Below are positions 1 through 64,000 of a stretch of DNA of 64,000 bases, in pieces. The stretch is from Actinomucor elegans (lineage: Eukaryota; Mucoromycota; Mucoromycetes; Mucorales; Mucoraceae). Positions within the stretch are counted from its first letter, which is position 1; every line of letters begins with the position of its first letter. Both the position numbers and the translations under genes were made by a program. The DNA lies in assembly GCA_026027325.1 (NCBI GenBank), contig JAMSLZ010000001.1, forward strand, positions 3,038,001 through 3,102,000, written 5' to 3'. Under the pieces are notes generated by a model. It did not search any database, was not told the DNA's origin, and saw nothing but the letters and a program-made list of their open reading frames with translations.

Positions 1-1
1 T

Positions 2-1864
2 ATTCCCTTTACGTTGCATACTGATCATAAAAGTCTCATTTACTTGCAGACTCAAGAAGTACCTAATGCTTTAATGGCTGGTTGGTATGAGGGTATTTTT
101 GGCTATACGTTCAATACAGTTCACCTGCCTGGATTCAAAAATCTTATTCCTGACGCTCTCTCACGCCTTTATACGGACGAGGATCAACCGATTAATGTTC
201 TGGAGGGGGGTAGTTGTCTCGATATAGTCGCGCTTGGTGATGTTGGTAGCATTTCAAACAAAAAGAAAAGCTTGAAAGATAGTGAAAAGGGATCTATGGC
301 TAAAAGCAAAAAGCAATTTGCTCAACAGTCACGCCCTAGTATTTATAAAAATAATACTTCTCTCTTAGCTTCTTCTTCAACAGTACCAATATTACTTACT
401 GATCAGAGTAATGATACTTGCGCTACTATATCTCCACAACAAACTTCTAATGACGATGAAGACCTGATTCTTCGAACATTAAAGTTTGCTGATTATATTA
501 CACCACCTAAAAATGAACGTGATAATCTCGTATTTAAAGCACACCTTTTAGGACATTATGGTTTACAAAGCATCGAGAACCAATTACACCATGATGGTAT
601 TCACTGGACAAACATGCGAAAAGATATTCAACGAATCTTGGGCGAATGTACTGAATGCAATAGGTTCAACATATCCAAAGTTGGTTATCACCCACCAAAA
701 TCTGTATTGCCTGATCAACCACTTGATCATTGGTGTATGGATTTAGGTACTTTTGATGTCACCTCTTCTCGCGGCAATAACTTTATGTTAGTCATGGTAG
801 ACTATTATTCAAGGTTTACTGTTCTTAGAGCATTACCTGATAAACATAGTACGACTATCGCTGCCGAACTTTTATCTATATTCTCGTTATTTGGCTTTCC
901 AAAGATCTTGAATTCGGATAATGGTGCAGAGTTCACAGCTGATATTGTAGCAAAAATGATTGAGATGAGTGGCATTGATCGAAGACTTTCATTACCATAC
1001 TCTCCTACGGGTAACTCGGTAAACGAAGCATATGTCGGTTTGGCAAAACGTACAATTGTTAAGGAATTACGCGGTAAAGGCGCTGACTGGGATTATTATT
1101 TGAATTATTGTCAATACGCTATGAATTGTAAATACGCACGGTTACATAAGTCTCGTCCTTATACAGTGTTATTCAATAGACAACCAAATGGCTTTGAAGA
1201 CTACTCAAATACTAAACCTGTATTGCAACTAGAAGAAACTGACACGAAAATGATTGATGAAAAATTCAAATTTGTCAATGAAGTCGTTATACCAGCATTG
1301 TCTAAACGCATAAGAGATACGCAAGAACGTGATCACGACAGATTCGTAAAAACGCATAGGATTGTAACTAAGCAGTTTCCTGTTGGAAGTAAAGTTATGA
1401 TTAAGAATGTAACACGATTAAGCAAATTAGATGCGCGTAATCTCGGTCCATTTTATATACATGGAATCACAAAGAACGGTAGCTATATCTTGAAAGATAA
1501 AGCGGGTACTCTCTTATCTAGAGATGTACCTACATCGCATATTATATTCATCTCCTCAGATAATATATCTACTGAAGAATATCAAAAGCTTAAAGAAGAT
1601 CACTTTGAAATACAAGCAGTCATTGATCATTCTGGTTCACCTGGTAATTATTTATACAGAGTCAAATGGAAAGGATATCCAAACGATGAAGATGATACAT
1701 GGGAACCTCCATCACACTTCGATTCAAAGAAACCAATTGAAATATATTGGGGACGTCGCAATGCTGATCATAAGCAATCCTCTTCCAAGAAACGTAAGGC
1801 TCCTATGACAGTCAATACACGTAAGATAGCTACTCGGAACAAACGCAGTAGAAACCAACAATAG
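2..1864 (+). CDS. Ty3/gypsy chromovirus Pol, C-terminal part (RNase H - integrase - chromodomain), 5' partial
   Basis: The reading frame is open from the left window edge, so the protein begins outside. The first visible residues (HTDHKSL) are the end of an RNase H domain. An integrase zinc-binding HHCC module follows at about 541-665 (H..H..CTEC). The integrase core has D in CMDLG (about 736), D in NSDNGAEF (about 917) and E in NSVNEAYVG (about 1025). A chromodomain lies at about 1606-1752 (FEIQAVIDH ... VKWKGY ... TWEP). A basic tail ends at the stop. The closest relative in the window is the complete element at 31052-36289. Its own 3' LTR follows at 2094, after the purine tract GAAGGGGGCAA at 2083-2093. 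No frame disruption is seen. This is a retroelement gene, not a host gene. Confidence 0.93.
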   Translation: MPFTLHTDHKSLIYLQTQEVPNALMAGWYEGIFGYTFNTVHLPGFKNLIPDALSRLYTDEDQPINVLEGGSCLDIVALGDVGSISNKKKSLKDSEKGSMAKSKKQFAQQSRPSIYKNNTSLLASSSTVPILLTDQSNDTCATISPQQTSNDDEDLILRTLKFADYITPPKNERDNLVFKAHLLGHYGLQSIENQLHHDGIHWTNMRKDIQRILGECTECNRFNISKVGYHPPKSVLPDQPLDHWCMDLGTFDVTSSRGNNFMLVMVDYYSRFTVLRALPDKHSTTIAAELLSIFSLFGFPKILNSDNGAEFTADIVAKMIEMSGIDRRLSLPYSPTGNSVNEAYVGLAKRTIVKELRGKGADWDYYLNYCQYAMNCKYARLHKSRPYTVLFNRQPNGFEDYSNTKPVLQLEETDTKMIDEKFKFVNEVVIPALSKRIRDTQERDHDRFVKTHRIVTKQFPVGSKVMIKNVTRLSKLDARNLGPFYIHGITKNGSYILKDKAGTLLSRDVPTSHIIFISSDNISTEEYQKLKEDHFEIQAVIDHSGSPGNYLYRVKWKGYPNDEDDTWEPPSHFDSKKPIEIYWGRRNADHKQSSSKKRKAPMTVNTRKIATRNKRSRNQQ

Positions 1865-2093
1865 ATCATAGACTTTTTATACAGTCTTGTTTGTTATTCT
1901 TCTTTTCCTTCACTTTTATCCTACGGGTTTTTTACATAAGGTTTTTATCGAGGAATAACTACGATCAGTTCATTACAAGGCGAAAGGACACGCACCGAAG
2001 TATGTAACTTCCTATTAACTTATGCACATTATAGACTATACCTAGTAACAATGCAAACACTCTTAGTATAAGCAACTGTCTAGAAGGGGGCAA

Positions 2094-2457
2094 TGTTGTA
2101 AACATGACTTGTTCAGTGTCCGTCACCAATCAGGTCAATGTTCGACAATGCTTATACTCAGCTTGTGCTTTGACAGCTTTGTAACGTCGGTTAAGAGATA
2201 TATATGGAAATCAATGCTTAGTGCAGCTAACCTTCATAAACTATCTATCACCGAATATAAAGTCGTACTAGAATGGATTACTATAAATCCTTGTTAACTC
2301 CATGAGCGCAGTCTTTGACTAACTCAATCGTCTATAATATCAAGTTAAATCCGAACTTCAATTTTGTATAAATAGCTCATCATTTTAATGCTTTAATAAA
2401 TTAATTCGTTTTATCAGTCTGGTTATTTTTACAGTCTTTATTATATTCGATATAACA
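2094..2457 (+). repeat. 3' LTR of the 5'-truncated gypsy element (364-bp family)
   Basis: The LTR begins TGTTGTAAAC and ends ATATAACA, the canonical TG..CA form. It follows the polypurine tract GAAGGGGGCAA directly. A TATA-like TATAAATAG lies at about 2366. Further copies are at 2925-3290 (inverted) and 22610-22977 (solo, with TSD), with decayed copies at 51250-51624 and 55405-55560. The 1865-2093 stretch is untranslated 3' region of the element. Confidence 0.9.
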
Positions 2458-2924
2458 GTGGGAATTTAATCCTTCATTTGTTTAATGCGAATGTGCAAAC
2501 GTCTGGATAAGACAACAAAACTTTTACAGAATACCAATGTTGGCGAAACGAAGACCGAAAATGTGATGCATGCTCTCTGAACCACGCTTTATTTTTTAAT
2601 GTATAATATAATACTAAATCTTAAACCCCTTTCTTCCTTATATCTTCTAAGCTAAGCTAATATATATATAAATTTCATTTTTTTTTGGGAGATTGTGTAA
2701 TGTTTGTAAGGTATGAAATGTATAACTAGAGCAAGTCTTTGATAAACCAAGTAGGCTTCTAGTTTATTGATCATCAGATAGTTTTCTAGCTATGAGTTTT
2801 ACTCTGTATTTATATGTTTTCCCGCTTAGATCATTTGCAATAGCGAATGTGTCTTAGTGGTTAGATTATGTAGGGTATAATTGATCTATGGTCTTGTTCT
2901 CTATATTCATGCCAAGATAACCAT
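2458..2924. other. AT-rich spacer containing an inverted LTR-like fragment (family E)
   Basis: No gene is seen. On the minus strand 2916-2693 matches 38547-38770 closely (CTTGGCATGAATATAGAG to CTTACAAACATTACAC) and contains a TATAAATACAGAG box, so it is probably part of another LTR family. The remainder (2458-2692) is AT-rich and unassigned. Confidence 0.5.
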
Positions 2925-3290
2925 TGTTATATCGAATATAATAAAGACTGTAAAAATAACCAGACTGATAAAACGAATTGATTTATTAAAGCATTAAAAT
3001 GATGAGCTATTTATACAAAATTGAAGTTCGGATTTAACTTGATATTATAGAGACGATTGAGTTAGTCAAAGACTGCGCTCATGGAGTTAACAAGGATTTA
3101 TAGTAATCCATTCTAGTACGACTTTATGTTCGGTGATAGATAGTTTATGAAGGTTAGTTGCACTAAGCATTGATTTCCATATATATCTCTTAACCGACGT
3201 TACAAAGCTGTCAAAGCACAAGCTGAGTATAAGCATTGTCGAACATTGACCTGATTGGTGACGGACACTGAACAAGTCATGTTTACAACA
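2925..3290 (-). repeat. Inverted copy of the 364-bp LTR family
   Basis: Begins TGTTATATCGAAT and ends GTTTACAACA, the reverse complement of the LTR at 2094-2457, nearly identical over its length. The flanks (ACCAT / CAGCC) do not form a target duplication, so this is not a clean solo insertion. It truncates the LINE reverse transcriptase at 3291. Confidence 0.85.
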
Positions 3291-5184
3291 CAGCCCATTA
3301 TCGCCAATAAACCTTCCTTTTATGAATCCTGTTTGTGTTGGTTGAATGATTTGATTAGCTACTTTCGCTATACGAGTGTTTAACACTCTCGTGAAAGTTT
3401 TGACATCACAGTTTATCAACGAGATAGGTCGCCAATTTTTTAATTCAGCTAGATCACCTTTTTTTGGTAGGAGTCGTACTCTAATGTCTTTCCATGATTG
3501 TGGTGTATTGCCTTTTGCTAGCGCGTTATTGTACACTTCAAGAATCAATGGTTGTAAGGCCTCCATGTTGAAGAGTAGCTTTAGATATTGATATCCAAGA
3601 CCATCATTTCCGGGACTACTGTTTTTCGGGCTTCGCGGTACTTGTTCAAGTATCTCCTCCATAGTTATTGGTGCTATGAGATCTTCATTATCTTGTTGTT
3701 TAACAGTTCTATGAAATTGAATGCCCCGTAAGTAACTATCAATCTGGTTTGGTTCTACATGATCTCGGTTGTAAAGCTTTTGATAGTATTGTCTAACTAT
3801 TTCTCGCATTGTAGACGGGTCTGATGTGCGATCGTGTGGTGCTTCTGCTACTATACCAATGTTGGTATGCCCCTCATCCAATCGTTTAACTGTAGTGATA
3901 TATTGCTGAACTGTCCTTCTTTGATGCATGCTTTTCAAAAAACCGGCGGACTTCTCTCCTTTTTCTCTCCATCGAAAGCCTGCCTTTAAAGCATCAATTT
4001 CCGTGAGCTCTTGTTGTAACTGCCCGAGTTGTTGATCTATTGGCCCGATTAATTGTGTACGTAGAGCGATATTCGGTTTGCTTCTCAGAATTCTGTTCCT
4101 CTTCTTTTCCAAGTGTTTAATGGTATTACTCCTCCAATTAACATACTCATAACCGTAACTTCTTATTACCCTTTTCGTTGCAGATTTTATCTGGTCCCAC
4201 TTCTCCTCTGGACTTTGTGTCGAGTTACCTTTAAGGTTAAGAAGAACCTTTGATATTTTATCCATTATTTGATTTTGCAGCATTGTGTGATTAGCATATA
4301 CTGGATTTGCTCTCCATAATCCAGGATCTGTTGGTGATTTACCCACAGAGAATTGGATTTGCAGTATAGAGTGATCTGACCAGTCAGAGTTTAGACGAGT
4401 GATTCGTGTGTCCACTAATTGATTTCGAAATTGCTGTCCGACATATATATAATCGATGACTGAACATACCATTGACTCACCATGAGTCCTTTGGAAGGTT
4501 ATAATTTCGGATAAATCATTCATTATCATGCTATTAAATAAAAGAAAAGCTCTAGTAAATATAACCATTCTGTTGTATTCCACCTACTATTTTGCATCGA
4601 CATAATAGTAAGGAATCAACTGTTCATTTATGTCATACACGGACTCTATCTGATAACCCAATCAGATTAACGAGGCCTGCATAAATACAAGCGATGTGTC
4701 ATCCTTAGAACTATTAGCCAATAATCCTTACAAGAAACACGCGGCATCATACTATCGAGTAGTATCGAGTGTATCTCAAGATAAGACCTGAACATCGAAT
4801 AACGCGTGGGTTATACAATTACAACAATGCGTGGTTGAAAGGCTTATTAGTGGCTGCTGGGATTGGACTCCGTTGTACGGCCATGCGTGCTGATAGATAT
4901 TGAATGCTACACTATTAAGCTCTGATGAAATGTATATAAAGAAGACTTGATTTTGAATTGTGAATAAAACATTAGAATAACTTTTACAATCAGGATAGCT
5001 GATTCCATTTACTGTCTATTCTTTTATTATTGTATTTTAAATTATATCCTTCGTCTTTAGCACCGGATATAACACATTCTTTGGAAGTCGCTCGAGTCAG
5101 CAGATGAGGTCTGAGATTTGAATAATTGAAATCGCCAGCTATTATCAAACGGTCAAACGAAATTTGATCTTGCATACTATATAA
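3291..5184 (-). pseudogene. LINE (non-LTR retrotransposon) ORF2 fragment: endonuclease to reverse transcriptase, broken
   Basis: Read on the minus strand. An AP-endonuclease-type motif (LIIAGDFNYS) lies at about 5116-5155. More endonuclease follows (SVIDYIYVG, about 4440-4462; SDWSDHSIL). Then comes the start of a reverse transcriptase with LLPKKGD, NWRPISLINCDVK (about 3395-3435) and TQTGFIKGRFIGDN. The gene is cut three ways: its 5' part ends at the terminal repeat of the AT-rich element at 5185; a solo LTR with TSD CATTC splits it at 4571-5074; and the RT is lost at 3290 where an inverted LTR abuts. Removing the solo LTR and one TSD still leaves a frame change between the two endonuclease parts, so it was decayed as well as interrupted. 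Confidence 0.85.
4571..5074 (+). repeat. Solo LTR, 504-bp gypsy family, TSD CATTC
   Basis: TGTTGTATTCC...GGATATAACA, 504 bp, matches both LTRs of the complete element at 30503-37006. It is flanked by perfect 5-bp duplications CATTC (4566-4570 and 5075-5079), so it is a solo LTR left by LTR-LTR recombination after insertion into the LINE. Confidence 0.95.
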
Positions 5185-5404
5185 GATAAACATTTACAAC
5201 TACTTAATATTTTTAACTTTCCTAAAGAATCAAGGCATAAATATAATGTTGCCTTTTTATCCATAAATAAAATGTTGGTTACTTGTTCTATTTTAGAATA
5301 AAATTTATTTATATTATTATTTGTATTCAAAAAAATCTATTATTTCCTAATTTTTTATATATTGTACTATTTTGAACATATTTCTGTAATACTAAATGTT
5401 CTTC
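5185..5404 (-). repeat. Terminal direct repeat, 3' copy of element copy 1
   Basis: 220 bp matching 7467-7687 in the same orientation with about two differences (one substitution and one base less in a T-run). On the minus strand it starts GAAGAACATTTAG and ends AATGTTTATC. Confidence 0.93.
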
Positions 5405-5415
5405 TTATTAATTGA

Positions 5416-6852
5416 TTAATTATTTTCTATTGATTTCCAATAATTCAAAATAGTATCATGTGATGTAAAATCTTTTTCTTTTACCCATGAATTATGTTCT
5501 TTACCATACTTTTTCCATTTTACAAAATATTCATATAAGTTCTTTACTTTTTTGTGTTTAATTATATATTGTATTTCATATATATTTTGATCATTATTAC
5601 TAGTGATATCTTCCTCCATTTGATCCATAATATCTATATTCACTTCATTTATATTTAAATTATTTAAAAATTGATTTTGTAATGATTTTATATCAACGAT
5701 ATTTTCTATTTTATATTGTGTTTTTAATGTTACTTCTTTATTCATTTCAATATTATTTTTATAATAATAATCAAAATTATCATTTAGCCATTTGTTGTAA
5801 TGGGCATTTTCTTCAATTCCAAATAACTCTGTAAAATATTTTATGTTCAGTAATACTATTGCTAATTTTAGCTGTATATTATATGTCTTATTATCTGTTA
5901 TTCTAATCTTATTTTGTCCACTAAATCTTTTAAAAATACTACCTAATTCTGCAAAATATTTTTCTATTTTTGACCTTAATCCACCTAATTCTTCATTGAA
6001 TTTTTTTTCATCTATGGTTAATTCAACTCCTTTATCTTTTTTTATAGGATAGCAAAAATTTTTCAAGGATATATTAAATCCAATATTACTAAATTTTTCT
6101 ATAAATTCTTTTACTGTGTTTTCATATAATCCATCAAAACATATACAATCTATTTCATTATAAAACTTATTGATATTTATGTCTAAAAGCATTTTATCAT
6201 CAGTATTATTTCTACAAGGTAAGGAATCAGATATATAAACACATATTCTATTAATATCTATAATAAATTGTGTATTTAATCCATTTCTTTTTAATTTATA
6301 CGAGAATAACTCTTTTTTATCTAGATTAATATCTTGATATGTTATACGATTATGGTGACCATCAATTAGTAATGTTACATTATCTAACATCATTGGATTA
6401 AATTTCTTAGCACAAAGTAATCTCAATGTATGTGTAGAAAAACATTTTTCTAATTTATTATTTATCCATTTTTCCAATAAATCATAATTATTTATATATA
6501 ATGATTGATATAATTTATAAAAACTAGTAGATGGAATATACATTTCCATTTCATTTATAGATTTTCCATTTAATAAATGTTCTAATAATATCAATACTTT
6601 ATCTGCTGTTATATATGGACCTGGTAGTTTTATATTGTTACATAAATCTGTCAAAAATACAAATGGAGCAATACTTCCTAATTTAATATATATATTTTTT
6701 TTAATTCTATCAATATTTGGTATACTCGTTATTTTAGATCTATGATATTTCAATTCAACTTTATATATATATTCATTTTTCATAAATTTCCAATACCTAT
6801 TGTAAATATTTCTGTATTCATTTTCAATTAATAAGTCTATATGAGTGTTCAT
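5416..6852 (-). CDS. DDE transposase (DDE_Tnp_4/Harbinger-like) with C-terminal chromodomain
   Basis: 478 aa from the first ATG (6852); the frame is open upstream to 6894 but only from TTG. A candidate RNase H-fold triad is visible: D164 in LLIDGHH, D240 in CICFDGLYENT and E297 in LRSKIEKYF. This spacing and order resembles the DDE_Tnp_4 (PIF/Harbinger) superfamily. A typical chromodomain occupies about 425-475 (YEIQYIIKH, YFVKWKKYG, SW, ILNYW). Chromodomains bind methylated histone tails and steer chromovirus integrases to heterochromatin, so targeted insertion is likely (inference). AAAATTGA lies at 6891-6898, 39 bp upstream of the ATG. This copy is intact; the partner copy at 17551 has a one-base deletion. 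Family assignment is by motif reading only. Confidence 0.8.
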   Translation of the reverse strand: MNTHIDLLIENEYRNIYNRYWKFMKNEYIYKVELKYHRSKITSIPNIDRIKKNIYIKLGSIAPFVFLTDLCNNIKLPGPYITADKVLILLEHLLNGKSINEMEMYIPSTSFYKLYQSLYINNYDLLEKWINNKLEKCFSTHTLRLLCAKKFNPMMLDNVTLLIDGHHNRITYQDINLDKKELFSYKLKRNGLNTQFIIDINRICVYISDSLPCRNNTDDKMLLDININKFYNEIDCICFDGLYENTVKEFIEKFSNIGFNISLKNFCYPIKKDKGVELTIDEKKFNEELGGLRSKIEKYFAELGSIFKRFSGQNKIRITDNKTYNIQLKLAIVLLNIKYFTELFGIEENAHYNKWLNDNFDYYYKNNIEMNKEVTLKTQYKIENIVDIKSLQNQFLNNLNINEVNIDIMDQMEEDITSNNDQNIYEIQYIIKHKKVKNLYEYFVKWKKYGKEHNSWVKEKDFTSHDTILNYWKSIENN

Positions 6853-6890
6853 AAACAAATAAAATGATGTATTTTTATATAAAGAGAAAT

Positions 6891-6898
6891 TCAATTTT
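6891..6898 (-). promoter_or_regulatory. AAAATTGA early-promoter-like motif upstream of the DDE-chromodomain gene
   Basis: AAAATTGA on the minus strand, 39 bp before the ATG at 6852 and followed by a TATATAAA-type stretch. A second copy (6943-6950) lies 52 bp upstream and overlaps the stop of the preceding gene, part of a 29-bp tandem duplication. Confidence 0.55.
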
Positions 6899-6942
6899 TA
6901 ATATTTTCTATATTTAATAAACTTTTATTTATATATGAAAAT

Positions 6943-7311
6943 TCAATTTTTAATATTTTCTATATTTTCCAAGAACTTATGATTTCTTTTTGCATAATCT
7001 AACCATGATTTAAAATTATAAATTTCTTTAATACTAACATATCCTTTTCTTAAACACCAGGATTTGAAATATTCATTTCTAACTTTTTCGTTATCATCTA
7101 AAATTGTTTTTATCACTAAATTGGCATGGATATTTGTATTGTTTTCACCAACATCATAGAAAGGACCACTATATAAAATTTTATCAATATTTTTTATATT
7201 TCCAACCCATTGCAGTATTTTCTTGTTTAATATTTCGGATGATTTATTCTTGACATCTTTTTTTTCAGGATTTAGAGTTAAAACCACAGCATAATAATAG
7301 ATTTTTTCCAT
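6943..7311 (-). CDS. Putative HUH/Rep-like endonuclease, minimal (122 aa)
   Basis: From the ATG at 7311; an upstream TTG frame to 7350 would overlap the preceding ORF. Motif order resembles the nuclease domain of rolling-circle Rep proteins. A first strand YAVVLTLNP (7-15) resembles motif I. A GENNTNIHANLVI segment with H62 resembles motif II, although only one His is present. A C-terminal helix WLDYAKRN with Y106, K108 and R109 resembles motif III (Y..K). No helicase domain is present, and 122 aa is the size of a bare HUH domain. The 3' end runs into a repeated AAAATTGA. An identical copy is at 17092-17460. The fold assignment is an inference; a divergent unknown protein remains possible. 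Confidence 0.5.
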   Translation of the reverse strand: MEKIYYYAVVLTLNPEKKDVKNKSSEILNKKILQWVGNIKNIDKILYSGPFYDVGENNTNIHANLVIKTILDDNEKVRNEYFKSWCLRKGYVSIKEIYNFKSWLDYAKRNHKFLENIENIKN

Positions 7312-7333
7312 TAAATATAATATTGATGTTATT

Positions 7334-7546
7334 TTAAAAATAATTCTCAAATATTATAGATACTTTTATATTTTCCAAAATATCATGCCAAGAATTAGAT
7401 GCCAAGGAAGTTGTTTTTAGATTTCTCAATGTGATTAAACGCAATGGAAGTCTAAAAATAGGACAAGATAAACATTTACAACTACTTAATATTTTTAACT
7501 TTCCTAAAAAATCAAGGCATAAATATAATGTTGCCTTTTTATCCAT
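7334..7546 (-). CDS. Small hypothetical protein of the direct-repeat element (70 aa)
   Basis: Starts at the first ATG (7546) inside the terminal direct repeat and continues into unique sequence, so the 3' repeat carries only its first half. Residues include MDKKATLYLCLDF and a CKCLSCP cysteine cluster; otherwise leucine-rich and basic. No family is recognised. It is the first of three same-strand genes and ends 23 bp before the HUH-like gene's ATG. The MITE at 25554-25786 holds a related short stretch on its minus strand. Confidence 0.5.
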   Translation of the reverse strand: MDKKATLYLCLDFLGKLKILSSCKCLSCPIFRLPLRLITLRNLKTTSLASNSWHDILENIKVSIIFENYF

Positions 7547-7687
7547 AAATAAAATGTTGGTTACTTGTTCTATTTTAGAATAAAATTTATTTATATTATT
7601 ATTTGTATTCAAAAAAATCTATTATTTCCTAATTTTTTTATATATTGTACTATTTTGAACATATTTCTGTAATACTAAATGTTCTTC
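7467..7687 (-). repeat. Terminal direct repeat, 5' copy of element copy 1
   Basis: 221 bp, same orientation as 5185-5404. It contains the presumed promoter and the first codons of the 70-aa ORF. Outer flank on the minus strand is the gypsy integrase ...TCTGATAAT. Confidence 0.93.
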
Positions 7688-10600
7688 ATTATCAGATTGA
7701 CAAATACGTGGAACACCAAAATCACCATAGACTTTAACCAACTCTTTTGCAACAGTATCGGATTGTTTGTTCTTCAGAGGTCTGAGAATAACGAATTTGG
7801 AACAAATATCTGTTATAACCAACATGTAAACATATCCTTCTTCAGTTACATCAAAAGGTCCAGCTAAGTCAATAGCAATATGGTCAAATGGCCGATGAGC
7901 TACTACATTAGATAACGGGTGATAACCTCTTTTACTAATGTTGTGCTTCTGGCATTCAATACATGAACTAACAATGTCTTTAGCTTCTGCGTAGATATTC
8001 GTCCAATGGAGACCTTGTGAATGCAAATCTCGAACAATTGCTTGCGATCCAAAGTGACCAAGGGAATGCGATTCTCTTAATAGTGCATCTCTCTCTTCTT
8101 CAGGAGGAGTCATATACCCAGTCAGTTCATCTCTAGTTTCCACGAGTTTAGTTGCAAGTACGTTAATAGATTTATCTTGGCTAAATCGCTTCTTCCTTAT
8201 AGTGAATCTGTTTTTAGGGTTTCGTTTGATCTTCGGCGCATCAATATCCTCCACCAGTTTGTGTTCATCTTCTAAAGGTGGATACAAACGGCTCAAGATA
8301 TCAGGTAATTTGTTCAAGATACCGGGGATATGCACGACATCGAAGTCAAAATCCAATAATGTTTCGATCCATCCAGTCATCATAGGATTGGCAATCTTTT
8401 GCGTGTGTAAGTATACCAGTGCTTTGTGATCTGTAAAAACAGTAAACTTATTGCCCCAGATATACTTTCGAAATTTTAATAGTGCTAATACGACTGCATA
8501 TAATTCTCGTTTAGTCGTGCTCCAGCGACGCTGTGAAGGTGACAAAGAACTAGATACAAAACCAACATAAAAGTCTTGACCAACATCATTCTTCTGAAAC
8601 AACACTGCTGCGACACCATAGAGCGATGCATCAGTAGCCACATAAAATTTCTTTGACAAATCAGGATAATGCAGCATCATTTTTGATTGCAGAATCTCTT
8701 TTATTGCATTAAAGCTTTGGGTATGTCTGTTGGTCCACAACTCTTCGACATTCTCAGCGTTTACTAAACTGGTAAGTGGTTCTGCTACTCTGGAAATCAT
8801 CGGGATGAATTCTCTCAGGTAGTTTACCAACCCCATAAACTGCTGGATGTGCTTCTTACTTTTATTAGGAAGTGGCCATTTTGCAACATTGGTAAGCTTT
8901 GATTGATCAACACGAACTCCTGAAGCGTCCACTACAAATCCCAACATACGAACTGAATGTTGAAACCATGAACACTTGGATTCTTTCAGGATTAAATTCG
9001 CGGAATTTAATCTCTCAATCACAAATTTTACATCTCTCGCATGCTGTTCGATACTTTCACTGGCAACAATGCAGTCATCCACGAAGTTCTGAACGCAATC
9101 AACGCCTTCAAACAAGGTCGCCATGACCTTTTGAAACTGTGAGGTTAACATTTTCACTCCAAAGCACGCTTTTTGAAAAGAAAAGCCATTGCCATTATAA
9201 GTGAACGATAACTTATGTACATCCTCAGGTGCCACTTTGAAGCGATGATATGCATTCGACAAATCCAAAGTTGTAAACACCTTTTTTCCGGCCAAGTTAT
9301 CAAAGATATCTTTAACCAGAGGGACGGGGAAGTTAAATGTTGGAGGTAAAATTTGATTCAATGATCTTACATCTAAACACGCTCTATGACTAACAATCTC
9401 GCCATCTTTGTTGCGTTTAGGAACAAGTAGTAATGGACTGTTAAAAGACGTATTCACTCGAGATCTAATGATAGTGCCTGTTTCTAGCCATTCTTTGATC
9501 TGTTTATCAAGAACTGGTCTCAGTGCATAAGGAATGGGATATTGACGTCTATACGCCGTTGCACCTTCCTTGGTTGGTAAATGTACAATTGATTCAGGTA
9601 GTGGGCAAGAAGATGTCATAGGTATACTCTGATTGATCTCTAATGACTCTTTAATGATACTCATAAACTCTGCTCTTTGCTCAGGCGTACCAGCTGGCGA
9701 ATTATCAGGTTCATGTTTCTTTTCTGATTCAATGTTCAAGTTATCAAAAATGGCTTTATCGCTCAAGGCAGCATCAGAATGTGCATGATCGTCTTTTATA
9801 CGAAAAGCCACTCCAGTCAAGCCAATATTCATCTTGGGAAGAATATCTGTGCCAAGTAGGATATCAAACTCGAAACCTTGGTTAAAGTTCATAACTTCAA
9901 ATGAATGTTTGAACTTAATGCCATTAGCGTACTTTATTTCCAAAGGAACGGTAATACCAATTCTCTTTGCAGAATTCTCATGCGATAAGAAATTGTAGGA
10001 ACCAGATAACTTATATATTTTATTTATATGTAGTTTATTCTTTAATGAAGATAAACTGATGAAGCTACAACTACTTCCGGTGTCCACCTGCCCTAGAAGC
10101 CGCTCTGATTCTACAATCAATGGTGTACATAAATTAAATGCGTCATTAGCTTTAAACTTGTCACTCTTATTCTTATTAAGATACTTACAGTCATAACTCG
10201 CGTTCTCAAGCTCGGAACTGGTCATGTCAATATCTTCCTGGACTTGTTCTTCAATGGACTTCTCATTACTTGGAGCCCTCGAGACAGCCAACACCGTGTT
10301 GCTTTTCTCAGCACACTTATGACCAGGATGCCATGGTGTCTGGTGGCATTTCCAACACTCTCTTTCCTTGGTCTTCTTGTCAGCGGATGGTCTATCCCCT
10401 CGCTTCTTAACCGTGTAGCAATCCTTCGTATCATGAGTTCCGTTCTTGCCGTGTTGCACGCAGAAATAGGACTTGAATACTTTATTGTTGCTATGAGCGG
10501 TGCGATGCATAGCATGCCCTTGCTTGGTATCCTTGGCCTTGTCTCTTCTGTAGCTTCTCTCGTGTTGCTGCTCTCTTGGCGCACCGGGAAACAAAGAAAC

Positions 10601-10704
10601 TGCTTCATAATAGGTGGAATGGTCATCTCCAAGGATATCACGCCCAACTTGCGTAATCTGATCAACTGTATACTTCTCTGCAGCAGTGCCTGACAATCCA
10701 GCTC
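7688..10704 (-). pseudogene. Ty3/gypsy gag-pol, C-terminal gag to integrase, truncated (gypsy B)
   Basis: Continuous frame on the minus strand. Order: end of Gag with a Cys/His knuckle (CWKCHQTPWHPGHKC, about 10309-10358); aspartic protease (VDTGSS, about 10085); reverse transcriptase with FVDD (about 9075-9085); RNase H (ATDASLYG, about 8630); integrase zinc module (about 8065-7950); and integrase core up to the second Asp (CQSDN), where the direct-repeat element starts at 7687. The integrase end, chromodomain and 3' LTR are missing. Upstream it joins 12255-12419 and then 14503-15203 once two Merlin insertions are removed; reading frame is preserved across both. Its 5' LTR is at 15229-15729. 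The apparent start at 10696 is a TTG inside the protein, not a real start. Confidence 0.92.
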
Positions 10705-10766
10705 GGAGGTATCCAAAGATAATGTACAGAATTAAGTTTTAAACTCAGTTAATTAAATTTTTTAAA

Positions 10767-10774
10767 AAAATTGA
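10767..10774 (+). promoter_or_regulatory. AAAATTGA motif upstream of Merlin 1 transposase
   Basis: AAAATTGA followed by an AT-only tract, 22 bp before the ATG at 10797. Confidence 0.55.
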
Positions 10775-10796
10775 ATTTTTTTTATAATAAAAATAA

Positions 10797-11675
10797 ATGT
10801 TTACAGAACCATATGTAAATTTAAAAGAACTTTTTGATAGTGAAGATAAAGCTTTGCTCTATTTAATAGAAAATAATTATGTAAATAAATATGAAAAATG
10901 TAGATTTTGCGATAGTGATACTAAACTTTATATAAATATAAAAGTATATAAATGTAAAAATTATAAATGTAGAAAATCATTTTCACCATTACGTGGAACC
11001 ATATTTTCTAAAATGAAATTACCATTAAATATACAATTACATCTTTTAAATTATTATATATTAAAAATGCCAAATAGTAGTATTGCTACTACATTAAAAA
11101 TATCAAATAATACAGTAACAAATTATAATAGAATATTTAGAAAATATATAAAAGATAAAATTAATTTTAGTAGAAATTTTAAAATTGGTGGTAGAAATAA
11201 AATTGTTGAAATAGATGAAACTAAAATAGCCAAAAGAAAATATAATAAAGGACATATAGTTGAAGGTGGTTGGGTAATTGGAGGCATTGAAAGGAGTATA
11301 TTAAAAAACAAAATGAAAAATGAAAATAAAAAGATATTTTTATTACCAATCAAAGAAAGAAATATTAATAATATAGATTTAATTATAAAAAAATATGTTA
11401 AAAAAGGTACTACTATATATACAGATTGTTGGAAAGGATATAATAATTTAAGAAATATAGGATATAAGCATAAAACAGTTAATCATAAAAAATATTTTAA
11501 AGATCCAATAACAGGTGTACATACAAATACAATCGAAGGTACATGGTGTGCATTAAAACAAAGTATTGTACCAAGAAATAGAACTAAAAAAGATTTAATT
11601 TTATATTTGCGAGAATACCATTGGAGAAAAAAAAATCGAGAATATAATTTATGGAAAATGTTTTTAAAAGATTAA
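10797..11675 (+). CDS. Merlin (IS1016/ISXO2-like) transposase
   Basis: 292 aa from ATG. An N-terminal zinc ribbon has C35/C38 (CRFC) and C53/C58 (CKNYKC). A short helix-turn-helix-like part follows (ISNNTVTNY). The DDE core has D140 in VEIDETK, D210 in IYTDCWKGY and E247 in HTNTIEGTW. The G-G-E-R segment and VNH..F.DP.TGVHTN are typical of the IS1595/IS1016-Merlin group, which catalyses cut-and-paste with 8-9-bp duplications. No frame defects. Homologous to 13490-14371 and 19592-20473, but the most divergent of the three. Confidence 0.93.
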   Translation: MFTEPYVNLKELFDSEDKALLYLIENNYVNKYEKCRFCDSDTKLYINIKVYKCKNYKCRKSFSPLRGTIFSKMKLPLNIQLHLLNYYILKMPNSSIATTLKISNNTVTNYNRIFRKYIKDKINFSRNFKIGGRNKIVEIDETKIAKRKYNKGHIVEGGWVIGGIERSILKNKMKNENKKIFLLPIKERNINNIDLIIKKYVKKGTTIYTDCWKGYNNLRNIGYKHKTVNHKKYFKDPITGVHTNTIEGTWCALKQSIVPRNRTKKDLILYLREYHWRKKNREYNLWKMFLKD

Positions 11676-11693
11676 AATTTATATAAATAAAAA

Positions 11694-11701
11694 AAAATTG
11701 A
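11694..11701 (+). promoter_or_regulatory. AAAATTGA motif between Merlin 1 transposase and its accessory ORFs
   Basis: Sits 18 bp after the transposase stop and 42 bp before the ATG at 11744. The same arrangement (motif just after the transposase stop) recurs on the minus strand in Merlin 2 at 13458-13465. Confidence 0.5.
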
Positions 11702-11743
11702 ATTTGAATATAAAAATAAATAAATTGATTAATATGAATTATC

Positions 11744-11848
11744 ATGTCTGAAATTAATCCATTTTTGAATAAAAAGTTTATAAAAGATTTGAAATGTTCA
11801 TTTATACCACAACAAATATTTAAAAATAAAAATATGATTTTGATATAA
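11744..11848 (+). CDS. Small ORF in Merlin 1 (34 aa)
   Basis: Starts MSEINPFLNKKF and ends at a TAA that overlaps the next start (TAATG at 11846-11850). No family recognised. It may be a real short gene or the front half of one frameshifted gene with the next ORF. Confidence 0.3.
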   Translation: MSEINPFLNKKFIKDLKCSFIPQQIFKNKNMILI

Positions 11849-12003
11849 TGGATATAGATTTTAAATTAAAAAAAAATGATATTGTTTTAATCACTGTAAA
11901 ATTAATTAATGGAAAAAAATATGAATATGCATATATATTAAAAACTAATAATATAACAGAAAATATAATTAGTGAAAATGATATGATAATTGATAATGAT
12001 TAA
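11848..12003 (+). CDS. Small accessory ORF in Merlin 1 (51 aa)
   Basis: MDIDFKLKKNDIVLITVKL…, alternating polar and hydrophobic residues that suggest beta strands. It lies between transposase and right terminus, the position held in Merlin 2 and 3 by a different 98-aa gene. Function unknown. Merlin elements usually carry only a transposase. Confidence 0.4.
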   Translation: MDIDFKLKKNDIVLITVKLINGKKYEYAYILKTNNITENIISENDMIIDND

Positions 12004-12254
12004 ATTAAATATATATATAATGTCCTTTATATGACAATAAACTGTTGGTGGTAGGTGGAATAGAAAATAAATTAAGAATTAAATAATTGGAGGAATTTAT
12101 GGGATTCAACATGGCCATATAGACACAAATATTATATTTTTAAAATTTAACATTTTTAAAATGATATTTTTGGTAATATAATCCATTTTTTAAAATATAA
12201 AAATATATAATCACATGATCACAATAATCTTGTACACTATCTTGATAATGAACC

Positions 12255-12419
12255 TCCAGCTCTAGCAAGAGTCACTCTGATCAACGTTTGTACTGGTCTT
12301 GTAAGAGATGCCAAAAAACGATCCGCTACTCGTGGACAATCCCTGGGTAAACCGGCATTATACATGGCTAACTGAAATCGTTTCGCATAATCACTGACTG
12401 ACTCCTTGTTAGACATGGT
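12255..12419 (-). pseudogene. Middle segment of gypsy B gag, isolated between two Merlin insertions
   Basis: Minus strand reads SNKESVSDYAKRFQLAMYN…LPRDCPRVADRFLASL…, typical of a retrotransposon Gag capsid region. Both edges are Merlin target duplications (TCCAGCTC and GACATGGT). In the ancestral element it joins 14503-15203 to 7688-10704 in frame. Confidence 0.9.
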
Positions 12420-12728
12420 GGGTGATTACCAAACGAGGTCTCAGATTTAATTTATACTAATAATACATAATATTTTATTTTACACTTCATAGGGAAATGC
12501 TTAACATTTTTTGTTTTTTAAGCTTTTAATATGACCAATAAATATATCAAAAAGTATTTAAATAATTACTATTACTAATTTCTAAAATAATTCTTTTTTT
12601 CATATTTTTATCATAAATTCTACTTTTTCCTTTATTTTCAATATTTTATTTTGTTTTTCTATTAAAACTATTTAATTTTATATATCAAGTAATAGATAAT
12701 AAAAATATTAATTAAAAATATATAATAA

Positions 12729-12928
12729 CAATAAAATTATATTTAAAATGTTTCTCATATGATGAATATAATGAAAATTTATTAGAAATAGATATTGTGA
12801 AGGAAGAAATAAAAAACTTAGAAAATAAAAATTTAATTTAGATAATAATTATCAGCATGATATAAATGTTAAAATTAATGGAATATATATTGAAAAATTT
12901 AATTTAGAAAATATATTTAAATTATAAT
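12729..12928 (+). pseudogene. Decayed small ORF in Merlin 2, convergent with the 98-aa gene
   Basis: Two adjacent frames (…YDEYNENLLEIDIVKEEIK… to a TAG, then DNNYQHDINVKINGIYIEK… to TAA at 12926-12928) would join after a one-base shift. No ATG is found in the first frame. No family recognised; could be chance in AT-rich DNA. Confidence 0.25.
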
Positions 12929-13218
12929 TTAAGTTTTTTCATGATGGGTGCGATTTCATCAAGTATCATATTATTCTTATTATCTAATGTTTTTCTTTTT
13001 ATACCTTTGTTTTTATCTTTATTATATGTCTTAAATTCATATACTTTTCTTAATCTTTTATTTGAACCATTTTTTTTCATGTAGATTTCATAACACCCAT
13101 CTTTTTGCTTTATTTTGTATTCTGCTAAATCATATTTTTTCATATCTTTTATAATTATACTTCGTTTAATATTGTATTTATATTTATCATCTACAATAAT
13201 ATTAAATATTTCATCCAT
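12922..13218 (-). CDS. Merlin 2 accessory protein (98 aa), conserved with Merlin 3
   Basis: Starts MDEIFNIIVDDKYKYNIKR and is very lysine-rich, with a central KQKDGCYEIYMKKNGSNKR and a KVYEFKTYNK block. A clear homologue lies at the same position in Merlin 3 (21014-21309, one-base deletion). Conservation of KIKQKDGC.EIY, KKNGSNK and VYEFKTYNK between copies whose termini differ suggests protein-level selection at some time. AAAATTGA lies 24 bp upstream. Function unknown; a basic nucleic-acid-binding accessory factor is possible (inference). Confidence 0.7.
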   Translation of the reverse strand: MDEIFNIIVDDKYKYNIKRSIIIKDMKKYDLAEYKIKQKDGCYEIYMKKNGSNKRLRKVYEFKTYNKDKNKGIKRKTLDNKNNMILDEIAPIMKKLKL

Positions 13219-13241
13219 TTCTTTTTTATATTATTACTTTT

Positions 13242-13249
13242 TCAATTTT
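13242..13249 (-). promoter_or_regulatory. AAAATTGA motif upstream of the Merlin 2 accessory gene
   Basis: Minus-strand AAAATTGA, 24 bp before the ATG at 13218. A further copy at 13458-13465 lies just after the transposase stop. Confidence 0.55.
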
Positions 13250-13489
13250 TTTTATTTTTTTATAATAGATATATTTAATCCCACTCATAATGTAATACCC
13301 AATTGTCTCTGATCTATTACATAATCATTGTGTCTTAAATAGGCTAGTTTACTGACTTAGTCAGGTCCTTGTAATAAGAATAATGAATATCAAATATGCA
13401 TTTCACATTTATAACTATCAATATATTTTCTATCATATTTTTAATAAATATAAAAATTCAATTTTTTGCATTTTTTATGTAAATTAAAA

Positions 13490-14371
13490 TTAATCCTTTA
13501 AAAACTTTTTCCATACGTTATACTCTCTATTTTTCTTACGCCATTGATATTCTTTTAAATACAATACTATATCTTTTTTATTTCTATTTCGTGGTATTAT
13601 ACTTTGCTTTAAGCCATTCCATGTGCCTTCAATTGTATTTGTATGCACACCTGTATTTGGATCTTTAAAATGCTTTGAATGATTTACAGTTAAATGTTTG
13701 TATCCTATATTTTTCAAGTTATTATACCCTTTCCATAAATCCGTATATATTGTTGTACCTTTTTTTACATATCTTTTTATAATTAAATCAATATTATCAA
13801 CATTTCTTTCTTCAATGGGTAATAAAAACATTTTTTTGTTTTCATTTTTTATTTTATTTTTTAGCATACTTCTTTCGATACCACCAATTACCCAAGCACC
13901 TTCTACCTTATGCCCCTTATTATATTTTCTTTTTGCAATTTTACTTTCATCGATTTCTACAATTTTATTTCTACCTCCAATTTTAATATTTCTGTTACCT
14001 AACAATTGTTTATTTTTCAAGTATTTTCTGAATATTTTATTGTATGATGACACTGTATTTTTGCTAATTTGCAAACTTGATGCTATAAAGGAAGAAGGTG
14101 CTTTTCCAAGAAAAAGATATAATATGTGTAATTGAGTATTTAAAGGTAAAGTTAAATTATTAAAAATTGTTCCTTTCAATGGTGATATTGCTTTCCTACA
14201 TTTATAATATCTACAAACATATAATTTTTTATTTAAGTTTAATTTAGTTTCATGTTCACATTTATTACACTTTATATGTTTATTAACGTAATCATTACTA
14301 ATTAAATATAATAGTGCTTCTTTTTCATCGTCGAATATTTTTTTTAAAGATTTATATGGTTCTATAAACAT
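13490..14371 (-). CDS. Merlin (IS1016/ISXO2-like) transposase, copy 2
   Basis: 293 aa from the ATG at 14371. The frame is open to 14500 upstream, but that part is terminal sequence; MFIEPYK matches the start in Merlin 3. Zinc-ribbon cysteines (CNKCEHE, CRYYKC) are present. The DDE residues lie in VEIDESK, IYTDLWKGY and HTNTIEGTW. It shares the start, length and most residues with 19592-20473. Intact, so possibly still able to mobilise relatives. Confidence 0.93.
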   Translation of the reverse strand: MFIEPYKSLKKIFDDEKEALLYLISNDYVNKHIKCNKCEHETKLNLNKKLYVCRYYKCRKAISPLKGTIFNNLTLPLNTQLHILYLFLGKAPSSFIASSLQISKNTVSSYNKIFRKYLKNKQLLGNRNIKIGGRNKIVEIDESKIAKRKYNKGHKVEGAWVIGGIERSMLKNKIKNENKKMFLLPIEERNVDNIDLIIKRYVKKGTTIYTDLWKGYNNLKNIGYKHLTVNHSKHFKDPNTGVHTNTIEGTWNGLKQSIIPRNRNKKDIVLYLKEYQWRKKNREYNVWKKFLKD

Positions 14372-14423
14372 CTGCAATTTTATTAAATCCTTTTTATTTT
14401 TAATTTTAATTTGTAAAAAAAAT

Positions 14424-14431
14424 TCAATTTT
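14424..14431 (-). promoter_or_regulatory. AAAATTGA motif upstream of Merlin 2 transposase
   Basis: Minus-strand AAAATTGA within AAAAAATTGAATTTTTTTT, 52 bp before the ATG at 14371. Confidence 0.55.
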
Positions 14432-14502
14432 TTCATATAACAATAAAATTTGTGGTAGTAGGAGTTTCAATATGGACCTGAGAGTTCCTTTGGGATACAT
14501 CC

Positions 14503-15203
14503 GACATGGTCATCGTGAATACTTGGTCCGTGTATCTTCTTGTCACCAAAGAAGAACCGTGGTGTCTGACAAACTCTTGACGAGCTTCAACCCAAGTCTG
14601 GCATTTCTTCAAATCACTCTCAGCCCAAGCCTTATCACCATGGGGGAGGCACAAAGGTAAAAGTCTCTTCCATACTCGTTCAATGGTCAGGGAGGACGAA
14701 GCGATCACATCTTCAAATTCTCGTAGGAAATGCTCAACCGACTCAAATACCTCATATCCTGGGAATGGTCTAATGGCACTTGTAACTAATTGGAATTTTG
14801 GAAGATCGCGGCGATTCAAGGTCAATCCGGCGTCGTCAGAGCGATCCATCTTGCCCATCATCGAACTGTACTCTTGGATTTTGGTAAGCATCCTCTTGGT
14901 ACGTTCAATACCTTCCATAGCTCTGTCTGCAGCAGCTCCATCACCAGCTACTCTAGCGCGACTGAACTCTCGGAGGTGGCGAGCAACATCTGCACGAAGT
15001 TCGGCAATGTTGTTCTGCACTAGTTGCATCTCATCCATAGCCTCGGATGGATACTCAGAGTCAATAACCATGGACCCAGCAGCAATAGAACCAAAGTTAG
15101 CATCAGGATTGGATAAACTTGATTCATCCAAGAATAAGCCATCAAAGTCATTGATAGGAGTAGTAGCAGCGGAACCATTGGCAACAGTAGTAGTAGGATT
15201 CAT
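14503..15203 (-). pseudogene. gypsy B gag, N-terminal segment
   Basis: True start ATG at 15203 (MNPTTTVANGSAATT…), 26 bp inside the 5' LTR. It contains a coiled region (NNIAELRADVARHLREF) and the retrotransposon Gag start (ALIRPFPGYE-like, VEHFLREFEDVI, WVEARQEFVRHHG). It is cut at the Merlin 2 target duplication and resumes at 12419. Apart from the insertions the frame is intact. Confidence 0.9.
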
Positions 15204-15214
15204 CTTGACAGTGA

Positions 15215-15223
15215 TTGATATTA
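15215..15223 (-). other. Candidate self-priming site of gypsy B
   Basis: In the leader, right after the LTR and an oligo-T tract, the RNA-sense sequence TAATATCAA is exactly complementary to TTGATATTA at 15285-15277 within the 5' LTR, roughly 80 nt after TATAAAAGG. No tRNA-type TGG primer site is present. See the finding on self-priming. Confidence 0.4.
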
Positions 15224-15228
15224 AAAAA

Positions 15229-15729
15229 TGTTGTGTACGTGGATAGAAAGAGGATTATAATAGAAGAACAGAAGAATAATATCAAAACTGTGGTAAGTCT
15301 TTTTATTTCCAAAATTAAATTTCGAATGATCTTTTTCTAATCAGCTAAGAGCTCGTCCTTTTATACTTTTCAGCTTGCTGCGGTTGACTAATGATATTAT
15401 GGGTATACGTAAGCTAGTAGCTTGTTGACTGCGCGGCTCATAGTGACTTGCTGATATTCCAAGATGATGATGATGGCCGACATACTGCGGTACCATATCG
15501 GACTGTAAATAAAGGTAAGCATTTTATCTCGGCATAACACTCGATTAGGAATTTGTCTTTTACTGCTATTTCTTGTTTTATAATAAAGCGTAATAATTAC
15601 ACAGTTGTTTATATTCTGGATTCGGGTAATAATGAGTTACATCTTCAAGCTATTCATAAAGGTGGGCATATGGCTACCAAAGCCTATACAACCTCTTCTT
15701 TACTGATATAATCATGAGCGTTTACAACA
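15229..15729 (-). repeat. 5' LTR of gypsy B (LTR family A, 501 bp)
   Basis: Plus-strand ends are TGTTGTGTACGTGG and GCGTTTACAACA. On the minus strand it precedes the gag ATG, which sets its orientation. It contains TATAAAAGG (minus strand, about 15362). It is inserted in another gypsy gag (15730-16656). Copies of this family: 21983-23002, 25010-25512, 28350-29070, 37374-37873. Confidence 0.9.
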
Positions 15730-16656
15730 ATCATTATACACTTCTTTTGTCATGTCAGTCAGCGTGTCAATGTGGAGTTTTTGCTTCTTGGAAAGCGAAA
15801 GTCTTGCGATCTTTAGTTTACCAAGAAACGTATCAGGCAAAGCCTTCAAAAACTTATCGACGAGGACTGGTTCAGGGAGGCATTGATCAACTGCACGGCG
15901 ACGTAAATCATTAAAGCGATCTATGAAAGCTTCAATCGACTCAGCCTTATTCATTCTGATATTAACCAATGCAAGTGCACAAGCAGCGCGATCTTCATCG
16001 ATTGTTTTACCAAAACGAGCAGTGATTGCAACCTTGAATTGTTCCCAAGTAGGTGGCTTCTTTTGGAGATCAAAATCAACCAAAAACTTGTCATACCAAC
16101 GACGTTGAGCGGAAGTCAACACTTGTGGCAACAGACGTAAGAAATTGGTATCAAAATCTAATCTGTGTGCGAACATGACATCTTCAAACTTCACTATGCA
16201 TGCCGTAATGTCAACGAATACCGGAGCGTTACGTTCAACAACGTTACCTTCCCATTGAAAAATAGGTAAAGTAGATGGCACAACCGATGAATACCTGATT
16301 GGAGCGTCTCGATCAACAGGGATCTTTGCAACAACCTTATTGGTGTTATCAAGGGTGGAGAGAAGCATGGTAAGGTCAGTGTTCTTAGAAGCATACTGCT
16401 GACGAACAGTGTTTAGCTCAGGACCTTCTGGTAACGAAACCACTTGTACAGAGAGATCGAAAACTTGCTCTTGCAATTTAGCGATGGACTCCCTTAAGCG
16501 ATCCATTGAAAGACCAGGAACAATTGACTTGACAAAGCCATTAGAAACTACAGCATCAGGGGCTGCAGTGGTGGATGTCTTGAGGTTGTCATTTGGACCT
16601 TCAATATCCATGTTTATATCAGTTGATTGATCAACAAGTTGACCAATGCTTGACAT
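15730..16656 (-). pseudogene. gypsy gag fragment related to the 504-bp-LTR family
   Basis: ATG at 16656 (MSSIGQLVDQSTD…). The body matches the Gag of 31052-36289 (FAHRLDFDTNF, EDRAACALALVNIR, FIDRFNDLRRRAVDQCLPEPVLVDKFLKALP in register). It is cut at 15729 by the gypsy B LTR. About 60 bp upstream of its ATG the second direct-repeat element is inserted. Only gag remains. Confidence 0.9.
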
Positions 16657-16715
16657 GTTTGAATGGATGTACTTGAGGCACCATCGACAGGACCAGATCC
16701 ATTGGAAGAGACAGA

Positions 16716-16936
16716 GAAGAACATTTAGTATTACAGAAATATGTTCAAAATAGTACAATATATAAAAAAATTAGGAAATAATAGATTTTTTTGAATACAA
16801 ATAATAATATAAATAAATTTTATTCTAAAATAGAACAAGTAACCAACATTTTATTTATGGATAAAAAGGCAACATTATATTTATGCCTTGATTTTTTAGG
16901 AAAGTTAAAAATATTAAGTAGTTGTAAATGTTTATC
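16716..16936 (+). repeat. Terminal direct repeat, 5' copy of element copy 2
   Basis: Starts GAAGAACATTTAG, ends AATGTTTATC; it repeats in the same orientation at 18998-19218. Confidence 0.93.
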
Positions 16937-17069
16937 TTGTCCTATTTTTAGACTTCCATTGCGTTTAATCACATTGAGAAATCTAAAAACAACTTCCTTG
17001 GCATCTAATTCTTGGCATGATATTTTGGAAAATATAAAAGTATCTATAATATTTGAGAATTATTTTTAA
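16857..17069 (+). CDS. Small hypothetical protein of the direct-repeat element (70 aa), copy 2
   Basis: Identical in sequence to 7334-7546 (MDKKATLYLCLDF…). The ATG lies in the repeat. The upstream open frame to 16791 begins only with TTG. Confidence 0.5.
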   Translation: MDKKATLYLCLDFLGKLKILSSCKCLSCPIFRLPLRLITLRNLKTTSLASNSWHDILENIKVSIIFENYF

Positions 17070-17091
17070 AATAACATCAATATTATATTTA

Positions 17092-17460
17092 ATGGAAAAA
17101 ATCTATTATTATGCTGTGGTTTTAACTCTAAATCCTGAAAAAAAAGATGTCAAGAATAAATCATCCGAAATATTAAACAAGAAAATACTGCAATGGGTTG
17201 GAAATATAAAAAATATTGATAAAATTTTATATAGTGGTCCTTTCTATGATGTTGGTGAAAACAATACAAATATCCATGCCAATTTAGTGATAAAAACAAT
17301 TTTAGATGATAACGAAAAAGTTAGAAATGAATATTTCAAATCCTGGTGTTTAAGAAAAGGATATGTTAGTATTAAAGAAATTTATAATTTTAAATCATGG
17401 TTAGATTATGCAAAAAGAAATCATAAGTTCTTGGAAAATATAGAAAATATTAAAAATTGA
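17092..17460 (+). CDS. Putative HUH/Rep-like endonuclease (122 aa), copy 2
   Basis: Same protein as 6943-7311. Motif I-like VVLTLNP, motif II-like IHANLVI and motif III-like LDYAKRN are intact. The stop codon TGA is part of an AAAATTGA (17453-17460). A 29-bp segment covering the gene end is tandemly repeated at 17436-17464 and 17488-17516. Confidence 0.5.
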   Translation: MEKIYYYAVVLTLNPEKKDVKNKSSEILNKKILQWVGNIKNIDKILYSGPFYDVGENNTNIHANLVIKTILDDNEKVRNEYFKSWCLRKGYVSIKEIYNFKSWLDYAKRNHKFLENIENIKN

Positions 17461-17504
17461 ATTTTCATATATAAATAAAAGTTTATTAAATATAGAAAAT
17501 ATTA

Positions 17505-17512
17505 AAAATTGA
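17505..17512 (+). promoter_or_regulatory. AAAATTGA motif upstream of the DDE-chromodomain gene, copy 2
   Basis: Second unit of the 29-bp tandem repeat, 38 bp before the ATG at 17551 and followed by TTATATAAAAA. Confidence 0.55.
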
Positions 17513-17550
17513 ATTTCTCTTTATATAAAAATACATCATTTTATTTGTTT

Positions 17551-18986
17551 ATGAACACTCATATAGACTTATTAATTGAAAATGAATACAGAAATATTTA
17601 CAATAGGTATTGGAAATTTATGAAAAATGAATATATATATAAAGTTGAATTGAAATATCATAGATCTAAAATAACGAGTATACCAAATATTGATAGAATT
17701 AAAAAAAATATATATATTAAATTAGGAAGTATTGCTCCATTTGTATTTTTGACAGATTTATGTAACAATATAAAACTACCAGGTCCATATATAACAGCAG
17801 ATAAAGTATTGATATTATTAGAACATTTATTAAATGGAAAATCTATAAATGAAATGGAAATGTATATTCCATCTACTAGTTTTTATAAATTATATCAATC
17901 ATTATATATAAATAATTATGATTTATTGGAAAAATGGATAAATAATAAATTAGAAAAATGTTTTTCTACACATACATTGAGATTACTTTGTGCTAAGAAA
18001 TTTAATCCAATGATGTTAGATAATGTAACATTACTAATTGATGGTCACCATAATCGTATAACATATCAAGATATTAATCTAGATAAAAAAGAGTTATTCT
18101 CGTATAAATTAAAAAGAAATGGATTAAATACACAATTTATTATAGATATTAATAGAATATGTGTTTATATATCTGATTCCTTACCTTGTAGAAATAATAC
18201 TGATGATAAATGCTTTTAGACATAAATATCAATAAGTTTTATAATGAAATAGATTGTATATGTTTTGATGGATTATATGAAAACACAGTAAAAGAATTTA
18301 TAGAAAAATTTAGTAATATTGGATTTAATATATCCTTGAAAAATTTTTGCTATCCTATAAAAAAAGATAAAGGAGTTGAATTAACCATAGATGAAAAAAA
18401 ATTCAATGAAGAATTAGGTGGATTAAGGTCAAAAATAGAAAAATATTTTGCAGAATTAGGTAGTATTTTTAAAAGATTTAGTGGACAAAATAAGATTAGA
18501 ATAACAGATAATAAGACATATAATATACAGCTAAAATTAGCAATAGTATTACTGAACATAAAATATTTTACAGAGTTATTTGGAATTGAAGAAAATGCCC
18601 ATTACAACAAATGGCTAAATGATAATTTTGATTATTATTATAAAAATAATATTGAAATGAATAAAGAAGTAACATTAAAAACACAATATAAAATAGAAAA
18701 TATCGTTGATATAAAATCATTACAAAATCAATTTTTAAATAATTTAAATATAAATGAAGTGAATATAGATATTATGGATCAAATGGAGGAAGATATCACT
18801 AGTAATAATGATCAAAATATATATGAAATACAATATATAATTAAACACAAAAAAGTAAAGAACTTATATGAATATTTTGTAAAATGGAAAAAGTATGGTA
18901 AAGAACATAATTCATGGGTAAAAGAAAAAGATTTTACATCACATGATACTATTTTGAATTATTGGAAATCAATAGAAAATAATTAA
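17551..18986 (+). pseudogene. DDE-chromodomain transposase, frameshifted copy
   Basis: As 5416-6852, but one A is missing from the A-run after NTDDK (about 18209), giving a premature stop after KCF and a second frame to 18986. Candidate D (IDGHH) lies before the break; the second D, the E and the chromodomain lie after it. Otherwise nearly identical to copy 1, so the break is recent or a sequencing slip in a homopolymer. Confidence 0.85.
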
Positions 18987-18997
18987 TCAATTAATAA

Positions 18998-19218
18998 GAA
19001 GAACATTTAGTATTACAGAAATATGTTCAAAATAGTACAATATATAAAAAAATTAGGAAATAATAGATTTTTTTGAATACAAATAATAATATAAATAAAT
19101 TTTATTCTAAAATAGAACAAGTAACCAACATTTTATTTATGGATAAAAAGGCAACATTATATTTATGCCTTGATTTTTTAGGAAAGTTAAAAATATTAAG
19201 TAGTTGTAAATGTTTATC
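18998..19218 (+). repeat. Terminal direct repeat, 3' copy of element copy 2
   Basis: Matches 16716-16936. It includes the first codons of the 70-aa ORF and then stops at ...TTTATC before AGAGGAAGC. Confidence 0.93.
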
Positions 19219-19463
19219 AGAGGAAGCATAAGAGGCAGACATAGTAATAGAAAGGTAAGCTTTTGAGATAGAGAGTAGAGTAATAAACCAAAGAGAGACT
19301 TGGCAAGGAAATTGGTAGTAGACCGAAATAGAGTTTTGCGTAGTAAAATTGATTAAAAAAAAATGTTGAATCCGAAGTAGCTAAAGACCAAAGATTCACG
19401 TAATAATAATAATAATAAGACTTGTATATGTAATCAGATTACTGATTGGTAATAAGATAGTTA
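19219..19463. other. Unassigned spacer with a short AAT repeat
   Basis: No gene seen. Purine-rich at the left edge; a short (AAT)n microsatellite lies at about 19400-19417. It ends at the Merlin 3 terminus. Confidence 0.5.
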
Positions 19464-19533
19464 GGATGTATCCCAAAAGAACTCTCAGGTTTATTATTAA
19501 AACTCCGAAATCATTTTAATTTTTGTTTTATAC

Positions 19534-19541
19534 AAAATTGA
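19534..19541 (+). promoter_or_regulatory. AAAATTGA motif upstream of Merlin 3 transposase
   Basis: 50 bp before the ATG at 19592, followed by AT-rich TTTATATTTAAAATATAAC. Confidence 0.5.
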
Positions 19542-19591
19542 ATTTTGTTTTATATTTAAAATATAACTTAAAAAGGTTTTTATAGAACTAT

Positions 19592-20473
19592 ATGTTTATA
19601 GAACCATACAAATCTTTGAAAAAAATATTTGATGATGAGAAGGAAGCACTATTGTATTTAATTGAAAACAACTATGTTAACCATTATGAAAAGTGTTTAA
19701 AATGTAACCATGATATTAAATTAAATATAAATAAAAAATTATATGTTTGCAGATTTTATAAATGTAGAAAAGCTATATCACCTTTAAAAGGTACAATATT
19801 TAATAAATTAACATTATCATTAAATATACAATTACATATACTATATTATTTTCTTGGAAAAGTGCCATGTTCATTTACTGCATCAACATTAGGAATATCA
19901 AAGAATACTGTGTCATCTTATAATAAATTATTTAGAAAACATTTAAAAAATAAGCAATTATTAAGTAATAGAAATATTAAAATTGGGGGTAGAAATAAAA
20001 TTGTAGAAGTAGATGAAAGTAAAATAGCTAAAAGAAAATATAATAGAGGTCATAGAGTAGAAGGTGCATGGATTATTGGAGGTGTAGAAAGAAGTATGTT
20101 AAAAAATAAAATAAAAAACGAAAATAAAAAAACTTTTTTTGTCCCTATTAAAGAAAGAAATATTGATAATATAGATTTAATTATTAAAAAATATGTAAAA
20201 AAAGGAACCACAATATATACAGATTTATGGAAAGGATACAATAATTTAAAGAATATAGGATATAAACATATGACTGTAAATCATTCCAAAAATTTTAAAG
20301 ATCCAATAACAGGTGTACATACTAATACTATTGAAGGTACTTGGAATGGATTAAAACAGAGTATAATACCCAGACATAGAAACAAAAAAGATATATTATT
20401 GTTTTTAAAAGAATATCAATGGAGGAAAAAAAATAGGGAATATAATTTATGGAAAAAGTTTTTGACAGATTAA
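19592..20473 (+). CDS. Merlin (IS1016/ISXO2-like) transposase, copy 3
   Basis: 293 aa from ATG. Zinc-ribbon CLKC and CRFYKC. DDE residues in VEVDESK, IYTDLWKGY and HTNTIEGTW. Very close to 13490-14371. Full length with no frame break. Confidence 0.93.
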   Translation: MFIEPYKSLKKIFDDEKEALLYLIENNYVNHYEKCLKCNHDIKLNINKKLYVCRFYKCRKAISPLKGTIFNKLTLSLNIQLHILYYFLGKVPCSFTASTLGISKNTVSSYNKLFRKHLKNKQLLSNRNIKIGGRNKIVEVDESKIAKRKYNRGHRVEGAWIIGGVERSMLKNKIKNENKKTFFVPIKERNIDNIDLIIKKYVKKGTTIYTDLWKGYNNLKNIGYKHMTVNHSKNFKDPITGVHTNTIEGTWNGLKQSIIPRHRNKKDILLFLKEYQWRKKNREYNLWKKFLTD

Positions 20474-21013
20474 AGTTTATATATAACTTGATTAAATACA
20501 ATTTGATTTTTTTATAAAAATGTAATATGACACGAAATATATTAAACTTAAAATGCATTTTGAAAGTTTATTTCAATTATTAATATGATCTGATCATGTT
20601 ATTAAACTGATTTATTAAATATTATATAGTTATTTTATTATAAACCTAAAAAATTTGTATATAAGTATATTTGAATGATTATCTTTAATAAAATAATTCA
20701 TTTCATATTGTTCTAATAATTATTCTTATATTACATACATTGATTATAAATTTAATGAATCTTACATCGTTGAATATACTTTTCAAGAAAAGATTTATTA
20801 ATCAATAATATATATAACTTTTATTTTAATTATTTTCAATAATTATATTATAGATTCCTTTTTTTAATATACATATTATTATAATATAGATTTATTTTCT
20901 AGTAAAATTAACTTTTCTAATATGTTCTCGGCGTTACTTAATAGTATGAATTGGATTAGATATAATGTCAACATAAAAAATTTAAAAATTGAAAACAATT
21001 ATATAGAAAAATA
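20474..21013. other. Non-coding AT-rich interior of Merlin 3
   Basis: No ORF of note. AAAATTGA at 20985-20992 lies 21 bp before the accessory start at 21014. Confidence 0.5.
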
Positions 21014-21309
21014 ATGAACATATTAGATTTAATAGCCGATGATAACTTTAAATATAATATTAAAAGAAGTATGATTGTAAAAAAAATAAAAAATATGATT
21101 TAAGTGAATTTAAAATTAAACAAAAAGATGGGTGTTTTGAAATTTATATTAAAAAAAATGGATCAAATAAAAAAATAAAAAAAGTTTATGAATTTAAAAC
21201 ATATAACAAAAGTAAAAAAAGCAAAAGAGTATATGAAAACAATGAGGAAGATATATTTAATAATGTTAATAACAATATTGTACCTGTTCTTAAAAAAATA
21301 AAATTATAA
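21014..21309 (+). pseudogene. Merlin 3 accessory gene, frameshifted
   Basis: Homologue of the 98-aa protein at 12922-13218: MNILDLIADDNFKYNIKRS, then a one-base deletion in an A-rich run (about 21092), then YDLSEFKIKQKDGCFEIY, KKNGSNKK and VYEFKTYNK, ending LKKIKL-stop. Synteny (downstream of the transposase, same strand) matches Merlin 2. Confidence 0.75.
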
Positions 21310-21538
21310 ATTTATAAAATAAAATAATCTTAAAACAATATATTCTATTATCACGTGATGTGAGAGCTCGTTTGATAATCATCCCAAGTAAACGTACTGT
21401 TCTTGTATTGGTTCTTGTATTATTACTGATGAGTAATGTTAATGACAAGTGATGATGAATCGATCTAGAAGCTTAATTGATTATGCGTGATTGCTTGATT
21501 GGTGAAACCTGTTTGTCGGGTCAATCAGTTACGCAGTT

Positions 21539-21602
21539 AGATAGCTTTAATTGAGACATGTCGTATGTATAGCCTGTGAATATAAGCGTGTATACGACAA
21601 TG
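21539..21602 (+). repeat. Short dispersed repeat X
   Basis: About 64 bp starting CAGTTAGATAGCTTTAATTG, repeated at 39352-39415; its core also occurs reversed at about 23798-23832 in a Tc1 remnant. Part of it forms an inverted pair TGTCGTAT…ATACGACA. Possibly a Tc1 terminus. Confidence 0.5.
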
Positions 21603-21982
21603 GAGAAATTGTAGACCTAGGCATTTACACGGATAGCGCTTCTGGTTTTTTCATGGGCTCTGGCTACGCCGTTATCAACACCTTTCAAGATAAAGACATG
21701 CCCAAGGAACAAAAGTATGTTGAGCTAAGCCATCAGATTAGCTGGTGTGAGTCAGAAGACGAATTTTTCCATGCCACGTGGAATAATATGCCTACATGGT
21801 GCAGGTATTGCCATAAGGAAGGCCATACCAAGTTTAACTGCCCATTGTCCCGGGCACGTATTTTATGTTACTCGTGTCATGAACAAGGTCACCGGTCCTT
21901 TGAATGTACTCGACGAAATGTGTCTAATATTCAGTTTAAGAAAACAGACAGAAAGTCTTACAAGAATAATGAGAAAACTAGT
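21603..21982 (+). pseudogene. LINE ORF1-like fragment with two CCHC zinc knuckles
   Basis: The frame contains two knuckles in a row, CRYCHKEGHTKFNC and CYSCHEQGHRSFEC, preceded by YVELSHQISWCESEDEFF and followed by a basic tail. This layout fits the nucleic-acid-binding ORF1 protein of fungal LINEs (or a Gag). It is cut at 21982 by LTR family A. The apparent start upstream lies in repeat X. Confidence 0.65.
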
Positions 21983-22068
21983 TGTTGTGTACGTGGTAGA
22001 AAGAGGATTATAATAGAAGTGTAATGGAAATAACTACTTTACATAGAATAGTAATAGAAGTATACCTG

Positions 22069-22376
22069 TGTTGTGTTTGCACAGTGAAATAATAAAGAAG
22101 ACTAAAAGAGTACTTTTTGAGACTGTGCTTTATTAACAAAGATGAATATAAAGATGAAGATGCTACAACTATGTCTAAACTAAACCTATTTATACTAATC
22201 GTCTATCTAAGTGTGGTGAAGAGGATTTAAGAAGATGTTATGTTATAGGTCTATGTTCTAGATATATATCCATCTGAGACATGAATCTTAAACATATCAA
22301 CTCATAAGTACTTCCGTAAAGAAGAGATTGATAATGAATAAGTTATTATTCATACAATAATCTCTATTCTATAACA
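22069..22376 (-). repeat. LTR of family 4 (308 bp)
   Basis: Plus-strand ends TGTTGTGTTTGC and TCTATAACA. The sense direction is inferred to be minus, from the copy at 26744-27346 that follows a minus-strand pol. No 5-bp duplication (ACCTG / CCGAT). Confidence 0.75.
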
Positions 22377-22609
22377 CCGATATACTGCGGTACCATATCG
22401 GACTGTAAATAAAGGTAAGCATTTTATCTGGGCATAACACTCGATTAGGAATTTGTCTTTTACTACTATTTCTTGTTTTATAATAAAGCGTAATAATTAC
22501 ACAGTTGTTCATATTCTGGATTCGGGTAATAATGAGTTACATCTTCAAGCTATTCATAAAGGTGGGCATATGGCTACCAAAGCCTATACAACCTTTTCTC
22601 TACTGATAT

Positions 22610-22977
22610 TGTTGTAAACATGACTTGTTCAGTGTCCGTCACCAATCAGCTCAATGTTCGACAATTCTTATACTCAGCTTGTGCTTTGACAGCTTTGTAA
22701 CGTCGGTTAAGAGATATATATGGAAATCAATGCTTAGTGCAACTAACCTTCATAAACTATCTATCACCGAATATAAAGTCGTACTAGAATGGATTACTAT
22801 AAATCCTTGTTAACTCCATGAGCGCAGTTTCTTTGACTAACTCAAGATCGTCTATAATATCAAGTTAAATCCGAACTTCAATTTTGTATAAATAGCTCAT
22901 CATTTTAATGCTTTAATAAATCAATTCGTTTTATCAGTCTGGTTATTTTTACAGTCTTTATTATATTCGATATAACA
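22610..22977 (+). repeat. Solo LTR, 364-bp family, TSD GATAT
   Basis: TGTTGTAAACATG…ATATAACA, 368 bp, with perfect duplications GATAT at 22605-22609 and 22978-22982, inserted into LTR family A. Confidence 0.93.
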
Positions 22978-23064
22978 GATATAATCATGAGCGTTTACAA
23001 CACAATGTTTTATAAATTAACCTTTTTCTTGTTACACAGCTGTCTAAAATAAAACTATGCTGTC

Positions 23065-23970
23065 GATGTTAGTATCAATAGAGGGCTAAAACTTTGGACT
23101 TTTTTCCTATAGGTTTTTCTTTATTGCGAACTCTATTTAACACTACGGAGCTAAGGAGAATTTGAGAAAGTTTGATTTTTTGATTTTTCAAAATTCGTCA
23201 TTACTTAGCATCGCATAAAATTATTTTAAATTGAGGTATCGAAGAAATTTAAAACTTGTTCCTAAACGATGGGACATTCTTTATGAACAGGAAAATTAAA
23301 ATAAAGTGTTGTAAAGGTGGTAGATAGAGATTTTGAAAGAGAGAAATACTTTTAAAACTGTGGATAGTTTTTTATTATACTGTATGGGAAAAAAGGGTTT
23401 CAATGTTTTCCAATTTTGAATATTCCATCATATAAGCAGCTTATAACTCTATAAAACAAACATGTTACTTAGAGAAAGTTGTAGAAGAAATGAAGGGCTT
23501 TCAGATGATATATGCTTTGTTCTTAACAAACAAAAGTTTATTAGTACTTATATAAGTGTAAAGTTAAAAAGTAAAAAATTAAGCTTGCTAAAAATTACGG
23601 AAAAAAAATTAATAATTTGTTTGTCGACCTTTACTTTTTATAACAGCTTCAATTCTACCAGGCATGCTATCAATATATTTCGGGCAGTCCTCCTTAGTAA
23701 ATTTATACCACTCTATATTGATCCTCTTTTCTAGTACTTCTACAGTATGAGGTTTAGTTGGGTACTGTCCCAAACGGTTTTTCAATTGGTGCCATATGTC
23801 GTATACACGCTTATATTCACAGGCTATACATATTGACGAATTTTGAAAAATCAAAAAATCAAAAATTCTCAAATTCGCCTTAGCTCCGTAGTGTTAAATA
23901 GAGTTCTCAATAAAGGAAAACCTATAGAAAAAAAGTCCAAAGTTTTAGCTCTCTATTGATACTAACATCA
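23065..23970 (-). mobile_element. Decayed Tc1-like element with long inverted termini
   Basis: 23065-23200 and 23834-23970 are inverted copies of each other (about 136 bp, roughly 90% alike by eye). Inside, minus-strand 23799-23609 encodes the C-terminus of a Tc1 transposase (IWHQLKNRLGQYP…EWYKFTKEDCPKYIDSMPGRIEAVIKSKG), homologous to the end of the protein at 29469-30491. The rest of the transposase is gone. A 60-bp fragment resembling the start of LTR family G (TGTTGTAAAGGTGGTAG) lies at about 23309. Confidence 0.8.
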
Positions 23971-23974
23971 ACTG

Positions 23975-24259
23975 TGTGGTGAAATCCACATATAACATTC
24001 TACATTATATTAAAAAGACGGGATTCATTTAATAACTATCCATCAAAAGAGGGAGTTTTGAATCACCGCTGAAAATACAATTAATGAAGAATGAACATAG
24101 ATTAAAAAGACCTTTGATTGTTACTAAGAGACCGTTTCTTTGGAAGTATAAATACAAGAGATACAAGCTAGATAGAAAAACTTAACTCTCTTTGAATCAA
24201 TAAAACCCCATAAAACGGTTCTAACTGATTCACTCGCTTTTTATTCAATTTTTACCGCA
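23975..24259 (+). repeat. 5' LTR of a broken gypsy element (285-bp family)
   Basis: TGTGGTGAAATCC…TTTTTACCGCA, with TATAAATAC at about 24149. The gag ATG follows at 24292. The leader TCAGTTA (24266-24272) after an oligo-T tract complements TAACTGA in the LTR (24222-24228). An inverted solo copy of the same family hosts the element at 45217. Confidence 0.85.
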
Positions 24260-25009
24260 TTTTTTTCAGTTATACCTATAAAAATCTTACTATGTCTCAA
24301 TCAAACTCGACTCCAGTTACTATGCCTGGTTCTCCTCTCTCTGAAACTATCAGTGTTGATATCCCTAATCAACTCAATGATAATATGGACGGTGTTGAAA
24401 TGGGTGATGCTAATGATGTCTCCCCTACCATTTCCGTTGTTCAAACTCTGCTTTTGGTCAAGGTGCTACTACTACTGAAGCTAGTCAAGACACTGCTGCC
24501 AATGTTGTATCTGACTCTTCGATTGCAATCAAATCATTGATGGTTCGAAGAGCTGAAGCTATTCAGCGTTTTACACCAGCCTACTCACCGGTAACGGGGT
24601 AGAACAATTGGGTAATGAACCTGACGCTTATGAACAAACTTTGGGACAGTTGATCAAGAATATTGACACTTACAATCATCACATTGATGTGATGACAGCA
24701 ACAATTGCCAAGAAAAGTCAACCTATTACTGCTAGTACTGAACCTACTGAAACACAAGGAACTACTAATGGTGCCTCGTCGTTTACTTTTCGTTTGACTC
24801 CAGGTGATTTGCCTAAATTCCAATTGAAAGGCGACACGGTATACTATCCTGGTGAGGATTCATACGACTCGGTTGAACATTTTTTGCGTACTTTTGAGAA
24901 GACGATCTCATCTTCCGGGTATAAGGTGGAAAACATCTGGAAACAGTGCATCGAAGCCACTCTAGCCATGGACTATGACACATGGATGAATGGTGATCTC
25001 TTTGCCCAG

Positions 25010-25512
25010 TGTTGTGTACGTGGATAGAAAGAGGATTATAATAGAAAACAGAAGAATAATATCAAAACTGTGGTAAGTCTTTTTATTTCCAAAATTAAAT
25101 TTCGAATGATCTTTTTCTAATCAGCTAAGAGCTCGTCCTTTTATACTTTTCAGCTTTCTGCGGTTGACTAATGTTATTATGGGTATACGTAAGCTAGTAG
25201 CTTGTTGACTGCGCGGCTCATAGTGACTTGCTGATATTTCAAGATGATGATGATGGCCGACATACTGCGGTACCATATCGGACTGTAAATAAAGGTAAGC
25301 ATTTATATCTCGGCATAACACTCGATTAGGAATTTGTCTTTTACTGCTATTTCTTGTTTTATAATAAAAAGCGTAATAATTACACAGTTGTTCATATTCT
25401 GGATTCGGGTAATAATGAGTTACATCTTCAAGCTATTCATAAAGGTGGGCATATGGCTACCAAAGCCTATACAACCTCTTCTTTACTGATATAATCATGA
25501 GCGTTTACAACA
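25010..25512 (+). repeat. Solo LTR, family A, TSD CCCAG
   Basis: 503 bp, TGTTGTGTACG…TTTACAACA, perfect 5-bp duplications CCCAG (25005-25009, 25513-25517). Removal restores the gag frame FAQ-SSWDDARQ. Confidence 0.95.
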
Positions 25513-25553
25513 CCCAGTCTTCTTGGGACGATGCCAGACAACTCTTCTTGTCA

Positions 25554-25786
25554 GACGGACATCTTGTTTCATATAAATTTGGTACGTATATTAGGAGAAA
25601 GCATAAATATAATATTGCTTTATTTCATGCAAAATGGAACAGTTGCTTTCTTGATAATGTTTATTATACTTAATAATAGTTTTAATTTATGAAAAAAAGT
25701 TATAAATTATAAAGTATATGGATATATTAAAAAAAATAGGACATATACAATAGATTTAAAAGATATATTAATTGTAGATATCCGTC
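25554..25786. mobile_element. 233-bp AT-rich MITE, TSD TCA
   Basis: Termini GACGGACATCT and (reverse complement) GACGGATATCT, flanked by TCA at 25551-25553 and 25787-25789. Excision restores the gag frame (FLS-TFGG). On its minus strand a short stretch around TATTATATTTATGC resembles the 70-aa ORF of the direct-repeat element. A 3-bp duplication fits Harbinger-like mobilisation. Confidence 0.7.
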
Positions 25787-26743
25787 TCAACCTTTGGCGG
25801 TGTCCAAGACAAGTTGGTTGCTCGTCGCCGCGTTATGAATATGCGTATCCGACCTAATGAAACGGTCAATGGTTTCAACCTTCGCTTTTCTCGCGCTGCT
25901 AGTGAAGCCGGATACAGCAAATTTGACTCTACTATTGCCCGATGCCTTTTTGTGTGCCTTCCCTCAATCTTGGCAAACACAAATTAACACTGTGTTGCAC
26001 TCACGAGGAAAAGACTCAAGCTCTTGGATTGTAAGTGATATCGCTGCAGCCGCATTGAATGTATATGGTCAACAAGTACCTGGTGACCTTGTCAACAATT
26101 CTGCGCCCACAATCAACAAGGGAAAGCGCAGAGCTGATGAGTTTGGTTCTGGTTCTGGATCTGGTAAAAGACGCACTTCTGGGTCACACTTTTGCCCACG
26201 ACATGGAGGCAGTCGATCCAACCATGATGACAAGGACTGTTACAGTGCTTCCAAGAAACCTACTTCGTTCGCTGCTGGACCTTTGTCCTCCAATTCTACC
26301 ATGTCTTCTCGTTCTGGCTCTGCTACTTCTTCCGGGCCAAGGTCTATAACGTTCTTGGGAAATACCAACGCACCATTCAGGGCAAATGGTAATAACCCTT
26401 GCCGTTATTGCAAGAAACCTTGGTTCCGTGGGCACTCCTGTGCTGAATACCACCAAGCTATGAGGGCCAGCAATGGACCTTCTGTGCTGGCTATCAGGGC
26501 AAATAACGGTACCAACACTTCTGCTTCCGAAGAGGAAGACAAGAAGGTAAAAGAGGCCATGGAGGACCTTAACTACGACTGTAAGTTTGATGATGATGAA
26601 TCACAAAACACAAGAAGTACTTTTCAACTAATGACTCCTATGTATATAGAGGGCATCCGTTTTGTGGCAAGGATAGATACTGGTAGTGATACATCCTGCT
26701 TCAATAAAAAACAATTAAATAAAGACTTCTCTGATGTACACAT

Positions 26744-27346
26744 TGTTGTGTTTGCACAGTGAATAATAAAAAAGACTAAAAAGAGTACTTTTTGAGACTG
26801 TGCTTTATTAACAAAGATGAAGATGCTACTGTGGTGAAATAGCCACATAATTGAAGTACAGACAGACTAGAGGCCTGTGAGCCCTAGCTGTAGCACATAC
26901 ATACTAAAGCATCATTGATTACCTTATACAGCGATACAGTCCTTAAACAGAGATACGTCCTTCTTATACTTCTTATATGAACACAAGTAAATAACCTTCA
27001 GTCACAATTCAACGAGTATAAATACAAGCTAGAAAAACTAGTTAGAAATAATTAATCACATTTAAGTTGAATAAACTATAACCAAGTTATAATCGACTTA
27101 CTACCTGCTTTTATATTTTAATTTTACCGCAGCTACAACTATGTCTAAACTAAACCTATTTATACTAATCGTCTATCTAAGTGTGGTGAAGAGGATTTAA
27201 GAAGATGTTATGTTATAGGTCTATGTTCTAGATATATATCCATCTGAGACATGAATCTTAAACATATCAACTCATAAGTACTTCCGTAAAGATGAGATTG
27301 ATAATGAATAAGTTATTATTCATACAATAATCTCTATTCTATAACA
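26744..27346 (-). repeat. 3' LTR of a family-4 gypsy element, split by a nested solo LTR
   Basis: Plus-strand ends TGTTGTGTTTGC and TCTATAACA. On the minus strand it follows the pol fragment 28348-27506 and a purine tract GGGAGGGGATAA, so it is that element's 3' LTR. The 302-bp-family LTR at 26830-27131 interrupts it. Confidence 0.85.
26830..27131 (+). repeat. Solo LTR, 302-bp gypsy family, TSD GCTAC
   Basis: TGTGGTGAAATAGCC…TTTTACCGCA, 302 bp as in the complete element at 45217-51224. Perfect duplications GCTAC at 26825-26829 and 27132-27136. Confidence 0.95.
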
Positions 27347-27505
27347 TTATCCCCTCCCAGATATGATTAATACTGTCTAAATCTTTTATTACTTGTTACC
27401 TTGTAATTATTGCTACTTTTATTCATATTTAATTGAGAATTAGGGTAACTAGTATTATAAGAAGTGGATGGTATTTCTCGTTTACCTGATAGTAATTTTG
27501 GAGAT

Positions 27506-28348
27506 TTATTTAATAACATCATTCTTGTACTTTTGTTTCCAAGAGAAATCCTCTGGTATTACACCAATACGTTTCCGGTATTCTTTAATGAATCTAGGAT
27601 CAACAAAGCTCTCATTGGGTTCCCAAGTATCATCTTCTTCAGTATAGTCTTTCCATCTTACATTATAAAGATATTGGCCATTTACTTTTTTATGGGCAAT
27701 GATGGCTTCGACATCGAAGAATTTATCATTGGATTTGATGGGATCACCGTTAACAAGTTTTAGTAATGAAGGTGGATAGTTACGTGGTTCTATCTGACCT
27801 TTTTCATTTTGTAGTACATAAGATCTGCCTTTGGTTATTCTAAGTACTTTATAAGTTCCAATATAATTGGGATCTAACTTGTTATTCTTTTGAAGCACTT
27901 TGACCATTACTTCAGAACCAACTGGAATGTCAATGAGCTTATGAGTTTTGTCAAAAGATTCTTTTTGCTTTTGTGTAACTCGTTTGGTACGCTCATAGAT
28001 GGCAGGATATACTGTTTCCGTCATCATTTTGACTTTTTCTTGAAGGTCATTATTTATTTTCTTTCGCGTTGCGTTATCTTTTTCTTTACTGAAATCTTCA
28101 AAGTCATTTGCGTTTCTACCAAACATTAAAGTGAATGGTGGTGTTTTAGTTCTTTCATTGTATTTAGTATTTAAATACAATTGTGTGGGTCCAACATAAA
28201 GATCCCAGTCAGCATTCATACCATTCACTTGTTTTTTTATAGTATTTACGCTACTTTGTACCCAACGTTCACTAACGCCATTTGCCCTTGGATGGTATGC
28301 ACTTATGAGTCTATGCTCGAAACCAGAATGCTCGGCTAATAAAGACAT
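27506..28348 (-). pseudogene. gypsy Pol fragment: integrase end and chromodomain (family 4)
   Basis: Minus strand: integrase core from just before the catalytic Glu (ANGVSERWVQ), then LMFGRNANDFEDF, an SH3-like part (PVGSEVMVKV, YIGTYKVLRI) and a chromodomain (FDVEAIIAHKK, YNVRWKDY, DDTWEP). It is truncated at 28349 by LTR family A. 27347-27505 is its 3' untranslated region with polypurine tract. Confidence 0.92.
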
Positions 28349-28349
28349 C

Positions 28350-29070
28350 TGTTGTGTACGTGGATAGAAAGAGGATTATAATAGAAGAACAGAAGAATAA
28401 TATCAAAACTGTGATAAGTCTTTTATTTCAAAATTAAATTTCGAATGATCTTTTTCTAATCAGCTAAAAGCTCGTCCTTTTATACTTTTCAGCTTTCTGC
28501 GGTTGACTAATGTTATTATGGGTATACGTAAGCTAGTAGCTTGTTGACTGCGCGGCTCATAGTGACTTGCTGATATTTCAAGATGATGATGATGGCCGAC
28601 ATACTGCGGTACCATATCGGACTGTAAATAAAGGTAAGCATTTTATCTCGGCATAACACTCGATTAGGAATTTGTCTTTTACTGCTATTTTTTGTTTTAT
28701 AATAAAGCGTAATAATTACACAGTTGTTCATATTCTGGATTCGGGTAATAATGAGTTACATCTTCAAGCTATTCATAAAGGTGGGCATATGGCTACCAAA
28801 GCCTATGTAGTGGACATAACTACTTTACATAGAATAGTAATAGAAGTGTGTCTGAATAGTTAACTTGTGTAATCGTGACTAGTTATATTTACTATATGTA
28901 ACCACCACCCAGCCTATTAATAACAGAAGGCGGGCAGTGGTAGAATAAATCTCTCTCTTGTTTTCTGTCTCGTTAATTAACCACGTACCCAACTAATTAC
29001 GAACATCCCAGGAAACACCTCAGCCTATACAACCTCTTCTTTACTGATATAATCATGAGCGTTTACAACA
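28350..29070 (+). repeat. LTR family A copy split by a family F element
   Basis: Ends TGTTGTGTACG and GTTTACAACA. The flanks (ACATC / GAAGT) do not match, so it is a rearranged or terminal LTR. It lies between a minus-strand integrase fragment and a plus-strand RT fragment of different elements. Confidence 0.85.
28806..29022 (+). repeat. Short LTR-like element, family F, TSD GCCTA
   Basis: 217 bp, TGTAGTGGACATAAC…AAACACCTCA, duplications GCCTA at 28801-28805 and 29023-29027. Another complete copy (44109-44326) has TSD GTAGT. TG..CA ends and 5-bp duplications fit a solo LTR or TRIM; no coding relative is in the window. Confidence 0.88.
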
Positions 29071-29245
29071 GAAGTAAACCTCCTTTTAAACCCTGAAAAA
29101 TGCTTCTTCTTTCAAAAAGAAATATTCCTGTTAGGATTTTGTATATCAGGAAAGGGCACGAGAATCGATAAACGAAAATTAACAAATATCGATGAATGGA
29201 AGGTACCTACAACCCAAAAATATGCAATGTCGTGGTGTGGTACTA
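29071..29245 (+). pseudogene. gypsy reverse transcriptase fragment, left of the Tc1 insertion
   Basis: Frame reads VNLLLNPEKCFFFQKEIFLLGF…RIDKRKLTNIDEWKVP…, the RT thumb region. It continues in frame at 37874-38043 once Tc1 and the LTR next to it are removed: …CGT at the TA target, then INYFRQYVPII. Confidence 0.9.
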
Positions 29246-29468
29246 CAGTAGTTACACTGGCCGGTGCACAAAAATATAAATTTGCTTTTTTTAATGTTTC
29301 TTAACGTACAGTCACTCGAGTAAGCCCAAACTTTAAATGTATGTTTGTTGGTATATTTAAATGATATATGCCAAATTTAAACATGAACTGTATAGTAACT
29401 ACATTTGGAAACTTTACTAAAATTATATTTTGGAATTTTTTGGCTGAGAGAATTAAACGTGCTGTCTT

Positions 29469-30491
29469 TTAATATCGAGTATAGCCACCTTTAGCTCTAA
29501 GGACTTGCTCTATTCTTTTAGGTAAACTGTTATAGTACGACTCCATGTCTGCTTTGGTAAATTTGTACCACTCCGTCTCAAATCGTTTGAATAGTTCTTG
29601 CTTTGTTTTTGGAGGGGTGTCATATTGGCCTAGTTTTGACTTAACATGATGCCATAGATGTTCTATCGGATTTAAGTCTGGGCTATATGGTGACCACTTG
29701 TTCATATATTGTATGTTGTTTGCTTTAAGCCATTTTTTAGTTACTTTGGATGTATGTTTTGAGTCGCCATCTTGCTGAAGAATCACATCATCAGGATTGC
29801 AGCCGTAGTAGTCCAAAGTATCCTTAAACGATGTACCCAAGAATTCAATATAACAGTCTGAATCCATAGTTTTCTGTAGTACTTGACTAGCGTAGCCTAC
29901 TCCCCGTGATGTCATACAGCTCCATATCATTAGGCTTCCGCCACCAAACTTTTTGGTCATACGAGTATTATGAGGAAGATCTCTCTGGCCTGGCTCTTTC
30001 CATGTATAAATAGCTCCATCAGACTGCCACATGTTTATTTTCGTTTCATCCGAAAATACAACTTTCTTCCATTGCTCAACAGTCCAACCATGGTATTTTC
30101 TGGCGTATTGGAGTCTATCCTTCATATAATCAACCTTGGTATATGGTCGCTTTTTCATAATATAAGCCTTAAGTCCAGTTTGATGGATCAACTTTATAGT
30201 CCCATTATAGCTGATTGAATAGCCGAGGGAGTTTAAATATTTGTGTGCATCTCGACCATTCCTTAAGTATCCGCTTCGAAGTTTGTATTTCAGTGTTACC
30301 ATAATACGTTGAGGCACTATTCTACGGCCACCACCGGTAGGTCGAACGTATTCTGGGTCTATTTCGTTTTTCATTCGGTTTACTGTCCATTTTGAAACTC
30401 CTACACGTTGCGCAATAATACTGGTTGGCTCTTGTTTTAGTACCAGTGATTTGATGCTGTCGCGCTTGTTATGAGAGATTTTATAAGGCAT
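29469..30491 (-). CDS. Tc1/mariner transposase
   Basis: 340 aa from the ATG at 30491; the frame continues into the adjoining LTR but MPYKISHNKRDS is the natural start. N-terminal helix-turn-helix DNA-binding domains (IIAQRVGVSKWTVNRM), then the catalytic residues D148 (FSDETK), D241 (LQQDGDSKHTS) and E277 (PDLNPIEHLW). By my count 35 residues separate D241 and E277, one more than canonical Tc1. Cut-and-paste at TA. The frame is intact, but the LTR element inserted upstream probably separates it from its promoter. Confidence 0.95.
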   Translation of the reverse strand: MPYKISHNKRDSIKSLVLKQEPTSIIAQRVGVSKWTVNRMKNEIDPEYVRPTGGGRRIVPQRIMVTLKYKLRSGYLRNGRDAHKYLNSLGYSISYNGTIKLIHQTGLKAYIMKKRPYTKVDYMKDRLQYARKYHGWTVEQWKKVVFSDETKINMWQSDGAIYTWKEPGQRDLPHNTRMTKKFGGGSLMIWSCMTSRGVGYASQVLQKTMDSDCYIEFLGTSFKDTLDYYGCNPDDVILQQDGDSKHTSKVTKKWLKANNIQYMNKWSPYSPDLNPIEHLWHHVKSKLGQYDTPPKTKQELFKRFETEWYKFTKADMESYYNSLPKRIEQVLRAKGGYTRY

Positions 30492-30502
30492 TATATGGAA
30501 CG

Positions 30503-31006
30503 TGTTGTATTCCACCTACTATTTTGCATCGACATAATAGTAAGGAATCAACTGTTCATTTATGTCATACACGGACTCTATCTGATAACCCAATCAGATT
30601 AACGAGGCCTGCATAAATACAAGCGATGTGTCATCCTTAGAACTATTAGCCAATAATCCTTACAAGAAACACGCGGCATCATACTATCGAGTAGTATCGA
30701 GTGTATCTCAAGATAAGACCTGAATATCGAATAACGCGTGGGTTATACAATTACAACAATGCGTGGTTGAAAGGCTTATTAGTGGCTGCTGGGATTGGAC
30801 TCCGTTGTACGGCCATGCGTGCTGATAGATATTGAATGCTACACTATCAAGCTCTGATGAAATGTATATAAAGAAGACTTGATTTTGAATTGTGAATAAA
30901 ACATTAGAATAACTTTTACTATCAGGATAGCTGATTCCATTGACTGTCTATTCTTTTATTATTGTATTTTAAATTATATCCTTCGTCTTTAGCACCGGAT
31001 ATAACA
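30503..31006 (+). repeat. 5' LTR of the complete gypsy element (504 bp)
   Basis: TGTTGTATTCC…GGATATAACA, same length as the 3' LTR. Left duplication GAACG at 30498-30502. TATATAAAG at about 30865. AGCTGATTC (30929-30937) complements the leader GAATCAAGCT (31014-31023), allowing one bulged base. Confidence 0.96.
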
Positions 31007-31051
31007 TTTTTTTGAATCAAGCTTTTTCCAACAATTACAATCTTATTACCA

Positions 31052-34000
31052 ATGTCTTCTCCTGCTGCCTCCATTCACTCTGGTGAACCTACTGTTTCTG
31101 TTGCTCAAGCCAACTTACCTGTTCTTGATGCATCCATGGAAGAATCTTCTGGTTCTGCTGCTTCTTTTGTTGATCGACAAGTGCAAGCTGAAGAATCTCT
31201 CCGTAGTATGCAAGATACTATCAACCAACTCACTATTGAGTTAACCATTCTTGCTGCTCGTCTCTCGTCTCCTTTGTCTGGTGATAATCTCGATGATTTC
31301 CAGGCTGAATACTTGCAGAAGGATAGTGTTCTTAAGGCTGTTATCGCTACCAAAGCCTTAATTGAGAAATCCAATGCTGACTCTGTCAAGTATGCTCGCG
31401 CTGTTGTTGATCCCAAGGCACCCATCAAGGTTTCTAGTGTGTGTCCCAACAACATGCCTTATCTTCAATGGGTTGGTGAAGTTCATGAGCCTAACGCTCA
31501 TATTTTTATCGATGCTGCTGCTTGTTTGACACGTTTTCAAAACGTAATGTATGCTCATCGTTTGGACTTCGACACCAACTATGAACGATTAGTGTTGTCT
31601 CAAATGTCGCAAGCTCAACTTACCTGGTATGAAGTTGAGTTTCATCAGAACGCTCGTGCCGCTGGTATTGCTTCCCCTACTTGGCTCATGTTCAAGAATG
31701 AGTTCCTCTCTCGGTTTGGTACAACCGTTGATGAAGATCGTGCTGCCTGTGCTCGCTCTCTTGTTGACATCAAGTTAGCCAAAGGTGAATCTCTTTTTGC
31801 TTTCATTGATCGCTTCAATGATCTCCGTCGTCGTGCTGTTGACCAGTGCTTACCTGCCTCCATTCTTGTGGATAAGTTTTTACACGCTTTGCCCACTGAA
31901 TTTGCTGACAAGGTCATTACTTCGCGTCTTTCCTTACCAAAGGATCAAAAGTCGAATGTGGATGTAGTGATGCGTCTTGCTCGTGAACTGTACAATGACT
32001 TGTACAAAGAGAAAGGTCTTCCTGGTGTCTCTGCTTCTGTTTCTTCTGCTTCTGGTTCTTCTTCGCGTGTGTCAAACATACCTTCTGCTGCCAACTATGT
32101 GCACCGTGAAAGTGACAAGTCTCGTCACGCTGTTCCTTCTTCTCTTGGTGTTGCCTCTTCTGCCATGTCTATTGGTAAGGTTGCCAAACGTCCTTCTTCT
32201 ACTGCTTCCACTGGGAAATATTGTTCTTTTCACAAAGTCAATACCCATGATACTGCCAACTGTAAGGCTATCTCTCGTGCGTCATCTGTTATTGCTAACC
32301 AGCAACCTCTTGCTGCTGCTTCCGGTTCTTTGCCTTCTTCAAGTCAAGTTCCTATTAACAATCGTACTTGTCATTCGTGTGGAGCTCCTGGTTGGACACG
32401 CCAGCATCGTTGCAATACTGCTGTGCGTAACGATCCCAATCAAGGACCAACTCATCGTTTTGGGATGATGAGTATTGCAGGTGCTGCTTCTCGTGCCTTT
32501 GGTTCTTCTGGTGCTATTGCATCATCTTCTGCTTCGTTGGCTCCGGCCTCGAACCTATCGACAGTTGCTCCCGCAGTAACTCCATTCAATTCCGAAGTTA
32601 GCTCTTCATCTTCTGCTGTTCCTGTTCAGGAACACATGAATATCGATGAACACGCAGCCGTCCAGGCACAACTTTGTAAGTCAAACATATTTTCAAATTT
32701 ACCCAAACAAAGATCTAATGCGATTCTTTTACCTATTGTTGTGCAGAACATTCGCGTCTACGCATACTTGGATACAGGCTGTACGTTCAGCATATGTTCT
32801 CCTCGCTTCTTTCGTTCTCTTGGTGTTGGCTTTACGCCTTCATCTGGTACGGTTCAGCTTGGTCATGTTAACACGCAACAACCTAGGATTGGTTATACTT
32901 CTTTGAACATTTTGTACAATAAAATACAATTGAAGCATAAATTTGAATTGTTTGATTTCTATACAGAGGACGATAGTGCGCCTATTTTATTTGGTCTTGA
33001 CATTATGCCTCTTCTTAACATCGCTATCACTGGGTTGGTATCAACTTGGGATGATCATACTGGTCCTGCATTGCCATCACCAATCGATCCTGAAGATATC
33101 AAACCTAATAATAGTCCTTTTGGTACTGCTGATGAACGCCAATTGATGCAATCTAAACTTAAACCACTGTTAGCTGCAAACGCTAATATCGATTTGAAGA
33201 ATACCTACTGCAATTTGCCTGGCGCAATAGTACAATTGGAAACGCAACCCGGTAAAGTAGCTTACCGTAAGCCATACCCAATTCCTATTGCCTACAAGCA
33301 ATCCGTATTAGATCAAATTGAAACTTGGAAAAATGAAGGTGTAATAGAAGTTGCACAAAGTCACACCGGCTTTAATTCTCCCCTTCTATGTGTTAGTAAG
33401 AAAAATGCTGATGGTATCTATTCGTTTAAGAAGCCTAGAGTAGTAGCTGACGTTCGTGAGTTAAACTCGATTCTTATTAGTACGGATAAGTACAATATAC
33501 CTCTCATTTCGGACATCCATGAACGCTTAAGTAATGCCAAAATCATTACTAGTATCGATATCCATTCTTGCTTCACTAGCTTCCTCGTTGACCCTGCTCA
33601 CAAAAGCAAGTTAAACTTTATGTGTCCTTTTACTAACTTGCAATATACTTTTCGCAAAGTATGTTTCGGTGTGTCCTTTATTGCTAATTTGGTACAAAGG
33701 ACCTTAACTAACTTGTTCAGTGACCTTCCTTACGTAACGATCTATATCGATGACATTTGCATCAGTACCAATGATTCTCTAGCACATCATACTGATTGTG
33801 TAGCCGAAGTTATCCGTCGCCTCACAAACGCAAATCTTCAACTTTCTCCAGAAAAGATTGTACTTGCTCAGAAAAGTATTCACATTTTGGGTTGGTCAAT
33901 TGTAGATGGTAAATTGATGCCTGATCCAAGAAAAGTATCAAATGTACACACCTGGCCTCTTCCTCAGACGGGTAAAGACATTATGCGATACTTGGGTTAC

Positions 34001-36289
34001 TTCAATTACTTTCGTTCTGCGATTCCTGGATACAGTCGTTTAGCAGCTCCACTTGATGAGTTACGCAGTAGTAAATCACTTGCAGCTATATGGTCTGACA
34101 AACACACGCAAGCTTTTCGCAACTTGCAAGCAGCCTTGTCGTCTGCTCTCGTGTTATCTCCTCCTGACTTTCGTTACCGTTTCCATGTCGCAACTGACGC
34201 GTCTAAAACTGGTATTGGTGGAGTCATTTACTATATCAAAAATGATACGGTTCATTATGTGACTATGGCTTCTCGCAAGCTATCTACCTCCGAAATGAAT
34301 TACAGTACAACAAAACGAGAATTACTTGCTATTGTCTACATGTTGACTAAGTATCATAAATGGTTATTTGGTATTAAATTCACTTTGCATACTGATCATA
34401 AAAGCCTTATCTTTTTACATGATCAAAGCACCCCCAACACCTTGATGCTGACTTGGTGGGACACTATTTTTTCTTTTACGTTCGATGTTGTTCATATTCC
34501 TGGAATTAAGAACATCATTCCCGATACTCTTAGTCGACTGTTTTCTGATGACGAACCCAACAGTCTGGAGGAGGGTGGAAATATTGTTAACCATCAAAAC
34601 ATATTTGAGAACCATAAGAAAAGATATAATACCACGCGTTCTGAACGTAAACTGCAAATACGGTATCCTACAGATAAAAACAAGTCACGCAAAAGAATAC
34701 TATCTGCTAGAAACGGGACTGAAAATAAAACAAGAGGAAATTACGCCTTTTCATCTTTCCCAACAGTTTCTACAAACTACGATGATAATACCAATACATC
34801 ATCCAACCACATTGACTCATCCAATACTACATCGTTCGATAGTTACAATAAGACACCTCTTATTTCTCGCGCAATGCAATATGCTGATTATATGACACCA
34901 CCTGAAAAGGATCGCGTTTCTATTATTATGAAAGCACACTTGCTTGGCCATTTTGGCGTAAATGCAATTGAGAAAACTATTCACAATGATTACAAATTAC
35001 ATTGGACTAATTTGCGACAAGACATTCAAAGAGTTATCAATGATTGTGAAGCTTGCCAAGCACATGGTATCTATCGAGTTGGTTATCACCCTCCTAGAAG
35101 CGTGTTGCCTGACGGTGTCTTCGATCATATCTGTATAGATCTCGGTGATTTCAATACTACATCATCTCGTGGTAATAACTTTATGTTAGTTGTAGTAGAT
35201 TACTTTAGTCGATTTACAATTCTACGTGCACTCCCTGACAAGAGTAGTTACAGTGTAGCAAAAGAATTACTTCACATATGTTGTCAGTTCGGATTCCCTC
35301 GGATCATCACGCATGACAATGGTATGGAATTTGTGAATGAAGTGGTTAAACAATTTATACAAATGAGTGGCATGGATAGACGGCTTAGCTTGCCCTATAC
35401 TCCTACTGGAAACAGTGTAGTAGAAAGCTATGTTGGCATCTGTAAACGTAGTATTATCAAAGCGTTAACTGCTAATGCTGTTGAACCTGAATCTTGGGAT
35501 TTGTATTTAGACGTGATCCAATACTCTGTCAATTGTCAGTATTCGCGATTGCATAAATCTCGTCCTTTTGCGGTTATGTTCAATAGACAGCCTAATGACT
35601 TTATCGACTACACGGATGTAAAACCTACCATCAATATCGAGAAATCTGATAGTAAACTCATTGATAAGAAGCTGAAATATGTCAAAGATGTCATTATTCC
35701 TTCTATTGCTAAACGCATTAAAGAGACACAATTAAACGATCATTTAAAATTCCAAAAGAATAACAAGATCATTGAAACAAAGTACCCTCTTAATTCTAAA
35801 GTTATGATCGTGAACGTACTCAAATCATCTAAACTGCAGCCCAGATGGTTAGGTCCTTTTATCATTAAAGGCTACACCAAGCATGGTAGTTACATTTTAG
35901 AAGATCTCACTGGCTCTTTATTATCTCGTGATGTACCTACGCATCAGATAAGACTGATTCAATCAGGAGATCAACGATCTGAAAGCGAACTTAACGAGAA
36001 ACATTATGAGGTACAAGCAATTGTAAACCATCGACTCTTGCCAGACGGTGAATACGAGTATTACGTGCATTGGGTTGGATACGATGACCAAGAAAAATAC
36101 AATACTTGGCAGACGGTTGATACCTTCGATTCGAAGAAACCTATTCAAGACTATTGGACACGTCGTCAAGCAACCATTGCAAGCACAACAGGTAGATCCC
36201 TGCCTAATACTATCAACAAGCGAAGAATACCTGCTCGTAATAAACACAGCAGATCGTTTGTACCTAAAGCATATAATACAAGATCTTGA
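31052..36289 (+). CDS. Ty3/gypsy chromovirus Gag-Pol polyprotein, complete
   Basis: 1745 aa in one frame with no stop between Gag and Pol. Gag lies at about 100-330 (LVDIKLAKGESLFAFIDRF). A Cys/His knuckle CHSCGAPGWTRQHRC is at about 440. Protease DTG is near 573. RT has YIDDICIS near 897. RNase H starts ATDASKTG near 1047. The integrase zinc module is near 1295-1335. Integrase D (CIDLGD, about 1362), D (HDNGMEF, about 1420) and E (NSVVESY, about 1457) show DD35E spacing. A chromodomain occupies about 1652-1705 (YEVQAIVNH, YYVHWVGY, NTWQ). Fully open, with equal-length flanking LTRs and a perfect TSD, so the element is recent and possibly active. Confidence 0.97.
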   Translation: MSSPAASIHSGEPTVSVAQANLPVLDASMEESSGSAASFVDRQVQAEESLRSMQDTINQLTIELTILAARLSSPLSGDNLDDFQAEYLQKDSVLKAVIATKALIEKSNADSVKYARAVVDPKAPIKVSSVCPNNMPYLQWVGEVHEPNAHIFIDAAACLTRFQNVMYAHRLDFDTNYERLVLSQMSQAQLTWYEVEFHQNARAAGIASPTWLMFKNEFLSRFGTTVDEDRAACARSLVDIKLAKGESLFAFIDRFNDLRRRAVDQCLPASILVDKFLHALPTEFADKVITSRLSLPKDQKSNVDVVMRLARELYNDLYKEKGLPGVSASVSSASGSSSRVSNIPSAANYVHRESDKSRHAVPSSLGVASSAMSIGKVAKRPSSTASTGKYCSFHKVNTHDTANCKAISRASSVIANQQPLAAASGSLPSSSQVPINNRTCHSCGAPGWTRQHRCNTAVRNDPNQGPTHRFGMMSIAGAASRAFGSSGAIASSSASLAPASNLSTVAPAVTPFNSEVSSSSSAVPVQEHMNIDEHAAVQAQLCKSNIFSNLPKQRSNAILLPIVVQNIRVYAYLDTGCTFSICSPRFFRSLGVGFTPSSGTVQLGHVNTQQPRIGYTSLNILYNKIQLKHKFELFDFYTEDDSAPILFGLDIMPLLNIAITGLVSTWDDHTGPALPSPIDPEDIKPNNSPFGTADERQLMQSKLKPLLAANANIDLKNTYCNLPGAIVQLETQPGKVAYRKPYPIPIAYKQSVLDQIETWKNEGVIEVAQSHTGFNSPLLCVSKKNADGIYSFKKPRVVADVRELNSILISTDKYNIPLISDIHERLSNAKIITSIDIHSCFTSFLVDPAHKSKLNFMCPFTNLQYTFRKVCFGVSFIANLVQRTLTNLFSDLPYVTIYIDDICISTNDSLAHHTDCVAEVIRRLTNANLQLSPEKIVLAQKSIHILGWSIVDGKLMPDPRKVSNVHTWPLPQTGKDIMRYLGYFNYFRSAIPGYSRLAAPLDELRSSKSLAAIWSDKHTQAFRNLQAALSSALVLSPPDFRYRFHVATDASKTGIGGVIYYIKNDTVHYVTMASRKLSTSEMNYSTTKRELLAIVYMLTKYHKWLFGIKFTLHTDHKSLIFLHDQSTPNTLMLTWWDTIFSFTFDVVHIPGIKNIIPDTLSRLFSDDEPNSLEEGGNIVNHQNIFENHKKRYNTTRSERKLQIRYPTDKNKSRKRILSARNGTENKTRGNYAFSSFPTVSTNYDDNTNTSSNHIDSSNTTSFDSYNKTPLISRAMQYADYMTPPEKDRVSIIMKAHLLGHFGVNAIEKTIHNDYKLHWTNLRQDIQRVINDCEACQAHGIYRVGYHPPRSVLPDGVFDHICIDLGDFNTTSSRGNNFMLVVVDYFSRFTILRALPDKSSYSVAKELLHICCQFGFPRIITHDNGMEFVNEVVKQFIQMSGMDRRLSLPYTPTGNSVVESYVGICKRSIIKALTANAVEPESWDLYLDVIQYSVNCQYSRLHKSRPFAVMFNRQPNDFIDYTDVKPTINIEKSDSKLIDKKLKYVKDVIIPSIAKRIKETQLNDHLKFQKNNKIIETKYPLNSKVMIVNVLKSSKLQPRWLGPFIIKGYTKHGSYILEDLTGSLLSRDVPTHQIRLIQSGDQRSESELNEKHYEVQAIVNHRLLPDGEYEYYVHWVGYDDQEKYNTWQTVDTFDSKKPIQDYWTRRQATIASTTGRSLPNTINKRRIPARNKHSRSFVPKAYNTRS

Positions 36290-36502
36290 GTTGCTTAATT
36301 GCACTCTGCAAGTGTAATTGTCTTTTCCCTTATGTTACTTTTTTCCTATAATGGTTTTTTACAAGGTTTTTTATGACAGTTTACATTACACACGATCTTA
36401 CATCTAACACAATGCTTACATCCTATCCTTTCGTTCTTATGATTATTACATCTTTAATACAAAGATACTTCTAAGGTGATGACCTCATCTGGAAGGGGGC
36501 AA

Positions 36503-37006
36503 TGTTGTATTCCACCTACTATTTTGCATCGACATAATAGTAAGGAATCAACTGTTCATTTATGTCATACACGGACTCTATCTGATAACCCAATCAGATT
36601 AACGAGGCCTGCATAAATACAAGCGATGTGTCATCCTTAGAACTATTAGCCAATAATCCTTACAAGAAACACGCGGCATCATACTATCGAGTAGTATCGA
36701 GTGTATCTCAAGATAAGACCTGAATATCGAATAACGCGTGGGTTATACAATTACAACAATGCGTGGTTGAAAGGCTTATTAGTGGCTGCTGGGATTGGAC
36801 TCCGTTGTACGGCCATGCGTGCTGATAGATATTGAATGCTACACTATCAAGCTCTGATGAAATGTATATAAAGAAGACTTGATTTTGAATTGTGAATAAA
36901 ACATTAGAATAACTTTTACTATCAGGATAGCTGATTCCATTGACTGTCTATTCTTTTATTATTGTATTTTAAATTATATCCTTCGTCTTTAGCACCGGAT
37001 ATAACA
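36503..37006 (+). repeat. 3' LTR of the complete gypsy element (504 bp)
   Basis: Preceded by the polypurine tract GGAAGGGGGCAA. Ends GGATATAACA, followed by the right duplication GAACG (37007-37011). 36290-36490 is 3' untranslated region. Confidence 0.96.
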
Positions 37007-37373
37007 GAACGAAGTATGGTCAAAAAAAAAGAAAGGAGAATGGCTGAAATGAATTAGAATAGGCTTCTTTATATAATTTTCCGTTGCCATAGGCAATGTT
37101 TCATTAGTATCAATAGATAAACGGAATTATTATTAGTGATTATGGTCTATTTACGTCATAAAACGGAAAAGCCCTCAAATTTTAAAAGTTGAAAAAACGG
37201 TTTATCATCATTTTATCACTATGACGTAACATAAACCCTAGCCTAAACATTTAGTATTTTCATGCAGTATGTTAGAGCTATAGCTCAATATTACTTGATC
37301 TGGTTAAATTTAAAAATTGACGGAGTAATAGCAATTAAAAGTTTTGTGCACCGGCCAGTAAAACTACTGTATC

Positions 37374-37873
37374 TGTTGTGTACGTGGATAGAAAGAGGAT
37401 TATAATAGAAGAACAGAAGAATAATATCAAAACTGTGATAAGTCTTTTTATTTCCCAAATTAATTTCGAATGATCTTTTTCTAATCAGCTAAGAGCTCGT
37501 CCTTTTATACTTTTCAGCTTGCTGCGGTTGACTAATGATATTATGGGTATACGTAAGCTAGTAGCTTGTTGACTGCGCGGCTCATAGTGACTTGCTGATA
37601 TTCCAAGATGATGATGATGGCCGACATACTGCGGTACCATATCGGACTGTAAATAAAGGTAAGCATTTTATCTCGGCATAACACTCGATTAGGAATTTGT
37701 CTTTTACTGCTATTTCTTGTTTTATAATAAAGCGTAATAATTACACAGTTGTTTATATTCTGGATTCGGGTAATAATGAGTTACATCTTCAAGCTATTCA
37801 TAAAGGTGGGCATATGGCTACCAAAGCCTATACAACCTCTTCTTTACTGATATAATCATGAGCGTTTACAACA
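37374..37873 (+). repeat. Solo LTR, family A, TSD GTATC
   Basis: 500 bp. Duplications GTATC at 37369-37373 and 37874-37878; the left one includes the last base of Tc1 and its TA, so this LTR arrived after Tc1. Confidence 0.95.
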
Positions 37874-38043
37874 GTATCAATTACTTCCGACAATATGTTC
37901 CTATTATTTCACAGGTCACTGCACCGATTGATGCACTTCGAAATGAAAAGGATATCGCTTTCAAATGGGGCCCAGCCCAACAGCACAGTTTTGAGATGCT
38001 CAAAGATATATTAAAGTCAAATAATATCCTGCATCATGCTGAT
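37874..38043 (+). pseudogene. gypsy reverse transcriptase/RNase H fragment, right of the Tc1 insertion
   Basis: INYFRQYVPIISQVTAPIDAL…FKWGPAQQHSFEMLKDIL…, the RT-RNase H connection, continuing 29071-29245. It is cut at 38043 by an LTR of the 504-bp family. Confidence 0.9.
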
Positions 38044-38546
38044 TGTTGTATTCCACCTACTATTTTGCATCGACATAATAGTAAGGAATCAACTGTTCAT
38101 TTATGTCATACACGGACTCTATCTGATAACCCAATCAGATTAACGAGGCCTGCATAAATACAAGCGATGTGTCATCCTTAGAACTATTAGCCAATAATCC
38201 TTACAAGAAACACGCGGCATCATACTATCGAGTAGTATTGAGTGTATCTCAAGATAAGACCTGAATATCGAATAACGCGTGGGTTATACAATTACAACAA
38301 TGCGTGGTTGAAAGGCTTATTAGTGGCTGCTGGGATTGGACTCCGTTGTACGGCCATGCGTGCTGATAGATATTGAATGCTACACTATTAAGCTCTGATG
38401 AAATGTATATAAAGAAGACTTGATTTTGAATTGTGAATAAACATTAGAATAACTTTTACTATCAGGATAGCTGATTCCATTTACTGTCTATTCTTTTATT
38501 ATTGTATTTTAAATTATATCCTTCGTCTTTAGCACCGGATATAACA
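38044..38546 (+). repeat. LTR of the 504-bp family (503 bp), no TSD
   Basis: Complete TGTTGTATTCC…ATATAACA. Flanks CTGAT / CTTGG do not match, so it is part of the rearranged cluster to its right. Confidence 0.9.
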
Positions 38547-39353
38547 CTTGGCATGAATATAGAGAACAAAGCCATGAATCAATTATACCCTACATAATCT
38601 AACCACTAAGATACATTCGCTATTGCAAATGATCTAAGCTAGAAAACATATAAATACAGAGTAAAACTCATAACTAGAAAACAACCTTATTATCAATAAA
38701 CTAGAAACCTACTTGGTTTATCTAAGACTTGCGCTAGTTATACATTTCATACCTTACAAACATTACACACAATTCAAAATCAAGTCTTCTTTATATACAT
38801 TTCATCAGAGCTTAATAGTGTAGCATTCAATCTATCAGCACGCATGGCCGTACAACGGAGTCCAATCCCAGCAGCCACTAATAAGCCTTTCAACCACGCA
38901 TTGTTGTAATTGTATAACCCACGCGTTATTCGATATTCAGGTCTTATCTTGAGATACACTCAATACTACTCGATAGTATGATGCCGCATGCTTCTTGTAA
39001 GGATTATTGGCTAATAGTTCTAAGGATGACACATCGCTTGTATTTATGCAGGCCTCGTTAATCTGATTGGGTTATCAGATAGAGTCCAATGTATGATATA
39101 AATGAACAGTTGATTCCTTACTATTATGTCGATGCACGATAGTAGGTGGAATACAACAACGGCCATGCGTGCTGATAGATTGAATGCTACACTATTAAGC
39201 TCTGATGAAATGTATATAAAGAAGGCTTGATTTTGAATTGTGAATAAAGAGGAGAATAACTTTTATTATCAGGATAGCTAATTCCACTTACTGTCTATTC
39301 TTTTATTATTGTATTTTAAATTATATCCTTCGTCTTTAGCACCGGATATAACA
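38547..39353. repeat. Rearranged LTR palindrome: family E fragment, inverted and direct 504-family fragments
   Basis: 38547-38770 matches the minus strand of 2693-2916 (family E). 38768-39158 is an inverted 5' part of the 504-bp LTR ending GGAATACAACA. 39159-39353 is a direct 3' part of the same LTR ending GGATATAACA. The two halves meet head-to-head. Confidence 0.8.
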
Positions 39354-41555
39354 GTTAGATAGCTTTAATTGAGACATGTCGTGTGTATAGACTATGAATA
39401 TAAGCGTGTATACGACAATTATTCAAAGTTAATTAAGATACTTTTTTAAAGCGAAAAAAGTCTTGCAAGTAACTTGCGTAAATTGTTTTCTACATTCGCA
39501 TTATTTTTATTTTTTATTTTTTTCCAGTCGATGGCTGCTTGCGAATAACTCTAATCTGCACTTGTTAATAAAAAGACTTACCGTAGTTTTGATATTACTC
39601 TTCTGTTCACATATATAACCTTCTTACTTACGTACACGTCATCCAGTTTGGTGAGGGTAATGACGGTTGTGTGAAGCAACCAATAAATAGTATTTAATAG
39701 ATTTCAAGCTGTGTAGTATAGAGATCTTGGTCTTTCACTTTAATATACAAAATCAAGTTTAGCGCGGTTTAATTGTTGTAACTCCTTTTTGAAGTAGAAA
39801 CCATCTTGTCTTCCATACAATTCTCGCTTTTATCCATCAATATATCTCAATTCCAGCAACAAAAGAAAGTTTATTAAGAAAATTGATAACAATAAAAAAA
39901 AATGTTGAATATAAATACGATAATTGGCTAATTCTATTGAATTCAAAATATAAAAATGTAGAGTCTGGCGAGATTAACAGGAAACCATTATGGCCATTAT
40001 TTAAAGTTATTGACAACAACTCAAAGTTACTGTATCTTGAAGCATATTTTTTCTATTGAAAGGTAACTTCTAGTGCACTTTTTTTTATGTTTATAAATAT
40101 TGTATTAACATAGTAGACAGCATTATTCAAGCTCGATTTAGTTGGAACTCACCTACAATCAAATTTCACTGCTCAAATATCCAAAGCTGCTGTCCAAATA
40201 GTGCCAAAATATAAAAAACACCCAAAAACAACAATCTATAGTTCTAGTTCACAAAAGAAGCACATTTAGTTCGATTTGTGATCAATAATATATCCTATAC
40301 TCGCTCTACTACAGCAAAATATAAAGCTTATAAGATGCATTAGTTTACTCTAAACATGTTCTATTTACGTAATGCCACAATTGGGCGGGATCGATTGGGA
40401 ATTGTGTAGAACAATTGATCTAATTTACATGAATCCATGTAATTTACGAAGGATTTGTAGAATGTCCTATACTCGTACGACTTCCATTAAATAGTAACTT
40501 TAATGAAAACGACGCTTTTGCTTTGAACATGTAACGGCATTCAGATGTGAGATTTAACCTGAATGATGGAGAAAAAATCCCTAGCGGGTGTTTTTCGGTG
40601 AAATCTTTAAATATCTTTTTCTGTAAAGAATGGCGACAGCATTTGGAAGGTTTAAAGTATTAACAATGTAGACACAATAAATTGACTAGTATGTAGCCAT
40701 ATTTTGTTTCGATTTTATTCTATATGAAATGTCCGAGTTAAGGTTGTATTTATTAAAACATCTAAAAATCATATTCTATCTAATTTATATTGATAAATTA
40801 AAAGGAACATAGCATGAACTTAGCATCAAAGAACCCTATATGTGTTTTGTTATGTATATTTTCTACCTTTTTATGTATACCTCAATCGGATATTCGTATA
40901 TAAGCTCCGGCCAATAAAAATTGACAGAACTTGTTGAATTAGAGGTATATCTTTTTGGATAATACCAAGACAAGGTTCACAATTAAATTTATTTTCATGC
41001 AGTTCAAAGCGTATACTGGCAGTTTTTTTTTTTTGTATTTTCTGCACTAGCATAGCTTTACAATACTTATGTGTCTGATCAAGTGATGAAAAGCAACTGG
41101 AACGTTGTAATGTTATATCACCTATTTTACTGAAAAGAATTACAAAGAATATTACCATTTGAGACATTGCTTACAGCTATGGTGTTTGGAAACATCGATC
41201 TTTTGCGCCTTTAAAGCACAGAAATTTATATTAACCTGCAATCCACCTTATTGCAAAAAACTTATCATGCCTCTTGTTTGATTTTCTGCTACTTCAAAGA
41301 TAAGCCAGGTGTTCAAAACAGTGCGATACTCGCCCTAAAATTTCTGATGAACGCTCTTTTACTACAGACTTGGCTTCAAAACTAGCATACTACACCATTA
41401 TACAGCCTCAATCGCTTTTCATAGAAAAATAATGATGTCTTTTTGGTTAACAGTCACATACCACACCAAGAAACTAGAAACAGTAGTCAAAAAAAGACGT
41501 GCTATCCTTTTTTTTTTGTTCATTTCTAACCGCCATTTCAATTCAATTAAACATC
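39354..41555. other. Intergenic region upstream of the HDAC gene
   Basis: Starts with repeat X (to about 39415), then AT-rich sequence with no convincing coding region. A minus-strand frame at 40871-41167 is unassigned. The HDAC promoter probably lies in the last few hundred bases; no specific element was recognised. Confidence 0.4.
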
Positions 41556-43832
41556 ATGAAGAGAGAAAATGAGAAAGCAGAGCTTTCGGTCTCAAAAAAA
41601 TCGAAATTGGAATCAACAAAGACGGCTAATGCGCCTCTAATTTCGGCTACCAATTCACAAAAGCTGCATCAAGACTCTGAAATTGCTAATTCCATTCCTT
41701 ATGTCGAAACCATTGTTCTGTCCTCGGATGATGAGGATGATCTCAACGCGAGAAGGATGATTCTGATCAATAGTTTGAAAAAACCCTCTATTAATGACGG
41801 AAAAGCAGTTACTCAACATGTAGATAATTCGGTAACGAGCTTTAACCGCAAGATTAGCGCCAAAACTTGTCAGAAAGACAGTGCTAATAACTGTTATCCT
41901 GCTACTGTCTCAAAAGCAAAGATCAAAACGAAAAAGAAAGCTTTTGGTGCTATTAAACAAGATTCCCACACCGCCTCTACCAGCACCAATATCAAATCAT
42001 TTCTTTCGGACAAAAAAAAATCGATGAAGCACCAATCACTGAAGAAATAGTCACAGCTGATGACGTCGTTACAGGTCCAATTAAACCTGCTTCCAGTCTT
42101 AGCAACTCCACAGTCCTGCATGAGACGTCACAATTTTCGGAAGAAATGGATGAAATTAAGTCAGATGATTCAAACCAGGAGGACGACATCAGCATTAAAA
42201 AAGAAGACATCCCTGGAGAAGAGATTATTGATATTGATGACATCAACTACAATAATGAGTTATCGTTAGTAACACAGAAGCCGCAGCAGTCACGTGAACC
42301 CTCCAAACCGCTATCTTTGATTCACCAAGTTCTTGCCAGCAGACATCCAGTGCGCCAGAGCCGTAAAAAAGCAGTTAGATATAACGATATTGACAATTCT
42401 GTAGATCCTTATTTTGATTATGACACCGATTCTTCTCATATTTCTGCCGCTAGCGCTAGAGTTTCTCGTAGTCGCGCGTCTTCATCTCCCCGAAGCGTGT
42501 CAAATCAAGAAGTTCAACCTGCAGCCATAGCTGTCCCCATGAAACTGACCAAGCGCAGGTTCTTGAAAACTGGGTTTGTCTATGATACCGTTATGTCATA
42601 CCATTGTACACCCGATCCCATGGAAATCCATCCTGAGGACCCCCGCCGTATTTTCATGATCTTCAATATACTTGATCGTAATGGTTTACTCAAAGAATGC
42701 GTACGAATCCCAAGTAGAAGGGCCACCAAGGAGGAGATCTTGCTTGTACATAATGTTAATCACTTCCGAAGCCTTCGAGATACTGCAGGTAAGTCCAGTT
42801 AATGAAATGACAGAGTGATACCTGCGCTCTAAGTTCGATTTCTTGATCTTCGTAGATTTGAAAAGCCGTGCAGACTATATGGCTATGGAAAATCACTATG
42901 ACTCTATCTATCTTAATTGCAACTCTTTTGAAAGCGCTCTCTATGCTGTTGGAAGTCTAATTGAGCTTTTGGAAGCCTTGGTCAAGGACAAAATCAAGAA
43001 TGCTTTTGCTATCATTCGTCCTCCTGGTCATCATGCCGTAATGGACGTACCCATGGGGTTCTGTCTCTTCAATAACGTCGCTATAGCCACAAAAGACTGT
43101 ATGGCACGCCTAGGCGTTAAAAAGACACTCATTGTTGACTGGTAAAAAGTTTATCAAACCTAAAAAGTGCATCTCGTCCTCTAAACACTGACACTTTCTT
43201 TCATTATAGGGATATTCACTTTGGTAACGGTACACAAAGCGTTTTTGCAAATGACCCCAATGTGTTATATATATCCCTTCATCGTTTTGAAGATGGCTCT
43301 TTCTATCCTGGCGACAGAAAAGGTTCCGCTCAATATACTGGCTACGGTAAGGGTCTAGGTCGAACCGTGAATATCCCTTGGCCTTGTTCCGGTATGACTG
43401 ATGCCGATTATCTGTATGCCTTCCGTCAAGTGATTATTCCCATTGGCTTGGAGTTCGACCCTGATCTTGTGATTAGTAAGTGGACTTTAAAATTCAATGC
43501 TTGCCTGTTGTGATTGATTGATATTGCTCATAGTTTCTGCCGGGTTTGACGCGGCTATTAATGATCCAATCGGTAAGTGTAATGTAACACCCGCTGGCTA
43601 TGGTCAGATGACCCATATGCTTAAAAGTATTGCCAACGGTAAACTCTTGATTGCCCTCGAAGGCGGCTATGATTTGAACTCTATTGCCGTTTCTGCGCTT
43701 GCTTGTATGAATGTTTTATTGGGAGAAAGCCCCCAACCTATACAATCTAATTTATTACCCAAAAAAGAATGCATTTCCACCATTACTCAAGTCAAAAATG
43801 TCCATAAGAAATTCTGGAAAAATATCATTTAA
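41556..43832 (+). CDS. HDA1: Class II histone deacetylase, Hda1/Clr3-like (four exons, one apparent frameshift)
   Basis: Exons 41556-42788, 42856-43141, 43210-43475 and 43534-43832; introns of 67, 68 and 58 nt with GTAAG/GTAAA and TAG. A long acidic/basic low-complexity N-terminus is followed by the deacetylase domain: TGFVYDTVMSYH, HPEDPRRIF, RPPGHHA (charge-relay His), DWDIHFGNGTQ, SAGFDAA and LEGGYD. Zinc ligands D and H of DWDIH and D of AGFD are present, but the His after the ligand His is Phe. The C-terminal Arb2 domain of yeast Hda1/Clr3 is absent; the protein ends shortly after the catalytic domain. In exon 1 the frame changes by one base at an A9 run (42012-42020): the MKREN frame stops at 42050 while the frame continuing to the catalytic domain is open before it. 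This is either an assembly slip or a real break. Confidence 0.88.
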
Positions 43833-44108
43833 TGCTCTTTAATTTAAGAGTTTTCTTTTGGAAAATTTTCGTGTTATATACCTACTTCAAGTTGTGCTAG
43901 TAGAATAAAGAGGTAGCCCATACATATCTCTTCATTTGTATATATTAATAAATTATTAGTTTTAATTGTATTTGACAACTATCGATTCTCTAATATTAAG
44001 AAGTGGCATGTGTCAATGTATGAGAGGTGGAAGCCGATTTGTAAGGTAGAGAAGTGATTACATGATACCAGTAGTAACTATCTTTTTGGAGAAGGAAGTA
44101 GTAGTAGT
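43833..44108. other. Short intergenic region
   Basis: Presumed HDAC 3' end with AATAAA-like signals (AGAATAAAG about 43903; AATAAATTATT about 43949). Nothing else is seen. Confidence 0.4.
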
Positions 44109-44326
44109 TGTAGTGGACATAACTACTTTACATAGAATAGTAATAGAAGTGTACCTGAATAGTTAACGTGTGTAATCAGTGACTAGTTATATTTACTCTA
44201 TGTAACCGCTATCCAGCCCATTAATAACGGAAGGCTAGCAGTGGTAGAATAAATCTCTCTCTTGTTTTCTGTCTCGTTAATTAAACATGTACCCAACTAA
44301 TTACGAGCATCTTAGGAAACATCTCA
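44109..44326 (+). repeat. Family F LTR-like element, TSD GTAGT
   Basis: 218 bp, TGTAGTGGACATAAC…AAACATCTCA; duplications GTAGT at 44104-44108 and 44327-44331. A decayed relative is at about 61464-61545. Confidence 0.9.
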
Positions 44327-44424
44327 GTAGTATATTATTGCGTAGCATTGACCTTCACTTTAAAGTAGAACGCCGTCGACATACAAACGACCTCTTCTGA
44401 GAGGAGCTATCTATAAATTTTTAA

Positions 44425-44933
44425 TGTTGTAAAGGTGGTAGAAGGATATTTGGAAAGATAGAAAATGCTTTTAAAACTGTTGATAGTTTTATTAACAGAT
44501 CAAGAATTGATTCACTGGTCAAAAGGTGATAAAACGCATCTCTTATATACTTTTTACGATCGGTACTTGATTCTAAATTCAAATATTACGATTTGCCAGG
44601 AACAAGGTTGGATTGCGTATAATGAACACCAGGGATAATAACCAAATGAGCGGACCAAGGTTAGCGGCGAGGAGTATCGGGATCATTGAATTCAAAGGTA
44701 ATAGCATAGGATGCATATTTGGTGCGAGAGATGGTGTCTATCAATTAGCGTCTACTTGCTCAATGTGATATTTAAATAAAGATCTTTAACATTTAATCAA
44801 ATACAGTCATTTACATTCTGGTTCTTGGTAATAATGCTTAATCCACTTCACTGAAGCTATATATAAGGATATCTATACGATTTTACATCTGTACGATATT
44901 CTTTTATTAATATACTCATGAGCGTTTACAACA
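44425..44933 (+). repeat. LTR family G (509 bp)
   Basis: TGTTGTAAAGGTGG…GAGCGTTTACAACA; its 3' end resembles family A. It is followed directly by the nested 285-family LTR. Outer flanks TTTAA and, beyond the nest, CTTAA (51238-51242) could be a decayed duplication. Confidence 0.75.
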
Positions 44934-45216
44934 CTTATGCGGTAAAAATTAAATAAAAGCGAGTGAATCAGTTAGAACCGTTTTATGGGGCTTTATTGAT
45001 TCCAAGTGAGTTTTGTTCTTTCTATCTAGCTTGTATCTCTTGTATTTAAACTTCAAAGGAAATGGTCTCTTAGTAACAATCAAAGGTCATTTTAATCTAT
45101 GTTCATTCTGCATGAATTGTATTCTCAGCGGTGATCCAAAACTCCCTCTTTTGATGGATAGTTATTAAATGAATCCTGTCTTTTTAATATATATGCAGAA
45201 TGTTATATGTGGTTTT

Positions 45217-45518
45217 TGTGGTGAAATAGCCACATAATTGAAGTACAGACAGACTAGAGGCCTGTGCGCCCTAGCTGTAGCACATACATACTAAAGCATC
45301 ATTGATTACCTTATACAGCGATACAGTCCTTAAACAGAGATACGTCCTTCTTATACTTCTTATATGAACACAAGTAAATAACCTTCAGTCACAATTCAAC
45401 GAGTATAAATACAAGCTAGAAAAACTAGTTAGAAAGAACTAATCACATTTAAGTTGAATAAACTATAACCAAGTTATAATCGACTTACTACCTGCTTTTA
45501 TATTTTAATTTTACCGCA
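45217..45518 (+). repeat. 5' LTR of the second complete gypsy element (302 bp)
   Basis: TGTGGTGAAATAGCC…TTTTACCGCA; left duplication GTTTT at 45212-45216. AAGTTATAATCGA (45471-45483) is complementary to the leader TCGATTAAACTT (45525-45536) with one bulge. Confidence 0.96.
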
Positions 45519-45548
45519 TTTTTTTCGATTAAACTTAACAACTACACT

Positions 45549-48500
45549 ATGTCTCAAAACAACTCTACCACTCCGGTTACTGTACCTGACCTTCTGGCTA
45601 ATACTCCCACTGCTACTTGTGCTGCTGAAGAAACTATGGAAGGTATTGAAACTGGTAACGTATCCGAACTTAGTCAGGCTAAGACTACTGAATCAGTCAT
45701 GGCTATGTCTGAGGATCATAAAGAGGAAAAGGGGCCCATTGGTGATCTAGCTATCAATATTTTAATGGATCGCCGAACTGTAGCTTCTCAGAGATATGCT
45801 AGTCTCCTCATCTCTGATGGTGCTGAACTTCTTGGTAATGATCCCGAGGCGTATGACCGTGAAATGGAAAGGCTGATCAAGTGCATCGATACCTACAATA
45901 AGCATATCGATGTAATGGTGACCGCCAACAGGAAAATTCAAATCCACAAAGCTGTATCCGAAGCCATGCCCACGGAGAGAGCTCCTGCTACTAATAACGG
46001 TGATACTACTATCCTCATGCGTTTGGCTCCCAGAGATCTGCCCAAGTTCCAACTGACTGGTGATACTGTTTACTACCCAGGCGAAACGGTATACAACTCA
46101 GTAGAACACTTTTTACGCACATTTGAAAAGACTCTTATTTCAACTGGCAATGATGTTGAACGCACTTGGAAGCAGTACATTCAAGGTACTCTAGCTATGG
46201 ATTATGACGTATGGATGAAAGGTGATTTGCTTGTACAAGATACTTGGGAAACGGCTCGAAAAGTATTCTTGGATACCTTTGGTGGGGCTCAAGACAAACT
46301 GGATGCTAGGCGTTTGGTGATGAATATGCGTATTCGCACCAATGAAACAATCAACTCATTCAACTTGAGATTTACTCGTGCTGCAAGTGAAGCAGGCTAC
46401 AGCAAGTTTGACAATACCATTGCTGATGCTTTTATGTATGCACTTCCCCAAGCTTGGCAACCCGCAATTAATACAGTATTGCATTCTAATGGCAAGAACT
46501 CTACTACTTGGATTGTAAGTGATATCGCTGCAGCTGCTCTCAATGTGTATGGCCAACAAGTCCCTGGTTCATTAGCCAATGAAAATGGTTTGTCAAGATC
46601 CAAGGGTGGTTTCGGCGCTGATATGGCCTCGCCTCAAGGCTCACATAACATCAACAAAGGCAAACGTAAGGCTGAAGATTTTTATCATCACAAACGTACC
46701 ACCAGTCCCACTTCTGCGTCCACGATTGATCGTTTCTACTGCCCTCGCCATGGTGGTAAGCTATCCAACCATGATGAACGCAACTGTTTCAGCATTGCCA
46801 AGCACGCTTCTTCGTCCTCTTCTTCTTCTGGTCGTGCTGGATCTATGACACCATCTGGGTCTAGACCATTTACATTTTTGGGGAATAACAATGCACCTTT
46901 AAGGGCAAACGGTAACAATCCCTGCCGTTTTTGCAAGAAGCCTTGGTTCAGAGGGCATTCTTGCCAAGAATACAGACAAGCCATGAGGGCTAACCATCCT
47001 GGTCCCTCAGTTCTTGCAATTCGTGCTGACACTCTGGTCTCGGAGGAAGACGAAGATAAGAAGGTCAAAGAGGCGATGGAAGACCTCAACTATGATTGTA
47101 AGTTCGATGATGATAAATCACATAATACAAGAAGTACATTTAATCTAATGACACCCATTTATATAGAGGGTCGTAGACTCGTTGCCAAGGTGGATAGCGG
47201 GAGTGATGTAGCTTGTATTAATAAAAAGATATTGAATAAAGACTTTTCTGATATACACATAAACAAAGTGAATGGTTATCTAAATTTTTTAGCACTCAAT
47301 AACGAAGGCAAAAATAGTAAAGCTAAAAGGATCGGTAAAACACGACCTATGACTGTTACATACACAAATAATATATCCTTTAAACATGCTTTTGAAGTCG
47401 TAGAATTTAGTGACGTTATGGAAACTGAATTTGACGTACTCTTAGGTACTGATATATTACCAAAGATGAATATCTATCTTGGAGGCGTTGCTTTTAACTG
47501 GCCTAATGACATTGCAAAAGAAAGTAAACAGTTTGAAAACGTTAACTTCGATAATGACAAGCATTATGACCCTGACAATGCACTATATGGAAACACTGAA
47601 CAAAGAAAAGAGTATATGAAAATGATTCAGGCTTCAATTAACAAAAATGCTACTATAAAACCTAAAGCGGTATGCACTATACCTGAATCAATTGTGAAGA
47701 TTCCGATGAAAAGTGGCGCTAATTGCTATGTAAGACAATACCCATTACCTGTTCATGCGAAAGCAGAAATAGAGAAACAACTCAAAGAGTGGTTGGACAA
47801 CGGTATAGTTGAAAAATCCAAGCCTAGCGCTAGATTTCATTCACCATTATTAGCTGTACCTAAAAAGGATGAAAATGACAAACTCACAAAGCTACGCATT
47901 TGTTGTGATTTGAGAAAAATCAACGCATCTATTTCAGAAGACTTACAAGAAAATTTTGCTGTACCAAAAATTACTGAGATCTTCGATAGAGTCTCAAAAA
48001 AGGCAAAAATCATGTCTAAAATTGATCTCAAACAGGCTTATTACTCTTTCGCTGTTGATGAGGCTAGTAGAGAAGTATTATCATTCTCTTATAATCATAT
48101 AAACTACAAATGGTGCCACGCGCCCTTCGGATTAAGCTTTCTTACAAGCCAATACTGCAGGGTTATGAACATCCTCTTGGGAGACTTAGAAGGAGTAGAA
48201 ACATATGTAGATGATTGTGTACTCTATAGTGAAACGATAGAAGAACATATTAAATTGATAAACACAGTGCTCGAAAGATTGACTTCTGTAAATTTAAAGA
48301 TCAATCCCGACAAATGCACATGGTTTCGAACGGCATTATATTTATTGGGCTTTATTGTTGGACCTGGCATTACAAAGATCGATCACAGACGACTTTCAAA
48401 CATTGATAAATGGCCAATTCCTAAAAACGCTGCACAAGTACGAAGTATTATGGGTGTGATTTCTCATTTAAGGGATTACTGTCCTATGCTTAGTAAAGTA

Positions 48501-50660
48501 GCTGCACCTTTAGATCAACTACGTAATGATAAGGATGTACAAACCAAATGGACGTCTTTACATACTGATCGATTCAATCGGATTAAACAGATTCTTGTGT
48601 CTAATGCCGTGCTTCACCAGCCTGATCTATCCAAGAAATTTTATCTGGAGACAGACGCATCTGTATATGGGATAGCTTGTGCACTCACTCAAAGAGATGA
48701 ATTTAATAGAACTGTACACATTGCTTTCATTAGCAAGTCTCTCAATTCGGCTGAGCGCAATTGGTCCACCAATAGACGCGAAACTGCTGCAATTGTATTC
48801 GGATTGATCAGATTTAGACCTTTGCTATGGGGGCATCCATTACCTATCGAGGTGCTCACTGATCATATGGCTCTTACTTACATGTTCACGTCTACCACGT
48901 TGAACAGTACATTACAATCTTATATGGATGTTATTGGACAATTCAATCTGAATGTAGTTCACTTAAAAGGCATTGCCAATAAACTACCTGATGCACTATC
49001 TCGCGTTTACCCTCCTATTATTGAAGATCAAACGCTGGAGGGGGAGCAGGATCGCAATATTAAACGATTAGAGAAATACATCTTACTAAGAAGAGCTTCA
49101 TCTAACAATGACAAAGATAGATTTATTCATAAAAAGAAGATCTACTCGAAAGATAAACGTTTGAACATCCTCGCGGTGAAGCTTAATAGTAAAGACTTCA
49201 AATCTAAAGGAACAGAGTATGCTTGTCCTCCAGCCCACGAGAGAGATCAAATCATCCACGATGCACATGCACTTGGACATTTCGGTATTGAGAGTGTAGT
49301 AAAGCACATCCACACTTACCAGGGGTTACATTGGAATACCATCTACGCTGACTGCAAAGATATCCTTTCACGCTGCAAAGAATGTGCACTTCACAATGTA
49401 TCCAAGAAGGGTTTCAATCCACAAAAATCTATAGTTGCATTCGAACCATTCAGTCATGTAACAATGGATCTCTTTGGACCACTTCCTGTAACTGAGGCTG
49501 GTAACATATATGGGCTAGTACTTGTCGATATTTGCACCAAATATATTATCACTAGACCTATACCCAACAAACAAAGTGATACCGTAGCTAAAGCTTTGAT
49601 TAATATCTTTGCTGACTATGGATTACCTGACATCATTGGTAGCGATAACGGAAGGGAATTCAGGAACGGATTGATGCATACATTAACCAATACCTTGGGC
49701 ATCCAGCACCGATTCTCTACACCTTATTATCCTCAATCCAATGGTGCTGCTGAGAGATCCGTGCAGATGGTGAAAAACACACTGCGGAAACTTTGTGGTA
49801 ATGATACAAGTAACTGGGACGAAAGGCTAGGACTTGTACAATTATGCTGCAATATCAAAGTAAGAGATCGCACTGCTAGTACACCATTTTCGTTAATGTT
49901 TGCTAGACAAGTAGACTTGAGCACAAATCATGATCCTAAAATGAAGGGCAAAAAGAATCCTGTATCAGTAAAAGAACTGGTAAAGAGAGCTGATTACATG
50001 GCTGACGTTGTATTTCCTGCTGTTGAAGAGAGAACACGTAAGATCGTCGAAAAGTACAATGAGGATTTCAACAAGAAGCATCGCATTATTGATATCCCAA
50101 TAGACACTCCTGTAATGGTCAAATTACAAGGTGGTCGACCAACATCGTTATCGCCTCTATATGATGGGCCATATACTGTAGTTCGAAAGACACGTGCTGG
50201 CACCTATGTATTGAAGGACGAGTCGAATGAACTATTACATCGTGAATATGTACCCTCAGAACTCAAAGTCGTATCTATTGACGAATCTGCTATAGAAGAA
50301 GAACTGTTTGAAGTCGAGGAGATACGAGACCATAAAGATGAAAATGGCCAAAGGTTATATCTTGTAAAATGGGTAGGCTATGGTGAACGAGAAAATGACT
50401 GGATCTCAGTTGATGCATTTTCGTCTCCTGTCACTATCGAAAAGTATTGGGAAAAGGTTAGACAGTCAAAGCGATTAGCAAAGGAAAGGTTGAAAGACAC
50501 TTACCAAAAGAAAACTCATACCAAATCACCAACTAAGAACACAATTACTGATCAAAAATCTGATAATGTGTCGAATAATAAGAGAATGCGAACTGGTGAG
50601 GTAACTGATTTAAATCATCCCATATCACAGACTAGACGTAGTAAAAGAAGCAGGAAGTAA
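45549..50660 (+). CDS. Ty3/gypsy chromovirus Gag-Pol polyprotein, complete (302-bp LTR family)
   Basis: 1703 aa, one frame. Gag (KFQLTGDTVYYPGE, VEHFLRTFEKT, NMRIRTNETINSF) precedes a knuckle CRFCKKPWFRGHSC near 457. Protease has DSGSD (near 548) rather than DTG. RT has YVDDCV near 887. RNase H starts ETDASVYG near 1035. Integrase: zinc module near 1240-1285, D in TMDLFGP (about 1308), D in GSDNGREF (about 1366) and E in NGAAERSV (about 1402). A chromodomain lies at about 1587-1640 (FEVEEIRDHK, YLVKWVGYG, DWIS). It ends in a lysine/arginine-rich tail. Intact frame, equal LTRs and a perfect TSD point to a recent insertion. Confidence 0.97.
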   Translation: MSQNNSTTPVTVPDLLANTPTATCAAEETMEGIETGNVSELSQAKTTESVMAMSEDHKEEKGPIGDLAINILMDRRTVASQRYASLLISDGAELLGNDPEAYDREMERLIKCIDTYNKHIDVMVTANRKIQIHKAVSEAMPTERAPATNNGDTTILMRLAPRDLPKFQLTGDTVYYPGETVYNSVEHFLRTFEKTLISTGNDVERTWKQYIQGTLAMDYDVWMKGDLLVQDTWETARKVFLDTFGGAQDKLDARRLVMNMRIRTNETINSFNLRFTRAASEAGYSKFDNTIADAFMYALPQAWQPAINTVLHSNGKNSTTWIVSDIAAAALNVYGQQVPGSLANENGLSRSKGGFGADMASPQGSHNINKGKRKAEDFYHHKRTTSPTSASTIDRFYCPRHGGKLSNHDERNCFSIAKHASSSSSSSGRAGSMTPSGSRPFTFLGNNNAPLRANGNNPCRFCKKPWFRGHSCQEYRQAMRANHPGPSVLAIRADTLVSEEDEDKKVKEAMEDLNYDCKFDDDKSHNTRSTFNLMTPIYIEGRRLVAKVDSGSDVACINKKILNKDFSDIHINKVNGYLNFLALNNEGKNSKAKRIGKTRPMTVTYTNNISFKHAFEVVEFSDVMETEFDVLLGTDILPKMNIYLGGVAFNWPNDIAKESKQFENVNFDNDKHYDPDNALYGNTEQRKEYMKMIQASINKNATIKPKAVCTIPESIVKIPMKSGANCYVRQYPLPVHAKAEIEKQLKEWLDNGIVEKSKPSARFHSPLLAVPKKDENDKLTKLRICCDLRKINASISEDLQENFAVPKITEIFDRVSKKAKIMSKIDLKQAYYSFAVDEASREVLSFSYNHINYKWCHAPFGLSFLTSQYCRVMNILLGDLEGVETYVDDCVLYSETIEEHIKLINTVLERLTSVNLKINPDKCTWFRTALYLLGFIVGPGITKIDHRRLSNIDKWPIPKNAAQVRSIMGVISHLRDYCPMLSKVAAPLDQLRNDKDVQTKWTSLHTDRFNRIKQILVSNAVLHQPDLSKKFYLETDASVYGIACALTQRDEFNRTVHIAFISKSLNSAERNWSTNRRETAAIVFGLIRFRPLLWGHPLPIEVLTDHMALTYMFTSTTLNSTLQSYMDVIGQFNLNVVHLKGIANKLPDALSRVYPPIIEDQTLEGEQDRNIKRLEKYILLRRASSNNDKDRFIHKKKIYSKDKRLNILAVKLNSKDFKSKGTEYACPPAHERDQIIHDAHALGHFGIESVVKHIHTYQGLHWNTIYADCKDILSRCKECALHNVSKKGFNPQKSIVAFEPFSHVTMDLFGPLPVTEAGNIYGLVLVDICTKYIITRPIPNKQSDTVAKALINIFADYGLPDIIGSDNGREFRNGLMHTLTNTLGIQHRFSTPYYPQSNGAAERSVQMVKNTLRKLCGNDTSNWDERLGLVQLCCNIKVRDRTASTPFSLMFARQVDLSTNHDPKMKGKKNPVSVKELVKRADYMADVVFPAVEERTRKIVEKYNEDFNKKHRIIDIPIDTPVMVKLQGGRPTSLSPLYDGPYTVVRKTRAGTYVLKDESNELLHREYVPSELKVVSIDESAIEEELFEVEEIRDHKDENGQRLYLVKWVGYGERENDWISVDAFSSPVTIEKYWEKVRQSKRLAKERLKDTYQKKTHTKSPTKNTITDQKSDNVSNNKRMRTGEVTDLNHPISQTRRSKRSRK

Positions 50661-50922
50661 TGACACGCAACAGTGAAAGAAACATTTTAAGTTCTCACTT
50701 GCCCGGTCAATATACAAAACTAAACAAAAAAATATAATAATATACTGTCACGCAGTTATGCCTTGGAAATTGTATCTCAGCAGTTGATATCATACTACAG
50801 TAAAAATAAACCTGGTAAAATTGAATCACTGGAGAACAAAAAACAACATAACACGTAGATACAACTTCTTGTTATTCTTTACTAATGTCGACTCAGTGTG
50901 CACTGACTCTAGTGGGGGAGCA

Positions 50923-51224
50923 TGTGGTGAAATAGCCACATAATTGAAGTACAGACAGACTAGAGGCCTGTGCGCCCTAGCTGTAGCACATACATACTAA
51001 AGCATCATTGATTACCTTATACAGCGATACAGTCCTTAAACAGAGATACGTCCTTCTTATACTTCTTATATGAACACAAGTAAATAACCTTCAGTCACAA
51101 TTCAACGAGTATAAATACAAGCTAGAAAAACTAGTTAGAAAGAACTAATCACATTTAAGTTGAATAAACTATAACCAAGTTATAATCGACTTACTACCTG
51201 CTTTTATATTTTAATTTTACCGCA
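50923..51224 (+). repeat. 3' LTR of the second complete gypsy element (302 bp)
   Basis: Preceded by the polypurine tract AGTGGGGGAGCA; ends TTTTACCGCA, followed by the duplication GTTTT (51225-51229). 50661-50910 is 3' untranslated region. Confidence 0.96.
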
Positions 51225-51249
51225 GTTTTCACCACAACTTAAAAGTATA

Positions 51250-51624
51250 TGCTGTAAGCAACATGATTTATTCAATGTCCGCTGCCAATCAGATCGATGT
51301 TCGACAATACTGATACTCAGCTTGTGCTTTGACAGCTTTGTAAAACGTCGGTTAAGAGATATATATATGGAAATCAATGCTTAGTGCAACTAACCTTCAT
51401 AAACTATCTATCGCCAAACATAAGTCGTACTAGAATGGATTATTATTATAAATTCTTGTTAACTCCATGAGCGCAGTCTTTGGCTGACTCAGACATCTAT
51501 ATAATATCAAGTTAAAACCGAACTTCAATTTTGTATAAATAGCTCATCATTTTAATGCTTTAATAAATCAATTCGTTTTATCGATCTGGTTATTTTTACA
51601 GTCTTTATTATGTTCGATATAACA
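51250..51624 (+). repeat. Decayed 364-family LTR
   Basis: TGCTGTAAGCAACATG…TCGATATAACA, same order as 2094-2457 with many substitutions and small indels. Confidence 0.85.
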
Positions 51625-52090
51625 CTATCATCTCGGCACAATAGTAAGGAGCCAACAGTTCATTTATACTATACTCGAGCTCTATCTGATAATGCAATCA
51701 AATTAACTATATGCGTATAAATGCAAGCGATGTGTCATCCTTAGAACTGTTAGCCAATAATCACTACAAGAAACATGTAGCGTCATACTATCGAATAATA
51801 TCGAGTGTATCTCAAGATAAAATCTGAATATCAAATAATGTGCGTGGTTGGAAGGTTTATTAGTGACTTCTGGGATTGGACTCTGTTGTACTACGGCTAT
51901 GCGTGTTGATAGATTGAATACTACAATATTAATCTCTGATGAAATGTATATAAAGAAGACTTGATTTTGAATTGTGAATAAGCATTAGAATAACTTTTAA
52001 TATCAGGATAGCTGAATCCATTTATTGTCTATCCTTTTATTTTTGTATTTTAAATTATATTCTTCCTCTTCTTTAGTATCGGATTTAGCA
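51625..52090 (+). repeat. Decayed 504-family LTR lacking its first bases
   Basis: Shares GCAAGCGATGTGTCATCCTTAG and AAAGAAGACTTGATTTTGAA blocks with 4571-5074; ends TCGGATTTAGCA. Confidence 0.85.
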
Positions 52091-52245
52091 TTCATTACGC
52101 TCAGATAGACAATCAATGTAAATAGTAGGTTTAGTTTAGACATAGTTATAGAATCTTCATCTTTATATTTATTTTTGATAGTAAAGCACAGTCTCAAAAA
52201 GTATTCTTTTTAGTCTTTATTATTTTTTACTGTGCAAACACAACA
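52091..52245 (+). repeat. Fragment of family-4 LTR
   Basis: Its reverse complement starts TGTTGTGTTTGCACAG and includes the AAAGCACAGTCTCAAAAAGTA block seen at 22069-22200. Orientation is opposite to the other two copies. Confidence 0.8.
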
Positions 52246-53589
52246 GTACATCCTTAAATTGCAGTTATTGACACCCTCTATTACATTTAAATATACAGTA
52301 GCATCGTCATATCAAGCTTCTGCCAACATTAATGTATTGGTGACTAATTAGTGTATGATTATAATGTTAATAGGATTCTATATTTTAAATATGGGCTATA
52401 AAATGTGTCTGCATCGGTGTGATTCAACAAAAAATGAAGCAATGGTAATTACCTGACTAGATATGGTTGTATTTTATTGTTTATAATAATGTTAATATTT
52501 ATTTATATAAGTTGTAAAGTAGATGGTGACATGTTAAACAACTTCAATAGAAATGCTTTTGTATGAGCAAGCATATTAAAACACTTTAGTGAGAAGATAT
52601 TCGAAAAAATATTATGGTGCGATTTGTCCCCAACATTGTCCAGCCAGATGAAATAACAATACCATTAGCTTGCCTTGATCTTTGCTTATTCCAGATACAA
52701 GTTCACTGAAACATAACTCGTCAAAGTAACCTTGAGTAATTTAAGCTATGTCAAAATAATGAGATACGATCTAAATAAAAGAACACCGTTATCCTGATTG
52801 GTTTGATTGCTATACAGTATTAGATTCATGAATCGTATAGTATACACAGCAAGTTAACTAAAAAGGTTCTATAGGCCATTAGATCAAGCATATTTGTACT
52901 GAATGAATACTTATCTAGAAGTAAGTAAAGTATTCATCTTTTTATTGTTGGATCAGTTATTTTTATGATCTGCGAAGGCATTGAGATATAGTTCATTCAG
53001 TATTAACTCATTACCAATTAAAGTACATTATTCATTTACTAAACTAAAACTCCATTAATAGTTCGGAACTGATAGGACTTCTAGATTCGGCTGTATTAAT
53101 CACTGTTGTCAATTGATACTATGTAAGACTTATCAGAGGCATGTGCAATATTTGTTTGATTTGGATACAACCGTTAACTTGCCACAGTGTACCTTACTTT
53201 ATTAATAACAACTTGCTTAATAATCGAATACCCATTCTATAGCCGTCGTTATATAAGTTTTATACGCTACATAAATCATTATTCAGTATCTCGCTCCAGC
53301 CCTTCTTCTGATTGGGGCGCCGCATTTATGAGGATTCCTAAGATGACAGGCTAACACGTAGTAAACAGCAAGATCACACAACCGCAATGATCTAAACCTG
53401 GCGCTATTATTTCCGCATCCTCAGGTTTAATATATACGATAGTTTAATTTACATCAATATTGGGACTCAAACGTTAAACAAGAACGCTTCAAGTAAGAGA
53501 ACTTGAGACTATCTTGCATTAAGAGAATATGATATCAATAGTTCCTTGGCTTGTATGTTGCATTTCGTCAACAATTCATAAATTTTACA
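52246..53589. other. Unassigned AT-rich sequence with a decayed dispersed repeat
   Basis: No convincing gene. 52677-52780 resembles 55972-56085 (TTGCCTTGATC/CCAGATACA…ACTGAAACATAACT), probably remains of another LTR family. Confidence 0.4.
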
Positions 53590-54031
53590 TGCGAGCTACC
53601 TATTTGACGCTAGTCTAAATATAAGCGATATGTCATCCTTAGGAAAACTTAGTCGATAACCATTACAAGAAGCACTCAATACCGTATTATATAATAGTAT
53701 CAACTGTTTGAGTGTACCTTAAGATAAGATATCTAATACCAGAAAATGTATGTATAGTGCTTGCAAGACAAAGTACAATATAACCTATCTAATATCAGTT
53801 AAAAAGAAAATGTATTGTACTTGCTAGAGGTTGCTAGTTTAAATGTTACATCATTATTAGAGCTTCTAATAAAATCAAATATATATATATATACATAAAG
53901 AAGACTTAACTTTGAATTGTGAATAACGATAACGTAAGTTTTAATATGAGTATGGTTATTCCATACATATATGTGTTCTTTTACTATAACTTTTATTATA
54001 TCATGCGTCTTTATTAGTATTAAATATAACA
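53590..54031 (+). repeat. Decayed 504-family LTR
   Basis: Keeps AAGCGATATGTCATCCTTAGG, CATTACAAGAAGCA and AAAGAAGACTTAACTTTGAA; ends AAATATAACA at 54031. Older than the clean copies. Confidence 0.75.
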
Positions 54032-55404
54032 TTATTAATTACATATTGCTATAACTACATGTGAGTCAGCTCTATTTTCATCTTCTATATAGAAAGCCTG
54101 CTCCCATTAACAGTAGTTATTATTGATACTTGCTATTATAATTTGATCAACAGAGTATACTGCTAGGTATATGTTGGCTTTACATTTAATATTTCCATGT
54201 AATGCTAACATGGTTATCTCTTTTGTGTATAATGTGCTTATTTTTTCATAGAATTTCATGCATGATAGTCGACGATTCATGGATTATGAATTTTTACCAT
54301 AATTGATCGTAGTATACTAGCTATTAATGTCAATATAAAACATCACTCCACAATAGTGAAGCTACCTTAACGCTATAGCATTTCGTAATCATGCATTTTT
54401 CACTTTTCCTCATTATCGTGATAGTTTGAATAGTGGATATATGGAGAATGATTAGGTAAAAGAAATACTTTTTGAAACAGATCTTTATTAAACTATTTTA
54501 AATTAAAAAGGAAAAAAAGATTATAACTAGATGATTTATTCTATGATTATTTACATTGTTTTTAAGATTAATTCTCATATCTTGATCTAGATAATGTTTT
54601 GAAGTTATATTTTGAATAGTACGATTATAGGACGTTGTTATTGCTATTGATTACTTCAGTATATTTAGTATATGATACTTCGTTGTATTGTAATATGGTA
54701 GTACGTAGATATTATAATCTTATTACTTCCAAGTTATTGCATGCCTGTGCTATTTTATATTTCAAGATTTAACACCGTTTTATTGAATGTGTATTGATGC
54801 TCTAACTGATGGATCTACAACAGCCAAGTGCCCATTTTATCACAATTATATTTATATCTTAGTTAACATTTGAAATTCAATGATGGTGTGCTAAACCAGA
54901 CTTCGCACATAATAAAATAGGTTCCGTTTTAAAACGTAATCATCATCATAATGTAATCTATTAACAAATATATCTCAATAACCACCTTACAAATGATATA
55001 GTTCTGTATCCGAGACCTTTATATACTACTAGTTATATACCCGATGATAATATATATAGAGCTTGATTTTATATCCAAAAGAAGATGAGTTAACGAAGAA
55101 TTACCTTTCAACTTTCTACACAATAAACCACTAGAAAGATTTTAATTGTATTCTTATAACGTTTTTATATATATTTTTTTATAATAGATGGAGTTATCTG
55201 TAAAGCAATCTTAACTATCGAGGTGTGATAACGCACGCGCGCTCATTCATATGTGGTACATGTTGTATTCACTATAGCTTATGAGATCCAATACAGCATA
55301 TGTCAACTAAACCAATTGGGTCGACAGCATTCTTCATCATCTAGAGCGTATCCCATTAATATGACACAACTTGAACTATTTAAGAGCGCTTTGGCAAGCT
55401 ATGT
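54032..55404. other. Unassigned AT-rich sequence
   Basis: No ORF, tandem repeat or terminus I can support. A short TATATA microsatellite is present. Confidence 0.4.
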
Positions 55405-55560
55405 GTTATATCAAGAAGCTAATAAATAAAAGACAGTAAGAATAACCAGGCTGATAAAACATATACTTTATTAACTGAAATGTGATAGTCATTTATACAG
55501 GTTGTGAATGATATGATAGCTTATTAAAAAACATCACTAATGCATATTTTCATTTCTAGG
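55405..55560 (-). repeat. Decayed fragment of the 364-family LTR
   Basis: Reads ATAAAAGACAGTAAGAATAACC and GCTGATAAAACATA, the reverse of the LTR end GTCTGGTTATTTTTACAGTC at 2417-2440, followed by a TTTATACAGGTTGTGAATG block. Confidence 0.65.
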
Positions 55561-55589
55561 GAATTTATTAAAATTTTTCAGCGAAAGAA

Positions 55590-55811
55590 GTTTAGAGGTA
55601 GATCTCCCTACCTGGTGGTCCTACTTAGTAGGGCTACTTGGTGTCGAACCGTGATCCCTATATGGATGATAGTTTGGCGACTATCACTAGCAATGAGGTT
55701 TACCGGAAATCTGTAGGAGCGGCCGAGGGAGAAAAATGTACATGTTGCTAGCTAAGAACTGTCCCTACATGATATCGAATCCTGGTTGCGATTCTCTTCC
55801 TGGACTTAGAG

Positions 55812-55852
<41 letters not shown>
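55590..55852 (+). mobile_element. SINE-like retroposed element with a 39-nt poly(A) tail
   Basis: A GC-richer 224-bp body ends in 39 A residues (55814-55852). Flanks CAGCGAAAGAA (55579-55589) and CTGTGAAAGAA (55853-55863) match at 9 of 11 bases, like a LINE-mediated target duplication. GGTGTCGAACC and ATCGAATCCTGG inside recall tRNA-type box B sequences. No ORF. Could also be a retrocopy of another small RNA. Confidence 0.55.
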
Positions 55853-55854
<2 letters not shown>

Positions 55855-55863
55855 GTGAAAGAA

Positions 55864-58800
55864 AATTGGAAATATCGCAATACAATCTGTTTTATATATT
55901 GTTTATCTAGATTAACTGTTTTTATCGTTACCTTGCCTTGATCTTGATAGTACATTAACTGTTTTTGCTGTTAGCTTGTCCTGATCTGTTTTTACCTCAG
56001 ATACAGATTTACTGAAACATAACTTGTTAAAGCACCCCTGAATAGTTTAAGCGACGTTGAATTAATTAGTTACGATCTTGATATAAAATGTTGCCGGCCG
56101 ATTGATTCGGTTGACTTATGCATCTGAAGTAAAAACAGATCAAGGCAAGCTAACGATAGAAATATTTCATCTAGATAAACAATATGTAAAACAGACTGTA
56201 TCGTGATCTTTCCAATCTTCTTTTACTGAAAAACTTTAAAAAATTCTCTAGAATTGAAAATACACTTCAATGATGTTTTTAATAAGCTATCCTATCTTTC
56301 ACAACTTGTATAAATAGGTCCCAATATTATAATAATTAAAGAAAATCATATCTAATTCGATGATAGTTGCCGCTGCTACTCTTTTCTGTTGAATATCAAC
56401 ATATTCAGATTCATCACATATAGCAATCAGAAATTAAGAACAGCAGATGTTGATGAGTTATACAAAGGAAAGAAACTATTATTGTAATTAAATAAACAAT
56501 AAGTAAAACAGAATACAGTTGCATTTTTCCATTAAAAAATAGATGCATATTTATACTAGGTTAGCAATATTCCAAATTTTTTCATTGCGTTTTGGTTCAT
56601 GTCATAAAGGATTAATTGCAGATACAAAATATATAAACTTTAGCTATGTCATCCGTATTTTAAAATGAATACTTGTCGATTACTATAGGCAGAGCTTACA
56701 TCAGCAAGTATATGTACTGTTTTTATATTATCATTCGCTTTTGTACTTGAGAAGCTTTCATTATAGATGAACATTGGCACTGTTAAGTATATTAGATGTT
56801 TCTAGATTGTGTGATGATCAATGATCTGGCCAATGCTCACTTGTGTGCTAGATCAATATAAGATATGCCTATGTAATTTATGTAATATACTATTTTTAAG
56901 CAATTGCATTTGCACGAGTGGCGAAGTTTTTGTTATTCTACAGTTACTAGTAAATTTTCTTATGGTACTTAGAGAAACTTCTCGCAGAATACATATCGAT
57001 GATTGAAGAGGCAAGGAATAATGTTTGATTAAACACTATCATGTTTCTAGAATGCTATTGGCGATATTAAAAAAATTATTGAATTAGTTTAAAAGAACTA
57101 ATTATCATCCTCTGGTATATAACTATCATTGAGATGCTCTATAGGTAAGACAACTACAAGACCCAGTGACATGCTCTTAGCTGCAGTAAACATTCAAGAT
57201 AAAGGAGAAATAACAAGGGTACAAGTATAATGATATCCCTAGGTTGTTAAAAGAAGGCGCTTATGAAATTGGAGGCAGCTCACCAAATTCTGGGTCAATA
57301 CAAGCGGATTTGTGAAAGAGTAGAGATATCCAGATTTTGTCCAGATTTGGGAAGATCAAGGACAGAGATAGTTGTTCTAATACGTGAATCCATAGCATGC
57401 TCCTGTAATGACAGATAACTGGGAAATAATTATCATTTTCTGATCTTGAATAGCAGGCCTGACGAATTGGACTAGCTTGTAATGCTGGATTAATACTACG
57501 TGTAGGAACGTTTAATTAGTTATGTACCATGTAAGAGCCGCTATCAAAGGAGAAAAGCTCAAGAAGAAAGTTCTTTGTGGCTCCTTTCTTTTGCTTATGA
57601 AGACCAGGAATGATATTGACTGACCAAAAATCCCATAGGTTAAAATACTTTGGCTTACTGATATTTTGCTTAAAATCCAGTGAATGTGTGTTATTGGCTA
57701 ATTAAGTAAATGGAAAGAAAGGTGGTTATTAATTTATCACACAATTTGGGCTCCAAGCAATAAAAAAAAACCGCAAGAGTACAGGGCTTCAACTCGTCGA
57801 TCCAGGACTAACTATCAACAACAAATGACGACACATCCTAAACTGCAAAAGTCGAATACACACACAATGTTAAAATAATCTGCAGCATAGGAATTGAAAA
57901 CATAGTTTTATAATTCACATGTAATCAGAAGGAGCTGATGTACTACAAATACTTTCTGATTTCCAAACCTGACCTTGTGGATTTTGTGCTAAATTAATTG
58001 ATTGCGACCAAGAGTTTCCTGTGAATATGATCAACCATCCCTTAGGTCTTTTTTTCAGTAACCCTCCAGATAACTCTATTATCTGCTCTTTATAAGTGGA
58101 CGCTAATACGATCTCCGATCCTGATAAATGATTTACTGTACCTGTATGAGATTTCATCATCATAACACTCTTGGAGTGATTACTATTACTAGTCTACTAT
58201 CGGTTAGTTTCGCTTGAAATTGCTTCTTCTCTATGCGAATAATATGCGTAAACCATAGTAGCCTTGATCCTTATATTTTCTTTAGTGATTTTGAATTTTC
58301 CTTATCCTTCTGTAGATTATTTATATGACATTAGTTCTGGTCCTTTTTTTTTTTCGAACCCTTCTATTTTTGTCTTTTTTAACTCTTTTATCATCTATAC
58401 TTGGCTTTCGTGATTTCGCAAACACACAGCTGGGAGCAATCAGTTATAGCAGATCATATTTGAAGAAAAAAGATCCAAAAGTGCAGGGTTTTACTGATGA
58501 CTTCGTTGATCATCAGGGCTCCTTCGCATATCAGAACATGTTTTTGAATACCATTGGATTTTCGGCCGAGTCCGGCTCAATATCCCATCTAATGACTTAT
58601 ATATATTCAAAATAAACTGTTGTGTATACTGTAGCTATTGTCTGGTGGAAACACTGTGGACATACTATACATTAAGGATTGACACGAGCTTTCGCTTTCT
58701 ACATATAACCTAATAAGTCTAATCATCTATGCATTCCTCAACACATTCCAGTCAAATGTCACATCTGATAAATAGCTCTTATTCGAAACGATTTGTTGAG

Positions 58801-59466
58801 CTAATTTGGCTAAAATACAGTAGATTACAATTTATACAAATGAATGTGATAATTTCTAAATCTTTCGACTAATCTTGGTTACCATATCTCCACTTATAAT
58901 ATCGTACTTGTTAATCTTTTTACTAGATGCATATTATAAAATAGAACATCTCTTGTACCTCTATTTTTTTTTTTCGTATTTAAAATCGTTGTTACGTAAC
59001 TCAGAAATTTGGCTCTAAAAGCCGCAGAGATAAAGTTAACCAGTAAGCATAATCCAGCTGCAGTATTGAAGACATGTGCTTCTGTATTGAATTGGATCAA
59101 GAGACTGGTTTGATTCATTGGGCTTGTTCAGTGAGCGGATGGTATTGATGAGAAAATTATATTAATGAACTATGTTACATTTAAAGGTATTTTGATAAGG
59201 TTATCCCTTAGAATAAATTACAAGTGTTTATTTGCTTAATACTAAGGATAACTAAAATTATAATAAACTCAAATTCTTTAAGCTTATAATTATACATATA
59301 CATATACATACTGTTCTACAGCTTTCTCCATTAAAAAAAACTTGGCTTACTGTCTCCAAGCTGAACATATCGTTTTGTAAATTGATCTTTATTGAGAAAT
59401 GTTTTATATAGTTACACATCGCTGAGTGGCAAAACTAGATGAACGGAGTAGAGGAAAAAACAGTAA
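55864..59466. other. Unassigned AT-rich region
   Basis: Repeat remains near 55920-56200 include an inverted pair (TTAACTGTTTTTATCGTTACC / GATCAAGGCAAGCTAACGAT region). Short frames at 56821-57006, 57915-58163 (-), 58325-58615 and 58894-59118 (-) show no family I recognise; they are not called as genes. Confidence 0.35.
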
Positions 59467-59664
59467 TGCAAATGATATGCTTCTACGAGCACGTAATCTA
59501 TGGTATCAATTCCTCAGCAAAAAGATTTCTCATATCAAGTACTTGTACGAAATCGGAGAAGTAGATAGTCCAATATGTTCACTGTGCCAAGAATGAGACG
59601 ATTCATCAACTCACTCCTTAGTGTCCTGTCCCCGGAAAATGGAAATCTGGAATAGAGTTCTACA
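59467..59664 (+). pseudogene. LINE C-terminal zinc-binding (zf-RVT-like) remnant
   Basis: ARNLWYQFLSKKISH…YLYEIG…SPICSLCQE, then an in-frame TGA, then DDSSTHSLVSCPRKMEIW. The C..C..H..C pattern and W residues are those of the domain at the end of LINE ORF2. Isolated and broken. Confidence 0.75.
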
Positions 59665-62600
59665 CCAGTAATTTCCTACCTATGAGATATTGGCTGAAGA
59701 TATAACCAGTACACTCATAATCCTTCAATCGTCCTTTCAGCATCGTTCTGTTTTGTATATTCCTCTCATAGTATCGGTACCTATGATTATATAGTATATA
59801 TGGCTTAACTACTGAAGATGTATGATCAAACACACTCTCTTCCGGAGTGAGAATATTGTATTAAAAAAATCAATCGCAAATTTCTATTCTATTAACCAAA
59901 CACCAATTAGAGTAATAATTTTTGATTTATACAAATGATATATATATATATATACGGTACTAGACTAAAGTGGGACAAGAAAAGGGTTTTATAGATGATT
60001 CCTAGGGTTGGGGATTAAACTATGCATAAATTTTTTTTTGAGGAAGGCGATGTAAGGTGGAGATTGCAGTTGTATGAATACCTAGGCGAGAAATATCCAA
60101 ATAGAAGCTACAAGATTTAGGCGAGTGGTAGATAGGGTTGCGAAATACAGGGATATTTTTGCAAACTTCATTAGGTATATGGAAGAAGCTAAGTGAGTTA
60201 TACAGCATTTCGGAGGAAGGTAATGCGCCAGGACTTTTTTGGACCAAAGTTCCCACATGGGGATGCCATTGATAGCACTACCGTATGATACAGAACACAC
60301 ATTGGAAGGAGCAATGCCAAATTTCCAAAATAATTGAATATTACAAATGCAGTCTACTGTTGATTTAAAATAGGTAGTTCTTGCTTGAGGGTACATAGAA
60401 CAAAAGACTGATCAACTCGTTTGGATCAAAAAGAAATCCGGAGTTTAGAATATTCTTATACGATAATCCCAGAAAAGTCAGATTTTTTTTTATTGTTTTC
60501 ATTAGTGGTAGGTCAATTTTTTTTTAAAATGTGTTTATTAGTACGCCGTGTAGAGCTCCAGCAAGGAAACTCAAGAGGAGGTCGCACTTCTTAAATTTTG
60601 TTTATAAAGAGAGGAATAAGCTATATCAGTGGAGACACTAACTAAAAGGAAGGTAGGAATTATTCCCGCAGGTGGTAGGTCAAATTCAAGCCACTATTTC
60701 GTATGAATTGGATGGAATAAAGGTCTTACGCCTGGATAAAAGATTAAACCTTATAAATGGAGTGTAGCTTTTAAGCTAAACAGGTACTGGCAATTAAGAA
60801 AATGAATGAAGCCTAATTACTTCTTAATATGACCCAAGTAGACGTCTACTTGTTATATACCATATTAAACTGAAGTCTACTGAAAGATTTGGTGATCGTT
60901 AGTCATGAATTGTAAGAGTATATGTAATTTACTGAAAATCATTGGTAACATTTTAAACATCATATAACTCATCTTTTTTTTTTGTTATCTTAATAATTGT
61001 AGCATTTACTATTAGAGTCAGATACCTATTAGATGAGGCATTAATCGGGATTTGTCAACAAATGTCATGATTAGAAATAGGTTACGCGAGATGGAAACAA
61101 TTTATGACTAGTCATTATAACATTTTAACATAAGAACGGTTCTAGATATGTATAATCCATCAGATGTGGCATTAAGTTAGAGCCATATGAAAGTTCAGAG
61201 GGCATACCTTAGAGTCCAAAACTTCATAACTAGCTTTTTTTTGTAGAACATGAATACGATATTTTCGAGGCATAATATATTAATAAAATGTATCTGCAAC
61301 ATCAACCAATATATACCATATTTGATTCAAATTTTACTTAATATAAAATACTTAATTTGTAGTTGTTATAAAAAGAAGGCGAAACTAATGGTCTTTATTG
61401 ATGACCATTATTCGATCGATTAAAGGCCAAATGATGTAAGCCTTACAAATTTCAGTATACATTTATAGTGGATATAATTATTTATATAGAAATGTATCTG
61501 AACAAGATATTTGTGTAATCATAACTACATAGTTACTTATTTAGAATAAACGACTAAAAATGTTGAAATTAGTACTTGAGTAGATCATAACGGGTATACT
61601 ACGAATAAGTTCAAGTAGTATATTACATGCATTTATTTATTTAAACCTAATCTAATTCTCTATAGATTCGTAAATCAATCTGGATTATTCTTGCAACTGA
61701 TTACTAATGCACCTTTAGATTTAACTCCTGCTTATGCCTCAGATCATTATTAATCGACGTATATACAATGGTTATATTACATTATCGATAAATGATTAAA
61801 ATTAAATCACATTTATTTCATATAAAATCTATTTTTTCTCCGAATTTTTCGTTCGATCTCGATTAAATCTCACATCTGCTTCGTAATTCATGTCCAGAAT
61901 ATACTGCCATATCGTCTAGAATCCTTATTTCACTAGGAATAGCGATTATGTCACTGTTAATTAATGATGAGCAGTAAATTAAAACATATATTTCAAATAT
62001 AAGATACTAACAATAGTTTTCAGATTTCTCAACTGATCGTAGTCAATTGCTGTATCCGATTAACAATTTCGTGTCCAAAATACACCATTCCATAGTGTAA
62101 AACATCAATTAACTTTTATGTTTCTAAAGTATTAGACGGCTAGCATGCGTTTTTGGGCCAATTATAGTCTTTATTAATCAGCTATTCGGCTGCTGAGAGC
62201 TCGCAATTTTCTCTTTTGCTGTTCTAATATTACAAAGTATTCAGCTAATATAAACAGTGCTACCTGTGCCTAAATCATCTGTTGCCCTTAATTCGACGAT
62301 TAATGAGCGGATTAACGAGATCCCTCCCCTCCCTTATTCCTATCTATACCTAGTAGAGCTGCTATTGAGGGTATACGAGCCTGGTAGAATCAGCTAGAAA
62401 AGAATGCTCAAACGCATAGCTAGATCTGCATTTCAAACAGCAGGTAACTACATAATGTAACTTATCTAAAAAGTAGTACAAGCTGCATTATAATCATTAC
62501 TCACGAAAAATAATAAATGATCTTCATCATGGTAAATTCATACTATTTATCAAGAATAGAGTACCTGTTCCATTACCATACCCCCAATATGAGCAACATC

Positions 62601-62673
62601 TTAAGCTTAAGAAAAAGAGGGATCACCATAGGTCTGAATAGTAAATATTCTAATTTTATTATTCATGGTATGA
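59665..62673. other. Unassigned AT-rich region
   Basis: A minus-strand frame at 60020-60396 (SPGALPSSEMLYNSLSFF…) may be a LINE scrap but is not assignable. 61464-61545 is a decayed family F element. A perfect 8-bp hairpin (TAATGGTC/GACCATTA) lies at about 61387-61411. The last part is the 3' flank of the POLD3-like gene. Confidence 0.35.
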
Positions 62674-64000
62674 TTAGGCTTTTTTGAAGAAACTGAATAA
62701 GTTGGATTGAGCAGCCGGCTTCTTTGCAGCAGCTCCTTTTTTAGCTGGACTACTCTTGGTACTTGCAGCAGGCTTAGGACGAGCAGCGATAGGTTTCGAT
62801 TCCACTTCATCTTCATCCGCGCTTTCAAACTCCCAAACCTCTTCAGTTACTAATATAGATTACAGTTAATCATTATGTTTAAATGATAGTGAAATATTTC
62901 TACTACTTACCCAGTAATCCTCGAGCGTTCTTGGTAGTTTTTTTCTTGAGTACCTTTCTTCTGGCTTTTCCTACAGAAGCAGATGGCATAGATGCAGGTT
63001 GCACTGAAGTACCTTTTGGCTCTTCTTCAATGGTTTCTGTTTCCGGAATGTCTTGCATATCGATGTCTTCTTCAACTTCTAAATCCTCAGCAACTTGAGG
63101 TGGCTTCTCCTCAGTTTCATTATCATCCTCATCATCCTCATCATCCGAGAAAATGTCGGAAGCCTTCAGAGTTGTTTTGGCCATGCGTTTTTCTATGTCA
63201 TCTAGTTTTATTAATGAATATGGATAGCTATACCATAAAATAATATTTTACCTGAATCGGGTTTGGCCTTAACTTGTGTCTTTGTTGCGGTGGATGGTGT
63301 TGCAGGCACTGCTTTGGGCTTGGGTTCGTTTTTTGTTGGTGTAGCAACAGCTTGTTTCTTAGTCGTCGCTGGTCCAAAAGATAACGTACCTTTTCTCTTT
63401 GTTGCAGTTGAAGCAGGTGATGACTTATTAGCAGGTGTAGTGGCGACGGCAGTCTTGGAAGGTGTTGCAAAAGGTACTTTACCAGTAGGAGCGGGCACAG
63501 CCTTATTTCCTACCAAACGAGCAGGTGTAAGCTGGCGGATTACAACCTTACTATTTTTCAAAATGCCGCATTTAATACGATCTTCAAGTGACAACTTGGG
63601 GATATCTTTGCAAGCTGTGTAAAGCATGGAAAAATCGCTAGTATCAAATGATGCCACACTGTAAACATGAATACCAGTAATTTGCTTGAACTTTTTTTTT
63701 GTCTCTATTGTAAAAGTATCCGCTTAGTTTTAAGGATGACATTCATACTGTGATTGAGAATATAATTACCTTCGAGATCTGATTCTTTGGTGAGTTGAAT
63801 ATTGAATTGATCAGATTGTAAAGAGGTACCAGTAATACAATATGTTGCATGAACGTTCTTTTGATCCTTTGAAAATTCATATAAAGCTCTATATAAAACG
63901 TAATAAGCTTAATTGAGTATACATAAACTGTTACTTTCAGCTTACTGTTTTGCGGTATTCACATGAATTCCTAAAGATCTAGCCAAAGATTTGTATGTGA
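62674..64000 (-). CDS. POLD3: DNA polymerase delta subunit 3 (POLD3/Cdc27-like), 5' partial
   Basis: Exons on the minus strand: 64000-63946 (partial), 63888-63770, 63704-63252, 63192-62911 and 62849-62674. Introns of 57, 65, 59 and 61 nt, all GTAA..TAG. The N-terminal fold is visible: YKSLARSLGIHVNTAKQ, ALYEFSKDQ, HATYCITG, KQITGIHVYSVASFD. Then comes a Thr/Pro/Ala/Lys-rich disordered middle, an acidic patch (SDIFSDDEDDEDD) and a Lys-rich stretch. The very end, QSNLFSFFKKA, is a canonical PCNA-interacting box (QxxLxxFF). This order matches Pol32/Cdc27/POLD3, the nuclear processivity subunit of DNA polymerase delta. The start lies beyond the window. Confidence 0.9.

Follow-up and report, generated by a model that had tools for sequence, protein, structure and literature searches.

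Mobile elements and their copies in the window

The element described here, family 1, is tentatively read as a DNA transposon of the DDE type, bounded by long terminal direct repeats like those of a retrovirus; it may be released as a circle and re-integrated, with a Rep-like protein as an optional helper. At the level of sequence, it is characterized by fixed ends, target duplications, empty sites, solo repeats and dimers that bear duplications, and the lack of a reverse transcriptase. Family 1 is a mobile element that measures about 2,503 bp; the 36.5-Mb genome contains at least 41 copies of it, which are near-identical or broken. The window (the whole analysed stretch of 64,000 nucleotides) had been described as carrying two near-identical copies, and comparison of the window with itself and with the genome placed them at 5185-7687 (minus strand) and 16716-19218 (plus strand). 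The features are as follows.

5185..7687, minus: element copy 1, family 1, complete, 2,503 bp (self and genome comparison)
7467..7687, minus: copy 1 terminal direct repeat at the upstream end, 221 bp, GAAGAACATTTA...TAAATGTTTATC
5185..5404, minus: copy 1 terminal direct repeat at the downstream end, 220 bp with two differences
7514..7537, minus: copy 1 upstream-repeat hairpin AAGGCA-ACATTATATTTA-TGCCTT, candidate Rep site
5232..5255, minus: copy 1 downstream-repeat hairpin, same as the upstream one
7334..7546, minus: copy 1 70-aa ORF across the inner end of the upstream repeat, gene status doubtful
6943..7311, minus: copy 1 Rep-like accessory protein of 122 aa with D53, H62-x-N64 and Y106; the coordinates include the stop codon (ORF, genome matches, model, fold comparison)
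5416..6852, minus: copy 1 478-aa DDE_Tnp_4 transposase with C-terminal chromodomain, intact
5845..6366, minus: copy 1 DDE_Tnp_4 domain, PF13359, E 2.1e-8 (Pfam)
5434..5580, minus: copy 1 chromodomain, PF00385, E 9.3e-8 (Pfam)
16716..19218, plus: element copy 2, family 1, complete, 2,503 bp (self and genome comparison)
16713..16715, plus: copy 2 left 3-bp target duplication AGA
19219..19221, plus: copy 2 right 3-bp target duplication AGA
16716..16936, plus: copy 2 terminal direct repeat at the upstream end, 221 bp
18998..19218, plus: copy 2 terminal direct repeat at the downstream end, 221 bp, identical to the upstream one
16866..16889, plus: copy 2 hairpin, upstream repeat
19148..19171, plus: copy 2 hairpin, downstream repeat
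16857..17069, plus: copy 2 70-aa ORF, gene status doubtful
17092..17460, plus: copy 2 122-aa Rep-like protein, intact
17551..18986, plus: copy 2 gene for the DDE-chromodomain transposase, with a frame break near 18210
25554..25786, minus: solo terminal repeat of the related L041-type subfamily, 97%, with TCA/TCA flanks (by eye) and a hairpin at 25598

Terminal direct repeats and target sites

Family 1 is bounded by terminal direct repeats of 221 bp; the preliminary description had overlooked these as well as the 3-bp target duplications. Each repeat has short inverted ends of its own. The repeats start with GA and end with TC, and the extreme ends of the element share about 12 imperfect inverted bases. 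A 3-bp target duplication was found at 21 of 24 family-1 copies; this exceeds chance, since moving the comparison outward by 1-5 bases left a 3-bp match at only 1-2 of the 24. Counted by distinct flank pairs, the duplication is present in 20 of 23. Two of the 21 duplications are TAA or TTA. Copy 1 of the window has none (flanks aat and tta). In the other subfamilies, the duplication was detected by script at 11 of 13 elements, or at 12 of 13 if the L041 end is set by eye at the last shared base.

Unoccupied sites were matched by joined flank pairs, 10 of 20 without gaps (196-197 nt, 95.9-100% identity) and an eleventh with a one-base gap. A family-3 element is nested in a family-1 copy, and its flanks are identical to family 1 across 117 nt once one 3-bp repeat is taken out. 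All six solo repeats examined are identical to the 221-bp reference, and five of them are bordered by a 3-bp duplication. Tandem dimers with an outer duplication occur at L049 (AGT) and L030 (ATA). Dimers and solo repeats can also be obtained by ordinary recombination. Twenty full family-1 copies differ at only 8 columns when a private insert of L021 is set aside; divergence within repeat pairs was therefore dropped as proof of repeat renewal in this family, the copies being almost identical and the comparison without power.

The transposase and related subfamilies

The 478-aa gene is intact in copy 1 when read from the first ATG (492 aa from TTG), as had been stated. The same statement fails for copy 2, where a one-base difference near 18210 splits the frame into ORFs 17509-18219 and 18210-18986. 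The assignment of this protein as a DDE transposase with a chromodomain was borne out by Pfam (DDE_Tnp_4, E 2.1e-8; Chromo, E 9.3e-8), and the proposed D164/D240/E297 residues are all kept in the one relative aligned, that of family 3, which is 40% identical. PF13359 scored above the cut-off in family 1 and in all six relatives scanned. No reverse transcriptase was found among the ORFs of the family-1 element (ORF list and Pfam), and viral contigs searched with the transposase alignment gave no match.

The 70-aa ORF, presented earlier as a third gene, begins within the terminal repeat and extends beyond it. A genome search at E<=10 returned 41 full and 55 partial matches, the partial ones starting at its first residue, and this pattern is expected from the family-1 repeats alone. 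The ORF was rejected as a gene, since it matches only where these repeats would produce it; six codon differences were counted by eye against family 2 and the L041 type in the stretch that family 1 shares with them, of which four alter the amino acid and all keep the hairpin paired.

The direct-repeat plan recurs in 10 of the 13 related subfamilies examined, among which the L040 type and the type at 35% identity (L023) have ends that are only partly placed. Repeat pairs within the direct-repeat subfamilies are 97.5-100% identical, and 5 of 45 comparisons across families gave any blastn match at E<=1e-3. The same transposase clade of the same genome includes elements with direct repeats, with inverted repeats and apparently with none, which makes the origin and near-identity of terminal repeats in DNA transposons directly testable.

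Distribution and predicted fold of the 122-aa protein

An intact 122-aa ORF, as claimed, is present in both window copies, and the protein has 63 matches in the genome. Its proposed linkage to the transposase holds within family 1, where a transposase lies no more than 900 nt downstream of 40 of the 41 Rep-like matches; the remaining match is interrupted by the nested family-3 element. The linkage does not extend across the transposase family at large: of the 13 subfamilies examined, only 3 showed the gene, which makes it an accessory instead of the defining partner. At least three gains or losses of the gene are forced by well-supported branches of the transposase tree. The Rep-like proteins of families 1 and 2 are 70% identical, the transposases of the same families are 44% identical over 78 aa (best alignment), and the gene order is inverted between them. 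Judged by these sequence relations, the 122-aa protein is an exchangeable accessory. It was ruled out as the origin of the direct repeats, because no Rep-like gene was detected in seven of the ten direct-repeat subfamilies.

The protein had been described as HUH/Rep-like, and this description is supported only in part. Two models predicted a ferredoxin-like fold, with the order strand-helix-strand-strand-helix-strand-helix, that is compatible with Rep endonucleases, and Y106 lies in a model helix (100-110). However, motif II is H-x-N instead of HUH, reading H-A-N, H-A-N and H-V-N in the three families, which lacks the two histidines (or His/Gln) that flank a hydrophobic residue in the HUH motif. 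Comparison with the viral structure library gave unnamed top rows (E 1.2e-4 and 3.7e-4), the best named rows being replication initiators at rank 8 and rank 7. Among solved structures, S6-type ribosome chains came first, and Rep proteins were tied with S6 and other ferredoxin-like folds. The PDB and VIA rankings bear only on the HUH families listed there.

In Pfam, the 122-aa proteins of families 1 and 3 had no match to a Rep family; the 122-aa ORF gave only a sub-threshold DUF3685 row, the 92-aa ORF gave nothing, and no Myb match appeared. PHROGs returned weak matches for the Rep-like proteins of all three families, none with a function, and the PDB sequence search yielded only two chance-level rubrerythrin rows. 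The genome had no match to PF02407, a search whose control also matched nowhere. No Rep relatives were confirmed in viral or prokaryotic contigs by scans made with two short peptide patterns each.

The hairpin in the terminal repeats

The hairpin lies in the only blastn-detectable similarity of the family-1 repeat to the family-2 and L041-type repeats (31 and 34 nt). These three share a near-identical 12-nt loop, and two of the six stem pairs change on both sides among them, in a compensatory manner. The 16-nt identity between families 1 and 2 was reached in none of 300 shuffled pairs; the covariation is weak alone, as 45 of 500 shuffles of only three sequences do as well. The hairpin of family 3 has a different loop: an equally strong hairpin of some kind arose in 44 of 1000 shuffles of the repeat, and none of the 1000 had one with a 12-nt loop. 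When a common filter was applied (6-bp stem, at least three G/C), families 1 and 3 passed and family 2 and the L041 type failed, and one of six Rep-less repeats (L042) passed. L042 is the nearest transposase relative of family 1; no Rep-like gene was found in it, and its repeat has no family-1-type hairpin. In the L041 type, the hairpin is present and no Rep gene was found. The Rfam search of the window and six loci at gathering scores gave no match. The hairpin is a candidate Rep site. Because it sits in the terminal repeats, the earlier idea of a hybrid element stays plausible; that the Rep-like protein replicates the DNA and the DDE enzyme integrates it is likewise plausible, though unproven.

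Possible mode of transposition and alternative explanations

In the reading tentatively preferred here, the transposase would join the outermost 3' ends of the two repeats to staggered target DNA. Once integrated, the element (repeat-body-repeat) would correspond to a 1.1-mer with terminal redundancy, formed from a one-repeat circle of 2,282 bp. Such circles could be released via recombination between the repeats. Alternatively, in the families carrying the Rep-like protein, it may nick the hairpin in each repeat, leading to replicative release from two origins. For re-integration of the one-repeat circle, the transposase would nick the single repeat at both of its borders, on opposite strands; both 3' ends would be joined and the gaps filled by the host, so that two repeats are restored. 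Restoration of this kind would explain the near-identity of the repeats of each element. The Rep-like protein would be an optional, exchangeable helper travelling with its own hairpin and not the cause of the direct-repeat plan.

A possible though rather doubtful alternative is a cut-and-paste DDE transposon in which the 122-aa protein, derived from Rep or otherwise ferredoxin-like, is a helper with no catalytic activity that binds the hairpin region and neither nicks nor replicates DNA. The Myb-like protein of PIF/Harbinger elements offers a role model for such a helper. The H-x-N motif, the solved-structure ranking, which does not favour Rep, and the nearest transposase relatives, in which the 122-aa gene was not detected, all agree with an idle helper. 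So does the fact that D53 is the only acid preceding motif II kept in all three families. The family-2 gene has a stop before the tyrosine and still counts 16 equal-scoring genome matches; however, family 2 also has a gutted transposase, and it must therefore be moved by others. Families 1 and 3 have H62 and Y106 in common although their proteins are only 43% identical overall, which speaks against an idle helper, and such a helper by itself leaves the near-identity of the repeat pairs unexplained.

The boldest reading extends the circle model to a class of eukaryotic DNA elements and seems unlikely at present. Such elements would replicate by rolling circle with their own Rep and hairpin origin, would be integrated by their own DDE-chromodomain enzyme and would form two repeats from one. 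The Rep and hairpin cassette would hop between transposon backbones, and the cycle would be retrovirus-like but run wholly in DNA.

The terminal repeats could also be MITE-like units, mobile alone, two of which flank the genes as in a composite transposon. This is improbable, even if each repeat has inverted ends and solo repeats carry 3-bp duplications. In the L039 type, the transposase gene and a gene for 194 aa occupy two modules, which inverted repeats delimit, and in L009 there is one outer duplication (AAT). However, no target duplications were seen at the inner borders of the repeats, the order is constant among the family-1 copies examined, and recombination between repeats accounts for the solo repeats equally well.

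It is very improbable that the element is a derivative of an LTR retrotransposon moved through RNA by gypsy machinery in trans: the terminal direct repeats, the solo repeats and the gypsy element adjoining copy 1 (window 7622-10696) would fit, but family 1 has its own DDE_Tnp_4 transposase, full length and without stops in 26 of 90 genome matches, its repeats run GA...TC with a 3-bp duplication, and the plan recurs in 10 subfamilies sharing the transposase.

Comparison with known systems

PIF/Harbinger elements typically have terminal inverted repeats, TTA or TAA duplications in the main and a Myb/SANT-like second protein. Family 1 resembles them in its PF13359 transposase with conserved D, D and E, in its 3-bp target duplications and in the small second protein present in some families. 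Unlike them, it has long terminal direct repeats in place of inverted ones, a C-terminal chromodomain on the transposase, varied duplications that are not mainly TTA/TAA, and a second protein that has no Myb match and is Rep-like in predicted fold.

With LTR retrotransposons and retroviruses, the element shares terminal direct repeats with short inverted ends, DDE integration with a short duplication, solo repeats and tandem copies sharing a repeat. In contrast to them, it has no reverse transcriptase, Gag or RNase H, and its DDE_Tnp_4 enzyme, 3-bp duplication and GA...TC repeats are different. If the preferred reading is true, direct repeats and an integrase-like DDE enzyme coexist without reverse transcription; LTR-like anatomy would then not be enough to establish a retroelement, and annotation pipelines would put elements of this kind in the wrong class.

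The Rep proteins of CRESS-DNA viruses and plasmids are similar to the 122-aa protein in the predicted fold order, the histidine opening the third strand and the tyrosine in the last helix, and in the conserved-loop hairpin upstream of the gene. The 122-aa protein differs in its H-x-N motif, in having no helicase domain and in its location inside a DDE transposon, and no sequence match was found. If they work as proposed, the exchangeable Rep-like gene and its hairpin would form a natural bridge from circular single-stranded DNA replicons to DDE transposons. Helitrons and Replitrons are eukaryotic elements with an HUH-type protein, as family 1 would be if the 122-aa protein is one. They insert without target duplication, whereas family 1 makes target duplications, has a DDE enzyme and lacks a helicase. 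Bacterial composite transposons with direct insertion sequences likewise have direct repeats, each bearing both transposon ends; however, the family-1 repeats encode no transposase, and the transposase gene lies between them.

Family 1 in the window

The preliminary description had proposed two near-identical copies of a mobile element, each with three genes, in which a Rep-like (HUH) protein accompanies a DDE-chromodomain transposase. Self-comparison bore out the pair, since near-identity spans the entire length of both copies. The gene content held in part. Copy 1 encodes the 122-aa Rep-like protein followed by a 478-aa protein with DDE_Tnp_4 and a chromodomain, and the transposase frame of copy 2 is broken near 18210. 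Retroelements are abundant in the window, which points to a eukaryotic host. The genome searched is the 36.5-Mb assembly of 27 contigs, in which the window is C1 3,038,001-3,102,000.

Features of the window
3087-4583, LINE-type reverse transcriptase
5185-7687, minus strand, family-1 copy 1
7622-10696, gypsy-type polyprotein
10797-11675, plus strand, ISXO2/IS1595-type transposase ORF, 292 aa
13490-14500, minus strand, ISXO2/IS1595-type transposase ORF, 336 aa
16716-19218, plus strand, family-1 copy 2
19592-20473, plus strand, ISXO2/IS1595-type transposase ORF, 293 aa
25554-25786, minus strand, L041-type solo repeat (a related subfamily), hairpin inside, TCA on both sides

The three ISXO2/IS1595-type DDE transposase ORFs (PF12762) are Merlin-like. 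Two pairs of ~250-bp inverted repeats, with arms 98-99% complementary, lie at 2088-2336/3048-3296 and 38114-38371/38830-39087.

Ends, target sites and solo repeats

Both termini of each copy are formed by one 221-bp repeat in direct orientation. The repeat begins with GAAGAACATTTA and finishes with TAAATGTTTATC; its two ends therefore mirror each other as imperfect inverted repeats. Both ends could be examined in 24 family-1 copies, with the tandem dimer L049 counted once and locus L024 excluded for its cut or altered right side. A 3-bp duplication flanks 21 of the 24; L016 and L025 have a 4-bp match in its place, and window copy 1 has no flanking duplication. In a control with the comparison shifted outward by 1-5 bases, only one or two of the 24 showed a 3-bp match. 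L011 and L018 have the same flanks, and distinct flank pairs with a duplication number 20 of 23.

The flanks of 20 copies were joined, one 3-bp repeat being omitted, and matched to genome sequence. An unoccupied site was matched without gaps over 196-197 nt (95.9-100% identity) by 10 of the 20 pairs, and with a one-base gap by that of L016. For nine, including both window copies, no empty site was found in the sequences searched. At L033, a family-3 copy is inserted inside a family-1 element, and its empty site matches over 117 nt. Elements encoding the DDE enzyme insert precisely, with a 3-bp duplication.

The repeat search scored 40 of 101 candidates and gave at least 41 matches. Forty of them are 100% identical across all 221 bases, and a partial one reaches 84%. 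Six of the 40 are, by reading, solo repeats; all six were fetched and are identical to the reference repeat. Five of these six have 3-bp duplications (AAT, ATT, ATT, ATT, TAA), and L045 has none. The tandem dimers L049 (family 1) and L030 (family 2) contain three repeats and two bodies each, within a single outer 3-bp duplication (AGT and ATA, respectively).

Twenty full family-1 copies differ in only eight alignment columns, a private insert of L021 being set aside, which places the amplification of the family in the very recent past.

Related transposase subfamilies

Transposase searches gave at least 90 matches (89 of 427 candidates scored) and at least 99 (99 of 217 scored), the survey being a lower bound. 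From these lists 13 types were hand-picked, with one or more members of each examined. Ten have long terminal direct repeats, 97.5-100% identical within pairs.

Lengths of terminal direct repeats
Family 1: 221 bp
Family 2: ~233 bp
Family 3: ~290 bp
L034/L013: ~400-418 bp
L035: 221 bp
L036: 239 bp
L037: ~224-241 bp
L038: 293 bp
L041: ~233 bp
L042: 260 bp

Among the 13 direct-repeat elements compared, a script detected a 3-bp duplication at 11, and at 12 once the right end of L041 was placed by eye at the last shared base; the second element of L013 has none. Family 2 lies close to the L041 type, with 87% identity between the two repeats across 176 columns. The family-3 transposase (422 aa; L029:1893-3161, with a further copy in L033) gave no chromodomain match in a domain scan of its ORF.

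Long inverted repeats characterise two types: L039 and the one of 35% identity in L023/L016. The L040 type showed no long repeat, although an empty site inside the window demonstrates its insertion. In the L039 type two modules, one with the transposase and one with a 194-aa gene, form a composite; 40 bp separate them, and each lies within its own inverted repeats (207-bp and 202-bp, respectively).

Occurrences of the L039-type composite
L009:2817-8387
L039:1-2884
L041:1-4053

The composite in L009 has one outer duplication, AAT, and between L009 and L039 both modules are reversed relative to the 40-bp linker. The 194-aa protein has no Pfam match and 17 genome matches, some only pieces.

Distribution of the Rep-like gene

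The 122-aa protein gave 63 whole-genome matches, sorted by hand into 41 of family 1 (the linkage count), 17 of family 2 (including a partial, more divergent one), two of family 3 and three excluded fragments. Whether the genes always travel together received a divided answer. In family 1, 40 of the 41 Rep-like matches have a transposase within 900 nt downstream, and at C21:329516, the 41st, a nested family-3 element separates the two genes. Conversely, 51 of the 90 listed transposase matches were judged family 1, of which three have no upstream Rep-like match (the copy interrupted by the family-3 element and two fragments). Families 1-3 are the only ones of the 13 types in which the Rep-like gene was found. 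When the family-1 and family-3 proteins were used to query the whole genome, no further convincing locus emerged, although a copy that had diverged strongly could escape such a search; weak extra matches lie at C21:668457 (33 residues, E 0.008) and C24:2449944 (E 0.86).

A maximum-likelihood tree was built for the 13 transposases, with family 2 occupying 39% of columns. On it the distribution of the Rep-like gene requires three changes, which well-supported branches enforce. Family 1 pairs with L042 and family 2 with L041, and no Rep-like gene was seen in either partner. Thus the gene has either moved between backbones or suffered many losses. Families 1 and 2 share 70% identity in the Rep-like protein and 44% in the transposase (over 78 aa of the best alignment), and this disagreement favours exchange over repeated loss. 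In family 2 the Rep-like gene is oriented against the transposase.

Sixteen equal-scoring family-2 matches have one TAA within the Rep-like gene; in L031 it precedes the Tyr position, and the transposase of L031 is internally deleted, its middle missing. With such a stop and such a transposase, family 2 is non-autonomous; its members (L030-L032) are probably mobilised in trans by the L041 type.

A hairpin as candidate Rep site

The terminal repeats contain a stem-loop: AAGGCA-ACATTATATTTA-TGCCTT in family 1, AAAACA-ACATTATATTTA-TGTTTT in family 2 and AAAGCA-ATATTATATTTA-TGCTTT in the L041 type. By blastn the family-1 repeat resembles the other two solely over 31-34 nt around this hairpin. The 16-nt identity between families 1 and 2 was unreached in 300 shuffled pairs (maximum 14). 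Both partners change in two of the six stem pairs, and 18 of 18 cells pair, covariation that was equalled in 45 of 500 shuffles and, with three sequences only, is weak taken alone. Shuffling the family-1 repeat gave an equally strong hairpin in 3 of 1000 cases, and one that also had a 12-nt loop in 1 of 1000. The same strength filter excludes family 2 and the L041 type, which have too few G/C; among six Rep-less repeats L042 alone passes, with an unrelated hairpin. The pattern (two mismatches or fewer) had 222 genome matches vs 6 for a reversed control, the first 100 places being mostly copies of the same repeats, among the matches listed.

Rep-less L034 and L042 repeats share other short similar stretches, one of which looks, by eye, able to form a different hairpin.

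Family 3 has a hairpin of its own, likewise with a 6-bp stem and a 12-nt loop; its loop sequence differs. The distance from hairpin to Rep-like start codon is ~202 bases in family 1, ~211 in family 2 and ~127 in family 3. The family-1 hairpin is missing from the repeat of L042, the nearest transposase relative of family 1. Our reading is that family 1 may have acquired Rep together with its candidate site. The L041 type, however, has the hairpin without the gene, and joint acquisition would there need loss or supply in trans.

Proposed mechanism

The repeat-body-repeat form may act as a 1.1-mer able to release a one-repeat circle. Release could proceed by recombination between the repeats, which would leave solo repeats of the kind seen, or by Rep action at the two hairpins. 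The transposase would then perform integration. Two repeats could be regained from the single two-ended repeat if opposite strands were nicked at its borders, with subsequent joining and gap filling.

Placement among known systems

In anatomy the element resembles LTR retroelements, but it is not one. Its transposase domain and 3-bp duplication place it nearest to PIF/Harbinger. Typical PIF/Harbinger elements have no long direct repeats, duplications that are mainly TTA/TAA and a Myb-like partner. The element differs in all three respects, with long direct repeats, varied duplications and no Myb-like partner, and for this reason it is assigned to PIF/Harbinger only with reserve.
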